Assembly (NCBI RefSeq): GCF_900177345.1
Contig: NZ_FWZT01000023.1
Span: forward strand, 1 to 64,000
Direction of reading: 5' to 3'
Origin: Pseudobacteriovorax antillogorgiicola
Lineage (GTDB): Bacteria; Bdellovibrionota_B; Oligoflexia; Oligoflexales; Oligoflexaceae
DNA length: 64,000 nt
Part shown: one piece after another, positions 1 to 64,000 of the stretch
How positions within the stretch are numbered: position 1 is the first letter of the stretch
Layout: the number at the start of each line of letters is the position of its first letter
Notes under the pieces: generated by a model
The model's database searches: none
What the model saw: only the letters and a program-made list of their open reading frames with translations
Told to the model about the DNA's origin: nothing
Position numbers and translations under genes: made by a program

Positions 1-95
1 AGCTCCCGATTCGGGCGGGAATCGCTGTGGCTGAAGTGCTACAGGAATCCCCCACTAGAAACGCGCAAGCGATTTAGTGGCGGGAGGCCGTCAAT
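1..95 (+). mobile_element. Putative right end of an IS200/IS605-type TnpB element with omega-RNA-like terminal hairpin
   Basis: No full gene is present. A reading frame open from base 3 to a TAG at 75-77 could be the last 24 codons of tnpB; it runs into a strong hairpin, as tnpB 3' ends often do. The hairpin pairs TCCC (48-51) with GGGA (82-85) and CCACTA (52-57) with TAGTGG (75-80). An inner CGC/GCG stem (62-64, 69-71) is capped by a GCAA tetraloop. It is framed by 'ggaatccc' on the left and 'gggagg..gtcaa' on the right, the layout I associate with right ends of IS605-family TnpB elements, where the guide follows. The rest of the element would lie left of the window. The hairpin is seen; the family call is recognition from memory. 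Confidence 0.5.
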
Positions 96-389
96 GTCGA
101 GCCAAACCCTCGCATGGAAACTACTCAAGAGCCTACCAATTTATTGGTCACCATCACTCGATCAAAATGCAGCTCATGCAGTCACAAGCGAATTCAAGAG
201 CCGGTTGCCAAGTGTCATAAACTTTTGTTTTTACTGATCTTTTATTTCTCAGCATCACATCTTAAAAACTTTGATGATTTCACCAAATCATAAGCTCTTG
301 ATATAATTACAATAAATGAGAAAGCATGATAATATTGGCAGTTTGCCACTTATGCCACTACAGTGTACTGACTGATCGGGACAGCAAAA
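96..389. other. Non-coding stretch between the two structured elements
   Basis: This AT-rich stretch has stops in all frames and no reading frame with a ribosome binding site. If the hairpin at 48-85 is a TnpB omega-RNA terminus, the bases just after 95 would be its guide or target-flank sequence. I see no remnant of a nuclease gene here. Confidence 0.4.
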
Positions 390-566
390 CTCCTTGATCG
401 CCGGTCGTGCCTTTTGCGGTCGCGGGAAAGCTCAATCCTCATTTCCACGCACCAGCCATCCTAAAAGGCACACGTGCCCTTTTTCCTTTCGGGATAAAAA
501 TCCCCCGCCGGCCAAATCGCTCGTTTGGCTCGTCCACCCTTCCAAGGGTGGGCGCCCCGCAACTTT
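390..566 (-). ncRNA. HEARO / IscB omega-RNA-like structured RNA, without an adjacent IscB gene
   Basis: Read on the minus strand, this GC-rich island contains consecutive stems: CCACCCTT/AAGGGTGG with a 2-nt loop (plus-strand 536-553), then GGACGAGCC whose GCCAAA pairs with TTTGGC, then GGGAT/ATCCC, then CCGAAAGG, then GGCAC/GTGCC, then AGGATGGCTGG, and a terminal AAGGAG. The order GGACGAGCC, GGCCGG, GGGGGA, CCGAAAGGA, GATGGCTG, AAGGAG matches my memory of HEARO RNAs, the guide-carrying RNAs of IscB nucleases. In that family the gene follows the RNA, here toward lower coordinates, but no IscB-like reading frame exists there. The guide would lie just 5' of the RNA, near plus-strand 567-585. 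Small reading frames in this interval are best explained by the GC-rich structure. Structure is seen; family is inferred. Confidence 0.5.
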
Positions 567-701
567 TTCTTGTGTTTGTTATGATTGAGAGATTAATCCC
601 AAGTCCGCTACATTTCAAGGCAATTAAGTTCAAGATTTGGTTAAGAAATTAAGACTTGTTAAGCAGCGGTGTAGAAATCTATATGCCTTGATAAGTGGCC
701 C
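567..701. other. Intergenic region before the UDP-glucuronate decarboxylase gene's 3' end
   Basis: There is no coding signal. The right edge has a small inverted repeat, TGGCCC/GGGCCA (696-701 and 707-712), which overlaps the stop codon of the convergent minus-strand gene. It lacks a T-run, so it is at best a weak terminator. Confidence 0.35.
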
Positions 702-1652
702 CTACAGGGCCAATTCGGACTTGAAGTAATCGACAGTCTTTATCAAACCTTCTTCTAGACGAACTTTTGGCTCGTAACCAAGAAATTTTCTAGCTTGTTC
801 CAAGTTAGGACGACGTACTTTCGGATCGTCTTCTGGTAAAGGCTTATAAACTATTTTCGAGGAGCTCCTAGTGATGCTCACAACCTTCTCTGCAAGTTCC
901 TTAACTGTGAACTCACCATCATTGCCGATATTGATTGGCCCTTGGGTGTCGCTTTGGTGGGTTAGCGCGATAATGCCGTCAATCAGATCACTAGCAAAGC
1001 AAAAAGACCTAGTCTGACTGCCATCGCCATAAATAGTGATATCATCACCTCGGAGCGCTTGAACGATAAAGTTGCTCACCACCCGCCCATCATTCACCGC
1101 CATCCGTGGGCCGTAGGTGTTAAATATTCGAACCACTCGGCTTTCCACATCGTGGACGCGATGATAATCGAAGCAAAGGGTTTCCGCGGCGCGCTTGCCT
1201 TCGTCGTAACAGCTGCGGGGCCCGATAGGATTTACGTTACCCCAGTAGCTTTCTGGCTGAGGGTGAACTTGGGGATCACCATAAACTTCAGAGGTGCTGG
1301 CATGAGTGATACGCGCTCCCACCCTCTTGGCGAGACCCAACATGTTCATGGTGCCTAATAGAGACGTTTTCAAAGTCTTGATCGGATTGGATTGATAATG
1401 CACAGGGCTCGCAGGGCAAGCAAAGTTCAAAATCAAGTCCACTTCAGCCATGAAGGGCTCGGTGATATCATGACGCACTAATTCGAAACGAGGATGATCA
1501 CGCAGATGCTGGATGTTATTTTTAGAGCCGGTGTGAAAGTTATCCATGCAGATGACATCCCAGCCATCTTCGATGTAACGATCGCAGAGATGGCTTCCAA
1601 GAAAACCCGCTCCACCGGTTATTAAGACACGTTTTTGACCAATTGCTTGCAT
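702..1652 (-). CDS. UDP-glucuronate decarboxylase (UDP-xylose synthase), extended SDR family
   Basis: The 316-residue protein has the nucleotide-binding motif GGAGFLGSH (residues 13-21) and the catalytic pair Tyr149/Lys153 in [11 protein letters not shown], preceded by STSEVYGDP at 120-127. These are signatures of UXS-type enzymes, which convert UDP-glucuronate to UDP-xylose in the cytosol using bound NAD+. Length fits bacterial UXS. The ATG at 1652 has AAGAGGAT upstream. The gene stands alone and is divergent from sucC. The product probably feeds LPS or exopolysaccharide synthesis; no glycosyltransferase cluster is nearby to confirm this. Related UDP-glucose epimerases are less likely because of the UXS-type catalytic segment. 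Confidence 0.9.
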
Positions 1653-1688
1653 GCATATCCTCTTAGATAAGTGATGTCACCGTAGCCC

Positions 1689-1717
1689 ATAGTATGATAG
1701 CCTAGGCGCGCGTGCAA
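1689..1717 (-). promoter_or_regulatory. Sigma-70-like promoter for the UDP-glucuronate decarboxylase gene
   Basis: On the minus strand TTGCAC (plus 1712-1717) is followed after 17 bases by TACTAT (plus 1689-1694). The -10 box lies about 36 bases upstream of the ATG at 1652. This is a match to the general consensus, not a demonstrated start site. Confidence 0.5.
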
Positions 1718-1753
1718 AGAAATTAAGACAACCCTTCGGAGGATGAATACGGA

Positions 1754-2914
1754 ATGAATATCCACGAATATCAAGCAAAGCATCTATTCCGCGAAAATGG
1801 TGTTCCGGTGCCTGATGGATATCTAGCTCAAAATGGCATTGAAGCTGAGTTTGCAATGCGGCGACTAGGCACAGAGGTCGCTGTTGTTAAAGCCCAGGTC
1901 CATGCCGGGGGAAGGGGAAAAGCAGGGGGCGTTAAACTAGCGAAAACCCCAGAGGAGTGCAAAGCACTCACTGAAGAAATGATCGGCATGACACTTGTCA
2001 CTCACCAAACTGGTCCCGAAGGCAAGCTTGTCCGCAAGGTTTATATCGAAGCTGGTAGCAAGATCGAAAAAGAATACTACCTCGCTCTTCTTCTCGATCG
2101 CGAGACTGCTGGTATCAGCATCATGTTCTCCACTGAAGGTGGCATGGACATCGAAGAGGTTGCTGAAAAAACTCCTGAAAAGATCGTCGTTGTCAATGTC
2201 GATCCCACAGTTGGCCTTCAAGGTCACCACATCCGAACCCTATGCTTTGGCCTTGGCTTACCCAAGAATGAGCAAAAGCTTTTGGGCGGCATTGTTAAAA
2301 ACTTATATAAGATGTTTCTCAAGTACGATTACTCGATGCTTGAAATCAACCCACTTGTGGTTACTCAAGATGGAGAGATGTTCGCTCTTGACGGCAAGAT
2401 GAACTTCGACGACAACGCTCTTTATCGCCAAAAAGAAGTTGATGAAATGCGCGACTTCCTCGAAGAGGACGAGCGGGAAATCGAAGCCTCTAAATACGGC
2501 TTAAGCTATATCGGACTCGATGGCAACATCGGCTGTCTAGTAAACGGTGCTGGCCTTGCCATGGCAACCATGGACATCATCAAGCACTACGGCGGCACCC
2601 CCGCTAACTTCCTCGACGTTGGTGGTGGCGCAAGCCAAGAAACTGTTACCAACGCCTTTAAGATTCTTCTCTCCGACTCGAATGTGAAGGGAATCTTCGT
2701 CAATATCTTCGGCGGCATCATGAGATGTGATGTGATTGCCAATGGTGTTGTCGCTGCTGCAAAGGAACTTGGCCTTAAAGTACCATTGGTGGTTCGCCTT
2801 GCGGGAACCAATGTGGAAGAAGGTAAAAAGATTCTCAACGAATCTGGCCTAAACCTAGAAGCTGCGGACGACATGGCAGATGGCGCCAAGAAAATTGTGG
2901 AACTGTCCAAGTAA
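1754..2914 (+). CDS. sucC: Succinyl-CoA synthetase beta subunit (ADP-forming)
   Basis: The 386-residue protein starts [20 protein letters not shown], the classic SucC start, with an ATP-grasp domain over roughly the first 240 residues and a CoA-ligase domain after it ([39 protein letters not shown]). Length is normal for bacterial SucC. With SucD it interconverts succinyl-CoA and succinate with substrate-level phosphorylation in the TCA cycle. CGGAGGAT precedes the ATG. sucD begins 30 bases after the stop, and a macrodomain gene and murB follow closely, so all four are probably one transcript. Confidence 0.97.
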
Positions 2915-2944
2915 CCGAAGAAATTCTATCGAGGAGATAAATTA

Positions 2945-3820
2945 GTGGCTATTCTTATCAACCGAGACACAAAAGTCATCACCCAAGGGATCACGGGAAA
3001 GTCTGGTGAGTTTCACACGCGCCTTTCTCATGAGTATGCACCTTGCTTTGTGGGTGGTGTGACTCCTGGCAAGGCTGGTCAAAAAGCAACTTGTGATCTG
3101 CCGATCTTCAATACCGTTGCCGACGCTAAAGAAGCAACAAATGCCAACGCAAGTATGATCTTCGTTCCTCCTCCCTTTGCAGCCGATGCGATCTTAGAAG
3201 CAATCGATGCAGAGATTGAGCTTATCATTTGTATCACTGAGGGAATCCCTGTTTTGGATATGGTCCCCGTGCAGAAGGCTCTAGCCCGATCGTCATCACG
3301 ATTAGTTGGCCCTAACTGCCCCGGTGTAATCACTCCTGGTCAGTGTAAAATTGGTATCATGCCTGGCCATATCCATCAGCCAGGAAAGGCCGGAATCGTA
3401 TCAAAATCTGGTACACTCACTTACGAAGCTGTTGGTCAAACCACAAAAGCTGGCGTGGGTCAATCAACCTGTGTTGGTATCGGTGGTGACCCCATCATCG
3501 GCACGAACTTCATCGACGTCCTTGCTCAGTTTGAAGAAGATCCTGAAACTGAGGGCATCGTTCTTATCGGTGAAATTGGTGGCGATGCAGAGATTAAGGC
3601 CGCTCAGTTCATCAAAGAAAATGTCAGCAAACCTGTTGCTGCCTTTATCGCAGGACAAACAGCTCCCAAAGGCAAGCGTATGGGTCACGCAGGTGCAATC
3701 GTTTCCGGTGGTCATGGAACTGCTGAAGAGAAGATCGCAGCGCTTAAAGAAGCTGGCTGCGTTGTTGCTGATACGACTGCAGAAATCGGTGACTGCTTAC
3801 TAAAAGCGATGAAGAAGTAA
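2945..3820 (+). CDS. sucD: Succinyl-CoA synthetase alpha subunit
   Basis: The 291-residue protein starts at GTG (2945), preceded by GAGGAGAT. It has the CoA-binding Rossmann fold at the N-terminus ([15 protein letters not shown], residues 11-25) and the phosphohistidine loop [17 protein letters not shown] with His248 as the residue phosphorylated in the reaction cycle. Length matches E. coli SucD. It forms the catalytic heterodimer with the product of the preceding gene. Its TAA stop overlaps by one base the ATG of the macrodomain gene (TAATG), which suggests translational coupling. Confidence 0.97.
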
Positions 3821-4380
3821 TGCTAGGTGTTCGCCATTATAAAGGCATAGCTATTGACCTCTTCCACGGCGACATCACTGAGTTTGTCTGCGATGGAATG
3901 GTCAATGCTGCCAATGAAGCCTTGGCTGGCGGTGGAGGCGTCGATGGCGCCATCCACCAAGCCGGCGGGCCCATCATCTTGGAGGAGTGTCGACAAATTG
4001 GTTCCTGCGCAACAGGTTCAGCAGTCAAGACAAGTGCTGGAAACCTGCCTGCCAAGGCCGTAATCCACACTGTGGGCCCTGTTTGGCGAGGGGGACAAGA
4101 GAACGAGCCGAAGCTACTTGAGTCTTGTTATTACAACAGCCTCAAGCTTGGCCATGAACTTGGGTTTCGTCACCTAGCCTTTCCATCGATCAGCACAGGC
4201 ATTTATAGCTTTCCAGTGCAGCAGGCTGCTGAATTAACCTTTCAAGCCATGCGCTCGTTCATTGATGAGTTCTCAGACAAGACCACCATCAAGCGAATCA
4301 CCATGGTGCTCTTTTCCCGCGACGATCATAACTGCTACCAAGATCAGATGTTTCAAGAGTTCTCAGAAGAAGAAGCCTAA
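3820..4380 (+). CDS. Macrodomain protein, predicted O-acetyl-ADP-ribose deacetylase type
   Basis: The whole 186-residue protein is one macrodomain of the YmdB/MacroD type: VNAANEALAGGGGVDGAIH (from residue 28), GNLPAKAVIHTVGPVW and AFPSISTGIYSFP. These are the ADP-ribose-binding loops, including the NAAN segment. Family members hydrolyse O-acetyl-ADP-ribose or remove ADP-ribose from proteins. The gene overlaps sucD by one base and ends three bases before murB starts. Its placement in a succinyl-CoA synthetase operon is unusual. A tie to sirtuin-type deacylation is only an inference. Confidence 0.92.
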   Translation: MLGVRHYKGIAIDLFHGDITEFVCDGMVNAANEALAGGGGVDGAIHQAGGPIILEECRQIGSCATGSAVKTSAGNLPAKAVIHTVGPVWRGGQENEPKLLESCYYNSLKLGHELGFRHLAFPSISTGIYSFPVQQAAELTFQAMRSFIDEFSDKTTIKRITMVLFSRDDHNCYQDQMFQEFSEEEA

Positions 4381-4383
4381 GTC

Positions 4384-5334
4384 ATGCTAAAAGACATCGC
4401 CTACTACAAGACCGGCGGAACTTGCAACACTCTCCACCAGCCAGAATCCATCGATCAGCTTGCAGAAATTGTTAGCCAGTTGCATCAAAGCAAGACTCCC
4501 TATTTTGTTATTGGCGGCGGTACGAACTCCCTGGTCTTAGATGATCACTTTCCTGGGGATGTGATTGCTTTCACAAAACTGAAGTCTATCAAAGTCACTA
4601 GGAACAGCATATATGCTGAAGCGGGCGTCGAAAACACTATGATTGCCCAAACAGCTCTTAGCCACTCTCTTGCCGGGGCTGCCTGGATGAATCGCCTTCC
4701 CGGGCAAATCGGCGGGACGGTAAGGATGAACGCTCGTTGCTATGGTGGTGAAATTAGTGAAATTGCTAGCACTGTGATCGCTGTCTCTCAAGATGGTGTT
4801 GTCAAAACGTACGACAACCAAGGAAACTTGTTCCGGGGCTATAAAGATACCATTTTTATGGATAACGGCGATATCATTGCAGCGGTTCACCTGGCACTTG
4901 AGCCTGGACAAGCAACTGACATCAAGGCCATCATGGATCACTGTGAAACAGACCGCATTCAGAAGGGCCAATTCACGTTCCCATCCTGCGGCTGCGTCTT
5001 TAAGAACGATTATGCTGTTGGCGTCCCCAGTGGAATGCTTCTCGATCGAGCAGGTGCCCACGACCTCAACCAAGATAAGGTTGCCTTGAACCCAAAGCAT
5101 GCGAATTTTGTTTTTAACAAGGGTGCAACAAGCAGTGATATCCTAGATATGACCCTCGCCATGAGAGAGCTTGTCTATAAAACTTACGGCGTTTGGCTTT
5201 CCTATGAAATGGAGATCCTCGGGCGGTTACCAGATCGCTACGCGGCAAAGGTTCGAGAAACCCGTCCTCAGCAATTCAATGAAGCAGCACTAGAGCCCCT
5301 CAGACTGGAGTTTTCAGGGCGCAAAAAACCCTAG
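4384..5334 (+). CDS. murB: UDP-N-acetylenolpyruvoylglucosamine reductase, with Cys at the usual catalytic Ser position
   Basis: The 316-residue FAD enzyme of peptidoglycan precursor synthesis reduces UDP-GlcNAc-enolpyruvate to UDP-MurNAc in the cytosol. Seen are the FAD-binding segments FVIGGGTNSLVL (41-52) and LPGQIGGTVRMNARCYGGEI (105-124), the substrate segment PSCGCVFKND (200-209) and the C-terminal catalytic Glu275 in YEMEILG. In the usual MurB motif G-S-x-F the Ser is the proton donor; here that position is Cys204. The enzyme may still work with a thiol. The gene is last in the sucCD operon, an unusual setting since murB usually sits in the division/cell-wall cluster. Confidence 0.92.
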   Translation: MLKDIAYYKTGGTCNTLHQPESIDQLAEIVSQLHQSKTPYFVIGGGTNSLVLDDHFPGDVIAFTKLKSIKVTRNSIYAEAGVENTMIAQTALSHSLAGAAWMNRLPGQIGGTVRMNARCYGGEISEIASTVIAVSQDGVVKTYDNQGNLFRGYKDTIFMDNGDIIAAVHLALEPGQATDIKAIMDHCETDRIQKGQFTFPSCGCVFKNDYAVGVPSGMLLDRAGAHDLNQDKVALNPKHANFVFNKGATSSDILDMTLAMRELVYKTYGVWLSYEMEILGRLPDRYAAKVRETRPQQFNEAALEPLRLEFSGRKKP

Positions 5335-5366
5335 ACACCCCCCACTTTGCCAAGACTTACCAAAAG

Positions 5367-5391
5367 TCACGAAAGCAACAAATTTTCGTGA
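5367..5391 (+). terminator. Weak hairpin downstream of murB
   Basis: TCACGAAA (5367-5374) pairs with TTTCGTGA (5384-5391) around a 9-base loop, 33 bases after the murB stop. There is no T-run directly after it, so it is a possible but not typical terminator. Confidence 0.3.
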
Positions 5392-5497
5392 GCCAAAACA
5401 TCCAGGTAATCATCTGATATCACTACATATATCAAGATTTTTTTAGGCCCAAGTCACTAAGTCCGATCTAGTATTCAGGATATATAAGGGACGTGAC

Positions 5498-7333
5498 ATG
5501 AAAAAGTATTTCGGATCACCTCAATCGGGGAAGATATCCCTATTGCTGGTTCTTATGGGCGGCCTCGCGGCTACAGCTCATCAGTTTCAGAAAAAGGGTC
5601 AAGTTGATCAGCTCATGAAAAAGGCGCAACTTGAAACTGCGAATCATGAGACCGAAGTCCAGGCTCTATCAGCCCTGACTGTGATCTCTGCTGCTCTAAG
5701 CCGCGAGCTGTCGAGCCAAGACCCCCAGGCACTCCTACCGGAGCCATACATACCCGGTGACTTCAATTGTAACGCTCCTCGCAAATTGGTGCCTCAAACT
5801 AACTCTATCAAGTCGGTTTCAGACGGTTCTGGGCAAACTCTAAAAGTGAAGCTCCCTAGTATCGCCAGCTTAGATAGCAATGATTTCTCTAAGATCCACG
5901 GTGGCGACACCAGCGTCCTTGACAAAGCCAAGGAGGTGGAAGCCAAGGTAGAGATACTAGGGTTCAACTGCGGCACTGATGCTAGCAACCCACTATTAAT
6001 CACAGGAGCCTATGTAAAAGTCGAGGTCCCTATTACCGAGCGAGACACGAATAAGAAGCGCCTGTGGACAACCAACGCACTCGTTCCAATCGACCCTCCG
6101 CCAATGAGCGACTGCGAATTACAAGTTGTCGATGGTGAAGGCAAAATCCTGAAACATGGAGACGAGGGTTCTGCTGGAGACGTTAAGATCGAAATGTCTT
6201 GCAACAACATAGTCACGAAGGCCTTCCTATTTGCGGAGCAACCCGATGCAATCGGTGCTGTTCAGGAAGCACCTACGCTTATAGGAGAGCAAGAACAACG
6301 GGACAGCGAGGGTAAGAGCACAAAAAAAGAAAAGCGATCGAGAGACGATGACGATGACAAAAAAAGAAAGAAATTTAAGGGAAAAGGTAAGAGGAAAGAT
6401 AAAGCAAAAGGCAAAAGTAAAGTGACCACAGCACCGATTGCGACTAAGTCTACGTTCACCAACAATAAGGTAGCGAGGACCAAACAGCCTGTAATTCAAA
6501 AATCTGAATCACTAAGCTCTGGTATCCATAGAGTCATTGGCCTTGTTCAGCAGGTTGACGGATCCATGATTGAAGTCTCTCAAGATTTCACTCTCACAGC
6601 TAAATCAAGCTCGGGTGGTTCTGGGCCGCTAACTTATCTTGAAATTCTCAAGAAGTGTTCCCACAAGTGTAACGTTCTAGGAGACGGAATCTACCCACCC
6701 GCCTATGGCGGCAGCTACTATCACAAAGACTACTATCAAGGTAAAGCCCCAGATATATTTGTTTGCTATCGCAGTGGCTACTACTGGGGTTTTGACCCCA
6801 ACGACAACTGTAAAATGTTGACGGAATCAGTTGATAAAAGAGGAGCGGAAGGATGCTTTGTGGAGAATACAATGATCCGCATGGCTGACGGATCCGATCG
6901 AGCCATACAAACCATTCGTCCAGGAGACCTCGCCTGGAATCCGCGGCTGAACCAAGCGCAGAAGATCAGCCGAGTTACAAAGGGTCCTGAACATGATAAA
7001 ATTTATGTGATTCAAACGGCACAGGGAACAGTTAGCGTGACTCGCACTCATCCCTTTGTCAGTACTCGTGGAATTGTCAAAGCTGAATTCCTGAAGGCTG
7101 GGGATATGCTACTGGGAGACGATTCCCTAGCGCTGATAGAAATCAAAGATATCGCTGTAATTGACTCACCGAGTCGTGGTCAGACCGTTTGGAACCTTGA
7201 ACTGGAAGGAGCTTTCGAAGCAAGCCATCACGTGATCCTTGCTGACGGTGTTCCTAGTGGTGACTTATTCCTCCAGAACCAAAACTGGGATCAAGCACCC
7301 TATGAATCGCTGTCTCAATGGTTGGCCGAGTAG
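5498..7333 (+). CDS. Exported or membrane-anchored protein with a C-terminal Hint (Hedgehog/intein-type) self-processing domain
   Basis: The 611 residues show a short hydrophobic segment near the N-terminus (about 13-30), a region of unknown fold, and a very charged low-complexity stretch (about 270-310) rich in Lys, Arg and Asp. A Tyr/Gly/Cys-rich segment (about 390-440) leads into a Hint domain beginning at Cys453 in GCFVENTMIRMADGS. The domain has the intein block-B-like TRTHPF and a terminal ASHHVILADGV. The N-terminal Cys and TxxH of Hint domains are present. No typical terminal His-Asn was seen, which resembles Hedgehog-type cleavage more than splicing. AAGGGACGTGAC precedes the ATG. 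The gene is first of three that include a pseudopilin-like protein. Function unknown. Confidence 0.72.
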   Translation: MKKYFGSPQSGKISLLLVLMGGLAATAHQFQKKGQVDQLMKKAQLETANHETEVQALSALTVISAALSRELSSQDPQALLPEPYIPGDFNCNAPRKLVPQTNSIKSVSDGSGQTLKVKLPSIASLDSNDFSKIHGGDTSVLDKAKEVEAKVEILGFNCGTDASNPLLITGAYVKVEVPITERDTNKKRLWTTNALVPIDPPPMSDCELQVVDGEGKILKHGDEGSAGDVKIEMSCNNIVTKAFLFAEQPDAIGAVQEAPTLIGEQEQRDSEGKSTKKEKRSRDDDDDKKRKKFKGKGKRKDKAKGKSKVTTAPIATKSTFTNNKVARTKQPVIQKSESLSSGIHRVIGLVQQVDGSMIEVSQDFTLTAKSSSGGSGPLTYLEILKKCSHKCNVLGDGIYPPAYGGSYYHKDYYQGKAPDIFVCYRSGYYWGFDPNDNCKMLTESVDKRGAEGCFVENTMIRMADGSDRAIQTIRPGDLAWNPRLNQAQKISRVTKGPEHDKIYVIQTAQGTVSVTRTHPFVSTRGIVKAEFLKAGDMLLGDDSLALIEIKDIAVIDSPSRGQTVWNLELEGAFEASHHVILADGVPSGDLFLQNQNWDQAPYESLSQWLAE

Positions 7334-7345
7334 GAGATAGGTATC

Positions 7346-8221
7346 ATGAAAAGCAAACATCTGATCATTGTAATTGGCTTAGCTGGGGTCGTCTTTTGGT
7401 TTGCAACAAGAACACCTGACTTCGATGAAGCACCAACCTTACGCTCCAAGCCAAAATCCGAAACGGTGGTGATGCCAAAGAATCAGCAGGTGCAAGAGGA
7501 ACTTAAGAAATCTTCGCTCGCTGGTAAAAAGCTTCGGCTTCAGCATGCCATCGGCTTAAGCCCAGTGGCAAAAACAAAATCTGGCAAGTGGCACTTCGAT
7601 GTGCGTTTGCAGTCGATGAATAATCAGTGCCGGACTGGTGACTTCGATATCATAAGCAATGACCTCAAGCTGGTTCGTGGCCAAAAGCTTTTTCTAACTG
7701 TTGAAAGTTTAGCCGACAACAGTATCCTTTATCAGGAACCATTGGATCTTAGCAAAACTCTAGGCACAGGATTCAACCGATCGATCACGATCCCAGCGAT
7801 CAAGAATGAGGCTCAATACATGGGTGTTTTTATATGCAGCAAGCGAGATGATAAACAGCCGTGCTTGAAACAGAAAATCGTTAATGTTAACAAAATCGAT
7901 GCCTTGCAAAAGAAAGCAATCCTTGCGAAGAAAGCCTATCCTCGTTCTGGCAAGGTCTTCTTTTTTCAATTTCTCACTGCCTTCGACGGTCAACTTTCTA
8001 TATTTGACATGGGCAATAGGCTTGAAAGCCACTTTCGCAGAATGGAAAAGGCCTTTCGCAAGCTCGATCCCAGCGGAGACTATAGGCGCCCGTTCCATAA
8101 GGCCAAGTTTTTAACTCAAAGCATCGGTTCGATGAAACCTATGGTCCTTCAAAAGCAAATCACCTTTTTCATACCGAAGCAGTCCAATTCTTGTGTGGCT
8201 GAGCAAAGGTTCTCTCGATGA
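7346..8221 (+). CDS. Unknown membrane-anchored protein of the Hint-pseudopilin gene unit
   Basis: I do not recognise this 291-residue protein. It has one N-terminal hydrophobic helix (about residues 5-20, HLIIVIGLAGVVFWFA), so it is probably an inner-membrane-anchored periplasmic protein. A polar linker follows, then a domain with four or more Cys residues (CRTGD, FICSKR, PCLKQ, SNSC), compatible with disulphides in the periplasm. GGAGATAGGTATC precedes the ATG, 13 bases after the Hint gene stop. Its stop overlaps the next ATG (ATGA), so the three genes are surely co-translated. Confidence 0.6.
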   Translation: MKSKHLIIVIGLAGVVFWFATRTPDFDEAPTLRSKPKSETVVMPKNQQVQEELKKSSLAGKKLRLQHAIGLSPVAKTKSGKWHFDVRLQSMNNQCRTGDFDIISNDLKLVRGQKLFLTVESLADNSILYQEPLDLSKTLGTGFNRSITIPAIKNEAQYMGVFICSKRDDKQPCLKQKIVNVNKIDALQKKAILAKKAYPRSGKVFFFQFLTAFDGQLSIFDMGNRLESHFRRMEKAFRKLDPSGDYRRPFHKAKFLTQSIGSMKPMVLQKQITFFIPKQSNSCVAEQRFSR

Positions 8222-8907
8222 TCCCGAGTCTTTCAAGGTCTGATGGTTTCTCTATGACTGCCTTGATGGTAGCCATGGCGCTACTTGGCGTCATCATCGT
8301 AATGTTGACCCGATCTCAGGTGCAGCAGAACAAAGCCAAAGACAGTATTAGCCAGAGCCAAAGCTACAAAAATCTAGATAGTGCTTTGAACACTGAAATT
8401 CGCACCCTACTGCAATCCCTAGACGGCAGTCGCTGCATCGCGAATTCCGATCTATCCCTTGCAATAGAGGTTCAAAACTCTCAGATAAACTTGCGCCATC
8501 AAACAAGCGTTTTGAAGACGGGCAAGGATGCAGAAGGCAACAAACGACTAGAAAAGACCCTAGCCTCCCACAGTGGGCTCAAAGCTATTCAAACCCGTTG
8601 CTCAAGACCAAAATTCATAGGCAATTCTCAAGTTGGAAATGCATCTCAGAATCATAGCTATTTCTGCCTTGAGCTAGACCCAAGTCAACTTACGGGGCAA
8701 AGCGTCCTGGGGCGCGCGGAATATGGTTTGGTAGAGATAAGTCTGGTGTTTAAAGATCTGCTCACACTCCAAGCAGCATCCTGCCAAGCCTTTGGCGAGA
8801 GCAATACTGCGGGAGCCCAAGTCGCCTATTCCATTCACTGGCTACGGCCAGAAAAGGATAAGTTTCTTGTTAGCTCCCACCATGAAACGTTTTTCACGAA
8901 AAAATAA
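8218..8907 (+). CDS. Type IV pilin-like (pseudopilin) protein with prepilin leader
   Basis: The 229-residue protein begins with a short basic leader and a prepilin peptidase-type site, SRSDG|FSMTALMVAMALLGV, followed by a hydrophobic helix, as in type IV pilins and type II secretion pseudopilins. The usual Glu at +5 is absent (F-S-M-T-A). This is seen in some minor pseudopilins and may place it at a filament tip. The rest is a globular domain with several Cys. The start overlaps the upstream stop by 4 bases. The partner genes suggest a pilus-like or secretion device that displays the Hint protein. That is inference; no pilus ATPase or secretin is in the window. Confidence 0.7.
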   Translation: MIPSLSRSDGFSMTALMVAMALLGVIIVMLTRSQVQQNKAKDSISQSQSYKNLDSALNTEIRTLLQSLDGSRCIANSDLSLAIEVQNSQINLRHQTSVLKTGKDAEGNKRLEKTLASHSGLKAIQTRCSRPKFIGNSQVGNASQNHSYFCLELDPSQLTGQSVLGRAEYGLVEISLVFKDLLTLQAASCQAFGESNTAGAQVAYSIHWLRPEKDKFLVSSHHETFFTKK

Positions 8908-8935
8908 AGTCTGAATCCCAAACGACAATAGCGCT

Positions 8936-9241
8936 CTAGGCTCCATCCGCCAATTCGCGAAGGTAAGTAAAGGTGTAGATTCCTGTTGTGTGGCCATCGT
9001 CGAATTGGATATTCAACGCGTAGCGACCCACAGATTGGATCATGAGAGGCCTCAGAGTCTCTGGAACATCTTCCGGTTTCAACTTGGGCTCATGAGTCCA
9101 TTCATCGATACATAGTGCACACGGGCACTTACGCCTTAAAACCACGACATCAAAGATGTCCTTCCGATCATCTGTCCAAATGATGCCGAGCTGCCGATCG
9201 TTTTCCTGCCAGATTTTTTTCACTTGTATATAGTTTTGCAT
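8936..9241 (-). CDS. DUF971 / gamma-butyrobetaine hydroxylase-like N-terminal domain protein
   Basis: The 101-residue single-domain protein has the family pattern: IIWTDDRKDIFDVVVLRRKCPCALCIDEWT, then IQSVGRYALNIQFDDGHTTGIYTFTYLREL. (The first span is residues about 19-48.) The CPCALC cysteines suggest metal or Fe-S binding. DUF971 domains are commonly found next to or fused with Mrp/ApbC ATPases, and here the gene starts three bases after the mrp stop. Role is probably in iron-sulphur cluster handling with Mrp; this rests on context. Confidence 0.82.
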   Translation of the reverse strand: MQNYIQVKKIWQENDRQLGIIWTDDRKDIFDVVVLRRKCPCALCIDEWTHEPKLKPEDVPETLRPLMIQSVGRYALNIQFDDGHTTGIYTFTYLRELADGA

Positions 9242-9244
9242 CGG

Positions 9245-10363
9245 CTACTCCCACTCCAGCTTGAAGTGACTTAACGCACCTTCAGATTGGGAAGACACGA
9301 TCGACTGCTGAGCTGCGACCTGACCCGCCGCATCTAAATAGGCTTTGGCAGCGATAGAGTCTGGTGACGAAATCACAAGGGGCTTACCATCATCAGAATC
9401 CGCAGCAACCTTAGGTTCAATAGGGATTTCACCTATCATGGGCAGGCCATGTTCCTTAGCTACGCGTCGACCACCACCTTCTCTAAAGATGTAGTGCTTT
9501 TTTTCACAGCCATCACAGATAAAGTAACTCATGGTTTCCACAACTCCCAAAACAGGCACCTTGAGAGTGTCGAACATGGAAATCGCTTTTCGGACGTCGA
9601 TTAAAGCAACTTCTTGAGGAGTTGTTACTACCACCGCTCCCGTAATCGGAGCTATTTGGGAAAGGGTCAGCTGGATATCGCCAGTTCCAGGGGGATAATC
9701 TATCAACAAGTAGTCCAGCTCTCCCCAATCAATCTGCGTGAGAAACTGACGAATGATTTGAGCTACCATGGGACCGCGTAACATTTGAGCCTGCTTCGCT
9801 TCGGTAAACATCCCTACCGAAATGATCTTCACGCCTCCGAACTGAGGCGGTACAATCAACTGGCCTCGCGTTTCTTCGGGCTTGCCCACCTTCGTCATTT
9901 GCATCATGGATGGTCCATAGATATCAGCATCGAGAATGCCAACTTTGGAGCCAGCCTGGGCCAAACCATAAGCTAAGTTCACGGTACTGGTGGACTTGCC
10001 GACACCACCTTTACCACTAGCAACAGCGATAATGCTTTTAACACCACCGAGAGCCTCTTTCACTAAATCGGGAATGGTGTCACGGCGCTTTGGTGTTTGT
10101 GCAGTCATCTCAATATGAGCTTCGTCGACTCCCTCAAGAGCTTCCACAACTTCGCGACACTGGGCCTGAAGCTGCTCTTTGACCGGACAGGCGGGAGTGG
10201 TCAACTCCACAACCACATGAACCTTTTTGCCTTTGATATCGACCTTTTTGACAAAGCCGAGACTGACGATATCGCGATGTAAGTCAGGATCTTGCACGGC
10301 CTTCAAGGCCTCGCGCACCGCATCTTCCGAAATACCGCCTTTAAAACGATCGAATATACCCAT
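9245..10363 (-). CDS. mrp: Mrp/ApbC-type iron-sulphur cluster carrier ATPase
   Basis: The 372-residue protein has an N-terminal MIP18/DUF59 domain (about 1-95, with the TTPACPVK cysteine) and a P-loop ATPase with the deviant Walker A VASGKGGVGKSTSTVNLA (about 113-130). A C-terminal CxxC (FICDGCEKKH) of Nbp35/ApbC proteins would bind a bridging Fe-S cluster in a homodimer. It delivers Fe-S clusters to apoproteins in the cytosol. I place the start at ATG 10363, with AAGGAG overlapping the trxB stop, rather than the TTG one codon earlier. Order trxB-mrp-DUF971 with tiny gaps indicates one transcript. Confidence 0.93.
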   Translation of the reverse strand: MGIFDRFKGGISEDAVREALKAVQDPDLHRDIVSLGFVKKVDIKGKKVHVVVELTTPACPVKEQLQAQCREVVEALEGVDEAHIEMTAQTPKRRDTIPDLVKEALGGVKSIIAVASGKGGVGKSTSTVNLAYGLAQAGSKVGILDADIYGPSMMQMTKVGKPEETRGQLIVPPQFGGVKIISVGMFTEAKQAQMLRGPMVAQIIRQFLTQIDWGELDYLLIDYPPGTGDIQLTLSQIAPITGAVVVTTPQEVALIDVRKAISMFDTLKVPVLGVVETMSYFICDGCEKKHYIFREGGGRRVAKEHGLPMIGEIPIEPKVAADSDDGKPLVISSPDSIAAKAYLDAAGQVAAQQSIVSSQSEGALSHFKLEWE

Positions 10364-10372
10364 CAAATCTCC

Positions 10373-11305
10373 TTACGCATCAAGCGCTTCCACATAGTGC
10401 TGGGCTTGGATTGCAGCCTGGCAGCCCATTCCAGCGGCGGTGATCGCCTGCTTGAAGTTCGGATCAGCGATGTCACCAGCTGCAAAAACTCCGGGAGTCT
10501 TAGTTTTCGTAAAATCCTTCACCACAATGTAGCCGTGATCATCAACATCCACGTAATCACTGAAAAGCTCCGAGTTTGGATTGTGGCCGATCGCATAGAA
10601 AAGCCCATCAAGCTCGATGTCTTCGGTTTCGCCAGTTTCCGCATGCTTGATACGAACGCCGGTAAGGCCACTATCATCGGATAGAGTTTCCAGGGTTTCA
10701 TAAGGCACTTTGAAAGTGATCTTAGGATCGTTTTGAGCCTTCTTTAACATGATCGGCGATGCTCGGAACACATCACGTCGATGAATCAAAATCACTTCAG
10801 AGCAAAGCTTCGCCAGGTAGGTCGCTTCTTCCATTGCGGAGTCACCACCACCAACAACAGCTACTTTCTTATTCCGATAGAAAAAGCCATCACAGGTAGC
10901 ACAGGTAGAAAGACCGCGACCCATGAGTTGCGCTTCACCTTCGAGACCAAGAGTTCGCGCTGTGGCTCCCGTACAGATAATAACCGACTTTGCATGAATC
11001 TCATCATCACCAGCCCAGAGCTTCTTCACTGGTCCGTCAAGCTCCACTCTAGTGATGGAGTCGTAGATGATTTTAGTGCCAAAACGCTCTGCTTGAGCTG
11101 TCATATCTTGCATGAGCTTGGGGCCCATGATTCCATTTTCGAAACCTGGGAAATTCTCCACATCAGTGGTGATGGTCAACTGGCCGCCGTGTTGAATTCC
11201 GGCATAGATAACAGGCTTTAGATTAGCCCGTGCTGCATAAATCGCCGCTGTCAATCCAGCAGGCCCTGTCCCAACGATGACAACATCATGTATCTCTTGA
11301 CTCAT
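10373..11305 (-). CDS. trxB: Thioredoxin reductase (NADPH)
   Basis: The 310-residue flavoprotein has the FAD motif GTGPAGLTAAIYAARAN near the N-terminus, the redox-active disulphide CATC, the NADPH motif VVGGGDSAMEEA and the C-terminal FAD-contact motif GVFAAGDIADP. It reduces thioredoxin in the cytosol. The true start is very likely ATG 11305 (MSQEIHDVV), five bases after AAGGAGTT, not the longer frame that begins at 11356. It leads the operon with mrp and the DUF971 gene, which groups thiol-redox and Fe-S functions. Confidence 0.96.
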   Translation of the reverse strand: MSQEIHDVVIVGTGPAGLTAAIYAARANLKPVIYAGIQHGGQLTITTDVENFPGFENGIMGPKLMQDMTAQAERFGTKIIYDSITRVELDGPVKKLWAGDDEIHAKSVIICTGATARTLGLEGEAQLMGRGLSTCATCDGFFYRNKKVAVVGGGDSAMEEATYLAKLCSEVILIHRRDVFRASPIMLKKAQNDPKITFKVPYETLETLSDDSGLTGVRIKHAETGETEDIELDGLFYAIGHNPNSELFSDYVDVDDHGYIVVKDFTKTKTPGVFAAGDIADPNFKQAITAAGMGCQAAIQAQHYVEALDA

Positions 11306-11511
11306 TTCTAACTCCTTATGGCTCTCTGACCCACCCTTTTGAACAGGGCTGAGCATGGGGTATTTTATAGGGTAAACTATAAGAATTTTTGTAATTTATT
11401 GGGAGGCGTTCCAAGTTTGATGATTGTTCTTGCCTCCGACCAGCCACCTTACCAGCAAAGCTTCGAGATGTCATGATCGGAGCTGCGGACGCAGGCAGCA
11501 GAAGGCCCATA

Positions 11512-12555
11512 TCACAAGGGTTTGCCTTGCTCCATCGCGCTCAGCATCAACGGCAGACTTACATCGTAGCGGTAGGACGTTCCGGAATGGTTGTCATCAA
11601 ACTCAAAGTAATGATGGCTGATGCCGTTTTGTGAAAGTTTGTCTGTAAACTGCCGAGCCCCGTAGTGCAAATTGTACTGGTCTCTATTGCCACATTCAAT
11701 ATAAAGGCAGGCTAGTTGCCGTAAAGCATCCTGATGATCGCTCTTTTCGATCAGATGAACAGGATCATGCCCGAGCCATTGCTGCCAGACCTGCTCATCC
11801 ACAACCCCAGTTCGAAGATCGATTGGAATTTGGAAGCCGTCGGGATTGTGAAGATCTGGGCTGTAGGTGGCAGACATTCCGAGCAGCATCAGAAGATGCA
11901 CATCTCGACCAGACACCTTCACCGCCTGGCGGCATTCGTCAATGTAAGCCTGAATATCACCGTTGTAGCGCTTGAGGCCATTGCATAGATCAATCAGATC
12001 ACGGCGATATACAGCGTCAAAGCCCATATCTCCACTATGGCAAGCCACCGATGCAAAGGTTCCAGGATAGGCCATGGCTAAACGCAAAGCTCCAAACCCT
12101 CCTGACGATCTGCCGAACACACCACGATAAGCAGCACCAGGCTGCACGGGGAAGTTTTCTTCCACGAAGGGAATCAGCTCGTGAACAAGGTGGTCACCAT
12201 GTGGTCCTAAAAAGTCCGAATTGATGTATTGACTCCCTCCAAAGCTCGTATAAAGATCGGGACTCACAACGATGCACGGGGGAATTTGCCCTTGGTCAAT
12301 CAATCGGGTGAGTCGATCAAAAAGTGACTCTTTGAAGGGTTGCCAATCAAACTGGCTTCGCCCCGCGTTGGTCCAGGGAGCTAAGCAATAGAGAACTGGA
12401 AAGCGCCGGCTTTTGTCATGAGCCGCCTGAGGCATATAGATGGTCAGGGGCCTGATGTGGTCTTCACCGGCGCGATTGTGCTTCAAAAGAGAGCTTTCTA
12501 TATGAAGCTTCTCGATCCACGGCTGGTTCTCCGGGGCTGGTATGATCGTTTTCAT
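11512..12555 (-). CDS. Esterase-family alpha/beta hydrolase (enterochelin esterase/esterase D-like)
   Basis: The 347-residue protein has the esterase-D-like fold: PLTIYMPQAAHDKSRRFPVLY, then the nucleophile elbow GRSSGGFGALRLAMAYP with Ser in G-x-S-x-G, and a final HH..FDDNHSGTSYRY segment that could supply the catalytic His. No signal peptide is evident, so it is probably cytosolic. Family members cleave esters such as S-formylglutathione, enterobactin or feruloyl esters; the substrate cannot be read from sequence. TAGGAG precedes the ATG. It is monocistronic and divergent from the M50-like gene. Confidence 0.82.
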   Translation of the reverse strand: MKTIIPAPENQPWIEKLHIESSLLKHNRAGEDHIRPLTIYMPQAAHDKSRRFPVLYCLAPWTNAGRSQFDWQPFKESLFDRLTRLIDQGQIPPCIVVSPDLYTSFGGSQYINSDFLGPHGDHLVHELIPFVEENFPVQPGAAYRGVFGRSSGGFGALRLAMAYPGTFASVACHSGDMGFDAVYRRDLIDLCNGLKRYNGDIQAYIDECRQAVKVSGRDVHLLMLLGMSATYSPDLHNPDGFQIPIDLRTGVVDEQVWQQWLGHDPVHLIEKSDHQDALRQLACLYIECGNRDQYNLHYGARQFTDKLSQNGISHHYFEFDDNHSGTSYRYDVSLPLMLSAMEQGKPL

Positions 12556-12586
12556 CAGATGACTCCTATCGCTCCTGCAAGCAGCG

Positions 12587-12615
12587 TTGTGACAATGCTT
12601 TGAAGCAGCTATATT
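12587..12615 (+). promoter_or_regulatory. Sigma-70-like promoter for the M50-like gene
   Basis: TTGTGA (12587-12592) and TATATT (12610-12615) are separated by 17 bases and lie about 40 bases before the ATG at 12654. They fall in the 98-base divergent region shared with the esterase gene. Confidence 0.45.
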
Positions 12616-12653
12616 AGACTGGTTATCGATTTTAGAACAAGAAGGACTTTTTC

Positions 12654-13307
12654 ATGGATTTTTCATTCGCCACCCGGGTTCTCAACCAGATGCTTGCCCT
12701 GATCATAGCACTGATCGTGAGTGAAGTGGCTCAGGCGTACATGGCAAAAAAACAGGGTGACGATACTGCGGAACGAGAAGGGCGCCTCACCCTGAACCCA
12801 ATCCCTCATCTAGACCCAGTTGGGACCATTCTATTCCCTCTTATTGGCTCAATGCTTGGTGGCTTCATTTTTGGCTGGGCTAAACCAATCCCTGTGAACA
12901 CCCGCAACCTAGTAGACCCTAAATGGAGTCCAGTAAAAATCGCTGCATCAGGACCGATCGCCATGCTGCTCTTGTCAACCCTCGCCCTTGGCGGACAGTT
13001 AGCAATTGGCAATGTTGCCGAAGGAAGCCCATTGATCGCCTTTAGCCGGCTCTTTGAAAATATGGTCTTTCTTTCGGCGTTTTTGGCACTATTTCATCTC
13101 CTACCAATCTACCCACTGGCCGGAGGAGTCTTGCTTTCGACACTCTTGCCGTATGATATGAGGCAGAAATACGAATCCATTGTGATTCCCTACGGCTTTT
13201 TTATCATTATCGGCCTGATGTTAGTAGGCGCATTCCGCATTCTCGCAGTTGGCGCTCAGTTCTGGATTGGCATTTCATACATGCTCTTAAATCCATTATT
13301 CGCCTAA
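12654..13307 (+). CDS. Site-2-protease-like (M50) membrane protein lacking the zinc ligands
   Basis: The 217-residue multi-pass membrane protein aligns by eye with bacterial M50/site-2 proteases of the rhomboid-sized type: EGRLTLNPIPHLDPVGTILFPL, FGWAKPIPVNTRNL, LLPIYPLAGG. (The first motif spans residues about 43-64.) The zinc motif HExxH is replaced by SEVAQ (about residues 23-27), and the NPxDG-type Asp by Ala (PLAGG). All three metal ligands are therefore missing while the fold-specific motifs remain. It should be proteolytically inactive. It may bind substrates as a pseudoprotease. AAGGACTTTTTC precedes the ATG. It is convergent with pgpA. Confidence 0.8.
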   Translation: MDFSFATRVLNQMLALIIALIVSEVAQAYMAKKQGDDTAEREGRLTLNPIPHLDPVGTILFPLIGSMLGGFIFGWAKPIPVNTRNLVDPKWSPVKIAASGPIAMLLLSTLALGGQLAIGNVAEGSPLIAFSRLFENMVFLSAFLALFHLLPIYPLAGGVLLSTLLPYDMRQKYESIVIPYGFFIIIGLMLVGAFRILAVGAQFWIGISYMLLNPLFA

Positions 13308-13313
13308 TACCAG

Positions 13314-13328
13314 GGGGCTCTAAGCCCC
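13314..13328. terminator. Shared terminator-like hairpin between the M50-like gene and pgpA
   Basis: GGGGCT and AGCCCC form a 6-bp GC-rich stem with a 3-base loop in the 12-base gap between two convergent genes; it overlaps the pgpA stop codon. There is no long T-run on either side. Confidence 0.4.
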
Positions 13329-13826
13329 TACAATCCAATTCACCGTAAGAAAATCGAGAATCAAAATACCTAGCACAACAATCCCTGCTAGCAAGTCATC
13401 TAGTAAGGTACCGAAAGGACCATAAACTCCACGATCAACCCAGCCGATAAACAAGGGCTTCGTGATATCGAAGAGTCGAAACAGAGCAAATCCCACCAGC
13501 CATAGTTCCCACGATGGTGCGAAGAATGCGATCGGAATCGCCTGACCTGCCACCTCATCAATAACTATGCTCTTGTCGTCATGAGCATCCCAGAGGGTTT
13601 CTGTTTTTTTAATGACCCAGTAGGAAAAAATCGAAAAAACAAACAGCAGGCTGGTAACCACAAACCAAAATGGAATATTTCCTATGCTATGGCGAGCCAG
13701 ATAGTAAATGCCACTGCCCAAAGCCAAACCCGGCAGAGATCCCCACGTTCCTGGTGCTTTTGGCATCTGACCTAAGGGGTAACACGTTGCCAAAAACGTA
13801 AAGGTATTCATGGGCTTTTTGCTCAT
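13320..13826 (-). CDS. pgpA: Phosphatidylglycerophosphatase A
   Basis: The 168-residue membrane protein has the PgpA motifs GQMPKAPGTWGSLPG, DDKSIVIDEVAGQAIP and DRGVYGPFGTLLDDLLAG, whose acidic residues form the Mg2+ site. It dephosphorylates phosphatidylglycerol phosphate to phosphatidylglycerol in the inner membrane. Several hydrophobic helices are visible. Its ATG overlaps the stop of the epimerase gene (ATGA), so the two are co-translated. Confidence 0.93.
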   Translation of the reverse strand: MSKKPMNTFTFLATCYPLGQMPKAPGTWGSLPGLALGSGIYYLARHSIGNIPFWFVVTSLLFVFSIFSYWVIKKTETLWDAHDDKSIVIDEVAGQAIPIAFFAPSWELWLVGFALFRLFDITKPLFIGWVDRGVYGPFGTLLDDLLAGIVVLGILILDFLTVNWIVGA

Positions 13827-14272
13827 CCATGAGTCTCCTGTACCAGCTCCAGCAAGATGCCCCCCGTTGCCCTTGGATGAACGAAGGCAATGCGGGTTTT
13901 ATGGGCACCGCCTCGTGGAACTTCATCGATCATCTGGATCTGGTGCTCCTTCATTTTTGCAATCGCAAGCTCAATATCGTCGACTTGCAAGGCTAGGTGA
14001 TGGATACCTCCCCCTCGGATTTCGAGGTATTTCTTGATCGGCCCGTCTTGGCCCTCCTCGTTCTCCAAAATCTCAAGGCGACTGTCGCTAGTAGCGGCTC
14101 CATTAGCCGAACCGAACATCATCGTATTGGTTTTCTGTTCCTTGACCAATTCATCTCCATGCCAAGGCAGATCCAAAACCTCTTTAAAGAACCAAGCTGC
14201 TCGCCCTGGATCTTTCGCTGCAATACCAATATGGCTTATGCCAAGTATCTTCATGTGCCAATCCAATGTCAT
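13823..14272 (-). CDS. mce: Methylmalonyl-CoA epimerase (glyoxalase/VOC fold)
   Basis: From ATG 14272 the product is 149 residues: MTLDWHMKILGISHIGIAAKD. GGGGAAATA precedes this ATG, so I prefer it over the longer frame starting at 14332; a start at 14254 (MKILGIS) is also possible. VOC-fold metal ligands are visible as His in ISHIGIA, Glu in YLEIRGGGIHHLALQVDD (with HH), and a terminal Glu in GGILLELVQE. It interconverts the methylmalonyl-CoA epimers in propionate metabolism, linking to succinyl-CoA. No mutase gene is in the window. Confidence 0.85.
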   Translation of the reverse strand: MTLDWHMKILGISHIGIAAKDPGRAAWFFKEVLDLPWHGDELVKEQKTNTMMFGSANGAATSDSRLEILENEEGQDGPIKKYLEIRGGGIHHLALQVDDIELAIAKMKEHQIQMIDEVPRGGAHKTRIAFVHPRATGGILLELVQETHG

Positions 14273-14330
14273 TATTTCCCCGACTCGCGCTATTATAGGG
14301 ACGTGAAAAATTTTTTGCGAAGGGGTTTTC

Positions 14331-16037
14331 ATGGATCACAAGAAACTAGAGCAGATGCTGATCGGGCTTCATCACAAAAACTATCGACTCTATAAGGAGA
14401 TCAAGGGGGAGACCCTGTTCCCAAACTTTCGCTTGATAGTTGATCATGTGCAAGGGGACCCCTTTGCTGCTCCTAGTAAGATGCGAATTTTTCTTGATCC
14501 TAGCACCCACCAGATTCCCCAAAGCTATGCCAATAACCAGACACGCACCATCGCCCTCCGCGACTACATCACTAGAAAATTTAGCCAGGCCGCCAGAAAA
14601 TCATCGAAGCCTATAGGCACCGGCAAAGGGGGATTTATTGGTATTGATACTCCTGGGCAGCAGATCCTAGATCGCTCCTCCTGTTTCGTTCACCAGGATC
14701 ATGGCCTGGAGATCCGCTTCACTCTGGGTCTGCCTGCCGACGGACGAAAGATACTAGGACGAGAAGCTGCATACTTGCTCATCAATATCCTGCCCCAGCT
14801 TGTGGAAAAGATCTGCTTTCCCCAGCTAGAGGAAGGCGAACTCAAGCTTCACGTCGATACATACGAAGATAACGCTGCTTTAAGAAAGCAACTTTCGGAG
14901 CATCACCTTGTAGCTTTCGTGGCGAACAACTCACGCCTGCCCCGAGCAAGTGGTATCGACGATCGGCCCCTGGCATCAGAAGACCTTGTGCCCTTTGCAA
15001 CCCCTTCATCATTCGAGATCACCTTAAGTTGCCCTCATCGTGGCTCCGTCAAAGGTATGGGAATACCCCAAGGGGTCACCTTGATCGTCGGCGGTGGATA
15101 CCACGGCAAGTCCACGCTACTCCATGGCATAGAGAAAGGTATCTACGCTCATATTCCAGGGGATGGCCGGGAGTTTGTCGTTACTGAGCCTTCAGCATTT
15201 AAAGTAAGGTCAGAAGACGGTCGCAGCATACAATCGGTTGCGATATCGCCATTCATTAACAATTTGCCCCAGAAAAAGTCTACCCGCCAATTTTCATCCC
15301 TCAATGCTAGTGGGAGCACCTCACAAGCAGCTAATATTATGGAGGCCTTGGAACTCGACTGCCAAACTTTATTAATTGATGAAGACACCTCGGCAACTAA
15401 CTTCATGATCCGGGATCACCGCATGCAGGCTCTCATTGTCGACAAAGACGAGCCCATCACACCATTCATCGATCGCATCCAAGAGCTAAAGGCAAAGGGC
15501 ATTTCAACGATTATGGTAGTCGGCGGCAGTGGAGATTACTTTGAAGTCGCCGATCATATTATTGGCTTAAAGTCTTACGAGGCCATGGACATGACTCAAG
15601 AGGCGAAGACGATCGCCGAAAAATTCCCTAGCCAACGGCATCAGGACGCCAAACAAGCATTTCAGATCCAAGGCACTCGTTGCCTTCGGGCGCAGGGACT
15701 ATCACCAAGATTTAGAAATCGAGAGCAGCATGTAAAAATCAGGGAGATCGATGAGATTTTTTATGGATCAGAAGCGATCGACCTGAGCCACGTCGAGCAA
15801 CTTGTAGATGGCAGTCAGTTAAGAACCATAGCCTATCTTATGGCCTACCTATATCGTTCGTCGCCAGGGAGCATCAGTTTTAAAGACTCTATTATTCAGG
15901 CCATTTCTAAACTTGGTCAGGAAGGGTATGAAGGGATTCACGATCTTCCTGATGGTGATATGGCCCAAGTTCGCCCCCTTGATTTAGCATGCGCCCTTAA
16001 TCGGCTTCGCAGTTTATCTGTAGATCTTGTACCTTGA
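14331..16037 (+). CDS. Predicted ATPase of the ABC class (COG3044-type)
   Basis: The 568-residue protein belongs to the soluble ABC-class ATPase family of unknown function. The N-terminus LIGLHHKNYRLYKEIKGE is typical of the family. A P-loop (VGGGYHGKSTLLHGIEKG, about residues 250-267) and Walker B with LLIDEDTSATNFMIRD follow. There are no transmembrane segments and no transporter partner, so it is cytosolic. It overlaps the far 5' end of the epimerase longest frame on the other strand, which supports the shorter epimerase start. Its substrate is unknown. Confidence 0.87.
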   Translation: MDHKKLEQMLIGLHHKNYRLYKEIKGETLFPNFRLIVDHVQGDPFAAPSKMRIFLDPSTHQIPQSYANNQTRTIALRDYITRKFSQAARKSSKPIGTGKGGFIGIDTPGQQILDRSSCFVHQDHGLEIRFTLGLPADGRKILGREAAYLLINILPQLVEKICFPQLEEGELKLHVDTYEDNAALRKQLSEHHLVAFVANNSRLPRASGIDDRPLASEDLVPFATPSSFEITLSCPHRGSVKGMGIPQGVTLIVGGGYHGKSTLLHGIEKGIYAHIPGDGREFVVTEPSAFKVRSEDGRSIQSVAISPFINNLPQKKSTRQFSSLNASGSTSQAANIMEALELDCQTLLIDEDTSATNFMIRDHRMQALIVDKDEPITPFIDRIQELKAKGISTIMVVGGSGDYFEVADHIIGLKSYEAMDMTQEAKTIAEKFPSQRHQDAKQAFQIQGTRCLRAQGLSPRFRNREQHVKIREIDEIFYGSEAIDLSHVEQLVDGSQLRTIAYLMAYLYRSSPGSISFKDSIIQAISKLGQEGYEGIHDLPDGDMAQVRPLDLACALNRLRSLSVDLVP

Positions 16038-16066
16038 GAACGTTCTTCGACTAAATAGGATTAACT

Positions 16067-17494
16067 ATGCTTCGTATTATAACTCTACTACTGGTTTTGA
16101 TCTCCAGTTCAGCGCAAAGCGCATCACCATTCTACAAGCTAGGAACCGCACATCAGCAGTCGGTTCTCTTCAAGCGTCTTAAGGACGGAAAGCTGATCTA
16201 TCAGAAAAACCCTGACCGTCTGCTGTCTCCTGCTTCAGTAACGAAGCTATTCACTTCAGCGGCAGCTTTGGCAAAATTTTCTCCTGCCCATCAATTTGAA
16301 ACCAAGTTTTTTTACACAGGCACCAAGAAACAAGGGGTGATCAGTGGTGATCTCTATATTGTGGGCGATGGCGATCCACTTCTCATTAGTGAAAAGCTTT
16401 GGCAGATGGCTGCCGACTTCCGCATGATGGGCATCAAGGAAATCTCGGGGCGTATTGTCATCGACAACAGCTTATTTGACGGGGATACCCGAGACGACTC
16501 TCGGGAAGACAGCCGTTACATGTCCAATAACGCTTATGACGCGCCAGTTTCCGCATTCGGTATCAACTTCAATACGTTTCCCGTCGCCATAGCTCCCGGC
16601 TATCAAGAAGGACGCCCTGCCTTTATGTCAATCGACCCCTACCCCATCGATGGGATCGAGGTCAGCAATCGAGTGGTTACCACCAGCCGCGGCAAACCCT
16701 ATGTACGAGTGACTCGCTCCTCGAAGAAAGACATGGTTCTTGTTGCTTCTAAAGGGCGTATTTCACTGGAATCTCCCATGCGGAAAGTCTATCGCTCCGT
16801 TTCAGATCCGCTCCGTACAGGGGGAGAGCAAATCCGCTCCTTTTTGGCAAAAGAAAACATCGTGGTGAAGGGTCAAGTAGCAGCTGGCAAGCTGCCGCAA
16901 GCTGCAACAGAACTTTACACGATCAAGAGCTACGAACTGAGCCGTATGATATCGGGCTTGAACAAATACTCAAACAACTATATTGCTGATGTGTTGGTCA
17001 AGCGCATGGGCGCCGAGTTTTCAGGCGCTGGCCCAGGAAGCTTTACCAATGGAATGGCCGTACTCAAAGATTTCCTCGCCCAGGAAGTCAAGTTACCGAA
17101 GGGGTTTCAGCTGTACAATGGCTCAGGGCTCGATACGCGCAACCGGGTCAACGCCTCGCAAGTTGTTGCCTTACTTGAGTACATGTACCAGCGCATGGAT
17201 CTTTTTCCCGAATTTCTTGCTAGTCTGCCGGCTGCTGGCTGGGATGGAACTCTGGAAGATCGATTCGACCAAGACCGCTTAAAACCCCTTCATGGCCAAG
17301 TGAGAGCTAAAACAGGGACCCTGACATCACCGATAACGGTATCGTCCCTGGCTGGCTATCTCGGCCATCCAGAGCACGGAATGATTGCTTTTGCGATCAT
17401 TGAAAACGGTGTCACCCGAAAACAGCAGCCGAGCGTATTAGATTTTAGAGCCCGCCAGGAGCTAGCTCTAAAAGCCATCATCGATCGTTTCTAA
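16067..17494 (+). CDS. dacB: D-alanyl-D-alanine carboxypeptidase/endopeptidase, PBP4 (S13) family
   Basis: The 475-residue precursor has a Sec signal peptide (about 1-19, ending SAQSAS) and the three penicillin-binding motifs: SxxK in SPASVTKLFTS (catalytic Ser near residue 47), SxN as YSNNYIADVL, and KTG in VRAKTGTLTSP. The insert between SxxK and SxN is typical of PBP4. It trims or cleaves peptidoglycan cross-links in the periplasm. AATAGGATTAACT precedes the ATG. It lies 29 bases after the ATPase and 13 bases before maeB, so co-transcription is possible. Confidence 0.93.
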   Translation: MLRIITLLLVLISSSAQSASPFYKLGTAHQQSVLFKRLKDGKLIYQKNPDRLLSPASVTKLFTSAAALAKFSPAHQFETKFFYTGTKKQGVISGDLYIVGDGDPLLISEKLWQMAADFRMMGIKEISGRIVIDNSLFDGDTRDDSREDSRYMSNNAYDAPVSAFGINFNTFPVAIAPGYQEGRPAFMSIDPYPIDGIEVSNRVVTTSRGKPYVRVTRSSKKDMVLVASKGRISLESPMRKVYRSVSDPLRTGGEQIRSFLAKENIVVKGQVAAGKLPQAATELYTIKSYELSRMISGLNKYSNNYIADVLVKRMGAEFSGAGPGSFTNGMAVLKDFLAQEVKLPKGFQLYNGSGLDTRNRVNASQVVALLEYMYQRMDLFPEFLASLPAAGWDGTLEDRFDQDRLKPLHGQVRAKTGTLTSPITVSSLAGYLGHPEHGMIAFAIIENGVTRKQQPSVLDFRARQELALKAIIDRF

Positions 17495-17507
17495 CGAGGG
17501 GAATCCA

Positions 17508-19778
17508 TTGAATTACGAAGAAAAAGCGCTGGAATATCACCAGCGAGAACCAGCGGGAAAAATCCAAACCCGTATCAGTAAGCCACTTGATAGCCAAGAA
17601 GATCTGAGCATTGCCTATTCTCCGGGTGTCGCAGGACCTTGTCGGGAGATTGAAAAAGACCCTGAAAACTCATTCAAGTACACAGGCCGTGCGAACCTTG
17701 TGGGAGTGATTTCCAACGGAACTGCAGTCTTAGGCCTTGGAAATATTGGCCCTCATGCCTCGAAACCTGTGATGGAAGGCAAGGCGATGCTTTTCAAAAA
17801 GTTCGCCGATATCGATGTCTTTGACATTGAAGTCGCTGCTGAGGACCCCGATCAGTTTATCTCTACTGTTAAAGCGTTAGAGCCTACATTTGGTGGTATC
17901 AATCTCGAAGATATCAAAGCCCCTGAGTGCTTCTATATTGAAGAAACGCTCAAAGAGCAGATGAACATCCCAGTGTTCCACGATGATCAGCATGGCACAG
18001 CTATCATTGCAAGTGCTGCCTTCATCAACGCCTTAGAAATCACCAATCGCGATATTGCTGATGTAAAAGTTGTGTTTTCGGGTGGTGGCGCTGCTGCCAT
18101 TGCCTGCGCTGACCTCTTTATCAAGCTCGGCGTGAAACCAGAAAATCTTCTCATGTGCGATAGCCGCGGGGTTATCCATGATGGACGCGACCCTGGCAAT
18201 CCGTACAAGGGCCGATTCTCACAAAAAACAGATCTTAGAACTTTGGAAGAAGCCCTTGTTGGGGCCGACGCCTTTGTCGGTGTTTCTGTCGCAGGTGTCC
18301 TCACACAGGACATGATCAAACCTATGGCCGAGCATCCGATTATTTTTGCCCTCGCCAATCCAGACCCTGAAATTCACCCGGATCTAGCCCGAGAGGTGAG
18401 ACCTGATGCTATTATTGCCACAGGACGAAGCGATTTCCCTAACCAAGTGAACAACGTCCTGGGTTTCCCGTTTATTTTCCGCGGCGCTCTCGACACCCAA
18501 GCCACAGGCATCTCAGATGAAATGAAGCTCGCCGCTGTGAAAGCCATCTCCAGCTTGGCTAAGAAAACTGTTCCCGAAGAGGTTCTTAAGGTTTACTCCA
18601 ATCCGGACGGCTACCAATTTGGTAAGGACTACCTCATTCCGAAGCCGGTTGACCCGAGGGTCTTGATGTATGTAGCTCCCGCCGTGGCACAAGCTGCTAT
18701 GGACTCCGGGGTTGCGCGGAAAAAGGTGAATATCGACGAGTATAAGTACCACATCGAAAGAATTCTTGGCCCCACAAGGCGGATCGTTCGAAAGCTTCGC
18801 CAGGGCATCGTGGCTGGCACTCAGAGACAAAAGAAGAAACCCAATATACTCCTTCCCCATGGCCATGACAGCCGTGTGATCAAAGCAGCAGCACAGATCG
18901 TCTATGATGGCGATGTAGACGTCACGCTTTTAGGGTCTCCCAAGAGTATTATTGAAAAGTCGGAATCACTAGGATTCCACGCTTTCGGTGAGAAGGTTAA
19001 TATTATCAACCCACTTCAAGACGATCGTACAGAGAAATTCGCTGATCAACTGTTTGAGCTTCGGCAACGGAAAGGAATTTCGAAATCCATCGCTATGGAA
19101 GCCATTCGCAATACCAATTACTTCGGTGCCATGTTGCTCAAAAACGGTTTCGTGGATGGTATGCTAAATGGTTTGGTAGAGCCATATGCAGCAAGCGTGC
19201 GGCCCATTCTCGAAGTATTGGGAACCACCACTTCCACTACTTTGGCGGGAACTCAGATGATCAGCTATCGGAAAAAGCTATACTTTTTCTCGGATTGCAC
19301 CATCAATGTCGACCCAACCCCAGAGCAGATGGCCTCTATAGCTTATAACACCGCTGAATTTGCCAAAGAATACACGGACGATCCCATCAAGCTTGCATTT
19401 CTATCGTTCTCAAGCTTTGGATCTAATCGTCACCCGATCACTCGAAAGATATCTGAGGCTGCTCGTCTCTTAGAGAACATGAATCCAGACTTCGATTTCG
19501 ATGGTGAGATTCAAGCAGACGTCGCCATCAATGTCGACCTCCAGAAAAAAGAATTCCCATTTTCTAATTTGAAGGGCCAGGCCAATGTCTTGATCTTCCC
19601 CGATCTGATGTCGGCAAATATTTCCTACAAGTTACTTGCTAATCTCACAGAGGCTAGCAGCTTCGGGCCTATTCTAAGAGGACCTCCTATGCCGGCTCAT
19701 GTCTTAGAACGTGGCGCTCGCGTTGAAGACATCATCAACATGGTCTATCTAACCGCCAATCAATGGGCGAGAAACTAA
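17508..19778 (+). CDS. maeB: NADP-dependent malic enzyme with C-terminal phosphotransacetylase-like domain
   Basis: The 756-residue protein starts at TTG 17508 after CGAGGGG. The N-terminal malic domain has IAYSPGVAGPC and the catalytic/metal region HDDQHGTAIIASAA; the NAD(P) domain has VFSGGGAAAIACADLF. From about residue 430 a phosphate acetyltransferase-like domain follows (PNILLPHGHD, GLVEPYAASVRPILEVLG), which in MaeB proteins is regulatory and binds acetyl-CoA. It decarboxylates malate to pyruvate with NADP+ in the cytosol. Length matches the MaeB fusion form. Confidence 0.95.
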   Translation: MNYEEKALEYHQREPAGKIQTRISKPLDSQEDLSIAYSPGVAGPCREIEKDPENSFKYTGRANLVGVISNGTAVLGLGNIGPHASKPVMEGKAMLFKKFADIDVFDIEVAAEDPDQFISTVKALEPTFGGINLEDIKAPECFYIEETLKEQMNIPVFHDDQHGTAIIASAAFINALEITNRDIADVKVVFSGGGAAAIACADLFIKLGVKPENLLMCDSRGVIHDGRDPGNPYKGRFSQKTDLRTLEEALVGADAFVGVSVAGVLTQDMIKPMAEHPIIFALANPDPEIHPDLAREVRPDAIIATGRSDFPNQVNNVLGFPFIFRGALDTQATGISDEMKLAAVKAISSLAKKTVPEEVLKVYSNPDGYQFGKDYLIPKPVDPRVLMYVAPAVAQAAMDSGVARKKVNIDEYKYHIERILGPTRRIVRKLRQGIVAGTQRQKKKPNILLPHGHDSRVIKAAAQIVYDGDVDVTLLGSPKSIIEKSESLGFHAFGEKVNIINPLQDDRTEKFADQLFELRQRKGISKSIAMEAIRNTNYFGAMLLKNGFVDGMLNGLVEPYAASVRPILEVLGTTTSTTLAGTQMISYRKKLYFFSDCTINVDPTPEQMASIAYNTAEFAKEYTDDPIKLAFLSFSSFGSNRHPITRKISEAARLLENMNPDFDFDGEIQADVAINVDLQKKEFPFSNLKGQANVLIFPDLMSANISYKLLANLTEASSFGPILRGPPMPAHVLERGARVEDIINMVYLTANQWARN

Positions 19779-19841
19779 TCCTATCCCCTATTGGGCAAGC
19801 CTTGCAGGCTTGTCAAAACCCTCCATAAGATATGATTAAAG

Positions 19842-19862
19842 AGGTGGCTTGTGCCACCTTTC
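19842..19862 (+). terminator. Terminator-like hairpin downstream of maeB
   Basis: AGGTGGC (19842-19848) pairs with GCCACCT (19853-19859) around a TTGT loop, followed by a short T-rich run, about 65 bases after the maeB stop. It lies inside the first codons of the longest frame of the next gene, which argues that the next gene starts later, at 19892. Confidence 0.5.
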
Positions 19863-19891
19863 ACCTTGTCAGCAGCAATCGATTAAGAGCC

Positions 19892-22726
19892 ATGCGTCTA
19901 TCGATGAATATCGCATTTCTTAAAAAACTATTGAAGATTCTAGGCTTGGCTTACCTTGCCTATGCCTTCACTATTCTCACCATTGCATTAGCATTGCCTA
20001 GAACTCCATGGCTGGAGTGGCTCAAGCAGGCTTTGGCAAAGCAAAGCCTCAGCCTTGAGTTGCATCACGTTGAGGTCCAAAACCTACGAGGCATCAAGAT
20101 CCCCCAGGGAGCGATTCGCCACTTGGATCGAGACCGCCCCTTCCTAGCATGGAGCAATATCTCGATCATGCATAATTTGTGGACATTGACTTTGTTCTAT
20201 ATTCAATTTGAGCTTAACGTTCAGGAGCCAGTCATAAGCTTAGCTGACATTCCCCCATCAAGCCCAAAAACAGAGGCCCCAGAACCTCCTCTGAAGCCAT
20301 TAGACACTATCAATATACCTCCGATCTTCGTTCCTATACCGACTTCCATCAAGTGGGAAATATCATCGGCAAAGGTCTTACTCGATCGTCAAAGCGAGCT
20401 TAATTACATCTCGATCCGTCAGCAAGTCGATGGCTTTCTTTCTAGTCTTACAACTCGAACTCAGGTCTCCGCAGCTCCACTAACTGTTGACACTCCCTCT
20501 CTAAAACTCGGCGCAAACCTTACATTTGACGTTATATCTGAGAATCTTTCCCAAGTTCGCAGCAAAACCGAAATTCTCGATCTGAGGATTGATTCCGATC
20601 AAGCAGAGATCAAGGGACTAGACTTAGAACAAGAGACCGTTATCTCACTTAACGAAAATAAAGAGCTAAACGTAGAGTCATTCGATTTGAAGCTATCGAA
20701 TATTTTCCAATTGAATGGGTCTCTTAAGACGAACCTTTCTCGCCTAAAAAATATTCCCATCTCACTCACTGGAGGTTTCCATAAATCCTTTGACAATATA
20801 GGAACATATATTAAAAAACCTCACATACCCCCAATCACAGGTTCCATGAGCATCAATGAACTCGACATATCTGCGGTCATATCTGAAAGTCATATCGATA
20901 CCCTAAAATCTCTCCAATTCAAGTCTTTTCGAGCCAATACCAACTTGAACATTGGAGCAATTGAAGGACTACCTCTTCATGTAGTGGGTCACGTGGGTAA
21001 ACTGCAATCTTCAGATTTAGGTCTGGCAGGTTCTCTAACTGTGGAGAATATATTTGAAAGTGCTTTCAAATTTTCTGTAGGCTCCCAACTAAAAAGTGCT
21101 GTTGCCAGCATCAAAACAAAAATTCCTGACTTGTCATCCACCCGTAGTCTAATGGCCCCCATCCTAAGGCGGATGCTGCCTCTCAATTTGATTCCCGATC
21201 GATTGGAGGGCAGCATCGACCACGATATCGTCGCAACTGTGGAATCTGCAAAAGAGCTAAGTGAAGTTACATCTCCGAATGACCTATCAAAATCTTCTAT
21301 CAAAAGCTGCGTCACGATATCAAAATTCCACCTAGACCTACCTTTAAATCAAACCCGGATCGAGGCACTTGAGACAAAGCTGACCCTTGCAAGTGATCTA
21401 GAGGAGTTAACATGGAACATCGACAGCAATATTGGCTCAGTTGCAAGCACCGTGCAGAACAAGACGTTCCAAGTCGCGAAGATAGCCCATTCCTCAAATG
21501 GATTTCATCGCTTCGATCTGAGCTTTAACCCAAAGAATTCCGTATCAAAACTAAATTCTGAGCTTCTTATTGGAAGAATAGAAGGTATTCAAGGAGCGTC
21601 ACTCTCAGACTTTAAGCAAGGAATCCAGATCAGACAAAAGAATCTTCAAACCGTATCCATAGATAAAGCCTATGCAAGTCTCGGTAGCCTTGGCGGTTAT
21701 GTGGAGTCAAAAGGCACCTTAGAGATTGTCAACAGCACCTTAAAGGATCTGGATGCTAGCTATTCACTTTCGATCGACTCGGCCCGCTCTTCCGCGATGG
21801 TCGAACAGATCCGCAGCCAAGGAAAGATTGAGACCCAAGGGACGATCAAGCTCTCCAATTTAAAGTCGGCAGTCCTTGATGGTTTCATTGATTTTAGATC
21901 GTTTCATCTTGAAGCTGGCCCAGCCTCAGCCCCACTAGTATCGGTACATGGTTTAGATGGTCATATTCCATATTCACAGACGATTAACTTCGACCTCAGC
22001 AAAGAAGACTACGCTTTAACTATTCCAAATGTGATTCAACCCTCAGCAAAACAATTGCTTTCATATAACGCCATGAGCGACAGTTTTCCAAAACGCGGTC
22101 GGCTAGGTATCGAAGCTATCCAAGGCAAAGGCATTAAATTGAAAGACATATCTCTAACCCCTGTATTGGAGCAAGGGAACTTAGCTATCTATGGCCTCAA
22201 TGGAGGGCTCCTAGATGGCAGCTTTTCTGGTGCCCTCAATCTAAGCTTCAATCCAAAGCCTCAAACTCTTGATATGAGATTTACAATCAATAATCTTAAT
22301 TCACATCGACTCCTTGAAGCTTTCCCCAATATCTTACGTCGATTGCAAGGCTGGTCTTATACAGATAAGCCCGAAATTTCTGGCAATATGAATCTAGCGT
22401 TAGATCTGGAAAACCGTGACATCAATGGCAGCATGGAGATTACCGAAATCGGTAAGGAACAACTTAAGTCGATCCTTTTCTTCCTCGATCCAGAAGGTCA
22501 AGACCCAGGTTTGAATTCAGCACGACAAGCTCTCGTAGCTAGTGATATCAATTATGTTTCGATTCCCATTAAACATGGCTTTTTAGAGGTTGATATTGGT
22601 CTCAGTGTTCTTGCAATTCCAGTTCCCTTGCCTAAGATGAGTGGTTTTCCTGTTAGCCAAATTATTGCTAATTTTACAAGTTCTGACGAAGCACCTATTG
22701 CTCAAGGAGCTATTGATGAAATCTAG
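19892..22726 (+). CDS. YdbH/AsmA-like inner-membrane protein, predicted intermembrane phospholipid transport factor
   Basis: From ATG 19892 the product is 944 residues; an alternative ATG is 19907. One N-terminal transmembrane helix (FLKKLLKILGLAYLAYAFTI) is followed by a long beta-rich periplasmic region of repeated short strands. The ending (YGLNGGLLDGSFSGALNLSF, then an NLNSHRLLEAFP segment) resembles the C-terminus of YdbH/AsmA-clan proteins. Those form hydrophobic-groove bridges carrying phospholipids between the two membranes. The next gene encodes a DUF1318 lipoprotein, as in the E. coli ydbH-ynbE-ydbL operon, which strengthens the call. The stop overlaps the next gene's first codons. 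Confidence 0.72.
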   Translation: MRLSMNIAFLKKLLKILGLAYLAYAFTILTIALALPRTPWLEWLKQALAKQSLSLELHHVEVQNLRGIKIPQGAIRHLDRDRPFLAWSNISIMHNLWTLTLFYIQFELNVQEPVISLADIPPSSPKTEAPEPPLKPLDTINIPPIFVPIPTSIKWEISSAKVLLDRQSELNYISIRQQVDGFLSSLTTRTQVSAAPLTVDTPSLKLGANLTFDVISENLSQVRSKTEILDLRIDSDQAEIKGLDLEQETVISLNENKELNVESFDLKLSNIFQLNGSLKTNLSRLKNIPISLTGGFHKSFDNIGTYIKKPHIPPITGSMSINELDISAVISESHIDTLKSLQFKSFRANTNLNIGAIEGLPLHVVGHVGKLQSSDLGLAGSLTVENIFESAFKFSVGSQLKSAVASIKTKIPDLSSTRSLMAPILRRMLPLNLIPDRLEGSIDHDIVATVESAKELSEVTSPNDLSKSSIKSCVTISKFHLDLPLNQTRIEALETKLTLASDLEELTWNIDSNIGSVASTVQNKTFQVAKIAHSSNGFHRFDLSFNPKNSVSKLNSELLIGRIEGIQGASLSDFKQGIQIRQKNLQTVSIDKAYASLGSLGGYVESKGTLEIVNSTLKDLDASYSLSIDSARSSAMVEQIRSQGKIETQGTIKLSNLKSAVLDGFIDFRSFHLEAGPASAPLVSVHGLDGHIPYSQTINFDLSKEDYALTIPNVIQPSAKQLLSYNAMSDSFPKRGRLGIEAIQGKGIKLKDISLTPVLEQGNLAIYGLNGGLLDGSFSGALNLSFNPKPQTLDMRFTINNLNSHRLLEAFPNILRRLQGWSYTDKPEISGNMNLALDLENRDINGSMEITEIGKEQLKSILFFLDPEGQDPGLNSARQALVASDINYVSIPIKHGFLEVDIGLSVLAIPVPLPKMSGFPVSQIIANFTSSDEAPIAQGAIDEI

Positions 22727-23273
22727 AATTTGGCTCACATTTCTATTCGTGCACTCTGGATCATGCACTATAAAATTTGATGTTACGTCCCAGCGAACAG
22801 CCTTAGAGAATCAAATTTTAGGCACTCAGAAGGAACTCGACCAGGATGTTGTACTCATCAGCTCTGTTCGCGCTGTCGATCAAGATGGCGAGATAAAAAA
22901 AATTGAGGCATCCGACCTTCATCAGAAGGCGGTTCTGGCAAAGCAAAATCAGGCATTTAATCAGGATGATATTCAAGAGTTCAAGGACAAGCAGTTTATA
23001 GGTGAAGGTCCAGCGGGTAAAATTATGATTCTCCCTCCTTCCATAGGACTTGTCAGCCAGGCTTCGAATCGAGAAACGAATATCATCTCTATTATTCTTG
23101 CCGAAGAAAATCGTGATCGTAAGATCATCTGGCGAAGAGTTATTACTATGAACCCTGAGCTTAATTCAGAACATTTTGATAGTGTTGTTGAGACCTTTCA
23201 GAAACAAATCTATGAGAAGGCCAAACCGGGCCACTGGTTTTATAGAAATGGGCGTTGGATGCAAAAACCTTAA
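22716..23273 (+). CDS. DUF1318 (YdbL-like) putative lipoprotein
   Basis: The real start is most likely ATG 22716, with CAAGGAG seven bases upstream, inside the 3' end of the previous gene; this gives 185 residues. The hydrophobic N-terminus ends in HSGSC, so Cys17 may be lipidated, although Ser at -3 is not the usual residue. The body has RTALENQILGTQKELD, then FKDKQFIGEGPAGKI and ILAEENRDRKIIWRRVI, which match the DUF1318 pattern of IGE..G and ENxDR. In E. coli YdbL works with YdbH and YnbE. This protein may combine the lipoprotein and YdbL roles. The start of the giant gene that follows lies inside its 3' end. Confidence 0.75.
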   Translation: MKSRIWLTFLFVHSGSCTIKFDVTSQRTALENQILGTQKELDQDVVLISSVRAVDQDGEIKKIEASDLHQKAVLAKQNQAFNQDDIQEFKDKQFIGEGPAGKIMILPPSIGLVSQASNRETNIISIILAEENRDRKIIWRRVITMNPELNSEHFDSVVETFQKQIYEKAKPGHWFYRNGRWMQKP

Positions 23274-26200
23274 CTTGGTATTGCTATTGATAGCAATGAC
23301 TCTAGCTTCTTGTGTTGCCAACAAGAAGATCGATATTTCTATGCCCAGCACATCAAAGGAACCTTATCAAAAATTTTTTTTCCTCACGGCCGATCCCATG
23401 CAATCCCAGGACCCAGAACCAAGCTCTCGGGGCATTTTCTATTCGGAAAATAGTGCCACTAATTTCGATATATTTCTTCTTTCTGGAAAGTCTAAAAGAC
23501 GCATCACCAAGCACAAGTCTGACGACTTTATGCCAAGCTTCTCTGAATCATACAAGATCCTAGCATTCCTCTCACGAAGAGAGGATGCCAAGGGAGATAT
23601 CCACTTTAAAGCCATTGGTAGTATTTCTGTAACTGATGAATTCCATCTCAAGCTGCCAGACACAGAGGAGATGCATCCTAGCTGGTCCGCAGATGGAACA
23701 AAATTTGTTTTCGCCAGTAAAGGTTTCGGCCAGAGCGATCCTAAGATCATGCTGTTTGATTGGCAAAGTAAAAAAGTTCAAGATACAGGTCTGCTGGGAT
23801 TTCATCCTCGGATAAACAACGACGGGGATCGCATCGTATTTCAGCAAAATGCTCAAATACACGAGTACAACCTAAGAACCAAACAACACAATATTCTAAC
23901 TCAATCAAGGGGTCTCAATAGCCAACCAGATCTTTCTCCTGATTTCAAAAAGCTGGTGTTTCGTCGCATAGACCATGACACCAACCGAGATGGACTTATT
24001 AATGGCAATGACCACGGAGCGCTCTGGCTCCTAGATCGCGACCTAAATCTGGAGTTTGCGCTTACCAGTGATGACGACAATCCAAGCCAGGGTAGATTCT
24101 TTAATGATCGAATTCTCTTGAGTTTCACTCGCGGAACCGCTGCCAATCTGGGACTGATTCCTGAGAGAGGGCAATGGCAAGCAATATATGATCACCATAT
24201 CTATATTCCTGAAAAAGTACGTCATATTGCAATTAACCAGGGAGACGATAGTCTTAAAAATCTCTACCTACGATTTCTATGGGCCATGCAAACGCCTCAA
24301 CAAGAAGTAGCAAGATTCACTCTAGAAAAGCTCGTTGCAGAAAATCCCAACTACGAAATTTGGCGACCCTATCTCGACAGCTTCTATAAATTTCCAGAAA
24401 TCAAGAATCATCAAGGACTCTCTAAGAGATTTCAGTCTGCATGCAAAAACTCTACGCAAGACTCCTTTTTCGCGGCATCCTGTCTTATTCTTAGTTCTCT
24501 AAACAACTACTTAAATAATCAAGGACTCAACAAAGCTAGGCAGAGTCTAACAGAAGTAATTCAATCTACGGATCAGGAACCTTATTGGAAGAGATTCCAA
24601 CTCCTTGCTTTGAAGCTCTCATTTGCCATAGATGCCAAGCTTAGCACGGCTGATGCAGCTATGCTATCGTTGGACCAATATCTTGTAGCAATAGAACAAA
24701 GTAATCCCGAACTATCACGAGAACTATCAGAATATGCAATCAAAAACCATATCAACTCGATAACACGAAGCATTGATCAAAAGATCAACAGTAAGTGGTT
24801 ATCTGGCACTTTAAAAATCAGCCGATATCAGAACTCAGATCAAAAAGAAATATTTCTCCGCCATAATCAATTGCTAGCCCTGATGGATCAGTATAAAGAT
24901 CTATCATATATCTATATCAAGGCTCTTGAGAAGGCACTAGAGCTTCCCGACCTTCATACGTTCTCTGACTCCTATCTTAAAGTGTTCCAGCAAGCAGCTC
25001 CATTTCTTGCTAAAGAGCCATCGCAATTTATCCGCGAGGAGGGCCGAGTTCTACACGAGTTAGTGTTTCGTCGGGTAGGCGACTACTATGTTAAGAGTCT
25101 AGAAATTGCCTCCGCGATCAAGTTCTACCGCAAGGGCATATCGATATTCCCTCGCTCAGTTGCCCTTCATAAAAGCCTTATCGATGCCTACGGCATGATG
25201 AAGAAGATAGATGATATCAAAGAAAGGTACATGGCAAAATCACCCGATTGGTTAAGTCAGTATCTCGCTCTTTATGTCGATACCTATAGCATTGACCAAA
25301 CACAAGATTTAGAAGAAAGACTCGAAATCATCGAAAGCCTTATTCCTACCCTAGAGAACATCGTCGAAATCAAGCCTCAGCAAGCAGATCTACATCAAAC
25401 CTTGGGCTGGCTCTACTATCAACACGATCTCTGGACCAAGAGGAAGTCGGGGCCAAGTGCCTGGTATCGCTTGAAGTCTATGCTTTTTGGCTTCTTCTCA
25501 CAATTCTCAGAAAGGTTTACTTTAGGAACTGTTCAGGCCATTAGAAACTACCAATTAGCCTTAGCTAGCCTCCCACCCGATCACCCCAATCGGGCTGCTT
25601 TGCTTCAGAATATCGGTGAGGCTCAGTTTCAATGGAAAAACTATTCCCAAGCGTATTCATACTATAGCCGGCGAGTCGCTTGGTTAGATCGAGTTCCTTT
25701 TCGCAGCTTAAGAGAAGAGGGACAAATTTATCTGAATTATGGGCGCTCCGCTGCCCAGACCAAGCAATATCCCATCGCCGAATCGGCATTCCTAAAAGCA
25801 TCGCAGGCATTTCAAAAGATTGGCAGACAGGATCAAAGACTTCAAATTCAGCAGTATCGGGCTCTCAATTTCACTGACCAGAAGAAGTATATGCAAGCTA
25901 TTGAGGTATATCGAAATATTCTAGATCTTCCTCTACCACGTGAAACTAGAGTCATTGTGCTTACAAATCTAGGGATGAATCTCTACTACTCCAAGAACTA
26001 CACTAAGACCATTGAAACTCTAAACCAGGCAATCGGGCTAGTGGATGATGCTCCTCGGGAAGAACACAGCGATGATATCGCGGTAAACTTAGGTGGAAGT
26101 TCTACCGAAGCTCAGGGCTTTTCTGGTCTTCTAAGGAAAGCTCAGATTCAAACTTACTTGGCCAAGGCCTATCTTAAAAAGGGAGACTATTCTTCCACAA

Positions 26201-29200
26201 GCACTTGGCTGCGGCGCAAGATTCAGTCCCTAAAATCTCAGGAGAAACAAACCAATAAGTCATATATTGATTATCGTACAGTTGCCAATAACCATTTAGC
26301 CTATGTCCTGTTTCTAAGTGGAGACTATGCAGAAGCGGCAAAGACGTTCTGGATAGCCTATGATCTCGCTCAGAAAATCGAAAACCGTGAGCTTGCTTAT
26401 AGTAACGGACTTAATCTACTAGTCTCACTTGCCCGTTGGCAAGCACTTGGCAAGCCTCTGTCCACGGAGGCAACAGCATGGGCACAAAGTGTCATCAATA
26501 ACTTTAGCAGCCAACGATTGATTCGTGCCTATGATCAGCTCCTTAGCAGTCGTGGCCCTATTCCTCATCAGGATCTAGTAAGCTTCCTAAGTGAATCCAT
26601 AGATTCCGCGACACAAGAACCAAATGGCCGACTTATTCAACAAGAGCTAAGAGACACTTTTGTTGGCAAGGGAGAGGCATGGACTTACTTGCTATTAGAA
26701 GATTTACATCACGAAGCCTACTTGGATCTAGCAGAAACAAAGTCCCTAAATAGCTTAAGTTTCATACGCTTGATCGTTGCCTACCTTGACCAAGTATTCT
26801 TACAAAGTTTTCAAAATATCGAACCTAGCCAAGGATTTGAGGCCTATCAAAAGCACCTTTTATTGCGTCGGCAGATTTTAGGACGATTCTTACGTATCAA
26901 CAATGAACGACTAAATATCCAATCTAAAGACATAAATAGATTGTCACCTCAAGAAGGTGAACTCGTTGTTGGCTTCCTTGGTTCTAGCCCCATGTACATG
27001 GTGTACAAATCGGACCGAAAGACTGGCACACAGAGACTTGAGAGATTTGCAAACCTCTCTCAAGAATTTGATTTTAGTAGCTACAAGCGGGTCCACCTAC
27101 TCAGCGATAAGCAAAGCCATCTGCTCTATCCTCATCTAAAGAAAATGCTGCCATCGACTCCTATAATTTGGTCTGGTGGAGTTCAAGTTCCTCGCACTGT
27201 CGATGTACGGCTATTTAACCGTATCTCTTGGTTGGGTGATCCGAGTCCTGACATTATCAAAGCCAATGAACATCGAGAGTCGATACCAGTAAATGCTGAT
27301 CAACCCAAAATTCTCTATATTGCGGAACCATTAAACTTGAGCCCTTCTCTGAGTGCAGTCAGCTCAACGCTAGATCTTCAGGAAACTAAAAATATTGACC
27401 TGCTTACATATACCAGTCGCATCGATGATCACTTGGATATCCTCGCACACGACTTGATACGGGAACATCTAGGAGCAAATACGGTTGTCGTGGCAGAATC
27501 CTCAGATACCCTAGGGCAATTCTTCCAGTCATTTGCTAATCAAGGCCTTCAAGATGCGATCAACACGCCAGGCATCACGATTCTGGGCCTACCTGGGACA
27601 CCCAAAAAGCTCATTGCAGAACTGGCTCCTAAGCTTGCTTACGATCAGAAACAAGCTCTTGAAAATCGCCTGGTTTTTGCAAATGTGCTGGACGATGTTA
27701 GTCTTCAGTCTGAAATTCTCCTCCAACTACGGGCAAAGAGGTCACAATCCAGGCAGTATACGGGGGCATACTATTACCAAAAAAAGATTCTCAATCTTAT
27801 CGAAGACAGTGCTGATGAGCTTGACTTAGCTGATGAATATCTCAATAGTGGAATTCTTGCCCTAAGGGCTAAGAGCTTCAAGAACTCCCAAGAATACTTT
27901 GATAAATCTCTTGCTATATATCAAGACAATGAAGACACCTATCAATCAGCCGTTGTGATTAAGAATATGGCTCTTTTAGTGTTTGAACAAAAAGCTTCAG
28001 AGAAAGGTGTCGAACTTTTGAAAAAATCTCGTCAGCTGTTTCTTGAGGATGATGATCAAGAGGCTGCAACAGAACGGCTTCTCGACATGGCTAATTATAC
28101 AAGGGAATCCCTCAATGACTTTTCTCAAGCTCTCATATGGTATCGACAGGCGCTAGATGAGTTTAAGAAACAGGATTTTGAACAAGGGATCATCAGAGCA
28201 AATATTGATTATGCAAATACCCTAATGGCCGTAGGATCTATCAAACGAGCCATTACAGTACTCGAATCCCAAGAGGATTATATTGATGCGGATGACGAAC
28301 CAACTCTTTGGTTAAGAAATGCACAAATCCTTCTTAATGCATATTATCGAGCCTCTCTTTTCCAAGAGGCGATCAACTTACATAGTAAAGCCAAGAACAT
28401 TTTGGAAAGTATTGAATCTGAAAATTTGCGAAAACTGTTAAGCTTGGATCTTGCCAATGTTCATGCTCTAGTTCTGGCGAAAATAGGCCAAGAAGCCACT
28501 GCGGTGAAAACCCTGAATCAGAGTATCGAAAAGGCACGTTTGCTGGAAAAACCCAGAAAGGTTGCTCAGCTCCTTTCAAACTTGGCTTATATTAAGCGAA
28601 AGATGGGTGAGCTAAGGCAATCGGTTGCTCTTTTCAAAGAAGCTCTTACTATTGATACACAAGAGCGTGATGAATCAGCCATAGCCTTTGACTACCGCAA
28701 CCTTGGCATTAGCTTCCTCTACTTAGAGGACTATGAACAAGCGTCGCAGTTCCTAAATCGTGCAAGAAAAGACAGCGAACGCTTAAGTCTTGCCTATAAC
28801 CAGGTTTACTCCCTCGTTGGCCTCGCCGAACTAGCTTTGGCTAGGCAGGAACCTGAGAAGGCGATATCACATTATCAAAAGGCCCTAGAGGTTTCCCAAA
28901 AGTCCTACTTAAGGCAATTCATCTGGCGTTCCTATGCTGGCCTTGCCAGCACCTACGATCGACTCAAACAGTGGCAAATCGCTGAGTCTTACTACGAAAA
29001 AGCGCTTGAAATAGTCGAAAAACTGAGAGGCAGCCTTTCGAACTTAGAAAACTCTTCTGGTTTTCAAGAAGAGCGCTCCGTTCAGCGAGTATACGAAGAT
29101 TTTATTGTCAATTTGTCTCAACAAGGGAAGTTTAAGAAAGCTTGGCAAATCAGCGAACGATCACGATCACGGTCATTGATCGATAGTTTATCTAATACAT

Positions 29201-30405
29201 CGATACGTGAAAACTCTGAAGAAGCCAGTCGCTATGCGGACTTTACTGAGCTACTCGATCAATTACAAAGTGTGATGGAGCGCAGTCCCAATCCTGAGCT
29301 AAAGTCCCAGATCGATAGCATCACCAAGAAAAGGCAAAGCCTTCTTGAAAAAATCAAAAAGGAAGATCCTAGACTCTATAACATAGTCACAATCAGTAGT
29401 ATCGGCTTGGATGAGGTCACGGCCTATCTTGACCCACAAACTGCTTTGATCGAGTACATGATTACAAGTGGTCATCTAATCGTCTGGATAATTAGTGAGA
29501 AGGGTATCTTTGGAGCCATACGAACTCTCCCCAGGGATCGTATCGAGTTAAGGATCAAACAGTATCGAAAAATTCTCCAAAGCCTAGGTGACCTCAGTTT
29601 TATCGGTCAGGAACTATATGCTTGGCTCCTTGAAGACTGGCAGTCAGAGTTCCAAGACTACCAGAACCTAGTTATCGTTCCTCACGGTTCACTACACTAC
29701 TTACCCTTTGCTGCACTCCCTGAAAGTAGAGAGCAATATTTGATAGATCGTTTTCGTATCACCTACTTAGAGAGCGCAACTCTTGCTCGCTTTGCAAAAC
29801 ACTCAGATTTAACTAGCTCGCCCACAATCAAGGCTTTTGGCAACCCCGATCGAGGAAAGGACTTGGATTTGCCCTTTGCTGCCAAAGAAGCGCAGACCAT
29901 CAAAAGGTACTTTCCATCAGCACAGGTGTTAGTAGGTGGTAAAGCCACAGCCAATTCATTTCTATCGAGTCACGAGGCAGATTGGATTCATATAGCATCC
30001 CACGGGGAGTTTCATCCATTCGATCCAGGGCGAAGCCGCTTGTTGCTAGCTCCCAGCGGAGGTAGTAGCGGCGACATTCTCGTAGATCAAATCCTAAGTA
30101 CCAGAATCAACGCGGAGCTTGTAACCCTGTCTGCCTGTGAGACAGGACTCGGTGATATCAAAGGCGGGGATGAAGTTGTCAGTTTTAACCGAGCGTTCTT
30201 CCAAGCAGGTGCCAGATCGATTATTAGCACTCTATGGCGCATTGATGATGTTGCAAGCGCATTAACTATGAAGCGTTTCTATCGTTATCTTTCAGAGGGT
30301 AATAATAAGAGGGCTGGCTTGCGGAAAGCTCAGCTGCTAACCAAAAGCTATTTCCCACATCCGGCTTATTGGTCATCATACCGCTTGATCGGGTCCTATC
30401 GCTGA
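23248..30405 (+). CDS. Giant lipoprotein with TolB-like propeller, two TPR blocks and C-terminal CHAT peptidase domain
   Basis: I place the start at ATG 23248 (MGVGCKNLN), giving 2385 residues. The signal peptide ends in a clear lipobox LASC with Cys22. Residues about 90-270 carry TolB/PD40-type repeats (EMHPSWSADGTKFVFASK and similar). About 335-1220 are TPR-like helices. About 1240-1500 is a domain without helical repeats, possibly a degenerate CHAT. About 1505-1950 is a second, canonical TPR block. About 2057-2385 is a CHAT caspase-like domain with His2252 (HIASHGEF) and Cys2297 (LSACETGLGDIKGGDE), both intact. CHAT domains are cysteine peptidases that TPR parts often control. Lipidation places it in the envelope. 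It is third in the operon, overlapping the DUF1318 gene by 26 bases. Confidence 0.85.
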   Translation: MGVGCKNLNLVLLLIAMTLASCVANKKIDISMPSTSKEPYQKFFFLTADPMQSQDPEPSSRGIFYSENSATNFDIFLLSGKSKRRITKHKSDDFMPSFSESYKILAFLSRREDAKGDIHFKAIGSISVTDEFHLKLPDTEEMHPSWSADGTKFVFASKGFGQSDPKIMLFDWQSKKVQDTGLLGFHPRINNDGDRIVFQQNAQIHEYNLRTKQHNILTQSRGLNSQPDLSPDFKKLVFRRIDHDTNRDGLINGNDHGALWLLDRDLNLEFALTSDDDNPSQGRFFNDRILLSFTRGTAANLGLIPERGQWQAIYDHHIYIPEKVRHIAINQGDDSLKNLYLRFLWAMQTPQQEVARFTLEKLVAENPNYEIWRPYLDSFYKFPEIKNHQGLSKRFQSACKNSTQDSFFAASCLILSSLNNYLNNQGLNKARQSLTEVIQSTDQEPYWKRFQLLALKLSFAIDAKLSTADAAMLSLDQYLVAIEQSNPELSRELSEYAIKNHINSITRSIDQKINSKWLSGTLKISRYQNSDQKEIFLRHNQLLALMDQYKDLSYIYIKALEKALELPDLHTFSDSYLKVFQQAAPFLAKEPSQFIREEGRVLHELVFRRVGDYYVKSLEIASAIKFYRKGISIFPRSVALHKSLIDAYGMMKKIDDIKERYMAKSPDWLSQYLALYVDTYSIDQTQDLEERLEIIESLIPTLENIVEIKPQQADLHQTLGWLYYQHDLWTKRKSGPSAWYRLKSMLFGFFSQFSERFTLGTVQAIRNYQLALASLPPDHPNRAALLQNIGEAQFQWKNYSQAYSYYSRRVAWLDRVPFRSLREEGQIYLNYGRSAAQTKQYPIAESAFLKASQAFQKIGRQDQRLQIQQYRALNFTDQKKYMQAIEVYRNILDLPLPRETRVIVLTNLGMNLYYSKNYTKTIETLNQAIGLVDDAPREEHSDDIAVNLGGSSTEAQGFSGLLRKAQIQTYLAKAYLKKGDYSSTSTWLRRKIQSLKSQEKQTNKSYIDYRTVANNHLAYVLFLSGDYAEAAKTFWIAYDLAQKIENRELAYSNGLNLLVSLARWQALGKPLSTEATAWAQSVINNFSSQRLIRAYDQLLSSRGPIPHQDLVSFLSESIDSATQEPNGRLIQQELRDTFVGKGEAWTYLLLEDLHHEAYLDLAETKSLNSLSFIRLIVAYLDQVFLQSFQNIEPSQGFEAYQKHLLLRRQILGRFLRINNERLNIQSKDINRLSPQEGELVVGFLGSSPMYMVYKSDRKTGTQRLERFANLSQEFDFSSYKRVHLLSDKQSHLLYPHLKKMLPSTPIIWSGGVQVPRTVDVRLFNRISWLGDPSPDIIKANEHRESIPVNADQPKILYIAEPLNLSPSLSAVSSTLDLQETKNIDLLTYTSRIDDHLDILAHDLIREHLGANTVVVAESSDTLGQFFQSFANQGLQDAINTPGITILGLPGTPKKLIAELAPKLAYDQKQALENRLVFANVLDDVSLQSEILLQLRAKRSQSRQYTGAYYYQKKILNLIEDSADELDLADEYLNSGILALRAKSFKNSQEYFDKSLAIYQDNEDTYQSAVVIKNMALLVFEQKASEKGVELLKKSRQLFLEDDDQEAATERLLDMANYTRESLNDFSQALIWYRQALDEFKKQDFEQGIIRANIDYANTLMAVGSIKRAITVLESQEDYIDADDEPTLWLRNAQILLNAYYRASLFQEAINLHSKAKNILESIESENLRKLLSLDLANVHALVLAKIGQEATAVKTLNQSIEKARLLEKPRKVAQLLSNLAYIKRKMGELRQSVALFKEALTIDTQERDESAIAFDYRNLGISFLYLEDYEQASQFLNRARKDSERLSLAYNQVYSLVGLAELALARQEPEKAISHYQKALEVSQKSYLRQFIWRSYAGLASTYDRLKQWQIAESYYEKALEIVEKLRGSLSNLENSSGFQEERSVQRVYEDFIVNLSQQGKFKKAWQISERSRSRSLIDSLSNTSIRENSEEASRYADFTELLDQLQSVMERSPNPELKSQIDSITKKRQSLLEKIKKEDPRLYNIVTISSIGLDEVTAYLDPQTALIEYMITSGHLIVWIISEKGIFGAIRTLPRDRIELRIKQYRKILQSLGDLSFIGQELYAWLLEDWQSEFQDYQNLVIVPHGSLHYLPFAALPESREQYLIDRFRITYLESATLARFAKHSDLTSSPTIKAFGNPDRGKDLDLPFAAKEAQTIKRYFPSAQVLVGGKATANSFLSSHEADWIHIASHGEFHPFDPGRSRLLLAPSGGSSGDILVDQILSTRINAELVTLSACETGLGDIKGGDEVVSFNRAFFQAGARSIISTLWRIDDVASALTMKRFYRYLSEGNNKRAGLRKAQLLTKSYFPHPAYWSSYRLIGSYR

Positions 30406-30409
30406 ACAA

Positions 30410-32584
30410 TCACGCAATTTTTACAATAGCACGATCAGCACCACCGCTTTCACCGCGCAGTATAGCTTCACGAGGTGTGAACTTCAGATTACCGCTCAGC
30501 AATTTCTGAGCCTTATCATTGGAGCTTTGAACTTGGAAAATAAGGTGGCAAGCCATGTCTCCTGGATCAGCGTTGACCAAAGTCAAAACTTTGGCTTTGG
30601 CACCATCAAGAGTTACGACCTTGTCACTATCCGTAGCTTGATCACCGGAAGCATCTTCGGGTTTAAGTGGGATTGGGGCTTGAGCCTTTTGGACTTGCAA
30701 AGGTTTTCCAGACTTGATGGCTCCTTTGACTTTCTTTAGCAGCTTTTCAGCTCTGTCCTTAACAACCGAATCATGCTGCACCGCTTCCTCAAGGGGAGGT
30801 TGCGCACCATCCATATCGCCAGCTCTAAGATGAGCCAAACCTAGATTGTAGGAGACAATAGCATAGATATCCTTGCGGGTGTCCGGGATCGCAGCAAGGG
30901 TTGTCCGATACTGCTGAATTCCTTCGTTCACCATATCACACCGAGCCATGGCCACGGCTTGATTGTTCATGTAGGAAACCACATTTTCCATAGCTTTAAG
31001 CTGAGCCATGATTGTCTTCGCAGTAGCTGAATCACCAGCATTCAGAGCAACCTTTGCTGACGTTTCCTTAACACGCTCAGAATCAGGATCTAGGTCTTGG
31101 GCTTGTTCAATAGTTTCCTGTGCTTTTTCATCATTACCCATCTCAGAATGAACTTCAGCTATCTGACAAAGTCGCTCCAGATTCATAGGCGCTAAAGCTT
31201 GCGCCTTTTCAAAGCACTTCAGTGCAACATCGAACTCGCGAAGGTTCATCATAGTCTTGCCAAGGAGATTTAATATAAAAATTGAATCGCCCGCATGCTT
31301 GATCGCTTCAATACCAAAATCTCGTGCTTTCTCGAACTCTTTTTGTACATAGGCGAACTCAGCTTCCATGACTTCTTTCGGCCCGATTTTGATCGTGCTA
31401 TCCGCGATATATCGCTCCTTAATCTCCTGCGCCTCCTGAACCTTCTTTTCATTGAGAAATTGCCTCATTTTCCGTTCCATAGACGATTGCTCTGTGGGCA
31501 AGCGATCTTGCTGAATCGTCCATATGATTGCTTTGGTAAACTCATCTTTCTTAAGGGGCTTTTTTATCATGGTGGCAACCCCCATCTCTTTGACAAAGGG
31601 GATATCCTGATCTTCAATCAGAGAACTAAGAAGCACTATGGGGACTGATTTTTTCGACTCTTCTTGAACTTTTTGCAGGAACAGTGGGCCCGTTAGTTTA
31701 GGGATTCGCCACTCTTGGATCACAAGATCGATATCCTCGTTCTCTTGCACAGCCTGAGTTCCAGCCTCTCCGTCATTGCAGACGACAACGTCTTCAACAC
31801 CCATTTCCTTAAAAGCATTGACCACCTCATTGGCGACACTATCATCATTATCTACCAAAAGAATTTTTTTCAGACCCAGAAAATTATAGCCATCACTTTC
31901 TACCTGGTCGAGAGACTGGCCTTCAAAATAGTCTGCGAGATAAGACTGAATCTTATCTTCCTGATTGCTGTCTATCACCTTTATTTGCTTGAGTACCGAC
32001 AGCGCTTCTTCCGTTTGCCCCATTTTAGCTAGGGGAGGAACAGTATGAAACATCTGATCGAGATGACCGGGATACAAGTCGAGAAGCTTCTTTTCAAAAA
32101 CCAAGAGCTCTTGATATCGTTCTGCTTCCATCATGTGTGTTCTAAGGTAGTGGGCTGCTAATAAACTGCCATTCCAATCGACAGCTTCAAAAGTTTTGAA
32201 AAGGCCGCTCAACTCGCTTGTCAATGAGTCCTTAGTGAAGGGCTTGGAATGATAAGAGAGAAGCCCTCGTTCGAAAGCATCAGGTAATACCTCCTGCTCT
32301 GATTCTTCTAGCAAGAACGAGACTCTCAAGTTTTTCAAAGCAGGATGATTACAGAATAGATCGAGCAACTTCATACCATTTTCTTGCTGATCTGCCATCA
32401 AAGGAGTGACGATCCAGCGAATGGGCTCGACTTCCATCATCTCGACAGCTTCCTTAATGCCAGCAACACCGTTCACGTCGCCAAAGCCAAGGCTTCTGAC
32501 CACTTCAGCAAGCAGTGTACGCGCAGCACCGGATGGATCGACAACGATCACCTTGCCATCTTTTTCTTTGAAGAAACTTTCCAT
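30410..32584 (-). CDS. Two pseudo-receiver domains plus TPR repeats (signalling or scaffold protein)
   Basis: From ATG 32584 the product is 724 residues; the longest frame uses a TTG four codons earlier. Two CheY-like domains are seen, at about 1-125 and 240-370. At the phospho-acceptor position the first has Pro61 (WIVTPLM) and the second has Glu (LVIQEWRIPKLTG, aligned with [13 protein letters not shown] of the CheY in this window). Neither can be phosphorylated normally; Glu may mimic the phosphorylated state. TPR-like helices follow from about 380 to 610, then a C-terminal domain. It is convergent with the CHAT gene, five bases away. Confidence 0.78.
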   Translation of the reverse strand: MESFFKEKDGKVIVVDPSGAARTLLAEVVRSLGFGDVNGVAGIKEAVEMMEVEPIRWIVTPLMADQQENGMKLLDLFCNHPALKNLRVSFLLEESEQEVLPDAFERGLLSYHSKPFTKDSLTSELSGLFKTFEAVDWNGSLLAAHYLRTHMMEAERYQELLVFEKKLLDLYPGHLDQMFHTVPPLAKMGQTEEALSVLKQIKVIDSNQEDKIQSYLADYFEGQSLDQVESDGYNFLGLKKILLVDNDDSVANEVVNAFKEMGVEDVVVCNDGEAGTQAVQENEDIDLVIQEWRIPKLTGPLFLQKVQEESKKSVPIVLLSSLIEDQDIPFVKEMGVATMIKKPLKKDEFTKAIIWTIQQDRLPTEQSSMERKMRQFLNEKKVQEAQEIKERYIADSTIKIGPKEVMEAEFAYVQKEFEKARDFGIEAIKHAGDSIFILNLLGKTMMNLREFDVALKCFEKAQALAPMNLERLCQIAEVHSEMGNDEKAQETIEQAQDLDPDSERVKETSAKVALNAGDSATAKTIMAQLKAMENVVSYMNNQAVAMARCDMVNEGIQQYRTTLAAIPDTRKDIYAIVSYNLGLAHLRAGDMDGAQPPLEEAVQHDSVVKDRAEKLLKKVKGAIKSGKPLQVQKAQAPIPLKPEDASGDQATDSDKVVTLDGAKAKVLTLVNADPGDMACHLIFQVQSSNDKAQKLLSGNLKFTPREAILRGESGGADRAIVKIA

Positions 32585-32761
32585 GCTTACTCGCAAATTT
32601 CAATCGTTTCGTCTATCGGCACCGCGATTGTAAAGTTGAAGGGCGCGGTAGGGATCAGGTAGCTAAAGTACTGAAATAAATAACCTTATATTCCCTTGTC
32701 AGGCTTATGATGCTAGTTTACCCTGATTCTAACGAAGCAATTTAACTCTAGGTAGAACCCT

Positions 32762-33754
32762 TTGAAAAGCCTTGTCATAAACACTCTCAAAATCGCAATA
32801 GCTTTCGGCCTTATCACATATCTCATCAGAACTGATCAGCTCGACTTCTCCCAAATGGGTAAAGTTTTTTCTATGCCAAGCTTGGGTATTACCATGTTTT
32901 TGTTCTGGATCGTTGGCCCCTTGCTCCTTGGCTCATTTCGCTGGCGACTACTCTTGCATGGAGCAGGCTATCAGATCACCTGGCCGCGAGCCATCCGCCT
33001 ACACCTGATCGGCTTTTTCTTTAACACAGCCATGCCGGGAGCTGTCGGGGGAGACCTGATCAAGGTACTGTATGTGATTCGAGATAATAAGCACATGGGT
33101 AAAACACCTGCTATCATGAGCGTATTTTTAGACAGACTAATCGGTCTTAGTGGCTTGTTCATTGTTGGCTTGCTCGTTGCTATCGCCAGCTATCCGATCA
33201 TTCAAGGGCAAGCCGCACTGATATCCATCGTCATTACCCTAGCGGTTGTAAGTCTCGGCATACTAGCCTTCTTTGCCGCTGCACTCTACGAGTACCGAGA
33301 CCGCGACCCTTTCGACTCCCTACTATCGAAGCCAATCCCCGGATTCAGCCCACTACGAAAAATCTATGGTAGCCTGCGGCTCTACCGAAACCATCGCACC
33401 CTGATCCTCAAGTGCCTCGGCCTCTCGATCCTGATACAGCTATTCTCAGTGCTAGTTTTTGTTCTCTTCACCAGAGCCATTATTCCAGATCAGAACCCTC
33501 AGTTTGGGACTATTGCTACCATTTATCCTGTTGGAATGTTTACTGTCGCCCTTCCCATTGCTCCTGGAGGGCTTGGGGTTGGTCATGTAGCTTTCGATCG
33601 TCTCTTCGAAATCATCGGCCATAGCCAAGGTGCTAGTGTCTTTAATGTGTTCTTATTAACTCAGATGGCCCTCAACCTACTGGGTGCAATCCCCTATTTG
33701 AGCCTCAAGAAGGAAGAGCCTGTTAATGAGATTGACACAGCCATAAAAATCTAA
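32762..33754 (+). CDS. UPF0104 / AglD-type flippase-like integral membrane protein
   Basis: The 330-residue protein has about eight hydrophobic helices and the family segments LGSFRWRLLLHGAG, FFFNTAMPGAVGGDLIKVLYV and PGGLGVGHVAFDRLF. This family (lysylphosphatidylglycerol synthase transmembrane region) includes proteins proposed to move lipids or lipid-linked sugars. The start is TTG 32762; the upstream AGGTAGAACCC is a modest binding site. It sits between two pseudo-receiver/TPR genes, transcribed away from the first. Confidence 0.82.
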   Translation: MKSLVINTLKIAIAFGLITYLIRTDQLDFSQMGKVFSMPSLGITMFLFWIVGPLLLGSFRWRLLLHGAGYQITWPRAIRLHLIGFFFNTAMPGAVGGDLIKVLYVIRDNKHMGKTPAIMSVFLDRLIGLSGLFIVGLLVAIASYPIIQGQAALISIVITLAVVSLGILAFFAAALYEYRDRDPFDSLLSKPIPGFSPLRKIYGSLRLYRNHRTLILKCLGLSILIQLFSVLVFVLFTRAIIPDQNPQFGTIATIYPVGMFTVALPIAPGGLGVGHVAFDRLFEIIGHSQGASVFNVFLLTQMALNLLGAIPYLSLKKEEPVNEIDTAIKI

Positions 33755-33845
33755 AATTATTGATTTTTATATTCTCAACAGAATCAAACTTTCAACGTTC
33801 TCATGGTGGCGCCGATAGAGTTTTCGGATCACTAGGTGAGGCACC

Positions 33846-35078
33846 ATGGGAATCGAACGCGTTCTTCTTTTAGATGACAACACTTCGAATACTCTGTTCT
33901 TTGAAATGTTACTCAAGGATATGGGAATGAAGGAAGTCGTGTCTTCACCGACTGGGGACGATGCGCTGATCCTAGCCGACAAGAAGCACGTTCAGTTTGT
34001 TATTTGTTCATGGGAACTAGCTGGGATGCCTGGGACCATATTTATCCAGAAGCTACGGGCCAAAAAAAGACGCAAGTATATTCCTTGCATCATCTACTCC
34101 AAACGTATGGAAGAACAGGAGGTTCGCCTGACTCAAGAGCTGGGCTTTAAAAATATCCTATCGATGCCTTTCGAAAAGGATAAGGCCATCGCCATGATCA
34201 ATGAAATTATCGAACACGAAAACAATATTGACCCCAAAGAAGTTGCCATCCGAAAGATCGAAATGTATTTGCAGGATGGTAAGCCCGGCGAAGCGTTTAA
34301 GATGTTCAACGATGATCTCTTCAAGCCTGGTCCGTTTCGATCTCCAGCATTGGTTGCTGCTGGCGAAGTGTTCATGGCACTTTCCAAATACGACAAGGCT
34401 GAAAAGTGTGCCGATGATGTCTTGGAGCGTATCCCCGATAATTATCGGGCTCTCCAATTGAAGGCTAAACTGCACTCAAGGCGCGGTGAACATGATCAAG
34501 CTATTAACATACTTAAAAAGTTGATGAATCAATCCCCGAAAAACCTCACCACCCGCGTCAACCTCGGAGCAGCCTATGTCGCAGCTGATCGATTTGACGA
34601 GGCCAAGCAAGTATTTAACGACGTTTTAGACATTGACCCTGAAAATCAAGCTGCCAAAGACCAAATGGCCACGGTCGTTTTCCAAGAAGGTGACTTTGGC
34701 TTAGCAGAGCAGCTGATTGCCGAAACAGAAAATGGCAACGAACTCGCTAGAATTTTCAATAATATTGCTATTTCTCAAGTTGCCGAAGATAGTTTCGACG
34801 AAGCTATCCAAACCTATGAAAACGCTATCCGACTCCTTGCCGATAAGACACGCCTTTACCTGCTTCAATACAACTTGGGACTTGCCTACCGAAAGAAGGG
34901 CGACTTGAACAAAGGCTTGGAAACTCTCGCCACTAGCTATTTTGACAATCTTGAATTCGAAAAGGCCTATGTAGCAATTGCTCGGATCTATAAGGAAATG
35001 AAGAAAAAGGGCTTGACGCCAGACGCCTCGATTATTAATGAGGTCAAGAAGAAGCGAGCTACTTCTAAATCTGCCTAG
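33846..35078 (+). CDS. Pseudo-receiver domain fused to TPR repeats
   Basis: The 410-residue protein begins with a CheY-like domain (about 1-120: RVLLLDDNTSNTLFFEML). At the phospho-acceptor position it has Ser (FVICSWELAGMPG) instead of Asp, so it should not take a phosphoryl group. The rest (about 140-400) consists of TPR repeats (ALVAAGEVFMALSKYDKAEK, LLQYNLGLAYRKKGDLNKG). GGTGAGG precedes the ATG. It resembles the 724-residue protein on the other side of the UPF0104 gene and is probably a paralogue. The hydrolase gene follows after 11 bases. Confidence 0.82.
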   Translation: MGIERVLLLDDNTSNTLFFEMLLKDMGMKEVVSSPTGDDALILADKKHVQFVICSWELAGMPGTIFIQKLRAKKRRKYIPCIIYSKRMEEQEVRLTQELGFKNILSMPFEKDKAIAMINEIIEHENNIDPKEVAIRKIEMYLQDGKPGEAFKMFNDDLFKPGPFRSPALVAAGEVFMALSKYDKAEKCADDVLERIPDNYRALQLKAKLHSRRGEHDQAINILKKLMNQSPKNLTTRVNLGAAYVAADRFDEAKQVFNDVLDIDPENQAAKDQMATVVFQEGDFGLAEQLIAETENGNELARIFNNIAISQVAEDSFDEAIQTYENAIRLLADKTRLYLLQYNLGLAYRKKGDLNKGLETLATSYFDNLEFEKAYVAIARIYKEMKKKGLTPDASIINEVKKKRATSKSA

Positions 35079-35089
35079 CAAAGGTCAAC

Positions 35090-35872
35090 ATGTCATTTCT
35101 AAAGCAGGGTTCATCCCAGATCTACTATCAAACTGCTGGCGACAGCGGTCCTTGGGTCACACTTGTCAACGGTCATACACGAACTCATAAAGATTTTAAG
35201 ATGATGAGTAAAGTCCTCGTCAACGCTGGATTTCGTTGCCTATCATTTGACAATCGAGGTTCCGGCGAAAGCACCTGCGAGCTTGAGTTTGGATTTCCTG
35301 AATTGGTCTCAGATGTGATCAACCTTTGGGATGAACTAGATATATCAGAGTCTCACCTTCTTGGAATCTCAATGGGCGGCATGATCTGCCAGAAACTTGC
35401 CTCTGAGCACCCGCAACGCATTTCTAGCCTGATTCTAGTTTCAACGACCGCTCATGCTGAATGGATCAAAGCTGACAGTCACTGGGGAACATCCTTTGAC
35501 GAAGTCATGGATAAACTGGAAACATATTTTGCGCCTGTTTTCGTCGAAAAGAACAAGCTCCTTGTGAAGTCTATGGCTAAGCAAATTTGGTCTGGAATTG
35601 AGACAGGAAGTTTTTCTAGTGGAGCTAGCAAGCAAAAAGCGGCTATGAAAGGCATTGACCTTAGCAGCATGTTGCAAGACATCAAAGCAAGAACGCTAAT
35701 CCTTCACGGCATAGAAGATCAAATCATTGATCCTCGGGCCGGATCAGAACTTGATGATGGCATTCCTAACAGTGAATTGAAGCTAATTGATGGTGTGGGG
35801 CACTTACTTCTTGCAGAGTATAGCCAGAGCCTCTATCAAGATGTCCTTAGCTTTATCCAATCGAAGCGATAA
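35090..35872 (+). CDS. Alpha/beta hydrolase
   Basis: The 260-residue cytosolic protein has the alpha/beta-hydrolase layout: the FDNRGSGEST segment, nucleophile elbow LLGISMGGMICQK (Ser near residue 93), Asp in HGIEDQIIDP and His in DGVGHLLLAEY. The substrate cannot be predicted; esterase, lactonase and thioesterase activities all occur in this family. AAAGGTCAAC precedes the ATG. It probably shares a transcript with the pseudo-receiver/TPR gene. Its 3' end overlaps the convergent coiled-coil gene by 20 bases. Confidence 0.86.
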   Translation: MSFLKQGSSQIYYQTAGDSGPWVTLVNGHTRTHKDFKMMSKVLVNAGFRCLSFDNRGSGESTCELEFGFPELVSDVINLWDELDISESHLLGISMGGMICQKLASEHPQRISSLILVSTTAHAEWIKADSHWGTSFDEVMDKLETYFAPVFVEKNKLLVKSMAKQIWSGIETGSFSSGASKQKAAMKGIDLSSMLQDIKARTLILHGIEDQIIDPRAGSELDDGIPNSELKLIDGVGHLLLAEYSQSLYQDVLSFIQSKR

Positions 35873-36443
35873 GACAGACTTCAGATTCTGACAAACCAAC
35901 TTCCTGAGCGACCTCTCCTGCCGTCAATCCTTTTGATAGCAGGTGACGAGCATCTAGGTATTTCTTATCCTCAATTTCTTCTAAAACTTCCTCGTAAGGG
36001 ATCTTGCGATCGAAAAATTTACTAAGCTTTTCACCCCTAGCGACAACTTTCTTTAACAGCTCTCGTTCTTTTGCAGCTCGCTGCAGGGTTGCTCCAAGGG
36101 CTGTTTTTTGACGCGTTATCTGTTCGCCCGAGTTTGACAAACGATGACCAAACTCGTCTAGAACATCTGCCATTTCTTTGCTAAGCAGCTCTGTCGACTT
36201 TTTAACCTCAACTTCTGCTTCTGCAGCGAGAGAGTTGATTTTCTTGTATATCTCTTCAGCTTTTCTATATTTTTCTTGAAGTTCAACTTGAATGCTTTCT
36301 CTCATTTCCTTGAGAAGCTTTCGTTCGTTGCTGACTTCCTTTAGAAGCTCTACAGGATTGAATCGTTGCTTGTTCATGAAATAAATGAGACCAAGCAAGA
36401 ATAGATCGAGGACTACGAGCATGACCAAGAGTAACGTGACCAT
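35853..36443 (-). CDS. Membrane-anchored coiled-coil protein with C-terminal helix-turn-helix-like segment (DUF2802-like)
   Basis: The 196-residue protein has one N-terminal transmembrane helix (about 3-23), a long charged coiled coil (about 35-150) and a C-terminal segment DARHLLSKGLTAGEVAQEVG that resembles the end of DUF2802 proteins. Those proteins are often encoded near flagellar or chemotaxis genes. Its ATG overlaps the PilZ gene stop (TAATG). Position at the end of the flagellar transcript suggests a motility-related role, which is inference. Confidence 0.62.
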   Translation of the reverse strand: MVTLLLVMLVVLDLFLLGLIYFMNKQRFNPVELLKEVSNERKLLKEMRESIQVELQEKYRKAEEIYKKINSLAAEAEVEVKKSTELLSKEMADVLDEFGHRLSNSGEQITRQKTALGATLQRAAKERELLKKVVARGEKLSKFFDRKIPYEEVLEEIEDKKYLDARHLLSKGLTAGEVAQEVGLSESEVCLIASIG

Positions 36444-36856
36444 TAGCCTTCCTGTAGAAACGACTTAAGTACTTGCTCATCTACCTGATCCATATTAACG
36501 GTGCGGCAGACAACCATCTTTTTCTTTCCTCGTTTACCAATCTCTTCAGACGACACGACCTTGACAAGAATCTTGAAGTCTCTAGGAGAATCGACACGCC
36601 CATAATCAACAAATCTCTGTTTTCTTTCCCAATAGTTTGGAAGACTAATATGAATCTTCAACAAATCACCTTCTGTATACTGATCTGCTGAACGAAATTG
36701 AATTCCATAGGGGCTAATATGTACTGTTTGTCCGGACTCTTCACAGTCTGCTCTGATTCCGTATCTGGCGACATTGAGGCTTAGTCTTCGATTAGAGCGC
36801 GGATACTTTCGAATTAAATCGACATCAAAGTTTGTTTCATTGGGGTCCTGACTCAT
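36443..36856 (-). CDS. PilZ-domain protein (predicted c-di-GMP receptor)
   Basis: The 137-residue protein has an Arg-rich N-terminal motif (YPRSNRRLSLN, near residues 18-28) and HISPYGIQFRS, which correspond to the PilZ RxxxR and [D/N]xSxxG motifs; the second lacks the leading acidic residue (V-H-I-S). Binding of cyclic di-GMP is therefore likely but not certain. It is encoded between cheY and the coiled-coil gene in the flagellar transcript, so a role in swimming control or motor braking is plausible. Confidence 0.8.
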   Translation of the reverse strand: MSQDPNETNFDVDLIRKYPRSNRRLSLNVARYGIRADCEESGQTVHISPYGIQFRSADQYTEGDLLKIHISLPNYWERKQRFVDYGRVDSPRDFKILVKVVSSEEIGKRGKKKMVVCRTVNMDQVDEQVLKSFLQEG

Positions 36857-36865
36857 GGAGCCTCC

Positions 36866-37273
36866 TTAATTTGCCTTTTTGAGCATGGCATCGATTTTTT
36901 CTAGTTTTTCTTTGAGCGCTTGTCCGGTAAACGGCTTCACAATATAGTTGCTAACTCCCGCTTTCACCGCTTCAATAATATTTTCTTTTTCAGCTTCTGC
37001 TGTAACCATAAGAAACGGGACATGCTTGAACTTAGCATCAGCTCTTACAGTCTTCAAAAACTCAAGGCCAGTCATATTCGGCATGTTCCAGTCAGAGACA
37101 ATGAGCTCAAAATCTCCGTGTTCTTTAAGCGTTTTGTAGGCTTGCTCTCCATCCTCTGCATCAACGAAATTGTGGAAACCATTTTGTTTTAGCAATGTCT
37201 TTACAATGCGTCGCATGGTTGGAAAATCGTCTACGACGAGAATCTTGAGATCTGGTTTTAGTATTGATGCCAT
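36866..37273 (-). CDS. cheY: CheY-type single-domain response regulator
   Basis: The 135-residue receiver domain has the acidic pair in [12 protein letters not shown], phospho-acceptor Asp in [13 protein letters not shown], Thr in FLMVTAEAE and Lys in YIVKPFTG. All functional residues are intact, unlike the two pseudo-receivers elsewhere in the window. It probably binds the flagellar switch protein FliM when phosphorylated. It lies directly after fliA in the flagellar transcript. No cheA is in the window. Confidence 0.93.
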
Positions 37274-37292
37274 CTTAGACTCCTTGAAAAAT

Positions 37293-38051
37293 CTAGTCGG
37301 TAAGCAATGGTTTAAGTCTTGATCGTAACTTTTCTACGGCCTGAGTGTGCAGCTGACTGACACGTGACTCTGTGACCTCTAATATCTTACCAATTTCTTT
37401 TAAGTTTAGATCTTCGTAATAATACAAAGAGAGGACAAGTTTTTGTTTTTCTGGTAGTTCCTCGATATTTTTTATTAGAAGTTCCCTGACACCCTTACTC
37501 TTTAGCTGAGTAAAAGGGTTCTTCGAACTCACGTTCTCGAGACATTCCAATAAACTTTTCTTATCTTGCTGGTTCGGCCCAGAGAGTTCATCGATAGATA
37601 GAAGAGTTACTGCTTTAACCTTGGCAACCATGTCGTAGTACTCATCTAAGCCTACTCCCAGTGCCTTAGATATCTCTTGATCAGAAACGGCTCTACCGAA
37701 CTTCTGCTCAAGCTCAGCATATGTTTTTTCGATTTTTTTGGCCTTATCGCGAACCGATCGGGGTACCCAGTCCTGAGACCGCAACTCGTCGAGGATAGCA
37801 CCTCGAATTCTGAATTCAGCATATGTCTTAAACTTATTGTCTCGTGACGGATCGTATTTTTCGATCGCATCCATTAAACCAATCACTCCCGCGCTAATGA
37901 GATCGTCTATATCGATATTCGATGGTAGACGAGCCGCAATTCTTTGTGCTACGAATCTAATGAGAGGTGCATAATCCATTATCAGTTGATCTCTAAGCTT
38001 TCCGTCAACGCCTTTGGTATCTTGTTTATACCGCTTGACTAGTCCTTTCAT
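37293..38051 (-). CDS. fliA: RNA polymerase sigma factor FliA (sigma-28 family)
   Basis: The 252-residue protein has regions 2, 3 and 4 of a FliA/WhiG sigma factor: [60 protein letters not shown] and, at the C-terminus, [20 protein letters not shown] with [10 protein letters not shown]-like helix-turn-helix. It directs transcription of late flagellar genes. Genes flhG, flhF and flhA precede it in the same transcript and cheY follows, as in several Bdellovibrio-like and epsilon/gamma clusters. No anti-sigma factor gene is nearby. Confidence 0.93.
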
Positions 38052-38079
38052 TCAGAGATCCTTTCCTGCCTTCGGAGAG

Positions 38080-38889
38080 TTAGATTCTTTGGCTACAGAC
38101 TTCATTTGGAAACAACAATGGTTCCCAATGACTTTTCTCTACATCTCTCATGGTTTCAAATAGCTTTAGAGCTATCTCGTTCCACGCCTGTCCCGACCGT
38201 GTATGGGCTGTCAAATCACTTCCAGCAGCTTGATTCATGATGGTTCGCGGCACCAAGTCATCATAGGGAACGACTCCAATAATCACTATATCTGTATCGA
38301 GAAATCTCTTAGCAACTTCGGTAATTCTGCGACCTATCTTTAATCCATGCTCTTGATTGACTGCTTGATTGATCAATAAATTGATCCTTTTTTCTTGGTA
38401 CTTCTCAGCCATTACCTTGATGAATGCGTAAGCATCAGTCATCGCGTGTGGTTCGGGTGTAGTCACTACAACAACTTCATCAGAAATTGAATTGAGGTGA
38501 ATCACTGTTTCACTAATTCCTGCACCTGTATCGATTAGGATCACATCAAAGTGCTTACTAATATCGTCTAGCTGATCTAGAATGCTCACTCGTTGCGCTA
38601 GTGGCAGATTAGCTAGATTGGCGAACCCCGATCCAGAAGGGATGAGATGGATACCCATAGGGCCCTGAAGGATAATATCTTGAAGACCGACTTTACCATC
38701 TATCACATCATTTATATTGTACCTAGGTCTTAATCCTAAGACAACATCCACATTGGCCATACCTAGGTCACCATCTAAAATAAGCACCCTTCGATTCTGC
38801 CTTCTAGTGCTCAGAGCCAGCTGCACCGTCGTGATTGTTTTTCCGACCCCACCCTTACCACTAGCGACACTGATGGACTTCCTTTTCAT
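38080..38889 (-). CDS. flhG: FlhG/FleN MinD-like ATPase controlling flagellar number
   Basis: From ATG 38889 the product is 269 residues (MKRKSISVASGKGGVGKTIT). GAGGAG lies just upstream and overlaps the flhF stop, so the 31 extra codons of the longest frame are not used. Seen are the deviant Walker A KGGVGKT, the LILDGDLGMANVDVVLG segment and DTGAGISETVIH. FlhG works with FlhF at the cell pole to limit flagellum number and placement. Confidence 0.93.
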   Translation of the reverse strand: MKRKSISVASGKGGVGKTITTVQLALSTRRQNRRVLILDGDLGMANVDVVLGLRPRYNINDVIDGKVGLQDIILQGPMGIHLIPSGSGFANLANLPLAQRVSILDQLDDISKHFDVILIDTGAGISETVIHLNSISDEVVVVTTPEPHAMTDAYAFIKVMAEKYQEKRINLLINQAVNQEHGLKIGRRITEVAKRFLDTDIVIIGVVPYDDLVPRTIMNQAAGSDLTAHTRSGQAWNEIALKLFETMRDVEKSHWEPLLFPNEVCSQRI

Positions 38890-38897
38890 GATTCTCC

Positions 38898-40085
38898 TCA
38901 CAAACCAATAATCCGTTCGACCAACCGTTCCCTTGAAGCCCTCTCTAAGTCTTCCGGAATATTTTGCCCAACACCAAACCAACTAATGGGGATTCCCCAC
39001 TTGTGCATTGCGTTGAATACTTCTCCATACGTCCAACTCTCATCCATTTTTGTAAACATCACGCTTGATATACCTAACTGCATAAAGCTTCTGATAGATC
39101 GTTCAATTTGGGACTTTTGATCGGTCATTGATAGGGCAAGATGGAAGTGATGGGTATAGCTGTCGCTTTTTAGCTTACTAATTTCATCTATCGCATCGGT
39201 GGCTTTTGGACTCCTACCAGCTGTATCAACCAAAATAAGGTCCATATTGCTATTTTTTTCCACGACGCGAGCCAAATCTTCAACCCTTGAGATCGTCTCG
39301 AAAGGTGTACCCAATACCTTGGTATAGAGTCTCATTTGCTCTGCGGATCCCAATCTGTGATTATCAAAACTTACGATAAGAACCTGACGCTTCTCTTTGA
39401 GGTGGTACTCCGCTGCCAGCTTACAAACTAGCGAACTTTTGCCTACACCTGAGGGGCCTATGATTGTGTGGACCTGTGTTTCGCCATCGATGAGATTCCA
39501 ACGAGGACTCACCTTCGTTCTCTTCATCATCCATCGGATACAGTGTCCTTGGTAGAATTCGTATGAATCTTCATAGTGACGCTTTTCATTTGGAATTGAG
39601 CAAAGGTGCTTTGCTACCTGAGAGATAATATCTTCATCAAGATTCATTACTTTGAGGCGCTTAATGATGTTTTGAATCGCCTCTGGAGCGTCCTTAAAGC
39701 TACTGCTTTTCTGATGGGAAAGGTAGTCCAAGAGTACAGTACGCACCTCCTGGAGGCCAGACTCAATTGAAATCAGGTGCTCTCGACGGATGGACTTGCT
39801 GTAGATATGTTCCAGTTTTTCCTCAAAAGCATTTAGCTGCCTTTGCCATTGAATCAGATCCGACTTATCGATCGCCTGACCGGACTTAGGAGGTTGAATA
39901 CGGGTCGAGGCACTATCAGTAAAGGACTCTGACGAGGGAGCTGCTGTCACCTCGTAAAGCAAGCCTCTGCCATTTCCCGACGGCTTGGTCTTCGTTTCAA
40001 GGATCACTGCATCGTGGCCAAACGAATCTTTCACCTTTTTTACTGCGTCTTTCATTGTGAAAGCTTCAAACGTTTTAATCTCCAT
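38898..40085 (-). CDS. flhF: FlhF, SRP-type GTPase for flagellar placement
   Basis: The start is ATG 40085 (MEIKTFEAFTMKDAVKKVKD) after AAGGTGGG, giving 395 residues. The N-terminal B domain is followed by an NG GTPase domain with G1 VHTIIGPSGVGKSSLVCKLA (about residue 220), VDTAGRSP and FTKMDESWTYGE. It recruits early flagellar proteins to the pole. It overlaps the ribosome binding site of flhG, a standard arrangement of the pair. Confidence 0.93.
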   Translation of the reverse strand: MEIKTFEAFTMKDAVKKVKDSFGHDAVILETKTKPSGNGRGLLYEVTAAPSSESFTDSASTRIQPPKSGQAIDKSDLIQWQRQLNAFEEKLEHIYSKSIRREHLISIESGLQEVRTVLLDYLSHQKSSSFKDAPEAIQNIIKRLKVMNLDEDIISQVAKHLCSIPNEKRHYEDSYEFYQGHCIRWMMKRTKVSPRWNLIDGETQVHTIIGPSGVGKSSLVCKLAAEYHLKEKRQVLIVSFDNHRLGSAEQMRLYTKVLGTPFETISRVEDLARVVEKNSNMDLILVDTAGRSPKATDAIDEISKLKSDSYTHHFHLALSMTDQKSQIERSIRSFMQLGISSVMFTKMDESWTYGEVFNAMHKWGIPISWFGVGQNIPEDLERASRERLVERIIGL

Positions 40086-40095
40086 AGGACCCACC

Positions 40096-42189
40096 TTACA
40101 TGTTCACAATACCTACAGCATTGGTTTCTATACCTGCCGGAATTTCATCGAACGCCATCACAACCACACCAGGGATAAAGCGATTGACCAACTGCTTGAT
40201 TTCCCATCGAATCAATGATCCACATAGAATGATCGGTTGTGTTCCTGTTGTTTGAAATGCTTCAAGAGCTTGAGCAATGTTGTTGAGTATCCTTTGCGCC
40301 ATCTCTGGATCAACTTGCAAGGATGTGGAACCATCCTCTCGATGTTGCAAACCTGAAACCAATAAGTCTTCCACTGCGCGATCAAGCGTTACCACAGTTA
40401 GCTTGCCATCCATATCTAGGTACCTCTTGATGATACCACGCCCTAAAGCCTTTCGTACATACCGGCTGAGCACCTCCGGGTTCTTGATATTTCGACCATG
40501 GTCAGCTAATGTCTCAAAAATAGTTAGAAGATCACGAATGCTAACTTTCTCTTCCAGTAAAATTTGTAGAACTCGCACAACATCGCCTAGAGTCAATCGA
40601 TCGTTACTCAAGACTTCTTCCACAACCTTCGGGTACTCATCCCTCAAGCCATCGATAAGATTCTGGACCTCTTGCCGCCCTATTAGTTCGTGGCCATGCT
40701 CTTCGATTAGTTTTGTTAAATGGGTCACGATAACTGTAGCGCAGTTGACAACTGTATAACCTCGGAAGGTAGCTTCCTCTTTCTGGCTTTGCTTGATCCA
40801 AATGGCGTCTAGGCCATAGGCAGGCTCTCGTCCCGGTATACCATCAATCGTCTCAATTATGTCGCCTGGATCCATAGCAAGAAGATAGTCGACCATGAGG
40901 TTCCCGCGTCCGATAACGTTACCCTTCAACATCACTTGATATTCTCCAGGCTTCAGTTGAATATTATCGCGGACCATGACCATCGGCACTACAATACCAA
41001 ACTCTTGAGCGAACTGTTTTCGCGCAGAAACGATCCTCTCCAAAACTTCTCCATCTTGCGCGGAGTCGACTAAAGGAATCAATCCCACACCAACCTCCAG
41101 TGCTAGCTGATCGATATGCAGCAGATCTTCTATGGATTCTGATGCCCCCTCGTCGGCTTTCTTTTCCTTCTTTTTGGCCTCTTCGATCGCTTGATTTTCG
41201 AGCGATTTCTTGGCAAAACGTGCTACGAAAAATGCTGAAACAGCAAGAATACCGAATGGCAGACCGGGCATTCCAGGAACAACTGCCATGATTCCCAAGA
41301 GGGTACTGCAGATGTATATGGCTTTAGGATGTGCAAAGACCTGGCGATGCATTTCATCACTAATACCCCGATCATCGCTCACCCCAGTTCGAGTTACCAC
41401 AATACCAGCAGCTGTTGAAATGACCAGTGCTGGTATCTGAGACACCAAACCATCACCAACTGTCAACAAGGTGAAAACTTCCGCTGCCTTGGAGAAACTC
41501 ATATCATAGATCACGACACCGACTGCCAGACCTACAACAATATTGATCGCTGTGATGATGATACCAGCAATTGCATCACCTCGAACGAACTTCGAAGCAC
41601 CATCCATCGCACCATAGAAGTCTGCTTGAGCCTCTATTTTTGTTCGTCTTTTCCGAGCTTCTTTTTTGTCGATGAGCCCTGCATTCAGCTCGGCATCGAT
41701 CGCCATTTGCTTTCCTGGCATCGCATCCAAGGTAAAGCGAGCACCAACTTCAGCCACTCGCCCTGCACCTTTGGTGATAACAATAAAGTTGATTATGACT
41801 AGAATCGCGAATATGACAAAACCAACAAAGTAGTTTCCACCCACAACAAAATCACCGAAAGAACTGATTACAGAGCTAACCTTACCAGTTGGAGCATCGA
41901 GTAAAATACTCCTTGTAGTGGCAACATTGAGACCTAATCGCAACAATGTTGTGATCAGAAGAACCGTCGGAAATGTTGAAAACTCCAAGGGTTCTTTGAC
42001 ATATATTGAGATCAGGAGAACTATGAATGAGACTGATATCGATAGGGTTAAGAATATATCGAGTAACAGGGGTGGTAACGGCAATATCATGGTGAAGATA
42101 ATGCCAAAAACTCCAAAAGCAAACTGCACATCGGGAGACTTAATCAGCGTCATCAACGCCTGCCTCCCATTCGCTTCAGCTGTAGCCAT
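40096..42189 (-). CDS. flhA: Flagellar type III export apparatus protein FlhA
   Basis: The 697-residue protein has an N-terminal half with about eight transmembrane helices, including FSTFPTVLLITTLLRLGLNV and the FHIPEP-family cytoplasmic loop (ARFTLDAMPGKQMAIDAELN). The large cytosolic domain starts near residue 340 and carries YTVVNCATVIVTHLTKLIEE. FlhA forms the nonameric export gate ring. Length is normal. It lies nine bases after flhB in the same transcript. Confidence 0.96.
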   Translation of the reverse strand: MATAEANGRQALMTLIKSPDVQFAFGVFGIIFTMILPLPPLLLDIFLTLSISVSFIVLLISIYVKEPLEFSTFPTVLLITTLLRLGLNVATTRSILLDAPTGKVSSVISSFGDFVVGGNYFVGFVIFAILVIINFIVITKGAGRVAEVGARFTLDAMPGKQMAIDAELNAGLIDKKEARKRRTKIEAQADFYGAMDGASKFVRGDAIAGIIITAINIVVGLAVGVVIYDMSFSKAAEVFTLLTVGDGLVSQIPALVISTAAGIVVTRTGVSDDRGISDEMHRQVFAHPKAIYICSTLLGIMAVVPGMPGLPFGILAVSAFFVARFAKKSLENQAIEEAKKKEKKADEGASESIEDLLHIDQLALEVGVGLIPLVDSAQDGEVLERIVSARKQFAQEFGIVVPMVMVRDNIQLKPGEYQVMLKGNVIGRGNLMVDYLLAMDPGDIIETIDGIPGREPAYGLDAIWIKQSQKEEATFRGYTVVNCATVIVTHLTKLIEEHGHELIGRQEVQNLIDGLRDEYPKVVEEVLSNDRLTLGDVVRVLQILLEEKVSIRDLLTIFETLADHGRNIKNPEVLSRYVRKALGRGIIKRYLDMDGKLTVVTLDRAVEDLLVSGLQHREDGSTSLQVDPEMAQRILNNIAQALEAFQTTGTQPIILCGSLIRWEIKQLVNRFIPGVVVMAFDEIPAGIETNAVGIVNM

Positions 42190-42197
42190 AGTCTAAA

Positions 42198-43277
42198 TTA
42201 ACTCCCTCTCGACAAACTTCTTCCCTTCAAAAGGAAAACATATCGAATTACTTCTGAAACCGCCTTGTAAAGACTCTCCGGAATTTCTTGCCCTACTTTG
42301 ACAATTTTATAGAGTGTCCGCGCTAAAGGTTTATTCTCAACAATCGGTATATCATGATCTCTCGCGACTTCTTTCATTCGTTGAGCTGTAAAATCCTGCC
42401 CCTTGGCTATAACGATGGGCGCTTTCATTCCAAGTTCATATCGAATCGCCACAGCAAAATGGGTTGGGTTAGTGATGACGGCTGTGGCTGAAGGAGTTGC
42501 TTGAACCGCTTTTGCCATCGCAATGTCCCGCTGCATACGTTTCATTCTAGCTTTGACGTGCGGATCAACCTCTCGCTTCTTAAATTCTTCTTTGACCTCT
42601 TGCTTGGTCATTTTCAATTTTTTCTCGATACTGGCAAAGTTGTAGATGTAATCGAAACCCGCCACCAGAAGCAGGAGAGCCGAAACAGACCAAAAGAGTA
42701 GTTTCGTAATATCCGCCCAATAGATCCAAGCCCGTGAAATTGGATAGTGCATCAAGCCTGGAACCACTGTCCATTCGCTGTAGAGGATCAGATACGACAT
42801 GATACCTACTGACCCCATCTTTCCTACCCCTTTGATAAGTTCCACAACAGCCTGACCACTCACCATACGGACTAGCCCCTGCCAAGGGTTCATACGTTTA
42901 AAATCAGGCTTGAGCCTTTCCCAGGAAAAATTAAGGGTCGTTTGGCTAAACGTAACGAAACAGGCAACAAAAGCACTCACTATGAAAAAAGGAATGATAA
43001 ATGCCATTGTTTTAGCCCAAATCTGGCTCACGTGAATTCTAAATGTATCTTCGTCTAGACTAACTAGGTGAATTCTTTCGAAACTGAATATCATGTATTT
43101 AGAAAGATCCTGTATCAAGCGCTCCAAATAAAAAGACATAGCCACGACAACTGAGGCCAGAACGAATACGGATGTCACTTCCCGCGATACCGCAATCTGT
43201 CCCTTCTTCCGAAACTCTTCCCGTCTCTCAGGGGTCGCTTCTTCGGTACGGTCTTCATTTTCGCCTTGTTCAGCCAA
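42198..43277 (-). CDS. flhB: Flagellar type III export switch protein FlhB
   Basis: The 359-residue protein has four transmembrane segments and a cytosolic tail with the self-cleavage motif NPTH in AVITNPTHFAVAIRYE (near residue 270). Cleavage between Asn and Pro switches export specificity from rod/hook to filament proteins. The start appears to be TTG 43277 preceded by GAGGG; no in-frame ATG is near. It follows fliR by nine bases. Confidence 0.95.
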   Translation of the reverse strand: MAEQGENEDRTEEATPERREEFRKKGQIAVSREVTSVFVLASVVVAMSFYLERLIQDLSKYMIFSFERIHLVSLDEDTFRIHVSQIWAKTMAFIIPFFIVSAFVACFVTFSQTTLNFSWERLKPDFKRMNPWQGLVRMVSGQAVVELIKGVGKMGSVGIMSYLILYSEWTVVPGLMHYPISRAWIYWADITKLLFWSVSALLLLVAGFDYIYNFASIEKKLKMTKQEVKEEFKKREVDPHVKARMKRMQRDIAMAKAVQATPSATAVITNPTHFAVAIRYELGMKAPIVIAKGQDFTAQRMKEVARDHDIPIVENKPLARTLYKIVKVGQEIPESLYKAVSEVIRYVFLLKGRSLSRGS

Positions 43278-43286
43278 TTCATCCCT

Positions 43287-44066
43287 CTAGGGTGCAAGTC
43301 CGCGCAGAACCGCCTTAATTTCGTTGTTGCTCTGCGCGATAAAGGTTTTAATAAGTTGCGGAAAGTAGGGTAGCGACGCAATATAGATCAGCAAACCGAT
43401 AAAGAAGCTAGTCGGAAAACTCATTGTAAAGATATTCATCTGGGGAACTGTTCTGGCAATGAGCCCAAGAGCAGCCATGGTAAACATCAGTGCCACTAGA
43501 ACAGGTGCAGATAGCTGAACTGAAATAACAAAGACCGATGCCGTCGCCTGCACCATCAATTCTCCGATACCCCCATCTAGGCTCGCAAACCCTGATGGAA
43601 TAAGTCTAAAACTATCAGCAATTGCCGAAATATAGAGGTGATGAAGATTTAAACTAAGAAAGATGAGCATAAGTAGAATACGATGAGTTGCAGTAAACGA
43701 GTTCATCTGAATATTGGCGTCCGGGATCATTAGGTTTGCGGTACCAAAACCCATCTGATAGCCAACGATACTCGCTGCCATGACAATCCCATCAAAAACA
43801 AGCCTAGCGACAAAGCCAAGCATTAAACCAATAATCAGTTCTCTAGCAGACATCACTGCAAATGCCCAAGCATCTTGAGGCATTCCTCGATACCACTCGG
43901 GCATGATGACTGGATACAAAAGAAAAGCTATGGCAACTGAAAAAAGTATTCGAACTCGTACCGGAGTGGGCTCATCACCGAATATAGGCAAGGTGAAAAC
44001 AATACCACTGACTCTTAGGAAGATAAGTCCTCCCTTCACAGCATCGTCATATGGTATGTTAAACAT
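43287..44066 (-). CDS. fliR: Flagellar export apparatus protein FliR
   Basis: The protein is 259 residues from ATG 44066, which overlaps the fliQ TGA stop (TGATG), with AGGAAG upstream; a GTG one codon earlier is the alternative. It has the FliR pattern: LRVSGIVFTLPIFGDEPTPV near the N-terminus, six hydrophobic helices and the MGFGTANLMIPD segment. FliR sits with FliP and FliQ in the export gate core of the inner membrane. Confidence 0.95.
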   Translation of the reverse strand: MFNIPYDDAVKGGLIFLRVSGIVFTLPIFGDEPTPVRVRILFSVAIAFLLYPVIMPEWYRGMPQDAWAFAVMSARELIIGLMLGFVARLVFDGIVMAASIVGYQMGFGTANLMIPDANIQMNSFTATHRILLMLIFLSLNLHHLYISAIADSFRLIPSGFASLDGGIGELMVQATASVFVISVQLSAPVLVALMFTMAALGLIARTVPQMNIFTMSFPTSFFIGLLIYIASLPYFPQLIKTFIAQSNNEIKAVLRGLAP

Positions 44067-44338
44067 CACTTACTTCCTAGATGAGGGATCGCCTTAATTA
44101 GACCAATGGTAAATTCAATCATAATACTTAAAGTCCATGGACCAAAAATCACCAAGGCAACCGTAATGGCGAGAATCTTAGGAATGAATGATAGGGTCTG
44201 TTCGTTAATCTGAGTCGCAGCCTGAAATATTGAAACGGCCAAACCCATAAGTAAGGTTGCTAGAAGAGAGGGGGCAGCAACCTGGATAGCAAGCCAAATT
44301 GTTTTCCAACCAAGATCGATGACCATTTGATCGTTCAT
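44066..44338 (-). CDS. fliQ: Flagellar export apparatus protein FliQ
   Basis: The 90-residue protein with two transmembrane helices shows the FliQ signature: APSLLATLLMGLAVSIFQAA followed by TQINEQTLSFIPKI. Length is exactly that of the family. It is part of the FliPQR core of the flagellar export gate. It overlaps fliR at its 3' end and lies nine bases after fliP. Confidence 0.96.
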   Translation of the reverse strand: MNDQMVIDLGWKTIWLAIQVAAPSLLATLLMGLAVSIFQAATQINEQTLSFIPKILAITVALVIFGPWTLSIMIEFTIGLIKAIPHLGSK

Positions 44339-44347
44339 AACTGGCCC

Positions 44348-45118
44348 CTATATAGCTACTGTAAAACTTCTCACTAATGAATCCACAATGAGTGACCAGC
44401 CATCAACTAAAACAAATAATACAAGTTTGAATGGCATTGATACCACCGTTGGCGGCAACATCATCATACCCATTGCCATCAAGATCGATGACACCACCAT
44501 ATCGATTACCAAAAAGGGCAGATATATTAGAAAGCCAATTTGAAACGCTGTTTTTAGTTCAGATATAACGAATGCAGGAATGAGAACACGCATCGGCACT
44601 TGATCCACGGATGTGGGCTTACTCTGCTGTGCCACGTTCATAAAAATTCCAAGGTCATCTTCTCTGGTTTCTGCAAGCATAAATCGCCTGAGAGGCTGCA
44701 CCACTTCCTCGATAGCCTGCTCTTGGGTGATAGCTTTGGCAAGGTAAGGAGTCAGTGCCCGTTCATTGATTCGATCAAGGATCGGCCCCATTGTAAACAA
44801 GGTGAGGAATAGAGACAAACCAACAATCACTTGGTTGGGTGGCATAGTTTGAGTCCCAAGAGCCTGGCGGATGAAACTCAGGACAACTACGATTCGGGTA
44901 AACGACGTCATCATCAAGAGAATCGCAGGTGCAACGGCTAGAATAGTCAACATCGAGACTATCTTGAGCGCTGGCACAAACGCCTCTGGGTCCTCGGTTT
45001 CGTAAAGGTTCAATTCTATTGTAGGCATCTTCGTTTGTGCCATAAGATCCATACTCATGACATCAAATACAACAAAAGCTGTAGCCACTAGAAGAAAATG
45101 AAAGATCACCCGTACCAT
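44348..45118 (-). CDS. fliP: Flagellar export apparatus protein FliP
   Basis: The 256-residue protein has an N-terminal signal-like helix and the FliP motifs LMMTSFTRIVVVLSFIRQAL, GTQTMPPNQVIVGLSLFLT and FQIGFLIYLPFLVIDMVVSS. FliP forms the five-subunit core of the export gate with FliQ and FliR. Length is typical. It is encoded seven bases after the FliO-like gene. Confidence 0.96.
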   Translation of the reverse strand: MVRVIFHFLLVATAFVVFDVMSMDLMAQTKMPTIELNLYETEDPEAFVPALKIVSMLTILAVAPAILLMMTSFTRIVVVLSFIRQALGTQTMPPNQVIVGLSLFLTLFTMGPILDRINERALTPYLAKAITQEQAIEEVVQPLRRFMLAETREDDLGIFMNVAQQSKPTSVDQVPMRVLIPAFVISELKTAFQIGFLIYLPFLVIDMVVSSILMAMGMMMLPPTVVSMPFKLVLFVLVDGWSLIVDSLVRSFTVAI

Positions 45119-45125
45119 AGAAACC

Positions 45126-46271
45126 TCACACTGAGGGCAAGTTTTTTAGCTTGCTACGGATTAAGTTTGTTACATCTTCTATCGATCTTGAGTCCCCACT
45201 CTTTTGCGTACTAAAGCTAGTTTTCACACCCTCGTACTCTTGCCCCTGATCTCGGTTCATCTGGGGTTCGTTTCTTTTCCCCTTTTCCGCTTCTTTGGCA
45301 ACTTTCTTCATCACTCGATTGACAGGGTTCATAGTCTCCATAGCTGGATTTGAGTTCATAGGCTTCTGGCCCCCAAGGGGTGCTTTCGTTTGGTTTAGCA
45401 AGGGGGACTCAGATCTCCTTACATACGATAGGGAATCATGAGACGGGCCTACAGAAGAGGGCTGATCAGGGGGAATCGAAGTGAGATAATTGATGCCATC
45501 AGGGGACACACCCAACAGGACTTGATGGCGGCCTACTTCGACTAGAGTCAAATTTTGCTTCGGAGCCAACGAATAGCTGGCAACCGTTCTCATCGGTACA
45601 GCTTTACCATCAGGACGAGGAAGACCAGTTTTGGCTATGAGTCGCCGAATGGTTAGACTCATAAAGAACAACATTAAAAATCCACCACCAATGATCGTTA
45701 TATAGATCAGCTTTTCGTGTAATTCTTCCCCAAGCATATCAGCTTCATTTTTAGAAGAATCCGATTGAGCTTCTCTAATCTTTTTGGCAGGATCTTCAAT
45801 ATCGTGCCGGACTTTGGTACGAGCTATGACCTCACCAACAGGGGGTGAGTCGTCTATATGAACAGGTTTTACAGTTTTATGGTCGAGATGAATAAGAAGT
45901 CTATCATTTAGGAACTCTGTTGTTAGTGAGCCGATAAGGCTTTTGGTTTCTTGAGTGACAAACATTCGAATACCCGCAGTCTGTTCGTCAATTTGAAAGG
46001 TAGCAATCTTTCGAAAGTATGGACCTTTGGAATCATAAAATTTCCCTGGTTCCAAGACTGTTGTAGCAGGCACCTTCACCTGAATAAACGTCCCATGCTC
46101 TTCAATAGTAACATCTTTTTTTGGCACACCATCCTTGTAAAGGATCGAGATTAGACTCGATTGATCATCGACATCAGTTTTCACGGCACTCACTTCAAAA
46201 GTCTTACTACTGGCATGAAGTTCCATACCAATGACCAAAACTATCATCGTAACTAGTTGCAACACTTTCAT
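45126..46271 (-). CDS. fliO: FliO-like flagellar assembly membrane protein with large periplasmic N-terminal part
   Basis: The 381-residue protein has a signal peptide (about 1-21), a periplasmic beta-rich domain resembling AMIN (about 22-130) and one transmembrane helix (about 192-212, YITIIGGGFLMLFFMSLTI). A cytosolic FliO-type segment includes ASYSLAPKQNLTLVEVGRHQ and VLLGVSPDGINYL. Standard FliO proteins are 100-150 residues; the long N-terminal addition and the C-terminal basic tail are lineage features. FliO helps assemble the FliP ring. Its place between fliN and fliP supports the call. Confidence 0.85.
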   Translation of the reverse strand: MKVLQLVTMIVLVIGMELHASSKTFEVSAVKTDVDDQSSLISILYKDGVPKKDVTIEEHGTFIQVKVPATTVLEPGKFYDSKGPYFRKIATFQIDEQTAGIRMFVTQETKSLIGSLTTEFLNDRLLIHLDHKTVKPVHIDDSPPVGEVIARTKVRHDIEDPAKKIREAQSDSSKNEADMLGEELHEKLIYITIIGGGFLMLFFMSLTIRRLIAKTGLPRPDGKAVPMRTVASYSLAPKQNLTLVEVGRHQVLLGVSPDGINYLTSIPPDQPSSVGPSHDSLSYVRRSESPLLNQTKAPLGGQKPMNSNPAMETMNPVNRVMKKVAKEAEKGKRNEPQMNRDQGQEYEGVKTSFSTQKSGDSRSIEDVTNLIRSKLKNLPSV

Positions 46272-46273
46272 CT

Positions 46274-46720
46274 TTATCCCTCTTGCTGACTTAGATCACC
46301 CAGACCAAACTGAGAGACAACATCGGTTAATCGAACACCAAATTTCTCGTTCACAACAACAACCTCACCCATGGCGACAAGCTTGTCATTGATCAGAATT
46401 TCCATCGGCTCACCGGCAATTTTGTCCAGTTCAATTACAGATCCTTGGCCCAACTGAAGCAAGTCATTGACGAGCATCTTGGTCCGTCCCAACTCGACCG
46501 ATACCTTAAGAGGAACATCCAGGATCATTTTTAGTTTTGAGAAATCTGTCCGCGCAAGACGAGAGTCCTCGGCAGTCATGACTACACCTTTGTCATCGTC
46601 ACCACCACCTCCGCCTCCGCCTCCACCACCATCGCCGCCGTCACCAGAAGCCTGAGCTAAGGCATCGTCGAAATCACTCCCGAGCCCAAAGTCTTCTGCA
46701 TTTAGATCATCAGATGCCAT
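46274..46720 (-). CDS. fliN: Flagellar motor switch protein FliN with polyglycine linker
   Basis: The 148-residue protein has a C-terminal SpoA/FliN domain (from about 65: [60 protein letters not shown]), normal for FliN of the C-ring. The N-terminal part is acidic and contains a run of about ten Gly residues (near 30-45) encoded by GGN codons. This run may vary in length. It is followed two bases later by the FliO-like gene. Confidence 0.95.
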
Positions 46721-46733
46721 GATATTCCCTCAC

Positions 46734-47717
46734 CTATAAATCAAACATGGATTCAGTTACTCGAATGGCTCGATTGCCTTTGAGAAGCCCAGGAATACCT
46801 TTAAATTTGGGCACTCCTTCCACTAGAACATCGAGAGGCATGGTTGCGTCGGTATCAAGCTGAATGATATCGCCAATCTCAAGATTCATAATGTCCCGCA
46901 GCTGGATGTTAGCTTCCCCAAGTTTGACAACTAAATTGGCAGTTGTCTGCATGATCTGCTCTTTCACCCTATTGATCCAGATAAAGTCAACTTCCAGCTG
47001 CTCACTCTGAAAACCTACCGACAATTTGGATTTAATGGGCTCTAAGGTAGAATAGGGAATCACAATCTTTATAGTGCCTGATACTTTTTCAAGCTCAACA
47101 TCAAAAGTTGTTGCGATGACGACATCTGAAGGCGGAACAACAGCAACGAATTGTGGGTTGATTTCAGTTCGACTGTAGCCGATTTTTAGGGGATAGACAG
47201 GCTCCCAAGCTTTCTCCAAATCATCAATTGCTGACAAAACAACCCTTCGAGCAATCTTGATTTCGATCTGCGTGAAATCCTTGCCTTCGATCTTTGTATA
47301 GGGAACGTCGTTGCCACCAAAAAAACTATCAACCAAAGCATAGAGAAGCTTTGATTCAATCACCATCACGGCTGCCCCACGAAGAGGGTCCAACCTCAAA
47401 ATATTCAAACATGAAGGCAAGGGTAGAGAATTCATAAATTCAGAGAATTTGAGTGGCCCTGTGGAGTTTACACTCAGGTTCGCCATTTTTCTTAAAGAGT
47501 TTGATAGGGTCACACGAAAGAGTCGAATAAATCGATCGTGAATAATATCCAAGGTCGGCATACGACCACGGATGATACGGTCTTGATTCGCCAGATCATA
47601 TTGGACAACACCACTTTGAAGGCCCTCATCGCCACCATCATCATCTGCATCAACACGATTGTCCGACACCGCAGATAAGAGTGCATCAACTTCACTTTGA
47701 GATAACACCTGACTCAT
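46734..47717 (-). CDS. fliM: Flagellar motor switch protein FliM
   Basis: The 327-residue protein begins MSQVLSQSEVDALLSAV, the EIDALL-type CheY-P binding segment of FliM. The middle domain (RMPTLDIIHDRFIRLFRVTL; FGGNDVPYTKIEGKDFTQIE) and a C-terminal SpoA domain follow. It forms the C-ring with FliG and FliN and binds CheY-P to reverse rotation. It lies 13 bases before fliN. Confidence 0.96.
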   Translation of the reverse strand: MSQVLSQSEVDALLSAVSDNRVDADDDGGDEGLQSGVVQYDLANQDRIIRGRMPTLDIIHDRFIRLFRVTLSNSLRKMANLSVNSTGPLKFSEFMNSLPLPSCLNILRLDPLRGAAVMVIESKLLYALVDSFFGGNDVPYTKIEGKDFTQIEIKIARRVVLSAIDDLEKAWEPVYPLKIGYSRTEINPQFVAVVPPSDVVIATTFDVELEKVSGTIKIVIPYSTLEPIKSKLSVGFQSEQLEVDFIWINRVKEQIMQTTANLVVKLGEANIQLRDIMNLEIGDIIQLDTDATMPLDVLVEGVPKFKGIPGLLKGNRAIRVTESMFDL

Positions 47718-47729
47718 ATAGCGACACCC

Positions 47730-48416
47730 TTATTCAATAAGTATATCCGTTATATAAACAGCATCGATTTTCTGCTTCATATAGCGATTAATTCTGATCA
47801 AAATCTCTTTGCGAAGCGCATCTTTACCATCAGGAGCAAGTAAAAACTCTCTTGTCTTCCGACTCACAACGCTGATCACTGCGTCCCTTAACTGAGGAAG
47901 TCGCTTTGTAATTTCCTTTTTTTGCTTTTCTCCACCTGAAAATTCAAGTGTCACTTCAAGGCGAACGAAGCGATTTTCTAAAGCATTACCCAAGTTCAAA
48001 TTGAATGTTTTCATCTGATAGGTATCGCCGAAATCGATTCCTAGGTCTTCCTCACTTTTAGCTGGTGTTTGACCCTGAGTTCCCTCAGCTGACTTAGCAC
48101 CCTCGCCTTCAGTGGGCGCGCCTTCTTTCGCTTCGCCTTCAGCCTTCTCCTCACCATCATCGCCAGCTTCTTCTGCACCGTCTTCAGGAGCCGGATCTGC
48201 AGTAGCCTCTTCATTGACTTCTGTGGCAACTTCTTTTTCTTGGCCCTCGTCACCACCACTCAGCATAAAAAATGCCCCTACACCACCGCCAAGAACGAGA
48301 ACTAATGCAATGATCGCGATAATCAGGAGTTTTTTCTTACCACCACCGGAATCGTCTTCACCGCCACCTTCGGCCGGAGCTTCGGCGGGAGCTTCATCTT
48401 TCTCTTCGTCAGCCAT
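47730..48416 (-). CDS. fliL: Flagellar basal body-associated protein FliL with acidic low-complexity linker
   Basis: The start is ATG 48416 (MADEEKDEAPAEAPAEGG) after AGGGAGGT, giving 228 residues. One transmembrane helix (about 28-52, LLIIAIIALVLVLGGGVGAF) is followed by an Ala/Glu/Gly-rich linker (about 60-125) and a periplasmic FliL domain (YQMKTFNLNLGNALENRFVR; LRDAVISVVSRKTREFLLAP). FliL supports stator function around the MS ring. It is the first gene of the flagellar transcript in this window. Confidence 0.93.
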   Translation of the reverse strand: MADEEKDEAPAEAPAEGGGEDDSGGGKKKLLIIAIIALVLVLGGGVGAFFMLSGGDEGQEKEVATEVNEEATADPAPEDGAEEAGDDGEEKAEGEAKEGAPTEGEGAKSAEGTQGQTPAKSEEDLGIDFGDTYQMKTFNLNLGNALENRFVRLEVTLEFSGGEKQKKEITKRLPQLRDAVISVVSRKTREFLLAPDGKDALRKEILIRINRYMKQKIDAVYITDILIE

Positions 48417-48636
48417 CAATACCTCCCTTGTCCATATGACCACAGTTCAAGATAGATGCCATTGACATATGCCAAGTAGTACTTGAACATCTCTGGACTT
48501 TGGGTCTTTTTCGGAGACTCATTAAAGACTTAGGCTTCCATTCGCGAGATCTTAGGATAAAGACTAGGAATTTTTCCATTTTAGCGGATATGATAAAGCC
48601 GCATGTTGTCGGATCTTTGACGGGCAAGTCAGAATA

Positions 48637-48650
48637 TTGACAACGTCAAT
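48637..48650. repeat. Small inverted repeat between fliL and the outer-membrane gene
   Basis: TTGAC and GTCAA flank a short centre in the divergent region between fliL (-) and the first beta-barrel gene (+). It could be an operator for either. No clear sigma-54 or sigma-28 promoter was found in this interval. Confidence 0.3.
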
Positions 48651-48686
48651 GAGTTGATAGTCTTATTTTTGACACGGTTTAAACTG

Positions 48687-49910
48687 ATGAAACTAATTAT
48701 AGCTTTGGGAACGTTCTTTGTTCCAAGTATCCTACTAGCAGCAAGTCCCGATCTGGATTTCCACTATAGCGCCGGTGCTCAGTTTATTTATAGTGACAGT
48801 CCAAGCGGGGATAATTTAAATCTTTCTGTCATCAACACCCAATCTCAAACTAGTTCCCAAGGTGGCAACCGCACCTTAGGTCTCCAGAGGGTGTTTATCG
48901 ACCTCCAATTCAAACACCAATTTTCCTACTTAAGCATGCGTTTGCGCCCTGATGCAGGGCTAGAACGCCAACAAGATCAAGACCAAGTACAACTGGAACT
49001 CGATACCCGATCAGGCACCAACTACCGCAACCCAGCAGCCCTAAAGCTTCTTGATACCTATGAAATCGGCTTTCTTAAAACCAAGAATTTTAACGTTTCC
49101 TATGGGGTTGTGGATTACGCCTATCGCAATCGCGAGGCTTACGAAAGCCCTCTAGACTTCGGACTTCAAGTTTGGTTTCCCAGGAAATTTAGCAGCTTTG
49201 CAATCGCTTGGGAGTCGAGTCAGGATCTGAGTCAGAACCTAGAAAACATTGAACCTCCTCGCTACCACTTTTCCCTCTTTACTTTGGAAACAACTGACGA
49301 TCGTCACGAGAAGCTCTCATATGGAGATCGAAGCTCCGACACTGCCCCTGTTGCCAATGACCCTCACACGGGAGTCGGCTTTATTGGATCCTATAGGCCC
49401 AATCGAAGCCACACTTTCGAACTATTTTCAGGCTATATGGACACTAAGGTAGACTTTGGTCGAAAGAGTCGCCTCATGGCTTCAGCAGCTTCCATGAGCG
49501 ACTTCTATTTTAGCAAGCAAAGACTTTCCTTTTCCTATAATCTCCGCTACTCCAAAGAACGTTGGAGCGTATCGCAAGGGAACTACCCCGAACTCGAACA
49601 ATTAAGCCAGACAATCAAACTGAGCTATCTGGCATCCCGCTCACGATCGTTCTTCACTGGCATCTCACATGGTGTTTCACAACGCCCCCTCGGATCAGAC
49701 TTTGGCGAAAAGGAAATTCACTCTGGATATCAATTCGATCTCGGCTATCAAGCTCATCTCTATGATCATTTAAAGATTGCCGTTGTTCTCACAGATGAAG
49801 TTCGAGATGTTGAAGAAGCAGGTGTTAGTAATGGTGGATTTATTATCAATGATGAAACGATCAATCGCCTAAATCGCCTTGGTGTACAACTGAGCTACTA
49901 TGTTCTTTGA
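48687..49910 (+). CDS. Predicted outer-membrane beta-barrel protein
   Basis: The 407-residue protein, from ATG 48687, has a signal peptide ending SILLAASPD. The body is rich in alternating polar and aromatic residues typical of barrel strands, including FIDLQFKHQFSYLSMRLRPD and the C-terminal NRLNRLGVQLSYYVL, which ends in a strand. No family was recognised. There is no strong ribosome binding site. It is six bases from a second barrel-type gene and probably co-transcribed with it. Confidence 0.6.
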   Translation: MKLIIALGTFFVPSILLAASPDLDFHYSAGAQFIYSDSPSGDNLNLSVINTQSQTSSQGGNRTLGLQRVFIDLQFKHQFSYLSMRLRPDAGLERQQDQDQVQLELDTRSGTNYRNPAALKLLDTYEIGFLKTKNFNVSYGVVDYAYRNREAYESPLDFGLQVWFPRKFSSFAIAWESSQDLSQNLENIEPPRYHFSLFTLETTDDRHEKLSYGDRSSDTAPVANDPHTGVGFIGSYRPNRSHTFELFSGYMDTKVDFGRKSRLMASAASMSDFYFSKQRLSFSYNLRYSKERWSVSQGNYPELEQLSQTIKLSYLASRSRSFFTGISHGVSQRPLGSDFGEKEIHSGYQFDLGYQAHLYDHLKIAVVLTDEVRDVEEAGVSNGGFIINDETINRLNRLGVQLSYYVL

Positions 49911-49916
49911 GGCTTT

Positions 49917-51116
49917 ATGAAGCGAGTATTGCTGCTGGCATTTACTACAATGTTCCCAGGCATCCTCAAGGCCTCGATCGCTATGAGGGTGGCCATTGAT
50001 CTTAGTCATCGTAGCAACAGTAATGGAACCAGCGCAGATCTCAGTTATCTAGAAATAGATTTCACTCATCGGGGACAAAACTGGTTTGGAGATCTTTCTA
50101 TCGCTTATCCAGGTGGAGCCTACCCGAAGCCTCGCTATAGACTGAATAAAAACTACACGACTCCTTCATGGACAGCTGATGACAGATTGATTCTGGGTAT
50201 CGCTGAGGCAGGAGTCGGGTACCAATTAAACTCAAGCACAGCCTATCAGATTTCCGTGAATCCTTCCTTAGGTCGCTTTGTAGAGTTTTCCAAACACAGC
50301 AGCGCACTCACGCTCTTTGAACGACCCTGGTCGCAACTGGCGATTCAAAGATCCTCTCGATATGAATCTTGGCGTTGGCAAGCAGTATTGGGAACAGGCG
50401 AAGGCACCTTCACTCCACAGAGTGATTCCTATTTTCTGTACCAAGGATTGAGCTATCAATTATCTCCCTCCTCTTGGTTTCACCTTGAAGGTACGATCAA
50501 TCAAAGCCCTTCCACAGCGATGCCTATACGATGGTTGAGTGAAAATCGAGATAGCGACATTCCAGGCTTTAGAAAGCAACGCATCCAAGCCTCCTTGTGG
50601 ACTGACGGTAGCGGCCAAGAGGCTCGTGGCCTGCGAGGAGGTATAGCTCTACAATGGTTTCGAACTAGCGATGCAAATGCCAGCGTAGACCTAGATCTAA
50701 CGCTGCCCTCATCCCTAGACCCGATTCACGGGTTCTACGAACAAGATAAGTCATCTTCAAGCCTTCAGCGTTTAGCGCTTTCAAGCTTTGCTTCCTATCG
50801 CATTCTAGACCAGTTCATTGTGGCTTCAGGATTCGAGATGGAAGTGCTCCATGCGCGCCATGACATTTTTTCCTTCTGCAAGACCCAAGTCGACCCCACT
50901 TGCCAAAGTGACCAAGTAACTGATCAGCTTCGTCGCCACGTTGTGACAGTAACTTTCGGCAGCGACTATGGCGAAAGTCTCTATTTTGGCATTGACTACT
51001 ATAACAGTTCCTATGACAAACTATATGAGATCTTCAATTTTGATGGTGTCATGAGCTTTCGTCCAGAAAATCAAAGTTTTGACGCTTTTGCTGCGAGGCT
51101 TTATTTTAAGCTGTGA
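49917..51116 (+). CDS. Predicted outer-membrane beta-barrel protein, second of a pair
   Basis: The 399-residue protein has a signal peptide (MKRVLLLAFTTMFPGILKAS) and a body of short strands (ADLSYLEIDFTHRGQNWFGD; LYFGIDYYNSSYDKL), ending AARLYFKL as expected of a barrel strand. Two Cys near the end (CKTQVDPTCQ) could form a disulphide in a loop. No family was recognised. Its start is six bases after the preceding barrel gene. Confidence 0.6.
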   Translation: MKRVLLLAFTTMFPGILKASIAMRVAIDLSHRSNSNGTSADLSYLEIDFTHRGQNWFGDLSIAYPGGAYPKPRYRLNKNYTTPSWTADDRLILGIAEAGVGYQLNSSTAYQISVNPSLGRFVEFSKHSSALTLFERPWSQLAIQRSSRYESWRWQAVLGTGEGTFTPQSDSYFLYQGLSYQLSPSSWFHLEGTINQSPSTAMPIRWLSENRDSDIPGFRKQRIQASLWTDGSGQEARGLRGGIALQWFRTSDANASVDLDLTLPSSLDPIHGFYEQDKSSSSLQRLALSSFASYRILDQFIVASGFEMEVLHARHDIFSFCKTQVDPTCQSDQVTDQLRRHVVTVTFGSDYGESLYFGIDYYNSSYDKLYEIFNFDGVMSFRPENQSFDAFAARLYFKL

Positions 51117-51197
51117 ATGACTGATTTTTTTTGTTAGGTAGTTCCACAGCCTGTGCTATAAAGGCTCGGCTATTACAAACGCTTTTTGGGAGATACA

Positions 51198-51704
51198 ATG
51201 AAACTTCGTCAGAGACTGGTTGAACTTGCCGCCGTTCTAGGCATTCTCACACTGACTGGCTGTAACGCCTGTACGGAACAACATAACCCTCGGCCAGATC
51301 AGGAGCGCTTCCAACAAGAACAAGATCTTGGTAATGCTCCAAAGAAAACCCTGAACGACGATGGCAGCCTTCCTAAAGTTGAAGAAGTTAAGGAAGAGAG
51401 CGCTGGTGCAGCGGTCGCATCTCAAGACAATGCGGGCGTTAAAAAGTATCAGCAGTTCTGTGTTGCTTGTCACGGCGCGAATGGAGCTGCCGATGGTCCT
51501 GCAGCAATGGCTATGAATCCCAAACCTCGTAATTTAACCGATCCTGCATGGCAAGACTCAGTGGACGATGCGCGGATTGCAAAAGTCATTAAAGAAGGTG
51601 GTGCAGCTGTCGGCCTTAGCGCAACCATGGCTCCATGGGGCGCAGTGGTAAGCGACGAAGAGATTGAACAAATGGTCGCCTATATTCGAAGCATGAAAAA
51701 GTAA
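51198..51704 (+). CDS. Lipoprotein cytochrome c
   Basis: The start is ATG 51198 with GGGAGATACA upstream, giving 168 residues. The signal peptide ends in the lipobox LTGC (Cys22), and a flexible linker of about 60 residues follows. A class I cytochrome c domain has the haem site CVACHG and a Met ligand in ATMAPWGAVVSDEEIEQMVA. It would be a membrane-tethered electron carrier in the periplasm, similar to subunits that feed terminal oxidases. No oxidase gene is near, so its partner is unknown. Confidence 0.88.
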   Translation: MKLRQRLVELAAVLGILTLTGCNACTEQHNPRPDQERFQQEQDLGNAPKKTLNDDGSLPKVEEVKEESAGAAVASQDNAGVKKYQQFCVACHGANGAADGPAAMAMNPKPRNLTDPAWQDSVDDARIAKVIKEGGAAVGLSATMAPWGAVVSDEEIEQMVAYIRSMKK

Positions 51705-51705
51705 C

Positions 51706-51737
51706 GGGAGGCAGCTTCGCCTGCCCTCTCACTTTTG
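51706..51737. terminator. Bidirectional terminator-like hairpin between the cytochrome gene and lysC
   Basis: GAGGCAG and CTGCCCTC pair with one bulged C around a CTTCGC loop, followed by CACTTTTGTTT. It lies in the 34-base gap between convergent genes and could serve both. Confidence 0.55.
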
Positions 51738-51738
51738 T

Positions 51739-52989
51739 TTACTCGTCTAAAAAAGCCTCATGCAATGCCTGAGCTGCCAGGTCTGCTTGCCCTTCCGAAA
51801 TCACACAAGATATTTTGATCTCAGAGGTCGAGATCATGTGAATGTTTATATCCCGTTCCGACAAAACCGCAAAACACCGGCTCGCAACCCCAGGATGGCT
51901 TTGCATCCCAAGCCCCACAACAGATACTTTGGCAAGCCCTTCTTCATGATCAATCATGGGTTCAGCAGAGACTCCACCTTTCCAAGCATCCAGGATTTCC
52001 AGAGTCTTTCCTAAATCAGAGCGACCGATAGAGAACCCAAGACGCATAGCGTCGCGGCGATCCGATCGGTTATGAACAATAATGTCAACATTCACCCCCG
52101 CCTCAGCAATATTCTCAAATAGCCCTGAAACCAGCCGCTGATCGGGGGGCATGCAGTCTACTGTCATACGGACCACATCCCGCGCTAAAGTTACTCCTGA
52201 AACCACCGGTGCCTCTAGTCTCTGCTGATCGTTAAAACTCATAATTTTAGTCCTATCTGAATCGTTTTCTTTGAAGGTATTGCGAACAACAATGGGCATT
52301 CGATATTTTGCACCCAACTCCACACAGCGAGCATGCAAGACTTTGCTGCCCAGAGACGCCATTTCAAGGGCAACCTCAAAGTCCATCTCAAGATTCAGCC
52401 GGGCATTGGGCACGACCCTAGGGTCTGCAGTAAAAACGCCGTCCACATCAGTGTTGATTTCGCAAAAAGCAGCATCAAGAGCGACCGCCAGGGCCACAGC
52501 GGAGGTGTCGCTCCCGCCTCGCCCGAGAGTTGTGATTTCACCCTGCCGCGTAATGCCCTGAAAGCCTGCTATCACAGGAATTTCACCTCTTTCCCAAACA
52601 TCAAACAACTTGCGACAATCGATTTCTTGAATCCGTGCTTGGGAGTGGTACTCATCTGTAACAATACCCAGCTGGTAGGCTGTGAAGCCTCTGGCAGAAA
52701 CTCCCTCTGCTTCAAGTGCCGATGCCATCAATGCCACAGATACTTGTTCACCAGCTGACACGGCCAAATCATAGTGTTTTGCTGGTGCTTTCGGATTAAT
52801 ATCGCCAACAAGACCTACCAGCCGATTTGTTTCTCCTGACATGGCGCTCACGACGATGGCAATCTTCTGGTAACCCTGTTCCACTTGCTCGCTGACTCGT
52901 TTGGCGATGTGTTTTATCCGGTCGACATTGCCGACTGAGGTGCCTCCGTACTTCTGAACAATGGGGCGATGATCGCTTTCTGAATACAT
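51739..52989 (-). CDS. lysC: Aspartate kinase
   Basis: The 416-residue protein has the kinase domain start IVQKYGGTSVGNVDRIKHIA, TLGRGGSDTSAVALAVAL and FTADPRVVPNARL, followed by two ACT domains (from about residue 265). Two ACT domains point to feedback inhibition by lysine and/or threonine. It phosphorylates aspartate at the start of Lys/Thr/Met and diaminopimelate synthesis in the cytosol. Length fits the monofunctional lysine-sensitive class. Confidence 0.95.
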   Translation of the reverse strand: MYSESDHRPIVQKYGGTSVGNVDRIKHIAKRVSEQVEQGYQKIAIVVSAMSGETNRLVGLVGDINPKAPAKHYDLAVSAGEQVSVALMASALEAEGVSARGFTAYQLGIVTDEYHSQARIQEIDCRKLFDVWERGEIPVIAGFQGITRQGEITTLGRGGSDTSAVALAVALDAAFCEINTDVDGVFTADPRVVPNARLNLEMDFEVALEMASLGSKVLHARCVELGAKYRMPIVVRNTFKENDSDRTKIMSFNDQQRLEAPVVSGVTLARDVVRMTVDCMPPDQRLVSGLFENIAEAGVNVDIIVHNRSDRRDAMRLGFSIGRSDLGKTLEILDAWKGGVSAEPMIDHEEGLAKVSVVGLGMQSHPGVASRCFAVLSERDINIHMISTSEIKISCVISEGQADLAAQALHEAFLDE

Positions 52990-53010
52990 ACTCTAGCCTC
53001 ACTCTGGCTT

Positions 53011-53039
53011 GGGGATGCTGCAACTCCGTAGGCATCCCC
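53011..53039 (-). promoter_or_regulatory. Strong hairpin in the lysC leader
   Basis: GGGGATGC (53011-53018) and GCATCCCC (53032-53039) form an 8-bp perfect stem on either strand, about 20 bases upstream of the lysC start. It could be an attenuator or a transcript-stability hairpin. It does not have the length of a lysine riboswitch. Confidence 0.4.
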
Positions 53040-53201
53040 CCGTTAAAAGATAGGGAAGCAACGCTGCTATTGCGTAATTGCTTTATAACCTGTTAGCTTG
53101 TCTCGCTATCAGCTGAAGGTATATACTAGTCCATTTAGGCTTGCAACTGACGCCTCGGTGGTACTCTAGGAATTTTTTTACACATTATTAAGGAAACCAT
53201 C

Positions 53202-54179
53202 ATGATTGTAGTCACTGGAGGAGCTGGCTTTATTGGCAGTGCACTGATATGGGCTCTCAACGAGATCGGAGAGCAGCAAATTGTCTCTGTGGACAAGTTG
53301 GGGATGGGTGAAAAGTGGCGTAATTTGGTCAAGCGAGACGTGGCCTTCAATCTAAGCATCGATGAGTTCTTGCCGTGGCTTGAGAAGAATGGTGACCAAG
53401 TGGAGGCAGTTTTTCATATGGGTGCTTGTTCATCGACTACAGAGCGAGACGCCGACTTTTTGATGAGCAACAACGTCCATTATAGCCAGTCCCTGTGGTC
53501 GTTCTGCGCAAGGAAAGACATTCCATTTATCTACGCATCTTCAGCCGCGACCTATGGGTCAAAGGATAATGATTTTTCCGATCAACACAATCAGATCGAC
53601 TCTTTGAGACCTATCAATAAGTATGGTTGGAGCAAACAGCTGTTCGATCGCTGGGCATTGCATCAAGTCTCTAGCCCTTCGCAGTGGTTCGGACTGAAGT
53701 TTTTTAACGTCTATGGCCCTCAGGAGTACCACAAGGGTTCGCAGGCCAGCGTTGTTTTTCACGCTTATCCCCAAATTAAGCATAGCGGCAGCCTAAAGCT
53801 TTTCAAATCCTACAAAGAGGGGATTGGCCATGGGGAGCAGATGCGAGACTTTGTTTATGTAAAAGACGTCGTCAACGTTATGATCCACCTTTGGCAAAAC
53901 GGCAAGCAAGGCCAGTCTGGAATTTACAACCTCGGCACGGGGCAAGCTCGAAGTTTCGCAGATCTGGGGCGCGCCGTCTTTTCTGCGCTAAATACTGAGG
54001 AAAAGTTTACCTGGATTGAAATGCCAGACAACATTAAAAACCAGTACCAGTACTTCACCGAGGCCGATCTTCAAAAGCTCCGCAACGAAGCAGGCTATGA
54101 CGCTCCGTTCCACAGCCTCGAAGCTGGGGTTAAGGACTATGTCCAAAACTACCTGGAAGAGGGTGATCGCTTCCTATAA
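53202..54179 (+). CDS. hldD: ADP-L-glycero-D-manno-heptose 6-epimerase
   Basis: The 325-residue extended SDR protein has the NADP-binding motif TGGAGFIGSALIWALNE near the N-terminus, HldD-specific FHMGACSSTTERD, the catalytic Tyr/Lys in INKYGWSKQLFD and HGEQMRDFVYVKDVVNVM. It makes the heptose precursor of LPS core, so the cell has a heptose-type LPS. AAGGAAACC precedes the ATG. Confidence 0.95.
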   Translation: MIVVTGGAGFIGSALIWALNEIGEQQIVSVDKLGMGEKWRNLVKRDVAFNLSIDEFLPWLEKNGDQVEAVFHMGACSSTTERDADFLMSNNVHYSQSLWSFCARKDIPFIYASSAATYGSKDNDFSDQHNQIDSLRPINKYGWSKQLFDRWALHQVSSPSQWFGLKFFNVYGPQEYHKGSQASVVFHAYPQIKHSGSLKLFKSYKEGIGHGEQMRDFVYVKDVVNVMIHLWQNGKQGQSGIYNLGTGQARSFADLGRAVFSALNTEEKFTWIEMPDNIKNQYQYFTEADLQKLRNEAGYDAPFHSLEAGVKDYVQNYLEEGDRFL

Positions 54180-54188
54180 GGTTAATGA

Positions 54189-54253
54189 TGATCCAATCGC
54201 CTGAGGAAGCATGATTCTTCTCGAATTTCAGCTTCCATTCTGCTTTTGGATCA
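54189..54253 (+). repeat. Nested inverted repeats downstream of hldD
   Basis: An outer arm TGATCCAA (54189-54196) pairs with TTGGATCA (54246-54253), and an inner GGAAGC (54205-54210) pairs with GCTTCC (54231-54236). The start is 10 bases after the hldD stop. It may form a long interrupted hairpin in the 3' end of the hldD transcript. Another 7-bp inverted repeat, AAATCAC/GTGATTT, follows at 54273-54295. Confidence 0.45.
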
Positions 54254-54368
54254 GTTAGTGATAGCTCTCCTTAAATCACTACAAAATCGTGATTTGATGA
54301 AGCAGCCCTGGCGGTTACTCGTAATTCTCGGTTAACCCTATCAACCTCACAGTCATGGAGATCTTGTT

Positions 54369-54719
54369 ATGGATATCACCAGTCAAATCCGCGAGGGTGT
54401 ACGCCTCCTCACTGGTATCGAAGAAGGCACCCTACCATCCTCAGAGTGCTACAACATTATCAATCAGCTCGACGAAGTGCTGGTGAGCTTGACCATTCGC
54501 TATCTTAGAAAAAAGTATCCACCAACACGACAAGAGGCTACTGGAGTCGTGAGTCGCTTGGTCGACCTTTCAGGCACCTATCCACAGGTGGTTCAGATGG
54601 TTAAGGATGGTGAGGCCGACCCAATTTCTGAGTGGTTTACCGATACCTACGCATTCCGCGAGTTCTACGACTCACCGGAATCTTTTATTGAAACCATTGT
54701 GAATAAGCTTGAAGGCTAG
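54369..54719 (+). CDS. Unknown small helical protein
   Basis: I do not recognise this 116-residue protein. It has no signal peptide or transmembrane segment and looks mostly helical (IREGVRLLTGIEEG; NIINQLDEVLVSLTIRYLRK). It is acidic and ends in NKLEG. GGAGATCTTGTT precedes the ATG. The coding signal is supported by the binding site and the clean frame, and it is convergent with the next lipoprotein gene, overlapping it by 4 bases. Function unknown. Confidence 0.6.
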   Translation: MDITSQIREGVRLLTGIEEGTLPSSECYNIINQLDEVLVSLTIRYLRKKYPPTRQEATGVVSRLVDLSGTYPQVVQMVKDGEADPISEWFTDTYAFREFYDSPESFIETIVNKLEG

Positions 54720-55453
54720 CTTGACGGTAGCTGCATGCATTCCATGGCGCCTAAAGTTTCGCCACTCTGCTTTTGGGGAGTCAAATCGATTCTCACGACA
54801 AAGCCATCTTCGTAAGTCATCGTGCCAGTGAGCTGGTCAAAGGCTCTCACTGGCTGAGCATCTTCTACAAACAGCACGATCCTTTGTTCTGCTTCATCAT
54901 CATCCCGGGATTCAACAGAATAGCCGCCCTTCATGAAAACTGAAGCACCGTCAAGATTTTCCAGATAAAGCACAAACTGCCCTCCCGCAAAGGTAAGCTG
55001 CCACGAAAGCTGATCTTGAAGACACTGCCACACCGTATTCAAAGCTTCTGCGTCACCCTCTTTGGGCCTCTTTAGGCGGACAATACTATCCCTCGAATTG
55101 AGCAGCAACTCTCCGTCGAAAAGCTGGTACTCAAAATCTCTTATCCCTCCTGCCAGAGCCAGCTCCTCCACCTGTGAGGCTTCCACCCTTAAGGTTAAAG
55201 ACCGTAGCTGGGGAAACTCGTCGTAGGTTCCAGTTGCCTCGTCCTGGGTTCTGATTTTGGTAAGGGTAAAGGTCTCATTGGAATCTAGATTTAGGGTGAT
55301 ATCAGTAACCTGCTCGCTGCTACCACTTACCGTTTTGATAATACCCTGCCAAAACCCAGAAAGACCACTGACCGCACCGGCCACTGGCTCATCTGGCTGA
55401 TCGCACGCTTGTAGCCAAAAGCCCAATATTACTATAAGTGATCGGATAAGCAT
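54716..55453 (-). CDS. Unknown lipoprotein
   Basis: The 245-residue protein has a signal peptide with lipobox LQAC (Cys17), so it should be a lipid-anchored envelope protein. The rest is beta-rich with no recognised family (GFWQGIIKTVSGSSEQVTDI; YELF-type strands). It resembles small lipocalin-like or META-type lipoproteins only in general composition. The gene is convergent with the 116-residue protein gene. Confidence 0.65.
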   Translation of the reverse strand: MLIRSLIVILGFWLQACDQPDEPVAGAVSGLSGFWQGIIKTVSGSSEQVTDITLNLDSNETFTLTKIRTQDEATGTYDEFPQLRSLTLRVEASQVEELALAGGIRDFEYQLFDGELLLNSRDSIVRLKRPKEGDAEALNTVWQCLQDQLSWQLTFAGGQFVLYLENLDGASVFMKGGYSVESRDDDEAEQRIVLFVEDAQPVRAFDQLTGTMTYEDGFVVRIDLTPQKQSGETLGAMECMQLPSS

Positions 55454-55556
55454 TGATTTTCCTCCCCAGCTCCCCTAATATTGTACACCATGTCATTATT
55501 GCAGTTAAACTGCAGGCTAAACTACTAATTTTGCAGGTAATTTTAGAGGGTATATT

Positions 55557-55817
55557 ATGGATCAAACCTATGAGCAGTTCCGCGACCGACTCGAAGAAGG
55601 GTACGACTGGCCTGCAAGCTACACCTTTAAGTTTGTAGTCCCAAAGGATAAGAAAGGCTCTTTGCTATCTCTCGCTCCGATGGGAGAAATTTCGGAAAAG
55701 CTTTCTTCAACTGGCAAATACGTATCTGTCACCATCAAATCTATGATGGAAACACCAGATCATGTGGTTGATGCTTATAAACGGGTGTCGGCGATCAAAG
55801 GCGTTATCAGCCTCTAA
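55557..55817 (+). CDS. DUF493 (YbeD-like) family protein
   Basis: The 86-residue protein fits the DUF493 family: YDWPASYTFKFVVPKDKKGS near the N-terminus, KYVSVTIKSMMETPDHVVDAY-type ACT-like strands and the ending VSAIKGVISL. (The second motif spans residues about 54-74.) The E. coli homologue YbeD is a small cytosolic protein; family roles are poorly defined. GAGGGTATATT precedes the ATG. It is convergent with smc, ten bases away. Confidence 0.82.
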   Translation: MDQTYEQFRDRLEEGYDWPASYTFKFVVPKDKKGSLLSLAPMGEISEKLSSTGKYVSVTIKSMMETPDHVVDAYKRVSAIKGVISL

Positions 55818-55827
55818 TCCTAAATTC

Positions 55828-58800
55828 CTAGTTTGCGCTGGCACCTTCAACAGCGCGATTACCTTCTTGCTTGAAGGCTTTGCGCAGGTGAGCTGGCAGA
55901 TCCTTCTGCATATCGACTCCAACAACCGTCGACACACCACCTTCTTGCATCGTGACCCCGTAGAGCTGATCAAGAACTTCCATAGTTCGGCGGTTGTGAG
56001 TGATAACAATAAACTGGAAGCGATCGGATAAGGCTTCGAGAACCTTATTATAGCGCCCCACATTGGCCTCATCCAACGGCGCATCGACCTCATCTAGGAA
56101 GCAGAAGGGTGTAGGCTTGGTTTTAAGCAGAGCAAAGATCAAGGAGATCGCTGTGAGAGCTTTTTCACCACCGGAATACAGAGTCATGCTCCGTGGTGTC
56201 TTGCCGGGCATCCTCACCATAATTTCAACACCGGCATTGAGAATATCTTCCCCTTCTACAAGCTGTAGCTTCGCTTCACCACCTGGAAAGAGGATTGGAA
56301 AAAGTTCGGTAAAGTTATGATTGACCGTTTCAAAGATTGCTGCAAACTTTTCTCGCGATGTATCTTCGATTTCGGAAATAGCCTCTTCCAAAAGCAGAAT
56401 ACTACCCGACACCTCTTCTTTTTGGCTCTGAATAAATTCGTAACGCTCTTTTAAACGCTTGTATTCATCAATCGCAACCATATTGATGCCACCTAAGGCT
56501 TCAATTTGTGCTCTCAGGCTCTGCACTTCTTTTTGCACAGACTCTGCATCAAAATCAGCTTGATAATCGATCTTATGATCCATCAAGTTAATCTGATACT
56601 TCTCTTGGGCTTGCTCCAAGAGCCCCTTAACAACAGTTCGGAGCCGCTCGATCTCACCATGGGTCTTAGCCTTATCCGTTTGCAAGGTCGATTGCTTCTT
56701 GCGGGCTTCTTTTAGCTGATCTTCTACTGCTTTTAGCTCGTCTAGGATTCCAGAGCTTCGTTCTCGACGAACATTTAGCTCTTCTTCAAGCTCATCACGG
56801 CGATAAAGATAGGACTCCATCTCTTGTCGACTTTGAGCCTTCTGCTTTTCTGCGTCTTCAATCTGAGTCTCAATTTTAACCCGCTCATCTTTACGCTTTG
56901 TCAACGAAGCTTCGGAGCGCATTAGCTGGGCTGAACTTTGTTCGTGAGAGTCTTTGAGGGCTTGGACTTTGGTTTCATACTTCGCCAGATCCACCTCATG
57001 CCGTTGTTGCATGCGACGAACCTCTTCTTTGCGTTCTCCAATGGCCTCGAACTCCTCTTGGAGCGACTCGATCTCTGCCGAAAGCTCTTCCTTCTCTTGA
57101 CCGATCGATATGCGGGCTTCGCCAAGTTCTTCGAGCTCATGGACCAAGCTACGATCACGGGTCAGATGCTCCTCCAGCATTCGTTCCGCATCTTCTTTCA
57201 ACTCAAGGACGTGGTCTCGATTCTGCTTACAGCTTTGTAGATCAGACATCAAGCTTAGAGCATCTTTATTCCGAGAGCCGATATCGTCTTCAATCTCTCG
57301 AATCTTGTCTTTCAATTCATCTTGATCGAACTGCAACTGCTCCAAAGCACCATCAATGGTAGCTATCTCAGCCTCAACATGAGTGATCTGTTCCCCAAGT
57401 TGTTCAATCTCGGCTTTTCTGGATAGTTTACCCTGCCCTTGTGCGCCAGCCCGGATCACAAAATCAGATTGCCCTGAAAGGATTAGGCCACGGCTGGTAA
57501 AAACGATAATTCCTGGTGGAATATCATCAGCAAAACTTTTAAGAGCAATGTCGTCGCGCACGAAGTAAAGCCGATCGACCAAGCGATCGATCCCACTCAC
57601 ACCTTCAGCACAGGCCAGATAAGGCTTCAAAGCTTCTAGATGAGGGATTTGCGGTGCGGCCACAGGCTCAAGTGAAAGTAGTGAAACTGGTAAATTACCA
57701 ATCCCATGCTCACTCATCACTCCGGCCAGCTGCTGCAATTGTTCGTAGCCTTTGACAACCGCTCGTTCAGCCCAAATTTCGAATGCTGATCGCACTCCCT
57801 GAGAGAGATCATGCCGGCCATCGGCGTACTGGATCAGGTCGGTAAGAATCGATATGGAGCCCAGCTCAGAGTTATGTTCGGCGACCTTTTCGAGGGTTTC
57901 AGTGATGGAGTCTGATTGATCTTCCAAGGCTTTCAGTGAATTAAAGCGAGCGCGATAGTCGAAGTACTGCTCACGAAAGCTCTCTCGCTCGGCCCTTCGA
58001 TTATCCAACGAGCGACGAATTTCTTCGATCTGCTCCTCTAAGGCCTGCTTCTCAGCGATCCCTTCATCTAGGAAAGCTTGCTTTTCAGAGACGCTTTCTT
58101 CGAATAGACTTACCTTGCTATTCATCTGACTGAGATCTTCGCGAAGCTGGTCAATTCGTGCGCGGCGCTCCCCAACATCTCCCGTGATTCGCGTTCTTTC
58201 TCGCTCGATGGATTCACATCGCAGACCATTGCTTTCCAAAAGTCGGTCCAAGTTACGAATTTGATCACTCAAATCCTCTGACTTATTCTCAAAGACCAGC
58301 GCCGACTCTTCAACTTGCTCAACTTCATACCGAAAAGACTCAATCACATCGCGGCATTGCTGAAGATTTTCCTGAGCCTGATCATATTCCGTCATAATAC
58401 GTTCGACTTGCTGCCTCAGGATGTCTAAACCCTGATCTTCGCTATCGAGTGATTCATCAAGTTCAATCAAGCGTTTTTCGCCAGACTCTAGCGCTGCCAT
58501 CGCTGAGGAAATCGATCCCTCAGCCCGCGCGATCTGCTCTCGCAATATAGAAATATCTTCGCGAATCTGATCCAGCTCTGGATCTGCTTCAGCGAGAGCT
58601 TGCTGCAATTCTTGGACGCGAACATCAAGCTTGCCAATGTCATTCGAGGTTTCGATTTCAACATCGGTATCTTTTTCCAGCTTCAATGTCAGCTCTTGGA
58701 GCTTACCGGTGTAGTGAAAAAAATTATGACCAAAAAGATTCAGTTCTTGCTCTTTTAAGCGATCCGATAAGCCTTTCCACTTTTCAGCTTTTTCAACCTG

Positions 58801-59436
58801 GCCTTGCAAGGCTTCGAGCTGTCGCTCAAGCTCGGTCACGATATCTTCAATTCGATCGAGATTATCGATGGTGGCTTCAAGCTTCTTCTGCGCCGCCTGA
58901 CGGCGGTTTTTAAAAACCATGGTACCCGCAGCTTCTTCTAGAATCTCGCGCACATCTTCCGGCTTCGCATTTAGAATTCGATCGACCTGACCCTGTTGGA
59001 TCATTGAATAACTGCGGCCGCCAAGGCCAGTGGTCGCAAAAAAGCCCACGATGTCTTTCAACCGGCAGGGCTTTTTATTGATAAAGTATTCCCGTTGTCC
59101 GTCCACATAAAGGCGGCGAGATAAGGCGATTTCGGTTTCATGACGGTATTCTGGCGGGCAAAATGGGCTGCTATCTGAATTATCGAAAACCAAGGTTACC
59201 TCAGCCATGCCGAGGGCCTTTCGCTTGTGAGAGCCAGCAAAGATAATGTCCGTAGCAACCTGGCCGCGGAGATGCTTAGCGTTCTGCTCTCCCATGACCC
59301 AGCGAACGGAATCGATCACATTTGATTTGCCGGAGCCATTTGGACCGACAATTCCCGTGATGCCTTCATTAAAATTCAGGGTCACTTTGTCAGCGAAAGA
59401 TTTAAATCCAGAGACGATCAGCTTTTTTAAGTGCAT
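55828..59436 (-). CDS. smc: Chromosome segregation protein Smc
   Basis: The 1202-residue protein has the N-terminal Walker A GPNGSGKSNVIDSVRWVMGE, two long coiled coils (about 170-500 and 670-1020) around a hinge (about 510-660) with GIIVFTSRGLILSG, and a C-terminal signature and Walker B: TLYSGGEKALTAISLIF and CFLDEVDAPLDEANVGR. It compacts and organises the chromosome as a dimer with ScpA/ScpB, which are not in this window. Length is typical. Confidence 0.96.
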   Translation of the reverse strand: MHLKKLIVSGFKSFADKVTLNFNEGITGIVGPNGSGKSNVIDSVRWVMGEQNAKHLRGQVATDIIFAGSHKRKALGMAEVTLVFDNSDSSPFCPPEYRHETEIALSRRLYVDGQREYFINKKPCRLKDIVGFFATTGLGGRSYSMIQQGQVDRILNAKPEDVREILEEAAGTMVFKNRRQAAQKKLEATIDNLDRIEDIVTELERQLEALQGQVEKAEKWKGLSDRLKEQELNLFGHNFFHYTGKLQELTLKLEKDTDVEIETSNDIGKLDVRVQELQQALAEADPELDQIREDISILREQIARAEGSISSAMAALESGEKRLIELDESLDSEDQGLDILRQQVERIMTEYDQAQENLQQCRDVIESFRYEVEQVEESALVFENKSEDLSDQIRNLDRLLESNGLRCESIERERTRITGDVGERRARIDQLREDLSQMNSKVSLFEESVSEKQAFLDEGIAEKQALEEQIEEIRRSLDNRRAERESFREQYFDYRARFNSLKALEDQSDSITETLEKVAEHNSELGSISILTDLIQYADGRHDLSQGVRSAFEIWAERAVVKGYEQLQQLAGVMSEHGIGNLPVSLLSLEPVAAPQIPHLEALKPYLACAEGVSGIDRLVDRLYFVRDDIALKSFADDIPPGIIVFTSRGLILSGQSDFVIRAGAQGQGKLSRKAEIEQLGEQITHVEAEIATIDGALEQLQFDQDELKDKIREIEDDIGSRNKDALSLMSDLQSCKQNRDHVLELKEDAERMLEEHLTRDRSLVHELEELGEARISIGQEKEELSAEIESLQEEFEAIGERKEEVRRMQQRHEVDLAKYETKVQALKDSHEQSSAQLMRSEASLTKRKDERVKIETQIEDAEKQKAQSRQEMESYLYRRDELEEELNVRRERSSGILDELKAVEDQLKEARKKQSTLQTDKAKTHGEIERLRTVVKGLLEQAQEKYQINLMDHKIDYQADFDAESVQKEVQSLRAQIEALGGINMVAIDEYKRLKERYEFIQSQKEEVSGSILLLEEAISEIEDTSREKFAAIFETVNHNFTELFPILFPGGEAKLQLVEGEDILNAGVEIMVRMPGKTPRSMTLYSGGEKALTAISLIFALLKTKPTPFCFLDEVDAPLDEANVGRYNKVLEALSDRFQFIVITHNRRTMEVLDQLYGVTMQEGGVSTVVGVDMQKDLPAHLRKAFKQEGNRAVEGASAN

Positions 59437-59479
59437 AGACAGAAACCGTGTTCAAAGAAAACAAAAGACCACAAGCCGA

Positions 59480-61123
59480 TTAGAAAACAGCAGTCGGCTC
59501 CTGCGTCACGTCAATTCCCTTTTCCGCGTCGATGTCAAACACTAGCACAGAATCCCCGTAAAAAGAACATGAGATAATCTTGCTAGGACTTCCACTCTCT
59601 TCCAAAATCGCCAGCTGATAAGCCGATTGGCGATAGTCAACACCAGCCCAGCGCTCGATAGGGAAATCGGGCTCAACTGCTCCATCGATCCGCTTCGCAT
59701 CAATGGCATAGATCAAATCAGACGCCGACCAATAGGCTTCATCCCTAAACTGGTTGACAAAGACAAACTCATTACTCCCCTTTTTGGCAACGCCAAAATC
59801 ACCTGGGTAACCTGTTCTAGCAAGTGAGGTAAAGCCCATGACACGCTTCACCTGAAACATCTCTTTGAATGACTTAGTAAACCCTCCCTCAGCGTCATCA
59901 GCAAGGGTTGTAGGATCTGGGAGGTCAAACACTGAGCCATCGTCTAGAATGTTAAATTTAAGAATATTGTTCGCATCTGTGGAGCCATTGCTAGCCACAC
60001 CTCGATGAGACAGGTAGATCACCTTGCTATCATCGGTTTCCTGAACTTCCCAGAAGTTAGTTCGATAATACTTGATTCCATCAGTCTGGCTAGCGACGTC
60101 TTCGGGAGCTACATCAGTGACGGTCGTTCCATCGCCAATGTCTGCAGCTTGACCGGCAAGTTTATCCAGAAAAAAGTACAGAAACTTGAGCTCGTTGTTC
60201 GCGTAACGGTAGACAGTCTTACTTGATCCATCAACTTCAATTACCTTGGTCTCGTCTTTGTCTGTGACGCTGCCCATTTCTTTTAGAGGAAAATCGTTCC
60301 TTTCCGCCTCAGATAGATTCAAAATCGCCATCTGAAATGGGTAGCGAGCTGATATGGTTCTGATTGCAGCTAGACTCGCTTCAAAATTATCTGGAATTTC
60401 ATTTTCGCCGTCCACCGTGATGGTCGTTGTCGTGCTGTTGGCGTTGTTTGCCAGATTGATATCTAAGCTAAGCTTATCAATGGCACTGTAGTCGCCTTGA
60501 GTCTGCTCACCAAAGTCTGTAGGGAACGCCAGAAGATAATCATCTGTGCTTGTCTCATAGATATACATCGCGCGGCGAGCGTAAGCGTAGTCTCTGACTT
60601 TCTTAAAGCTCGTCGCTCCCACATCGCTACTGTTGATGGAAGCCACGTAGATTTCACCACCAAGACAAGACACAACAGCCCAAGTGCTTGATGAACTGAT
60701 GATACCATTGATAGGTGAGCATTCTAGCTCTTGGGACACGTTTGTCACCAGGCTCCCATCGCTGCCTATCGTGTATATTTCCACAGAACCATTGCCGTCT
60801 AGGGCGGTTCTGTCAAAGGTAGCAATCATCAAGCTGCTGCGAGTAAAAATCGAGCGCCCCATTCGTGGTACTTTGTGAGTACCGACCTTTTCAGAGCCAG
60901 CCTCCTGAGAAAGATCCAAAGTTAGAATAGAGCCTGTGTTATAGTTGCGATCAAAGTCCGAGTTCAGGACAAAGGAGTACTGCCCGGATGTAGCTACGTC
61001 GACAGGGCCAGCTATCCGATTATCTATGCTCGGAAACTTCTCATCTGTGGTGCAAGATAGGACGCCCAGGGAGACGGAAATTACCGAGATTATTTTTCTT
61101 ATATGGATTGAACCAACGAACAT
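59480..61123 (-). CDS. Lipoprotein with propeller-like repeats, unknown role
   Basis: From ATG 61123 the product is 547 residues, after AAGGAGTATATACCA; the longest frame uses a TTG 24 bases earlier. The signal peptide ends in VLSC with Cys24, giving a lipoprotein. The body reads like a YncE/quinoprotein-type propeller (GPVDVATSGQYSFVLNSDFD; TRTGYPGDFG-type turns), with many Asp and Ser. No known family was recognised. It is divergent from ssb across a 169-base region. Confidence 0.65.
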   Translation of the reverse strand: MFVGSIHIRKIISVISVSLGVLSCTTDEKFPSIDNRIAGPVDVATSGQYSFVLNSDFDRNYNTGSILTLDLSQEAGSEKVGTHKVPRMGRSIFTRSSLMIATFDRTALDGNGSVEIYTIGSDGSLVTNVSQELECSPINGIISSSSTWAVVSCLGGEIYVASINSSDVGATSFKKVRDYAYARRAMYIYETSTDDYLLAFPTDFGEQTQGDYSAIDKLSLDINLANNANSTTTTITVDGENEIPDNFEASLAAIRTISARYPFQMAILNLSEAERNDFPLKEMGSVTDKDETKVIEVDGSSKTVYRYANNELKFLYFFLDKLAGQAADIGDGTTVTDVAPEDVASQTDGIKYYRTNFWEVQETDDSKVIYLSHRGVASNGSTDANNILKFNILDDGSVFDLPDPTTLADDAEGGFTKSFKEMFQVKRVMGFTSLARTGYPGDFGVAKKGSNEFVFVNQFRDEAYWSASDLIYAIDAKRIDGAVEPDFPIERWAGVDYRQSAYQLAILEESGSPSKIISCSFYGDSVLVFDIDAEKGIDVTQEPTAVF

Positions 61124-61168
61124 TGGTATATACTCCTTACTAAACAATACAATTTCGCGCCTTTACAA

Positions 61169-61183
61169 TGTCATTGAATGACA
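61169..61183. promoter_or_regulatory. 15-bp palindrome upstream of ssb
   Basis: TGTCATT-G-AATGACA is a perfect inverted repeat with a one-base centre, in the divergent region between the propeller lipoprotein gene and ssb. It could be an operator for a dimeric regulator. A second inverted repeat, CCTAC/GTAGG, lies about 70 bases closer to ssb. Confidence 0.4.
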
Positions 61184-61292
61184 ATGGAAGGCAATGTTAA
61201 TTTTTGGTTGTACCATGGTCTTGAGGCTAGTAATAACCGATTTGAGCCTACCCTTTGAGTAGGTAGAATCAGGACAAGAGTTAGGAGTAAGT

Positions 61293-61778
61293 ATGGCGTC
61301 TGTTAATAAAGCGATTATTTTGGGGAACCTTGGACAGGACCCTGAATTAAAATACACACCTAGCGGCACTGCAGTGTGTACTCTCAGCGTAGCTACAACG
61401 GACGTTCGCAACGATCCTAATGGTGGCCGACAGGAGCGCACAGAGTGGCATCGCGTTGTCGTCTGGAGCAAACAAGCGGAAAATTGCGCCAAATATCTCA
61501 GCAAGGGCCGCAGTGTTTATGTAGAAGGCCGCATCCAAACCCGTAGCTGGGAAGATCAAAGCGGTCAAAAGCGCTACTCTACAGAAGTGGTCGCGCAAAC
61601 TGTCCAGTTCATTGGTGGCGGAGCGTCATCTAGGAACAATGAGTACAGCAGCCAGCCCAGCGGCGGCTACCAGCAGCAGAACAAGAGCAATTTCACACCA
61701 CCACCAGCTGATCCATCCCCAGCTGACCACAGCTTTGGCGGACCTGATACTGCAAGTTTGGATGATATTCCCTTCTAG
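61293..61778 (+). CDS. ssb: Single-stranded DNA-binding protein
   Basis: The 161-residue protein has an OB fold ([60 protein letters not shown]), a flexible Gln/Pro/Gly linker and the acidic tip DDIPF that binds partner proteins. It coats single-stranded DNA in replication and repair. TTAGGAG precedes the ATG. A strong terminator follows. Confidence 0.96.
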
Positions 61779-61795
61779 AATATCGACTCCAGGGC

Positions 61796-61826
61796 AAAGG
61801 CGGAGTGGTTCACTTCGCCTTTTTTG
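61796..61826 (+). terminator. Rho-independent terminator of ssb
   Basis: AAGGCGGAGTG and CACTTCGCCTT form an 11-bp stem (one G-T pair) with a GTT loop, followed directly by a T-run, 18 bases after the ssb stop. Confidence 0.85.
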
Positions 61827-61929
61827 TAAAAATAGCTACATTTTCTCACGCCCCCCTACAAGACTTCATAAACACTCGAAATTAAAAGATTTATACCTCA
61901 TGCCTTGAGATTGGCCCGATTTCAGGGGA

Positions 61930-62024
61930 TAATCAGGTCAGTTTTTGACCTGATTAGAACATTTAATCGGGTCAGATTTTGACCCGATTAGGAAGCTTAA
62001 TTGGGTCATAAATCAACCTGATTA
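61930..62024. repeat. Three palindromic units with exact 34-bp period upstream of the Fic gene
   Basis: Unit 1 is TAATCAGGTCA-GTTTT-TGACCTGATTA (61930-61956), a perfect 11-bp inverted repeat. Unit 2 is TAATCGGGTCA-GATTT-TGACCCGATTA (61964-61990), also perfect. Unit 3, TAATTGGGTCA-TAAAT-CAACCTGATTA (61998-62024), is degenerate. Left edges are at 61930, 61964 and 61998, exactly 34 bases apart. They end ten bases before the first possible start of the Fic gene. They are probably binding sites for a dimeric regulator, or a tandem RNA hairpin array; see findings. Confidence 0.85.
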
Positions 62025-62064
62025 TCTGAAACAAATGGGGCGTAGGAGTCAAAAGTATTCACTC

Positions 62065-63192
62065 ATGACATACATCTGGCAAAAAAAGAATTGGACGCAG
62101 TTCAACTGGGACTCAAACGAACTGATAACACCCCTTGCAAAAGCAAGAAAGTGCCAAGGCTATCTATTAGGCAAAGCCGATTTCTTAAAACTAGAGTCCG
62201 AAGCTGATCTCTTTGTTGAGGAAGCTTATCAAACCAGCTCCATTGAAGGGGAAGCACTCTCCAAAAAGAGCATCAGGTCCTCCGTCGCAAAACGCCTTGG
62301 ACTAACTGCAGCCGGATTGCCTGAAGCAGAGAGAAAAGCAGATGGCTTGGTTCAAATCCTTGTGGATGCAACCAAGAATTATCATACTCCCCTCACAAAT
62401 GAGAGACTATGGGGCTGGCAGGCCGGACTATTTCCGACAGGGTACTCAGGTATCCGCAAATTAGATGTCGGCAAGTACAGAAGTAGTACTATGCCTATGC
62501 AAGTTATTTCTGGGCCGATGGGTAAGGAAAAGGTGCACTTCGAAGCACCCCCATCAATCTCTGTTGGACCCGAAATGAAAAGATTCCTCAGTTGGTTCAA
62601 CTCCTTACCAAATCAAGAAACAGACGGAATTATCAAGGCTGCTTTAACGCATTTTTGGTTCATCACGATCCATCCATTTGAAGACGGAAATGGAAGAATT
62701 GCGAGGGCCATTACTGATATGGCCCTAGCTCAGGATGAAAAATCAAGTAGAAGACTCTACAGCCTGTCGTCCGCAATCAACAAGCATCGAACATCCTACT
62801 ACAAGATCCTAGAGAGCTGTCAAAAATCTCAAGGCGATCTCACCCCATGGCTGACTTGGTTCCTAGAAATCTTCTGTGATTGCCTAGAATCATCAAAGAG
62901 TATGATTCTAACAGCAGAAAAAGTTTCTTACTTCTATCAGAACATCAGTCAGAGCACATTAAATGCTAGACAACAGAAAGTTATCGATAAGATTATCAGG
63001 AAACTACCAGAAGAATTCGAGGGAGGGCTAAGCAACAAGAAATATGTAAGTATCACTAAAACATCCCCAGAATCAGCTAAGAGAGACCTTAGAGACTTGT
63101 TAGACAAAGGAATTTTATTAAAGAACGAAGGAAAGGGACGTGCATTTAGCTATCGCTTGAACGAAAAACTTCTTGCTCCCCCCAACAATTGA
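62065..63192 (+). CDS. Fic-family protein (DUF4172-Fic-winged helix)
   Basis: I take ATG 62065 (MTYIWQKKNWTQFNWDSNEL) as the start, giving 375 residues, because the DUF4172-type domain begins there; ATG 62035 is the alternative. Neither has a good binding site. The order is an N-terminal DUF4172-like domain with the inhibitory helix motif SSIEGE (near residue 60), the Fic core HPFEDGNGRIARAI with catalytic His (near residue 212), and a winged-helix C-terminus (ITKTSPESAKRDLRDLLDKG). The full HPFx[D/E]GNGR motif suggests active AMP transfer, held back by the SSIEGE helix. The tandem palindromes just upstream suggest autoregulation. The gene is solitary. Confidence 0.88.
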   Translation: MTYIWQKKNWTQFNWDSNELITPLAKARKCQGYLLGKADFLKLESEADLFVEEAYQTSSIEGEALSKKSIRSSVAKRLGLTAAGLPEAERKADGLVQILVDATKNYHTPLTNERLWGWQAGLFPTGYSGIRKLDVGKYRSSTMPMQVISGPMGKEKVHFEAPPSISVGPEMKRFLSWFNSLPNQETDGIIKAALTHFWFITIHPFEDGNGRIARAITDMALAQDEKSSRRLYSLSSAINKHRTSYYKILESCQKSQGDLTPWLTWFLEIFCDCLESSKSMILTAEKVSYFYQNISQSTLNARQQKVIDKIIRKLPEEFEGGLSNKKYVSITKTSPESAKRDLRDLLDKGILLKNEGKGRAFSYRLNEKLLAPPNN

Positions 63193-63193
63193 C

Positions 63194-64000
63194 TCATATC
63201 CGAATTCCAGCCCCGCCCATGATAGACAGCAAGTTATCAAACCCCTGCGAAGTTCCCAAGAGAAGCTGATTGCGAATAAAAATCTTTAGGTGAAACGAAC
63301 CACCAAAGTGAAACTTCTGGCCAATCCCTAGATTGAACATGATATGGTTCTGAGAAAGAGGGTCAGGTCGACCGTTGCTGCCATAAGAGTCTGTTTCAGA
63401 AATAGTCGCACCGATCTGATTGTTAGCTATGGTAGCCTGCTCATTTTGCTCTTGGTTTTCGGTATTATCCGGGGTGAATAAGCCCCTAGGCACCTTGCCA
63501 TTAGCTAAAACATCGCGTTTTTCATAAAAGGTGGAACTAGCAATCCCCGCCCCTAGCTCTACAAAAAGATCGAAGTAACTGGTGTTATTCAAGAACACCA
63601 ACTGCTTGCCATAAACTGGAGTCCATACAAGGTTCGCCATGATGAGGTTGTTAATCTCACGAATAGGAACATAGGCGGGGCCAAATCGGGGGAAATTGTT
63701 GCCATCTTCATCGGCATTCTGAATCAGACCAGCATCCCCATCAACAAGAGCACAGGCGGGCCCCACTTCATCTTGGGGATCGTAGAAAAAATTCTCGATA
63801 CAGGTTCTTTCAGATCGATCTTCATTGATACCGAGGGTTAAATCCAGCCCCACGCCCCAAGTTTCTGACATAAAATATGTCACCCCCCCACCGACAAGAA
63901 CGGTATTGAGGTAGGATTGGTTCATGATGATTCCTAAACTAGGAACGCTTATCTCGATCTTCTTCCGCTTTGGATAGATCTTTTTCTTAACCACGTCCCG
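63194..64000 (-). CDS. Outer-membrane beta-barrel protein, 5' end beyond the window
   Basis: Visible are the C-terminal 266 or so residues of a gene that continues past 64000; no start codon with a binding site is seen. The pattern VPSLGIIMNQSYLNTVLVGG then GVTYFMSETWGVGLDLTLGI, and the end FLRNQLLLG-type strands with MGGAGIRI, resemble the 'outer membrane beta-barrel domain' proteins of myxobacteria and relatives. A Cys-containing loop and a polar insert (ENQEQNEQ) lie between strands. Its stop is two bases from the Fic gene stop, convergent. Confidence 0.7.
   Translation of the reverse strand, partial: RDVVKKKIYPKRKKIEISVPSLGIIMNQSYLNTVLVGGGVTYFMSETWGVGLDLTLGINEDRSERTCIENFFYDPQDEVGPACALVDGDAGLIQNADEDGNNFPRFGPAYVPIREINNLIMANLVWTPVYGKQLVFLNNTSYFDLFVELGAGIASSTFYEKRDVLANGKVPRGLFTPDNTENQEQNEQATIANNQIGATISETDSYGSNGRPDPLSQNHIMFNLGIGQKFHFGGSFHLKIFIRNQLLLGTSQGFDNLLSIMGGAGIRI

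Follow-up and report, generated by a model that had tools for sequence, protein, structure and literature searches.

A predicted exported TPR-CHAT protein encoded beside AsmA-like and DUF1318 genes, a candidate protease-scaffold of the bacterial envelope

A predicted exported CHAT protein in an AsmA-family operon

We analyzed a 64,000-nucleotide stretch of the Pseudobacteriovorax antillogorgiicola genome, hereafter the window, in which an operon on the plus strand encodes an AsmA-like protein, a DUF1318 lipoprotein and, as its last gene, a giant protein ending in a CHAT domain (Table 1). We propose that this giant belongs to an AsmA-family envelope locus as its exported protease-scaffold component, acting by the coupled mechanism described below; our confidence in this reading is evenly divided, and the case for it is mostly one of guilt by association. 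The operon setting suggests a protease for outer-membrane construction rather than for phage defense or cell death. A first-pass annotation of this DNA had suspected unusual biology, and this suspicion was justified, with envelope biogenesis rather than defense as the setting. The annotation had also presented the giant as a lone odd protein against a background of defense and death pathways. This does not seem to be the case, as it is found once per genome, in an envelope locus beside AsmA-family and YdbL-domain genes, in several phyla.

How bacteria match phospholipid delivery to the growth of the cell wall and outer membrane is a question for the field as a whole. In model bacteria, the link that we found between AsmA-type bridges and envelope proteolysis is indirect, coming from overexpression effects on NlpI-Prc and LbcA-CtpA. 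With a predicted caspase-like protease encoded in one operon with an AsmA-family protein, in several phyla, this link becomes directly testable, and part of the CHAT family would move from defense and the cytosol to envelope biology. A search of open-licence papers returned no description of CHAT together with AsmA, DUF1318, or YdbL.

Table 1 Features of the operon in the window
Feature	Position	Strand	Basis
AsmA-superfamily protein of 964 aa with an N-terminal TM helix and then a long beta meander	19832..22726	+	
Predicted lipoprotein, 185 aa (SGSC, Cys17), conserved VTSQRTALENQ segment ahead of a DUF1318 (YdbL-like) domain	22716..23273	+	PF07027
Giant predicted exported protein: SPII, propeller, TPR, (degenerate CHAT1), TPR, CHAT2	23248..30405	+	
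Signal peptide and lipobox LASC (residues 19-22)	23248..23313	+	Sequence; Cys22 is the predicted lipidated residue
TolB/PD40-like beta-propeller, residues ~60-330	23425..24237	+	PF07676, E 4.7e-9; TIGR02800, E 1.2e-14
First TPR/helical region, residues ~520-1050	24805..26397	+	tblastn conservation in relatives
"Unknown" middle at the position of CHAT1, residues 1215-1500, predicted dead and highly decayed	26890..27747	+	Homology of relatives
Second TPR region, residues ~1521-1990	27808..29217	+	TPR_12 and others
CHAT2, predicted caspase-like protease domain with intact dyad, residues 2120-2383	29605..30396	+	PF12770
Predicted catalytic His2252 codon (IHIASHGEF)	30001..30003	+	Alignment with relatives
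Predicted catalytic Cys2297 codon (LSACETG)	30136..30138	+	Alignment with relatives

Export signal and domain layout of the giant

The reading frame of the giant is open from its ATG to its stop codon, with a product of 2385 aa, and an alternative TTG start at 23176 would merely extend it. Its N-terminus (MGVGCKNLNLVLLLIAMTLASC) combines a basic n-region and a hydrophobic core with a LASC lipobox, in agreement with the lipoprotein first proposed; the export signals of the giant and its relatives were assigned by eye and by pattern. The residue at position +2 after Cys22 is Val, not Asp, which would fit outer-membrane sorting under the E. coli rule. Relatives in the Oligoflexales mostly carry lipoprotein signals, and those in the KSB1 phylum mostly carry ordinary signal peptides. 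As some relatives carry the latter, lipid anchoring is not essential to the family. Judged from these signals, the giant is rightly described as exported and is probably lipid-anchored.

Given that export signals are found again and again in the family, a start downstream of the signal is unlikely, and a cytosolic giant made from such a start is scarcely credible. The gene does overlap the preceding one, and Met17 within the signal could in principle initiate translation, but homologs from several phyla carry export signals, and a propeller of the TolB type is a typical feature of periplasmic proteins. The size and anchoring had been called atypical; this stands against textbook CHAT proteins but not within the family, which spans 2150-2880 aa and in which large size and export are normal.

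The proposed TolB-TPR-TPR-CHAT layout was recovered, with a PD40 propeller and several TPR blocks preceding the terminal CHAT domain. The propeller belongs to the same PD40 fold family as TolB, which is periplasmic, but it falls far below the TolB equivalog cut-off (54 bits against 343 for TIGR02800). It is plausible that the propeller and TPR parts act as a sensor or tether, as had been suggested.

The C-terminal domain, CHAT2, matches Pfam PF12770 (clan CD) with an E-value of 3.5e-61 and 207 bits (cut-off 24) over profile positions 4-289 of 289. Alignment with relatives places the His and Cys of an intact dyad exactly at the residues first singled out, and CHAT2 is thus predicted to be a CHAT peptidase with both catalytic residues. 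It is the sole CHAT of the 7.3-Mb genome, and it is the best conserved part of the giant, at 39-45% identity compared with 30-33% for the second TPR region (f7 relatives).

The middle of the giant had been left as "unknown". In KSB1 giants, Pfam recognizes two CHAT domains, the first of which, CHAT1, reaches an E-value of 3.7e-32 and has the His-Cys dyad in 0 of 35 rows. The middles of nine Oligoflexales giants align with this KSB1 CHAT1 (hhalign 99.1%, E 7e-19); an earlier hhalign comparison of the Oligoflexales middle with CHAT2 gave an E-value of 0.007 only, and the case for CHAT1 is made solely through the KSB1 homologs. By these alignments, the middle of the relatives is a degenerate first CHAT domain without the dyad. 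The window giant's own middle had no direct match to CHAT profiles (hhalign, with leave-out controls), and its structure model, of low confidence (pLDDT 63), had no significant PDB match. The "unknown" label thus gives way to a decayed CHAT in the relatives, and the window's own stretch is taken as CHAT1 by position within a protein homologous as a whole, not by direct similarity.

The AsmA-like protein and the DUF1318 lipoprotein

The 964-aa protein of the window has no Pfam match of its own. Fifteen of 25 same-locus homologs match AsmA (PF05170, best E 7.4e-21), and among E. coli proteins the family HMM matches AsmA (7e-18) and TamB (2e-8), with no match to YdbH. The structure model (pLDDT 74.5) has a helix at residues 16-54 followed mostly by strands, and it fits an AsmA-type bridge without proving one; Foldseek returned only generic beta-rich matches to it (TM ~0.1). 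To our knowledge, a transport role has been shown for some AsmA proteins but not for every one. The window genome carries separate TamB matches, so there may be redundancy of the kind seen in E. coli. Specific membership in the YdbH family was rejected, as PF11739 was found in 0 of 56 genomes and hhalign to YdbH gave E-values of 0.12-0.18.

The DUF1318 gene is present as a single copy in the window genome. Its product aligns with E. coli YdbL (hhalign E 1.4e-6), and its Cys17 is invariant in 13 aligned sequences; the alignment of YnbE with this lipoprotein is confined to the signal-peptide stretch. Overlaps between neighboring genes, of 11 bp for the AsmA-like and lipoprotein genes and of 26 bp for the lipoprotein and giant genes, are suggestive of translational coupling.

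A phospholipid bridge between the membranes of E. coli is proposed to consist of YdbH and its partner YnbE, an outer-membrane lipoprotein (PMC8593681, PMC12977461); their interaction is described in PMC12977461 and the ydbH-ynbE-ydbL locus in PMC8593681. That locus is like the operon of the window in that a small lipoprotein and a DUF1318 domain come after an AsmA-superfamily gene, in the same order and on the same strand. It is unlike it in that YnbE and YdbL are separate proteins, there is no CHAT/TPR protein, and the AsmA-like protein of the window is not recognized by the YdbH profile PF11739.

Distribution of the locus

Loci were recovered from genome contigs with a profile of the small lipoprotein; a scan of the contigs with the whole giant as the query gave no matches. 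In the order to which the window belongs, DUF1318 occurs in 14 genomes, always as a single copy and with the propeller protein encoded immediately downstream. The closest named relative is Pseudobacteriovorax sp. DT_89, the others being Oligoflexales bins (DT_89 is our L080). In the KSB1 phylum (that of genome G058), 59 of 82 genomes carry a single DUF1318 lipoprotein gene, and the giant lies downstream of it at 35 of the 39 loci sampled. The locus is also present in two Deltaproteobacterial bins (L108 and L109), with an AsmA-like gene detected in one. The order of an AsmA-like gene, a DUF1318 lipoprotein gene, and a predicted exported giant is therefore conserved across phyla. Nitrospinota, Myxococcota, and some other loci encode the DUF1318 lipoprotein without the CHAT giant, and thus the lipoprotein can exist without CHAT. 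At three loci (L164, L169, and L171), the giants are shorter (1618-1831 aa), and two of these three retain just the first CHAT-like domain.

CHAT domains are rare in the window's order, with 16 matches in 43 genomes: 11 in the giant gene, 4 on contig fragments fitting the giant, and 1 elsewhere. This sole CHAT outside the operon lies at G012:C66:11940-12611 (L200). In the KSB1 phylum, by contrast, CHAT genes outside the giant are common, and most of them form a separate clade in the CHAT2 tree (97/98). Fine placement in this tree is unsafe owing to rows with very long branches, and several "other" rows are short copies of operon genes.

These distributions bear on whether the giant is an effector of defense, death, or competition. 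Known TPR-CHAT proteins act with CRISPR, as in Craspase, and PADLOC does match the giant, by a generic TPR model and in the TPR part only. However, the giant is predicted to be exported, is present in one copy at a position conserved over phyla, has partner genes of the envelope and housekeeping flanks, and is separated in the tree from most other KSB1 CHATs. A role in defense or death is unlikely, and we regard an effector of this kind as very improbable.

Variation within the family

Three states were observed: CHAT2 with the dyad (the window and most relatives), CHAT2 without it, and a propeller-TPR protein without CHAT. The dyad is kept in 31 of 41 rows, a count that includes one truncated row and one gene counted twice. 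It is lost in G037, G042, G013, and a set of KSB1-phylum proteins, and G007 has no recognizable catalytic motif; by locus, the losses are L043-L046, L153, L161-L163, L166, and L181, with L046 lacking a recognizable motif. Within the genus-level group g10, the dyad is intact in G041 and not in G037, G042, and G013. CHAT2 domains have, as read from these alignments, repeatedly been converted to pseudo-proteases.

Five loci (L047-L051, in G002-G005 and G015) pair the same AsmA-like gene with a propeller-TPR protein of ~1000-1170 aa that has no CHAT. At four of these loci, the small lipoprotein is ~85 aa long ("IDRQTVLELEASG") and has no DUF1318 domain; DUF1318 and CHAT thus tend to be missing together within the order. 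Since these CHAT-less versions adjoin the same AsmA gene, the constant part of the family is a predicted exported propeller-TPR scaffold, and the protease is optional. Proteolysis cannot be the core function in all members, as the dyad is gone in about a quarter of them and CHAT is absent from some close relatives.

This variation raises the alternative that the giant only tethers or organizes the AsmA complex without proteolysis, its CHAT domains being structural leftovers or peptide-binding modules. The uniformly dead CHAT1, the loss of the CHAT2 dyad in about a quarter of cases and even inside a genus-level group, and the retention of the operon position by CHAT-less forms would all fit such a scaffold. 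Against it, the dyad and its surrounding motifs are kept in the window's lineage and in most relatives, and no part of the giant is better conserved than CHAT2. We consider a non-proteolytic scaffold unlikely, while giving it real weight.

Proposed mechanism and comparison with known systems

Starting from the gene order, domains, dyad, and export signal, we infer the location, docking, proteolysis, client, and switch of the protease-scaffold that we favor. The AsmA-like protein would be anchored in the inner membrane and form a beta-groove bridge moving phospholipid between the membranes, with the DUF1318 lipoprotein serving the outer-membrane end, in the manner of YnbE/YdbL with E. coli YdbH. 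Anchored through its own lipid, the giant would dock on the bridge or the outer membrane through its propeller and TPRs, and the dead CHAT1 and the TPR superhelix may form a regulatory frame. On a change in bridge state or lipid flux, CHAT2 would cleave an envelope client, either a bridge component or an enzyme of cell-wall or outer-membrane assembly, and thereby keep the growth of the outer membrane in step with the rest of the envelope. We are least sure of the proteolysis itself, the client, and the switch.

The activity of two complexes of a TPR lipoprotein with a protease, LbcA-CtpA of P. aeruginosa and NlpI-Prc of E. coli, goes down when phospholipid transport rises, and that of CtpA is reduced by overproduced TamB, YhdP, or YdbH (PMC12569750). 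These complexes share with the proposed system an outer-membrane TPR lipoprotein and a protease with activity tied to phospholipid transport (PMC12569750). They differ in being separate polypeptides not encoded with an AsmA gene and in using C-terminal processing serine peptidases instead of a CHAT cysteine peptidase. By this analogy, the operon of the window, with a TPR-lipoprotein-protease fusion beside an AsmA-family gene, would look like a direct coupling of the two processes.

Csx29 of Craspase and HetF, another membrane-associated CHAT protein (PMC8406250), also combine TPRs with a CHAT that has the His/Cys dyad, but they are found in the cytosol or at the inner membrane, whereas the giant is predicted to be exported and has a propeller, a pseudo-CHAT, and an envelope operon. 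A parallel in architecture may be drawn with the helical repeats joined to an active caspase-fold domain in separase, which also has a pseudo-protease partner domain. Separase is eukaryotic and nuclear, however, and its two domains are adjacent, whereas those of the giant are separated by TPRs. One KSB1 CHAT2 weakly matches Peptidase_C50, below the cut-off.

CHAT and gingipain-type peptidases both belong to clan CD, as does PorU, the sortase-like peptidase of the type IX system. CHAT2 might accordingly mature or sort exported or surface proteins like PorU, with the AsmA-like protein aiding surface delivery instead of lipid transport. The shared clan speaks for this, as does the AsmA-superfamily T2SS protein GspN, which is reported to take part in bringing lipoproteins to the surface (PMC12802150). 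The absence of secretion genes at the locus and the DUF1318 domain, which points to a locus of the YdbH-YnbE-YdbL type, stand against it, and we judge a sorting peptidase to be improbable.

If the favored protease-scaffold reading is extended, the locus could represent a separate class of envelope system, a protease coupled to a lipid bridge and conserved over several deep-branching phyla, in which pseudo- and active CHAT domains paired within a single exported polypeptide sense the state of an AsmA-family bridge and cleave a client in order to control outer-membrane growth. We put this forward tentatively, as a possibility more doubtful than the reading that it extends.

Genomic surroundings of the operon

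In the window, the operon is flanked by metabolic or housekeeping genes, with no defense genes around it, and an Rfam scan of the 64 kb gave no match. Directly upstream on the same strand (16067-19778) are genes for an S13 D-Ala-D-Ala carboxypeptidase and a malic enzyme-PTA, which could share a transcript with the operon; the malic enzyme-PTA gene is upstream in G001 (L032) too. Within 10 kb are genes for phosphatidylglycerophosphatase A (13320-13826) and a protein with a lysylphosphatidylglycerol synthase TM region (32762-33754), two lipid-related genes that are perhaps there by chance. Two response-regulator-TPR proteins are encoded just past the end of the operon (30410-32596 and 33846-35078). 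In the KSB1 phylum, a UTP-glucose-1-phosphate uridylyltransferase or an MscS-type channel recurs upstream of the AsmA-like gene (L147, L159, and L161; L156 and L176).
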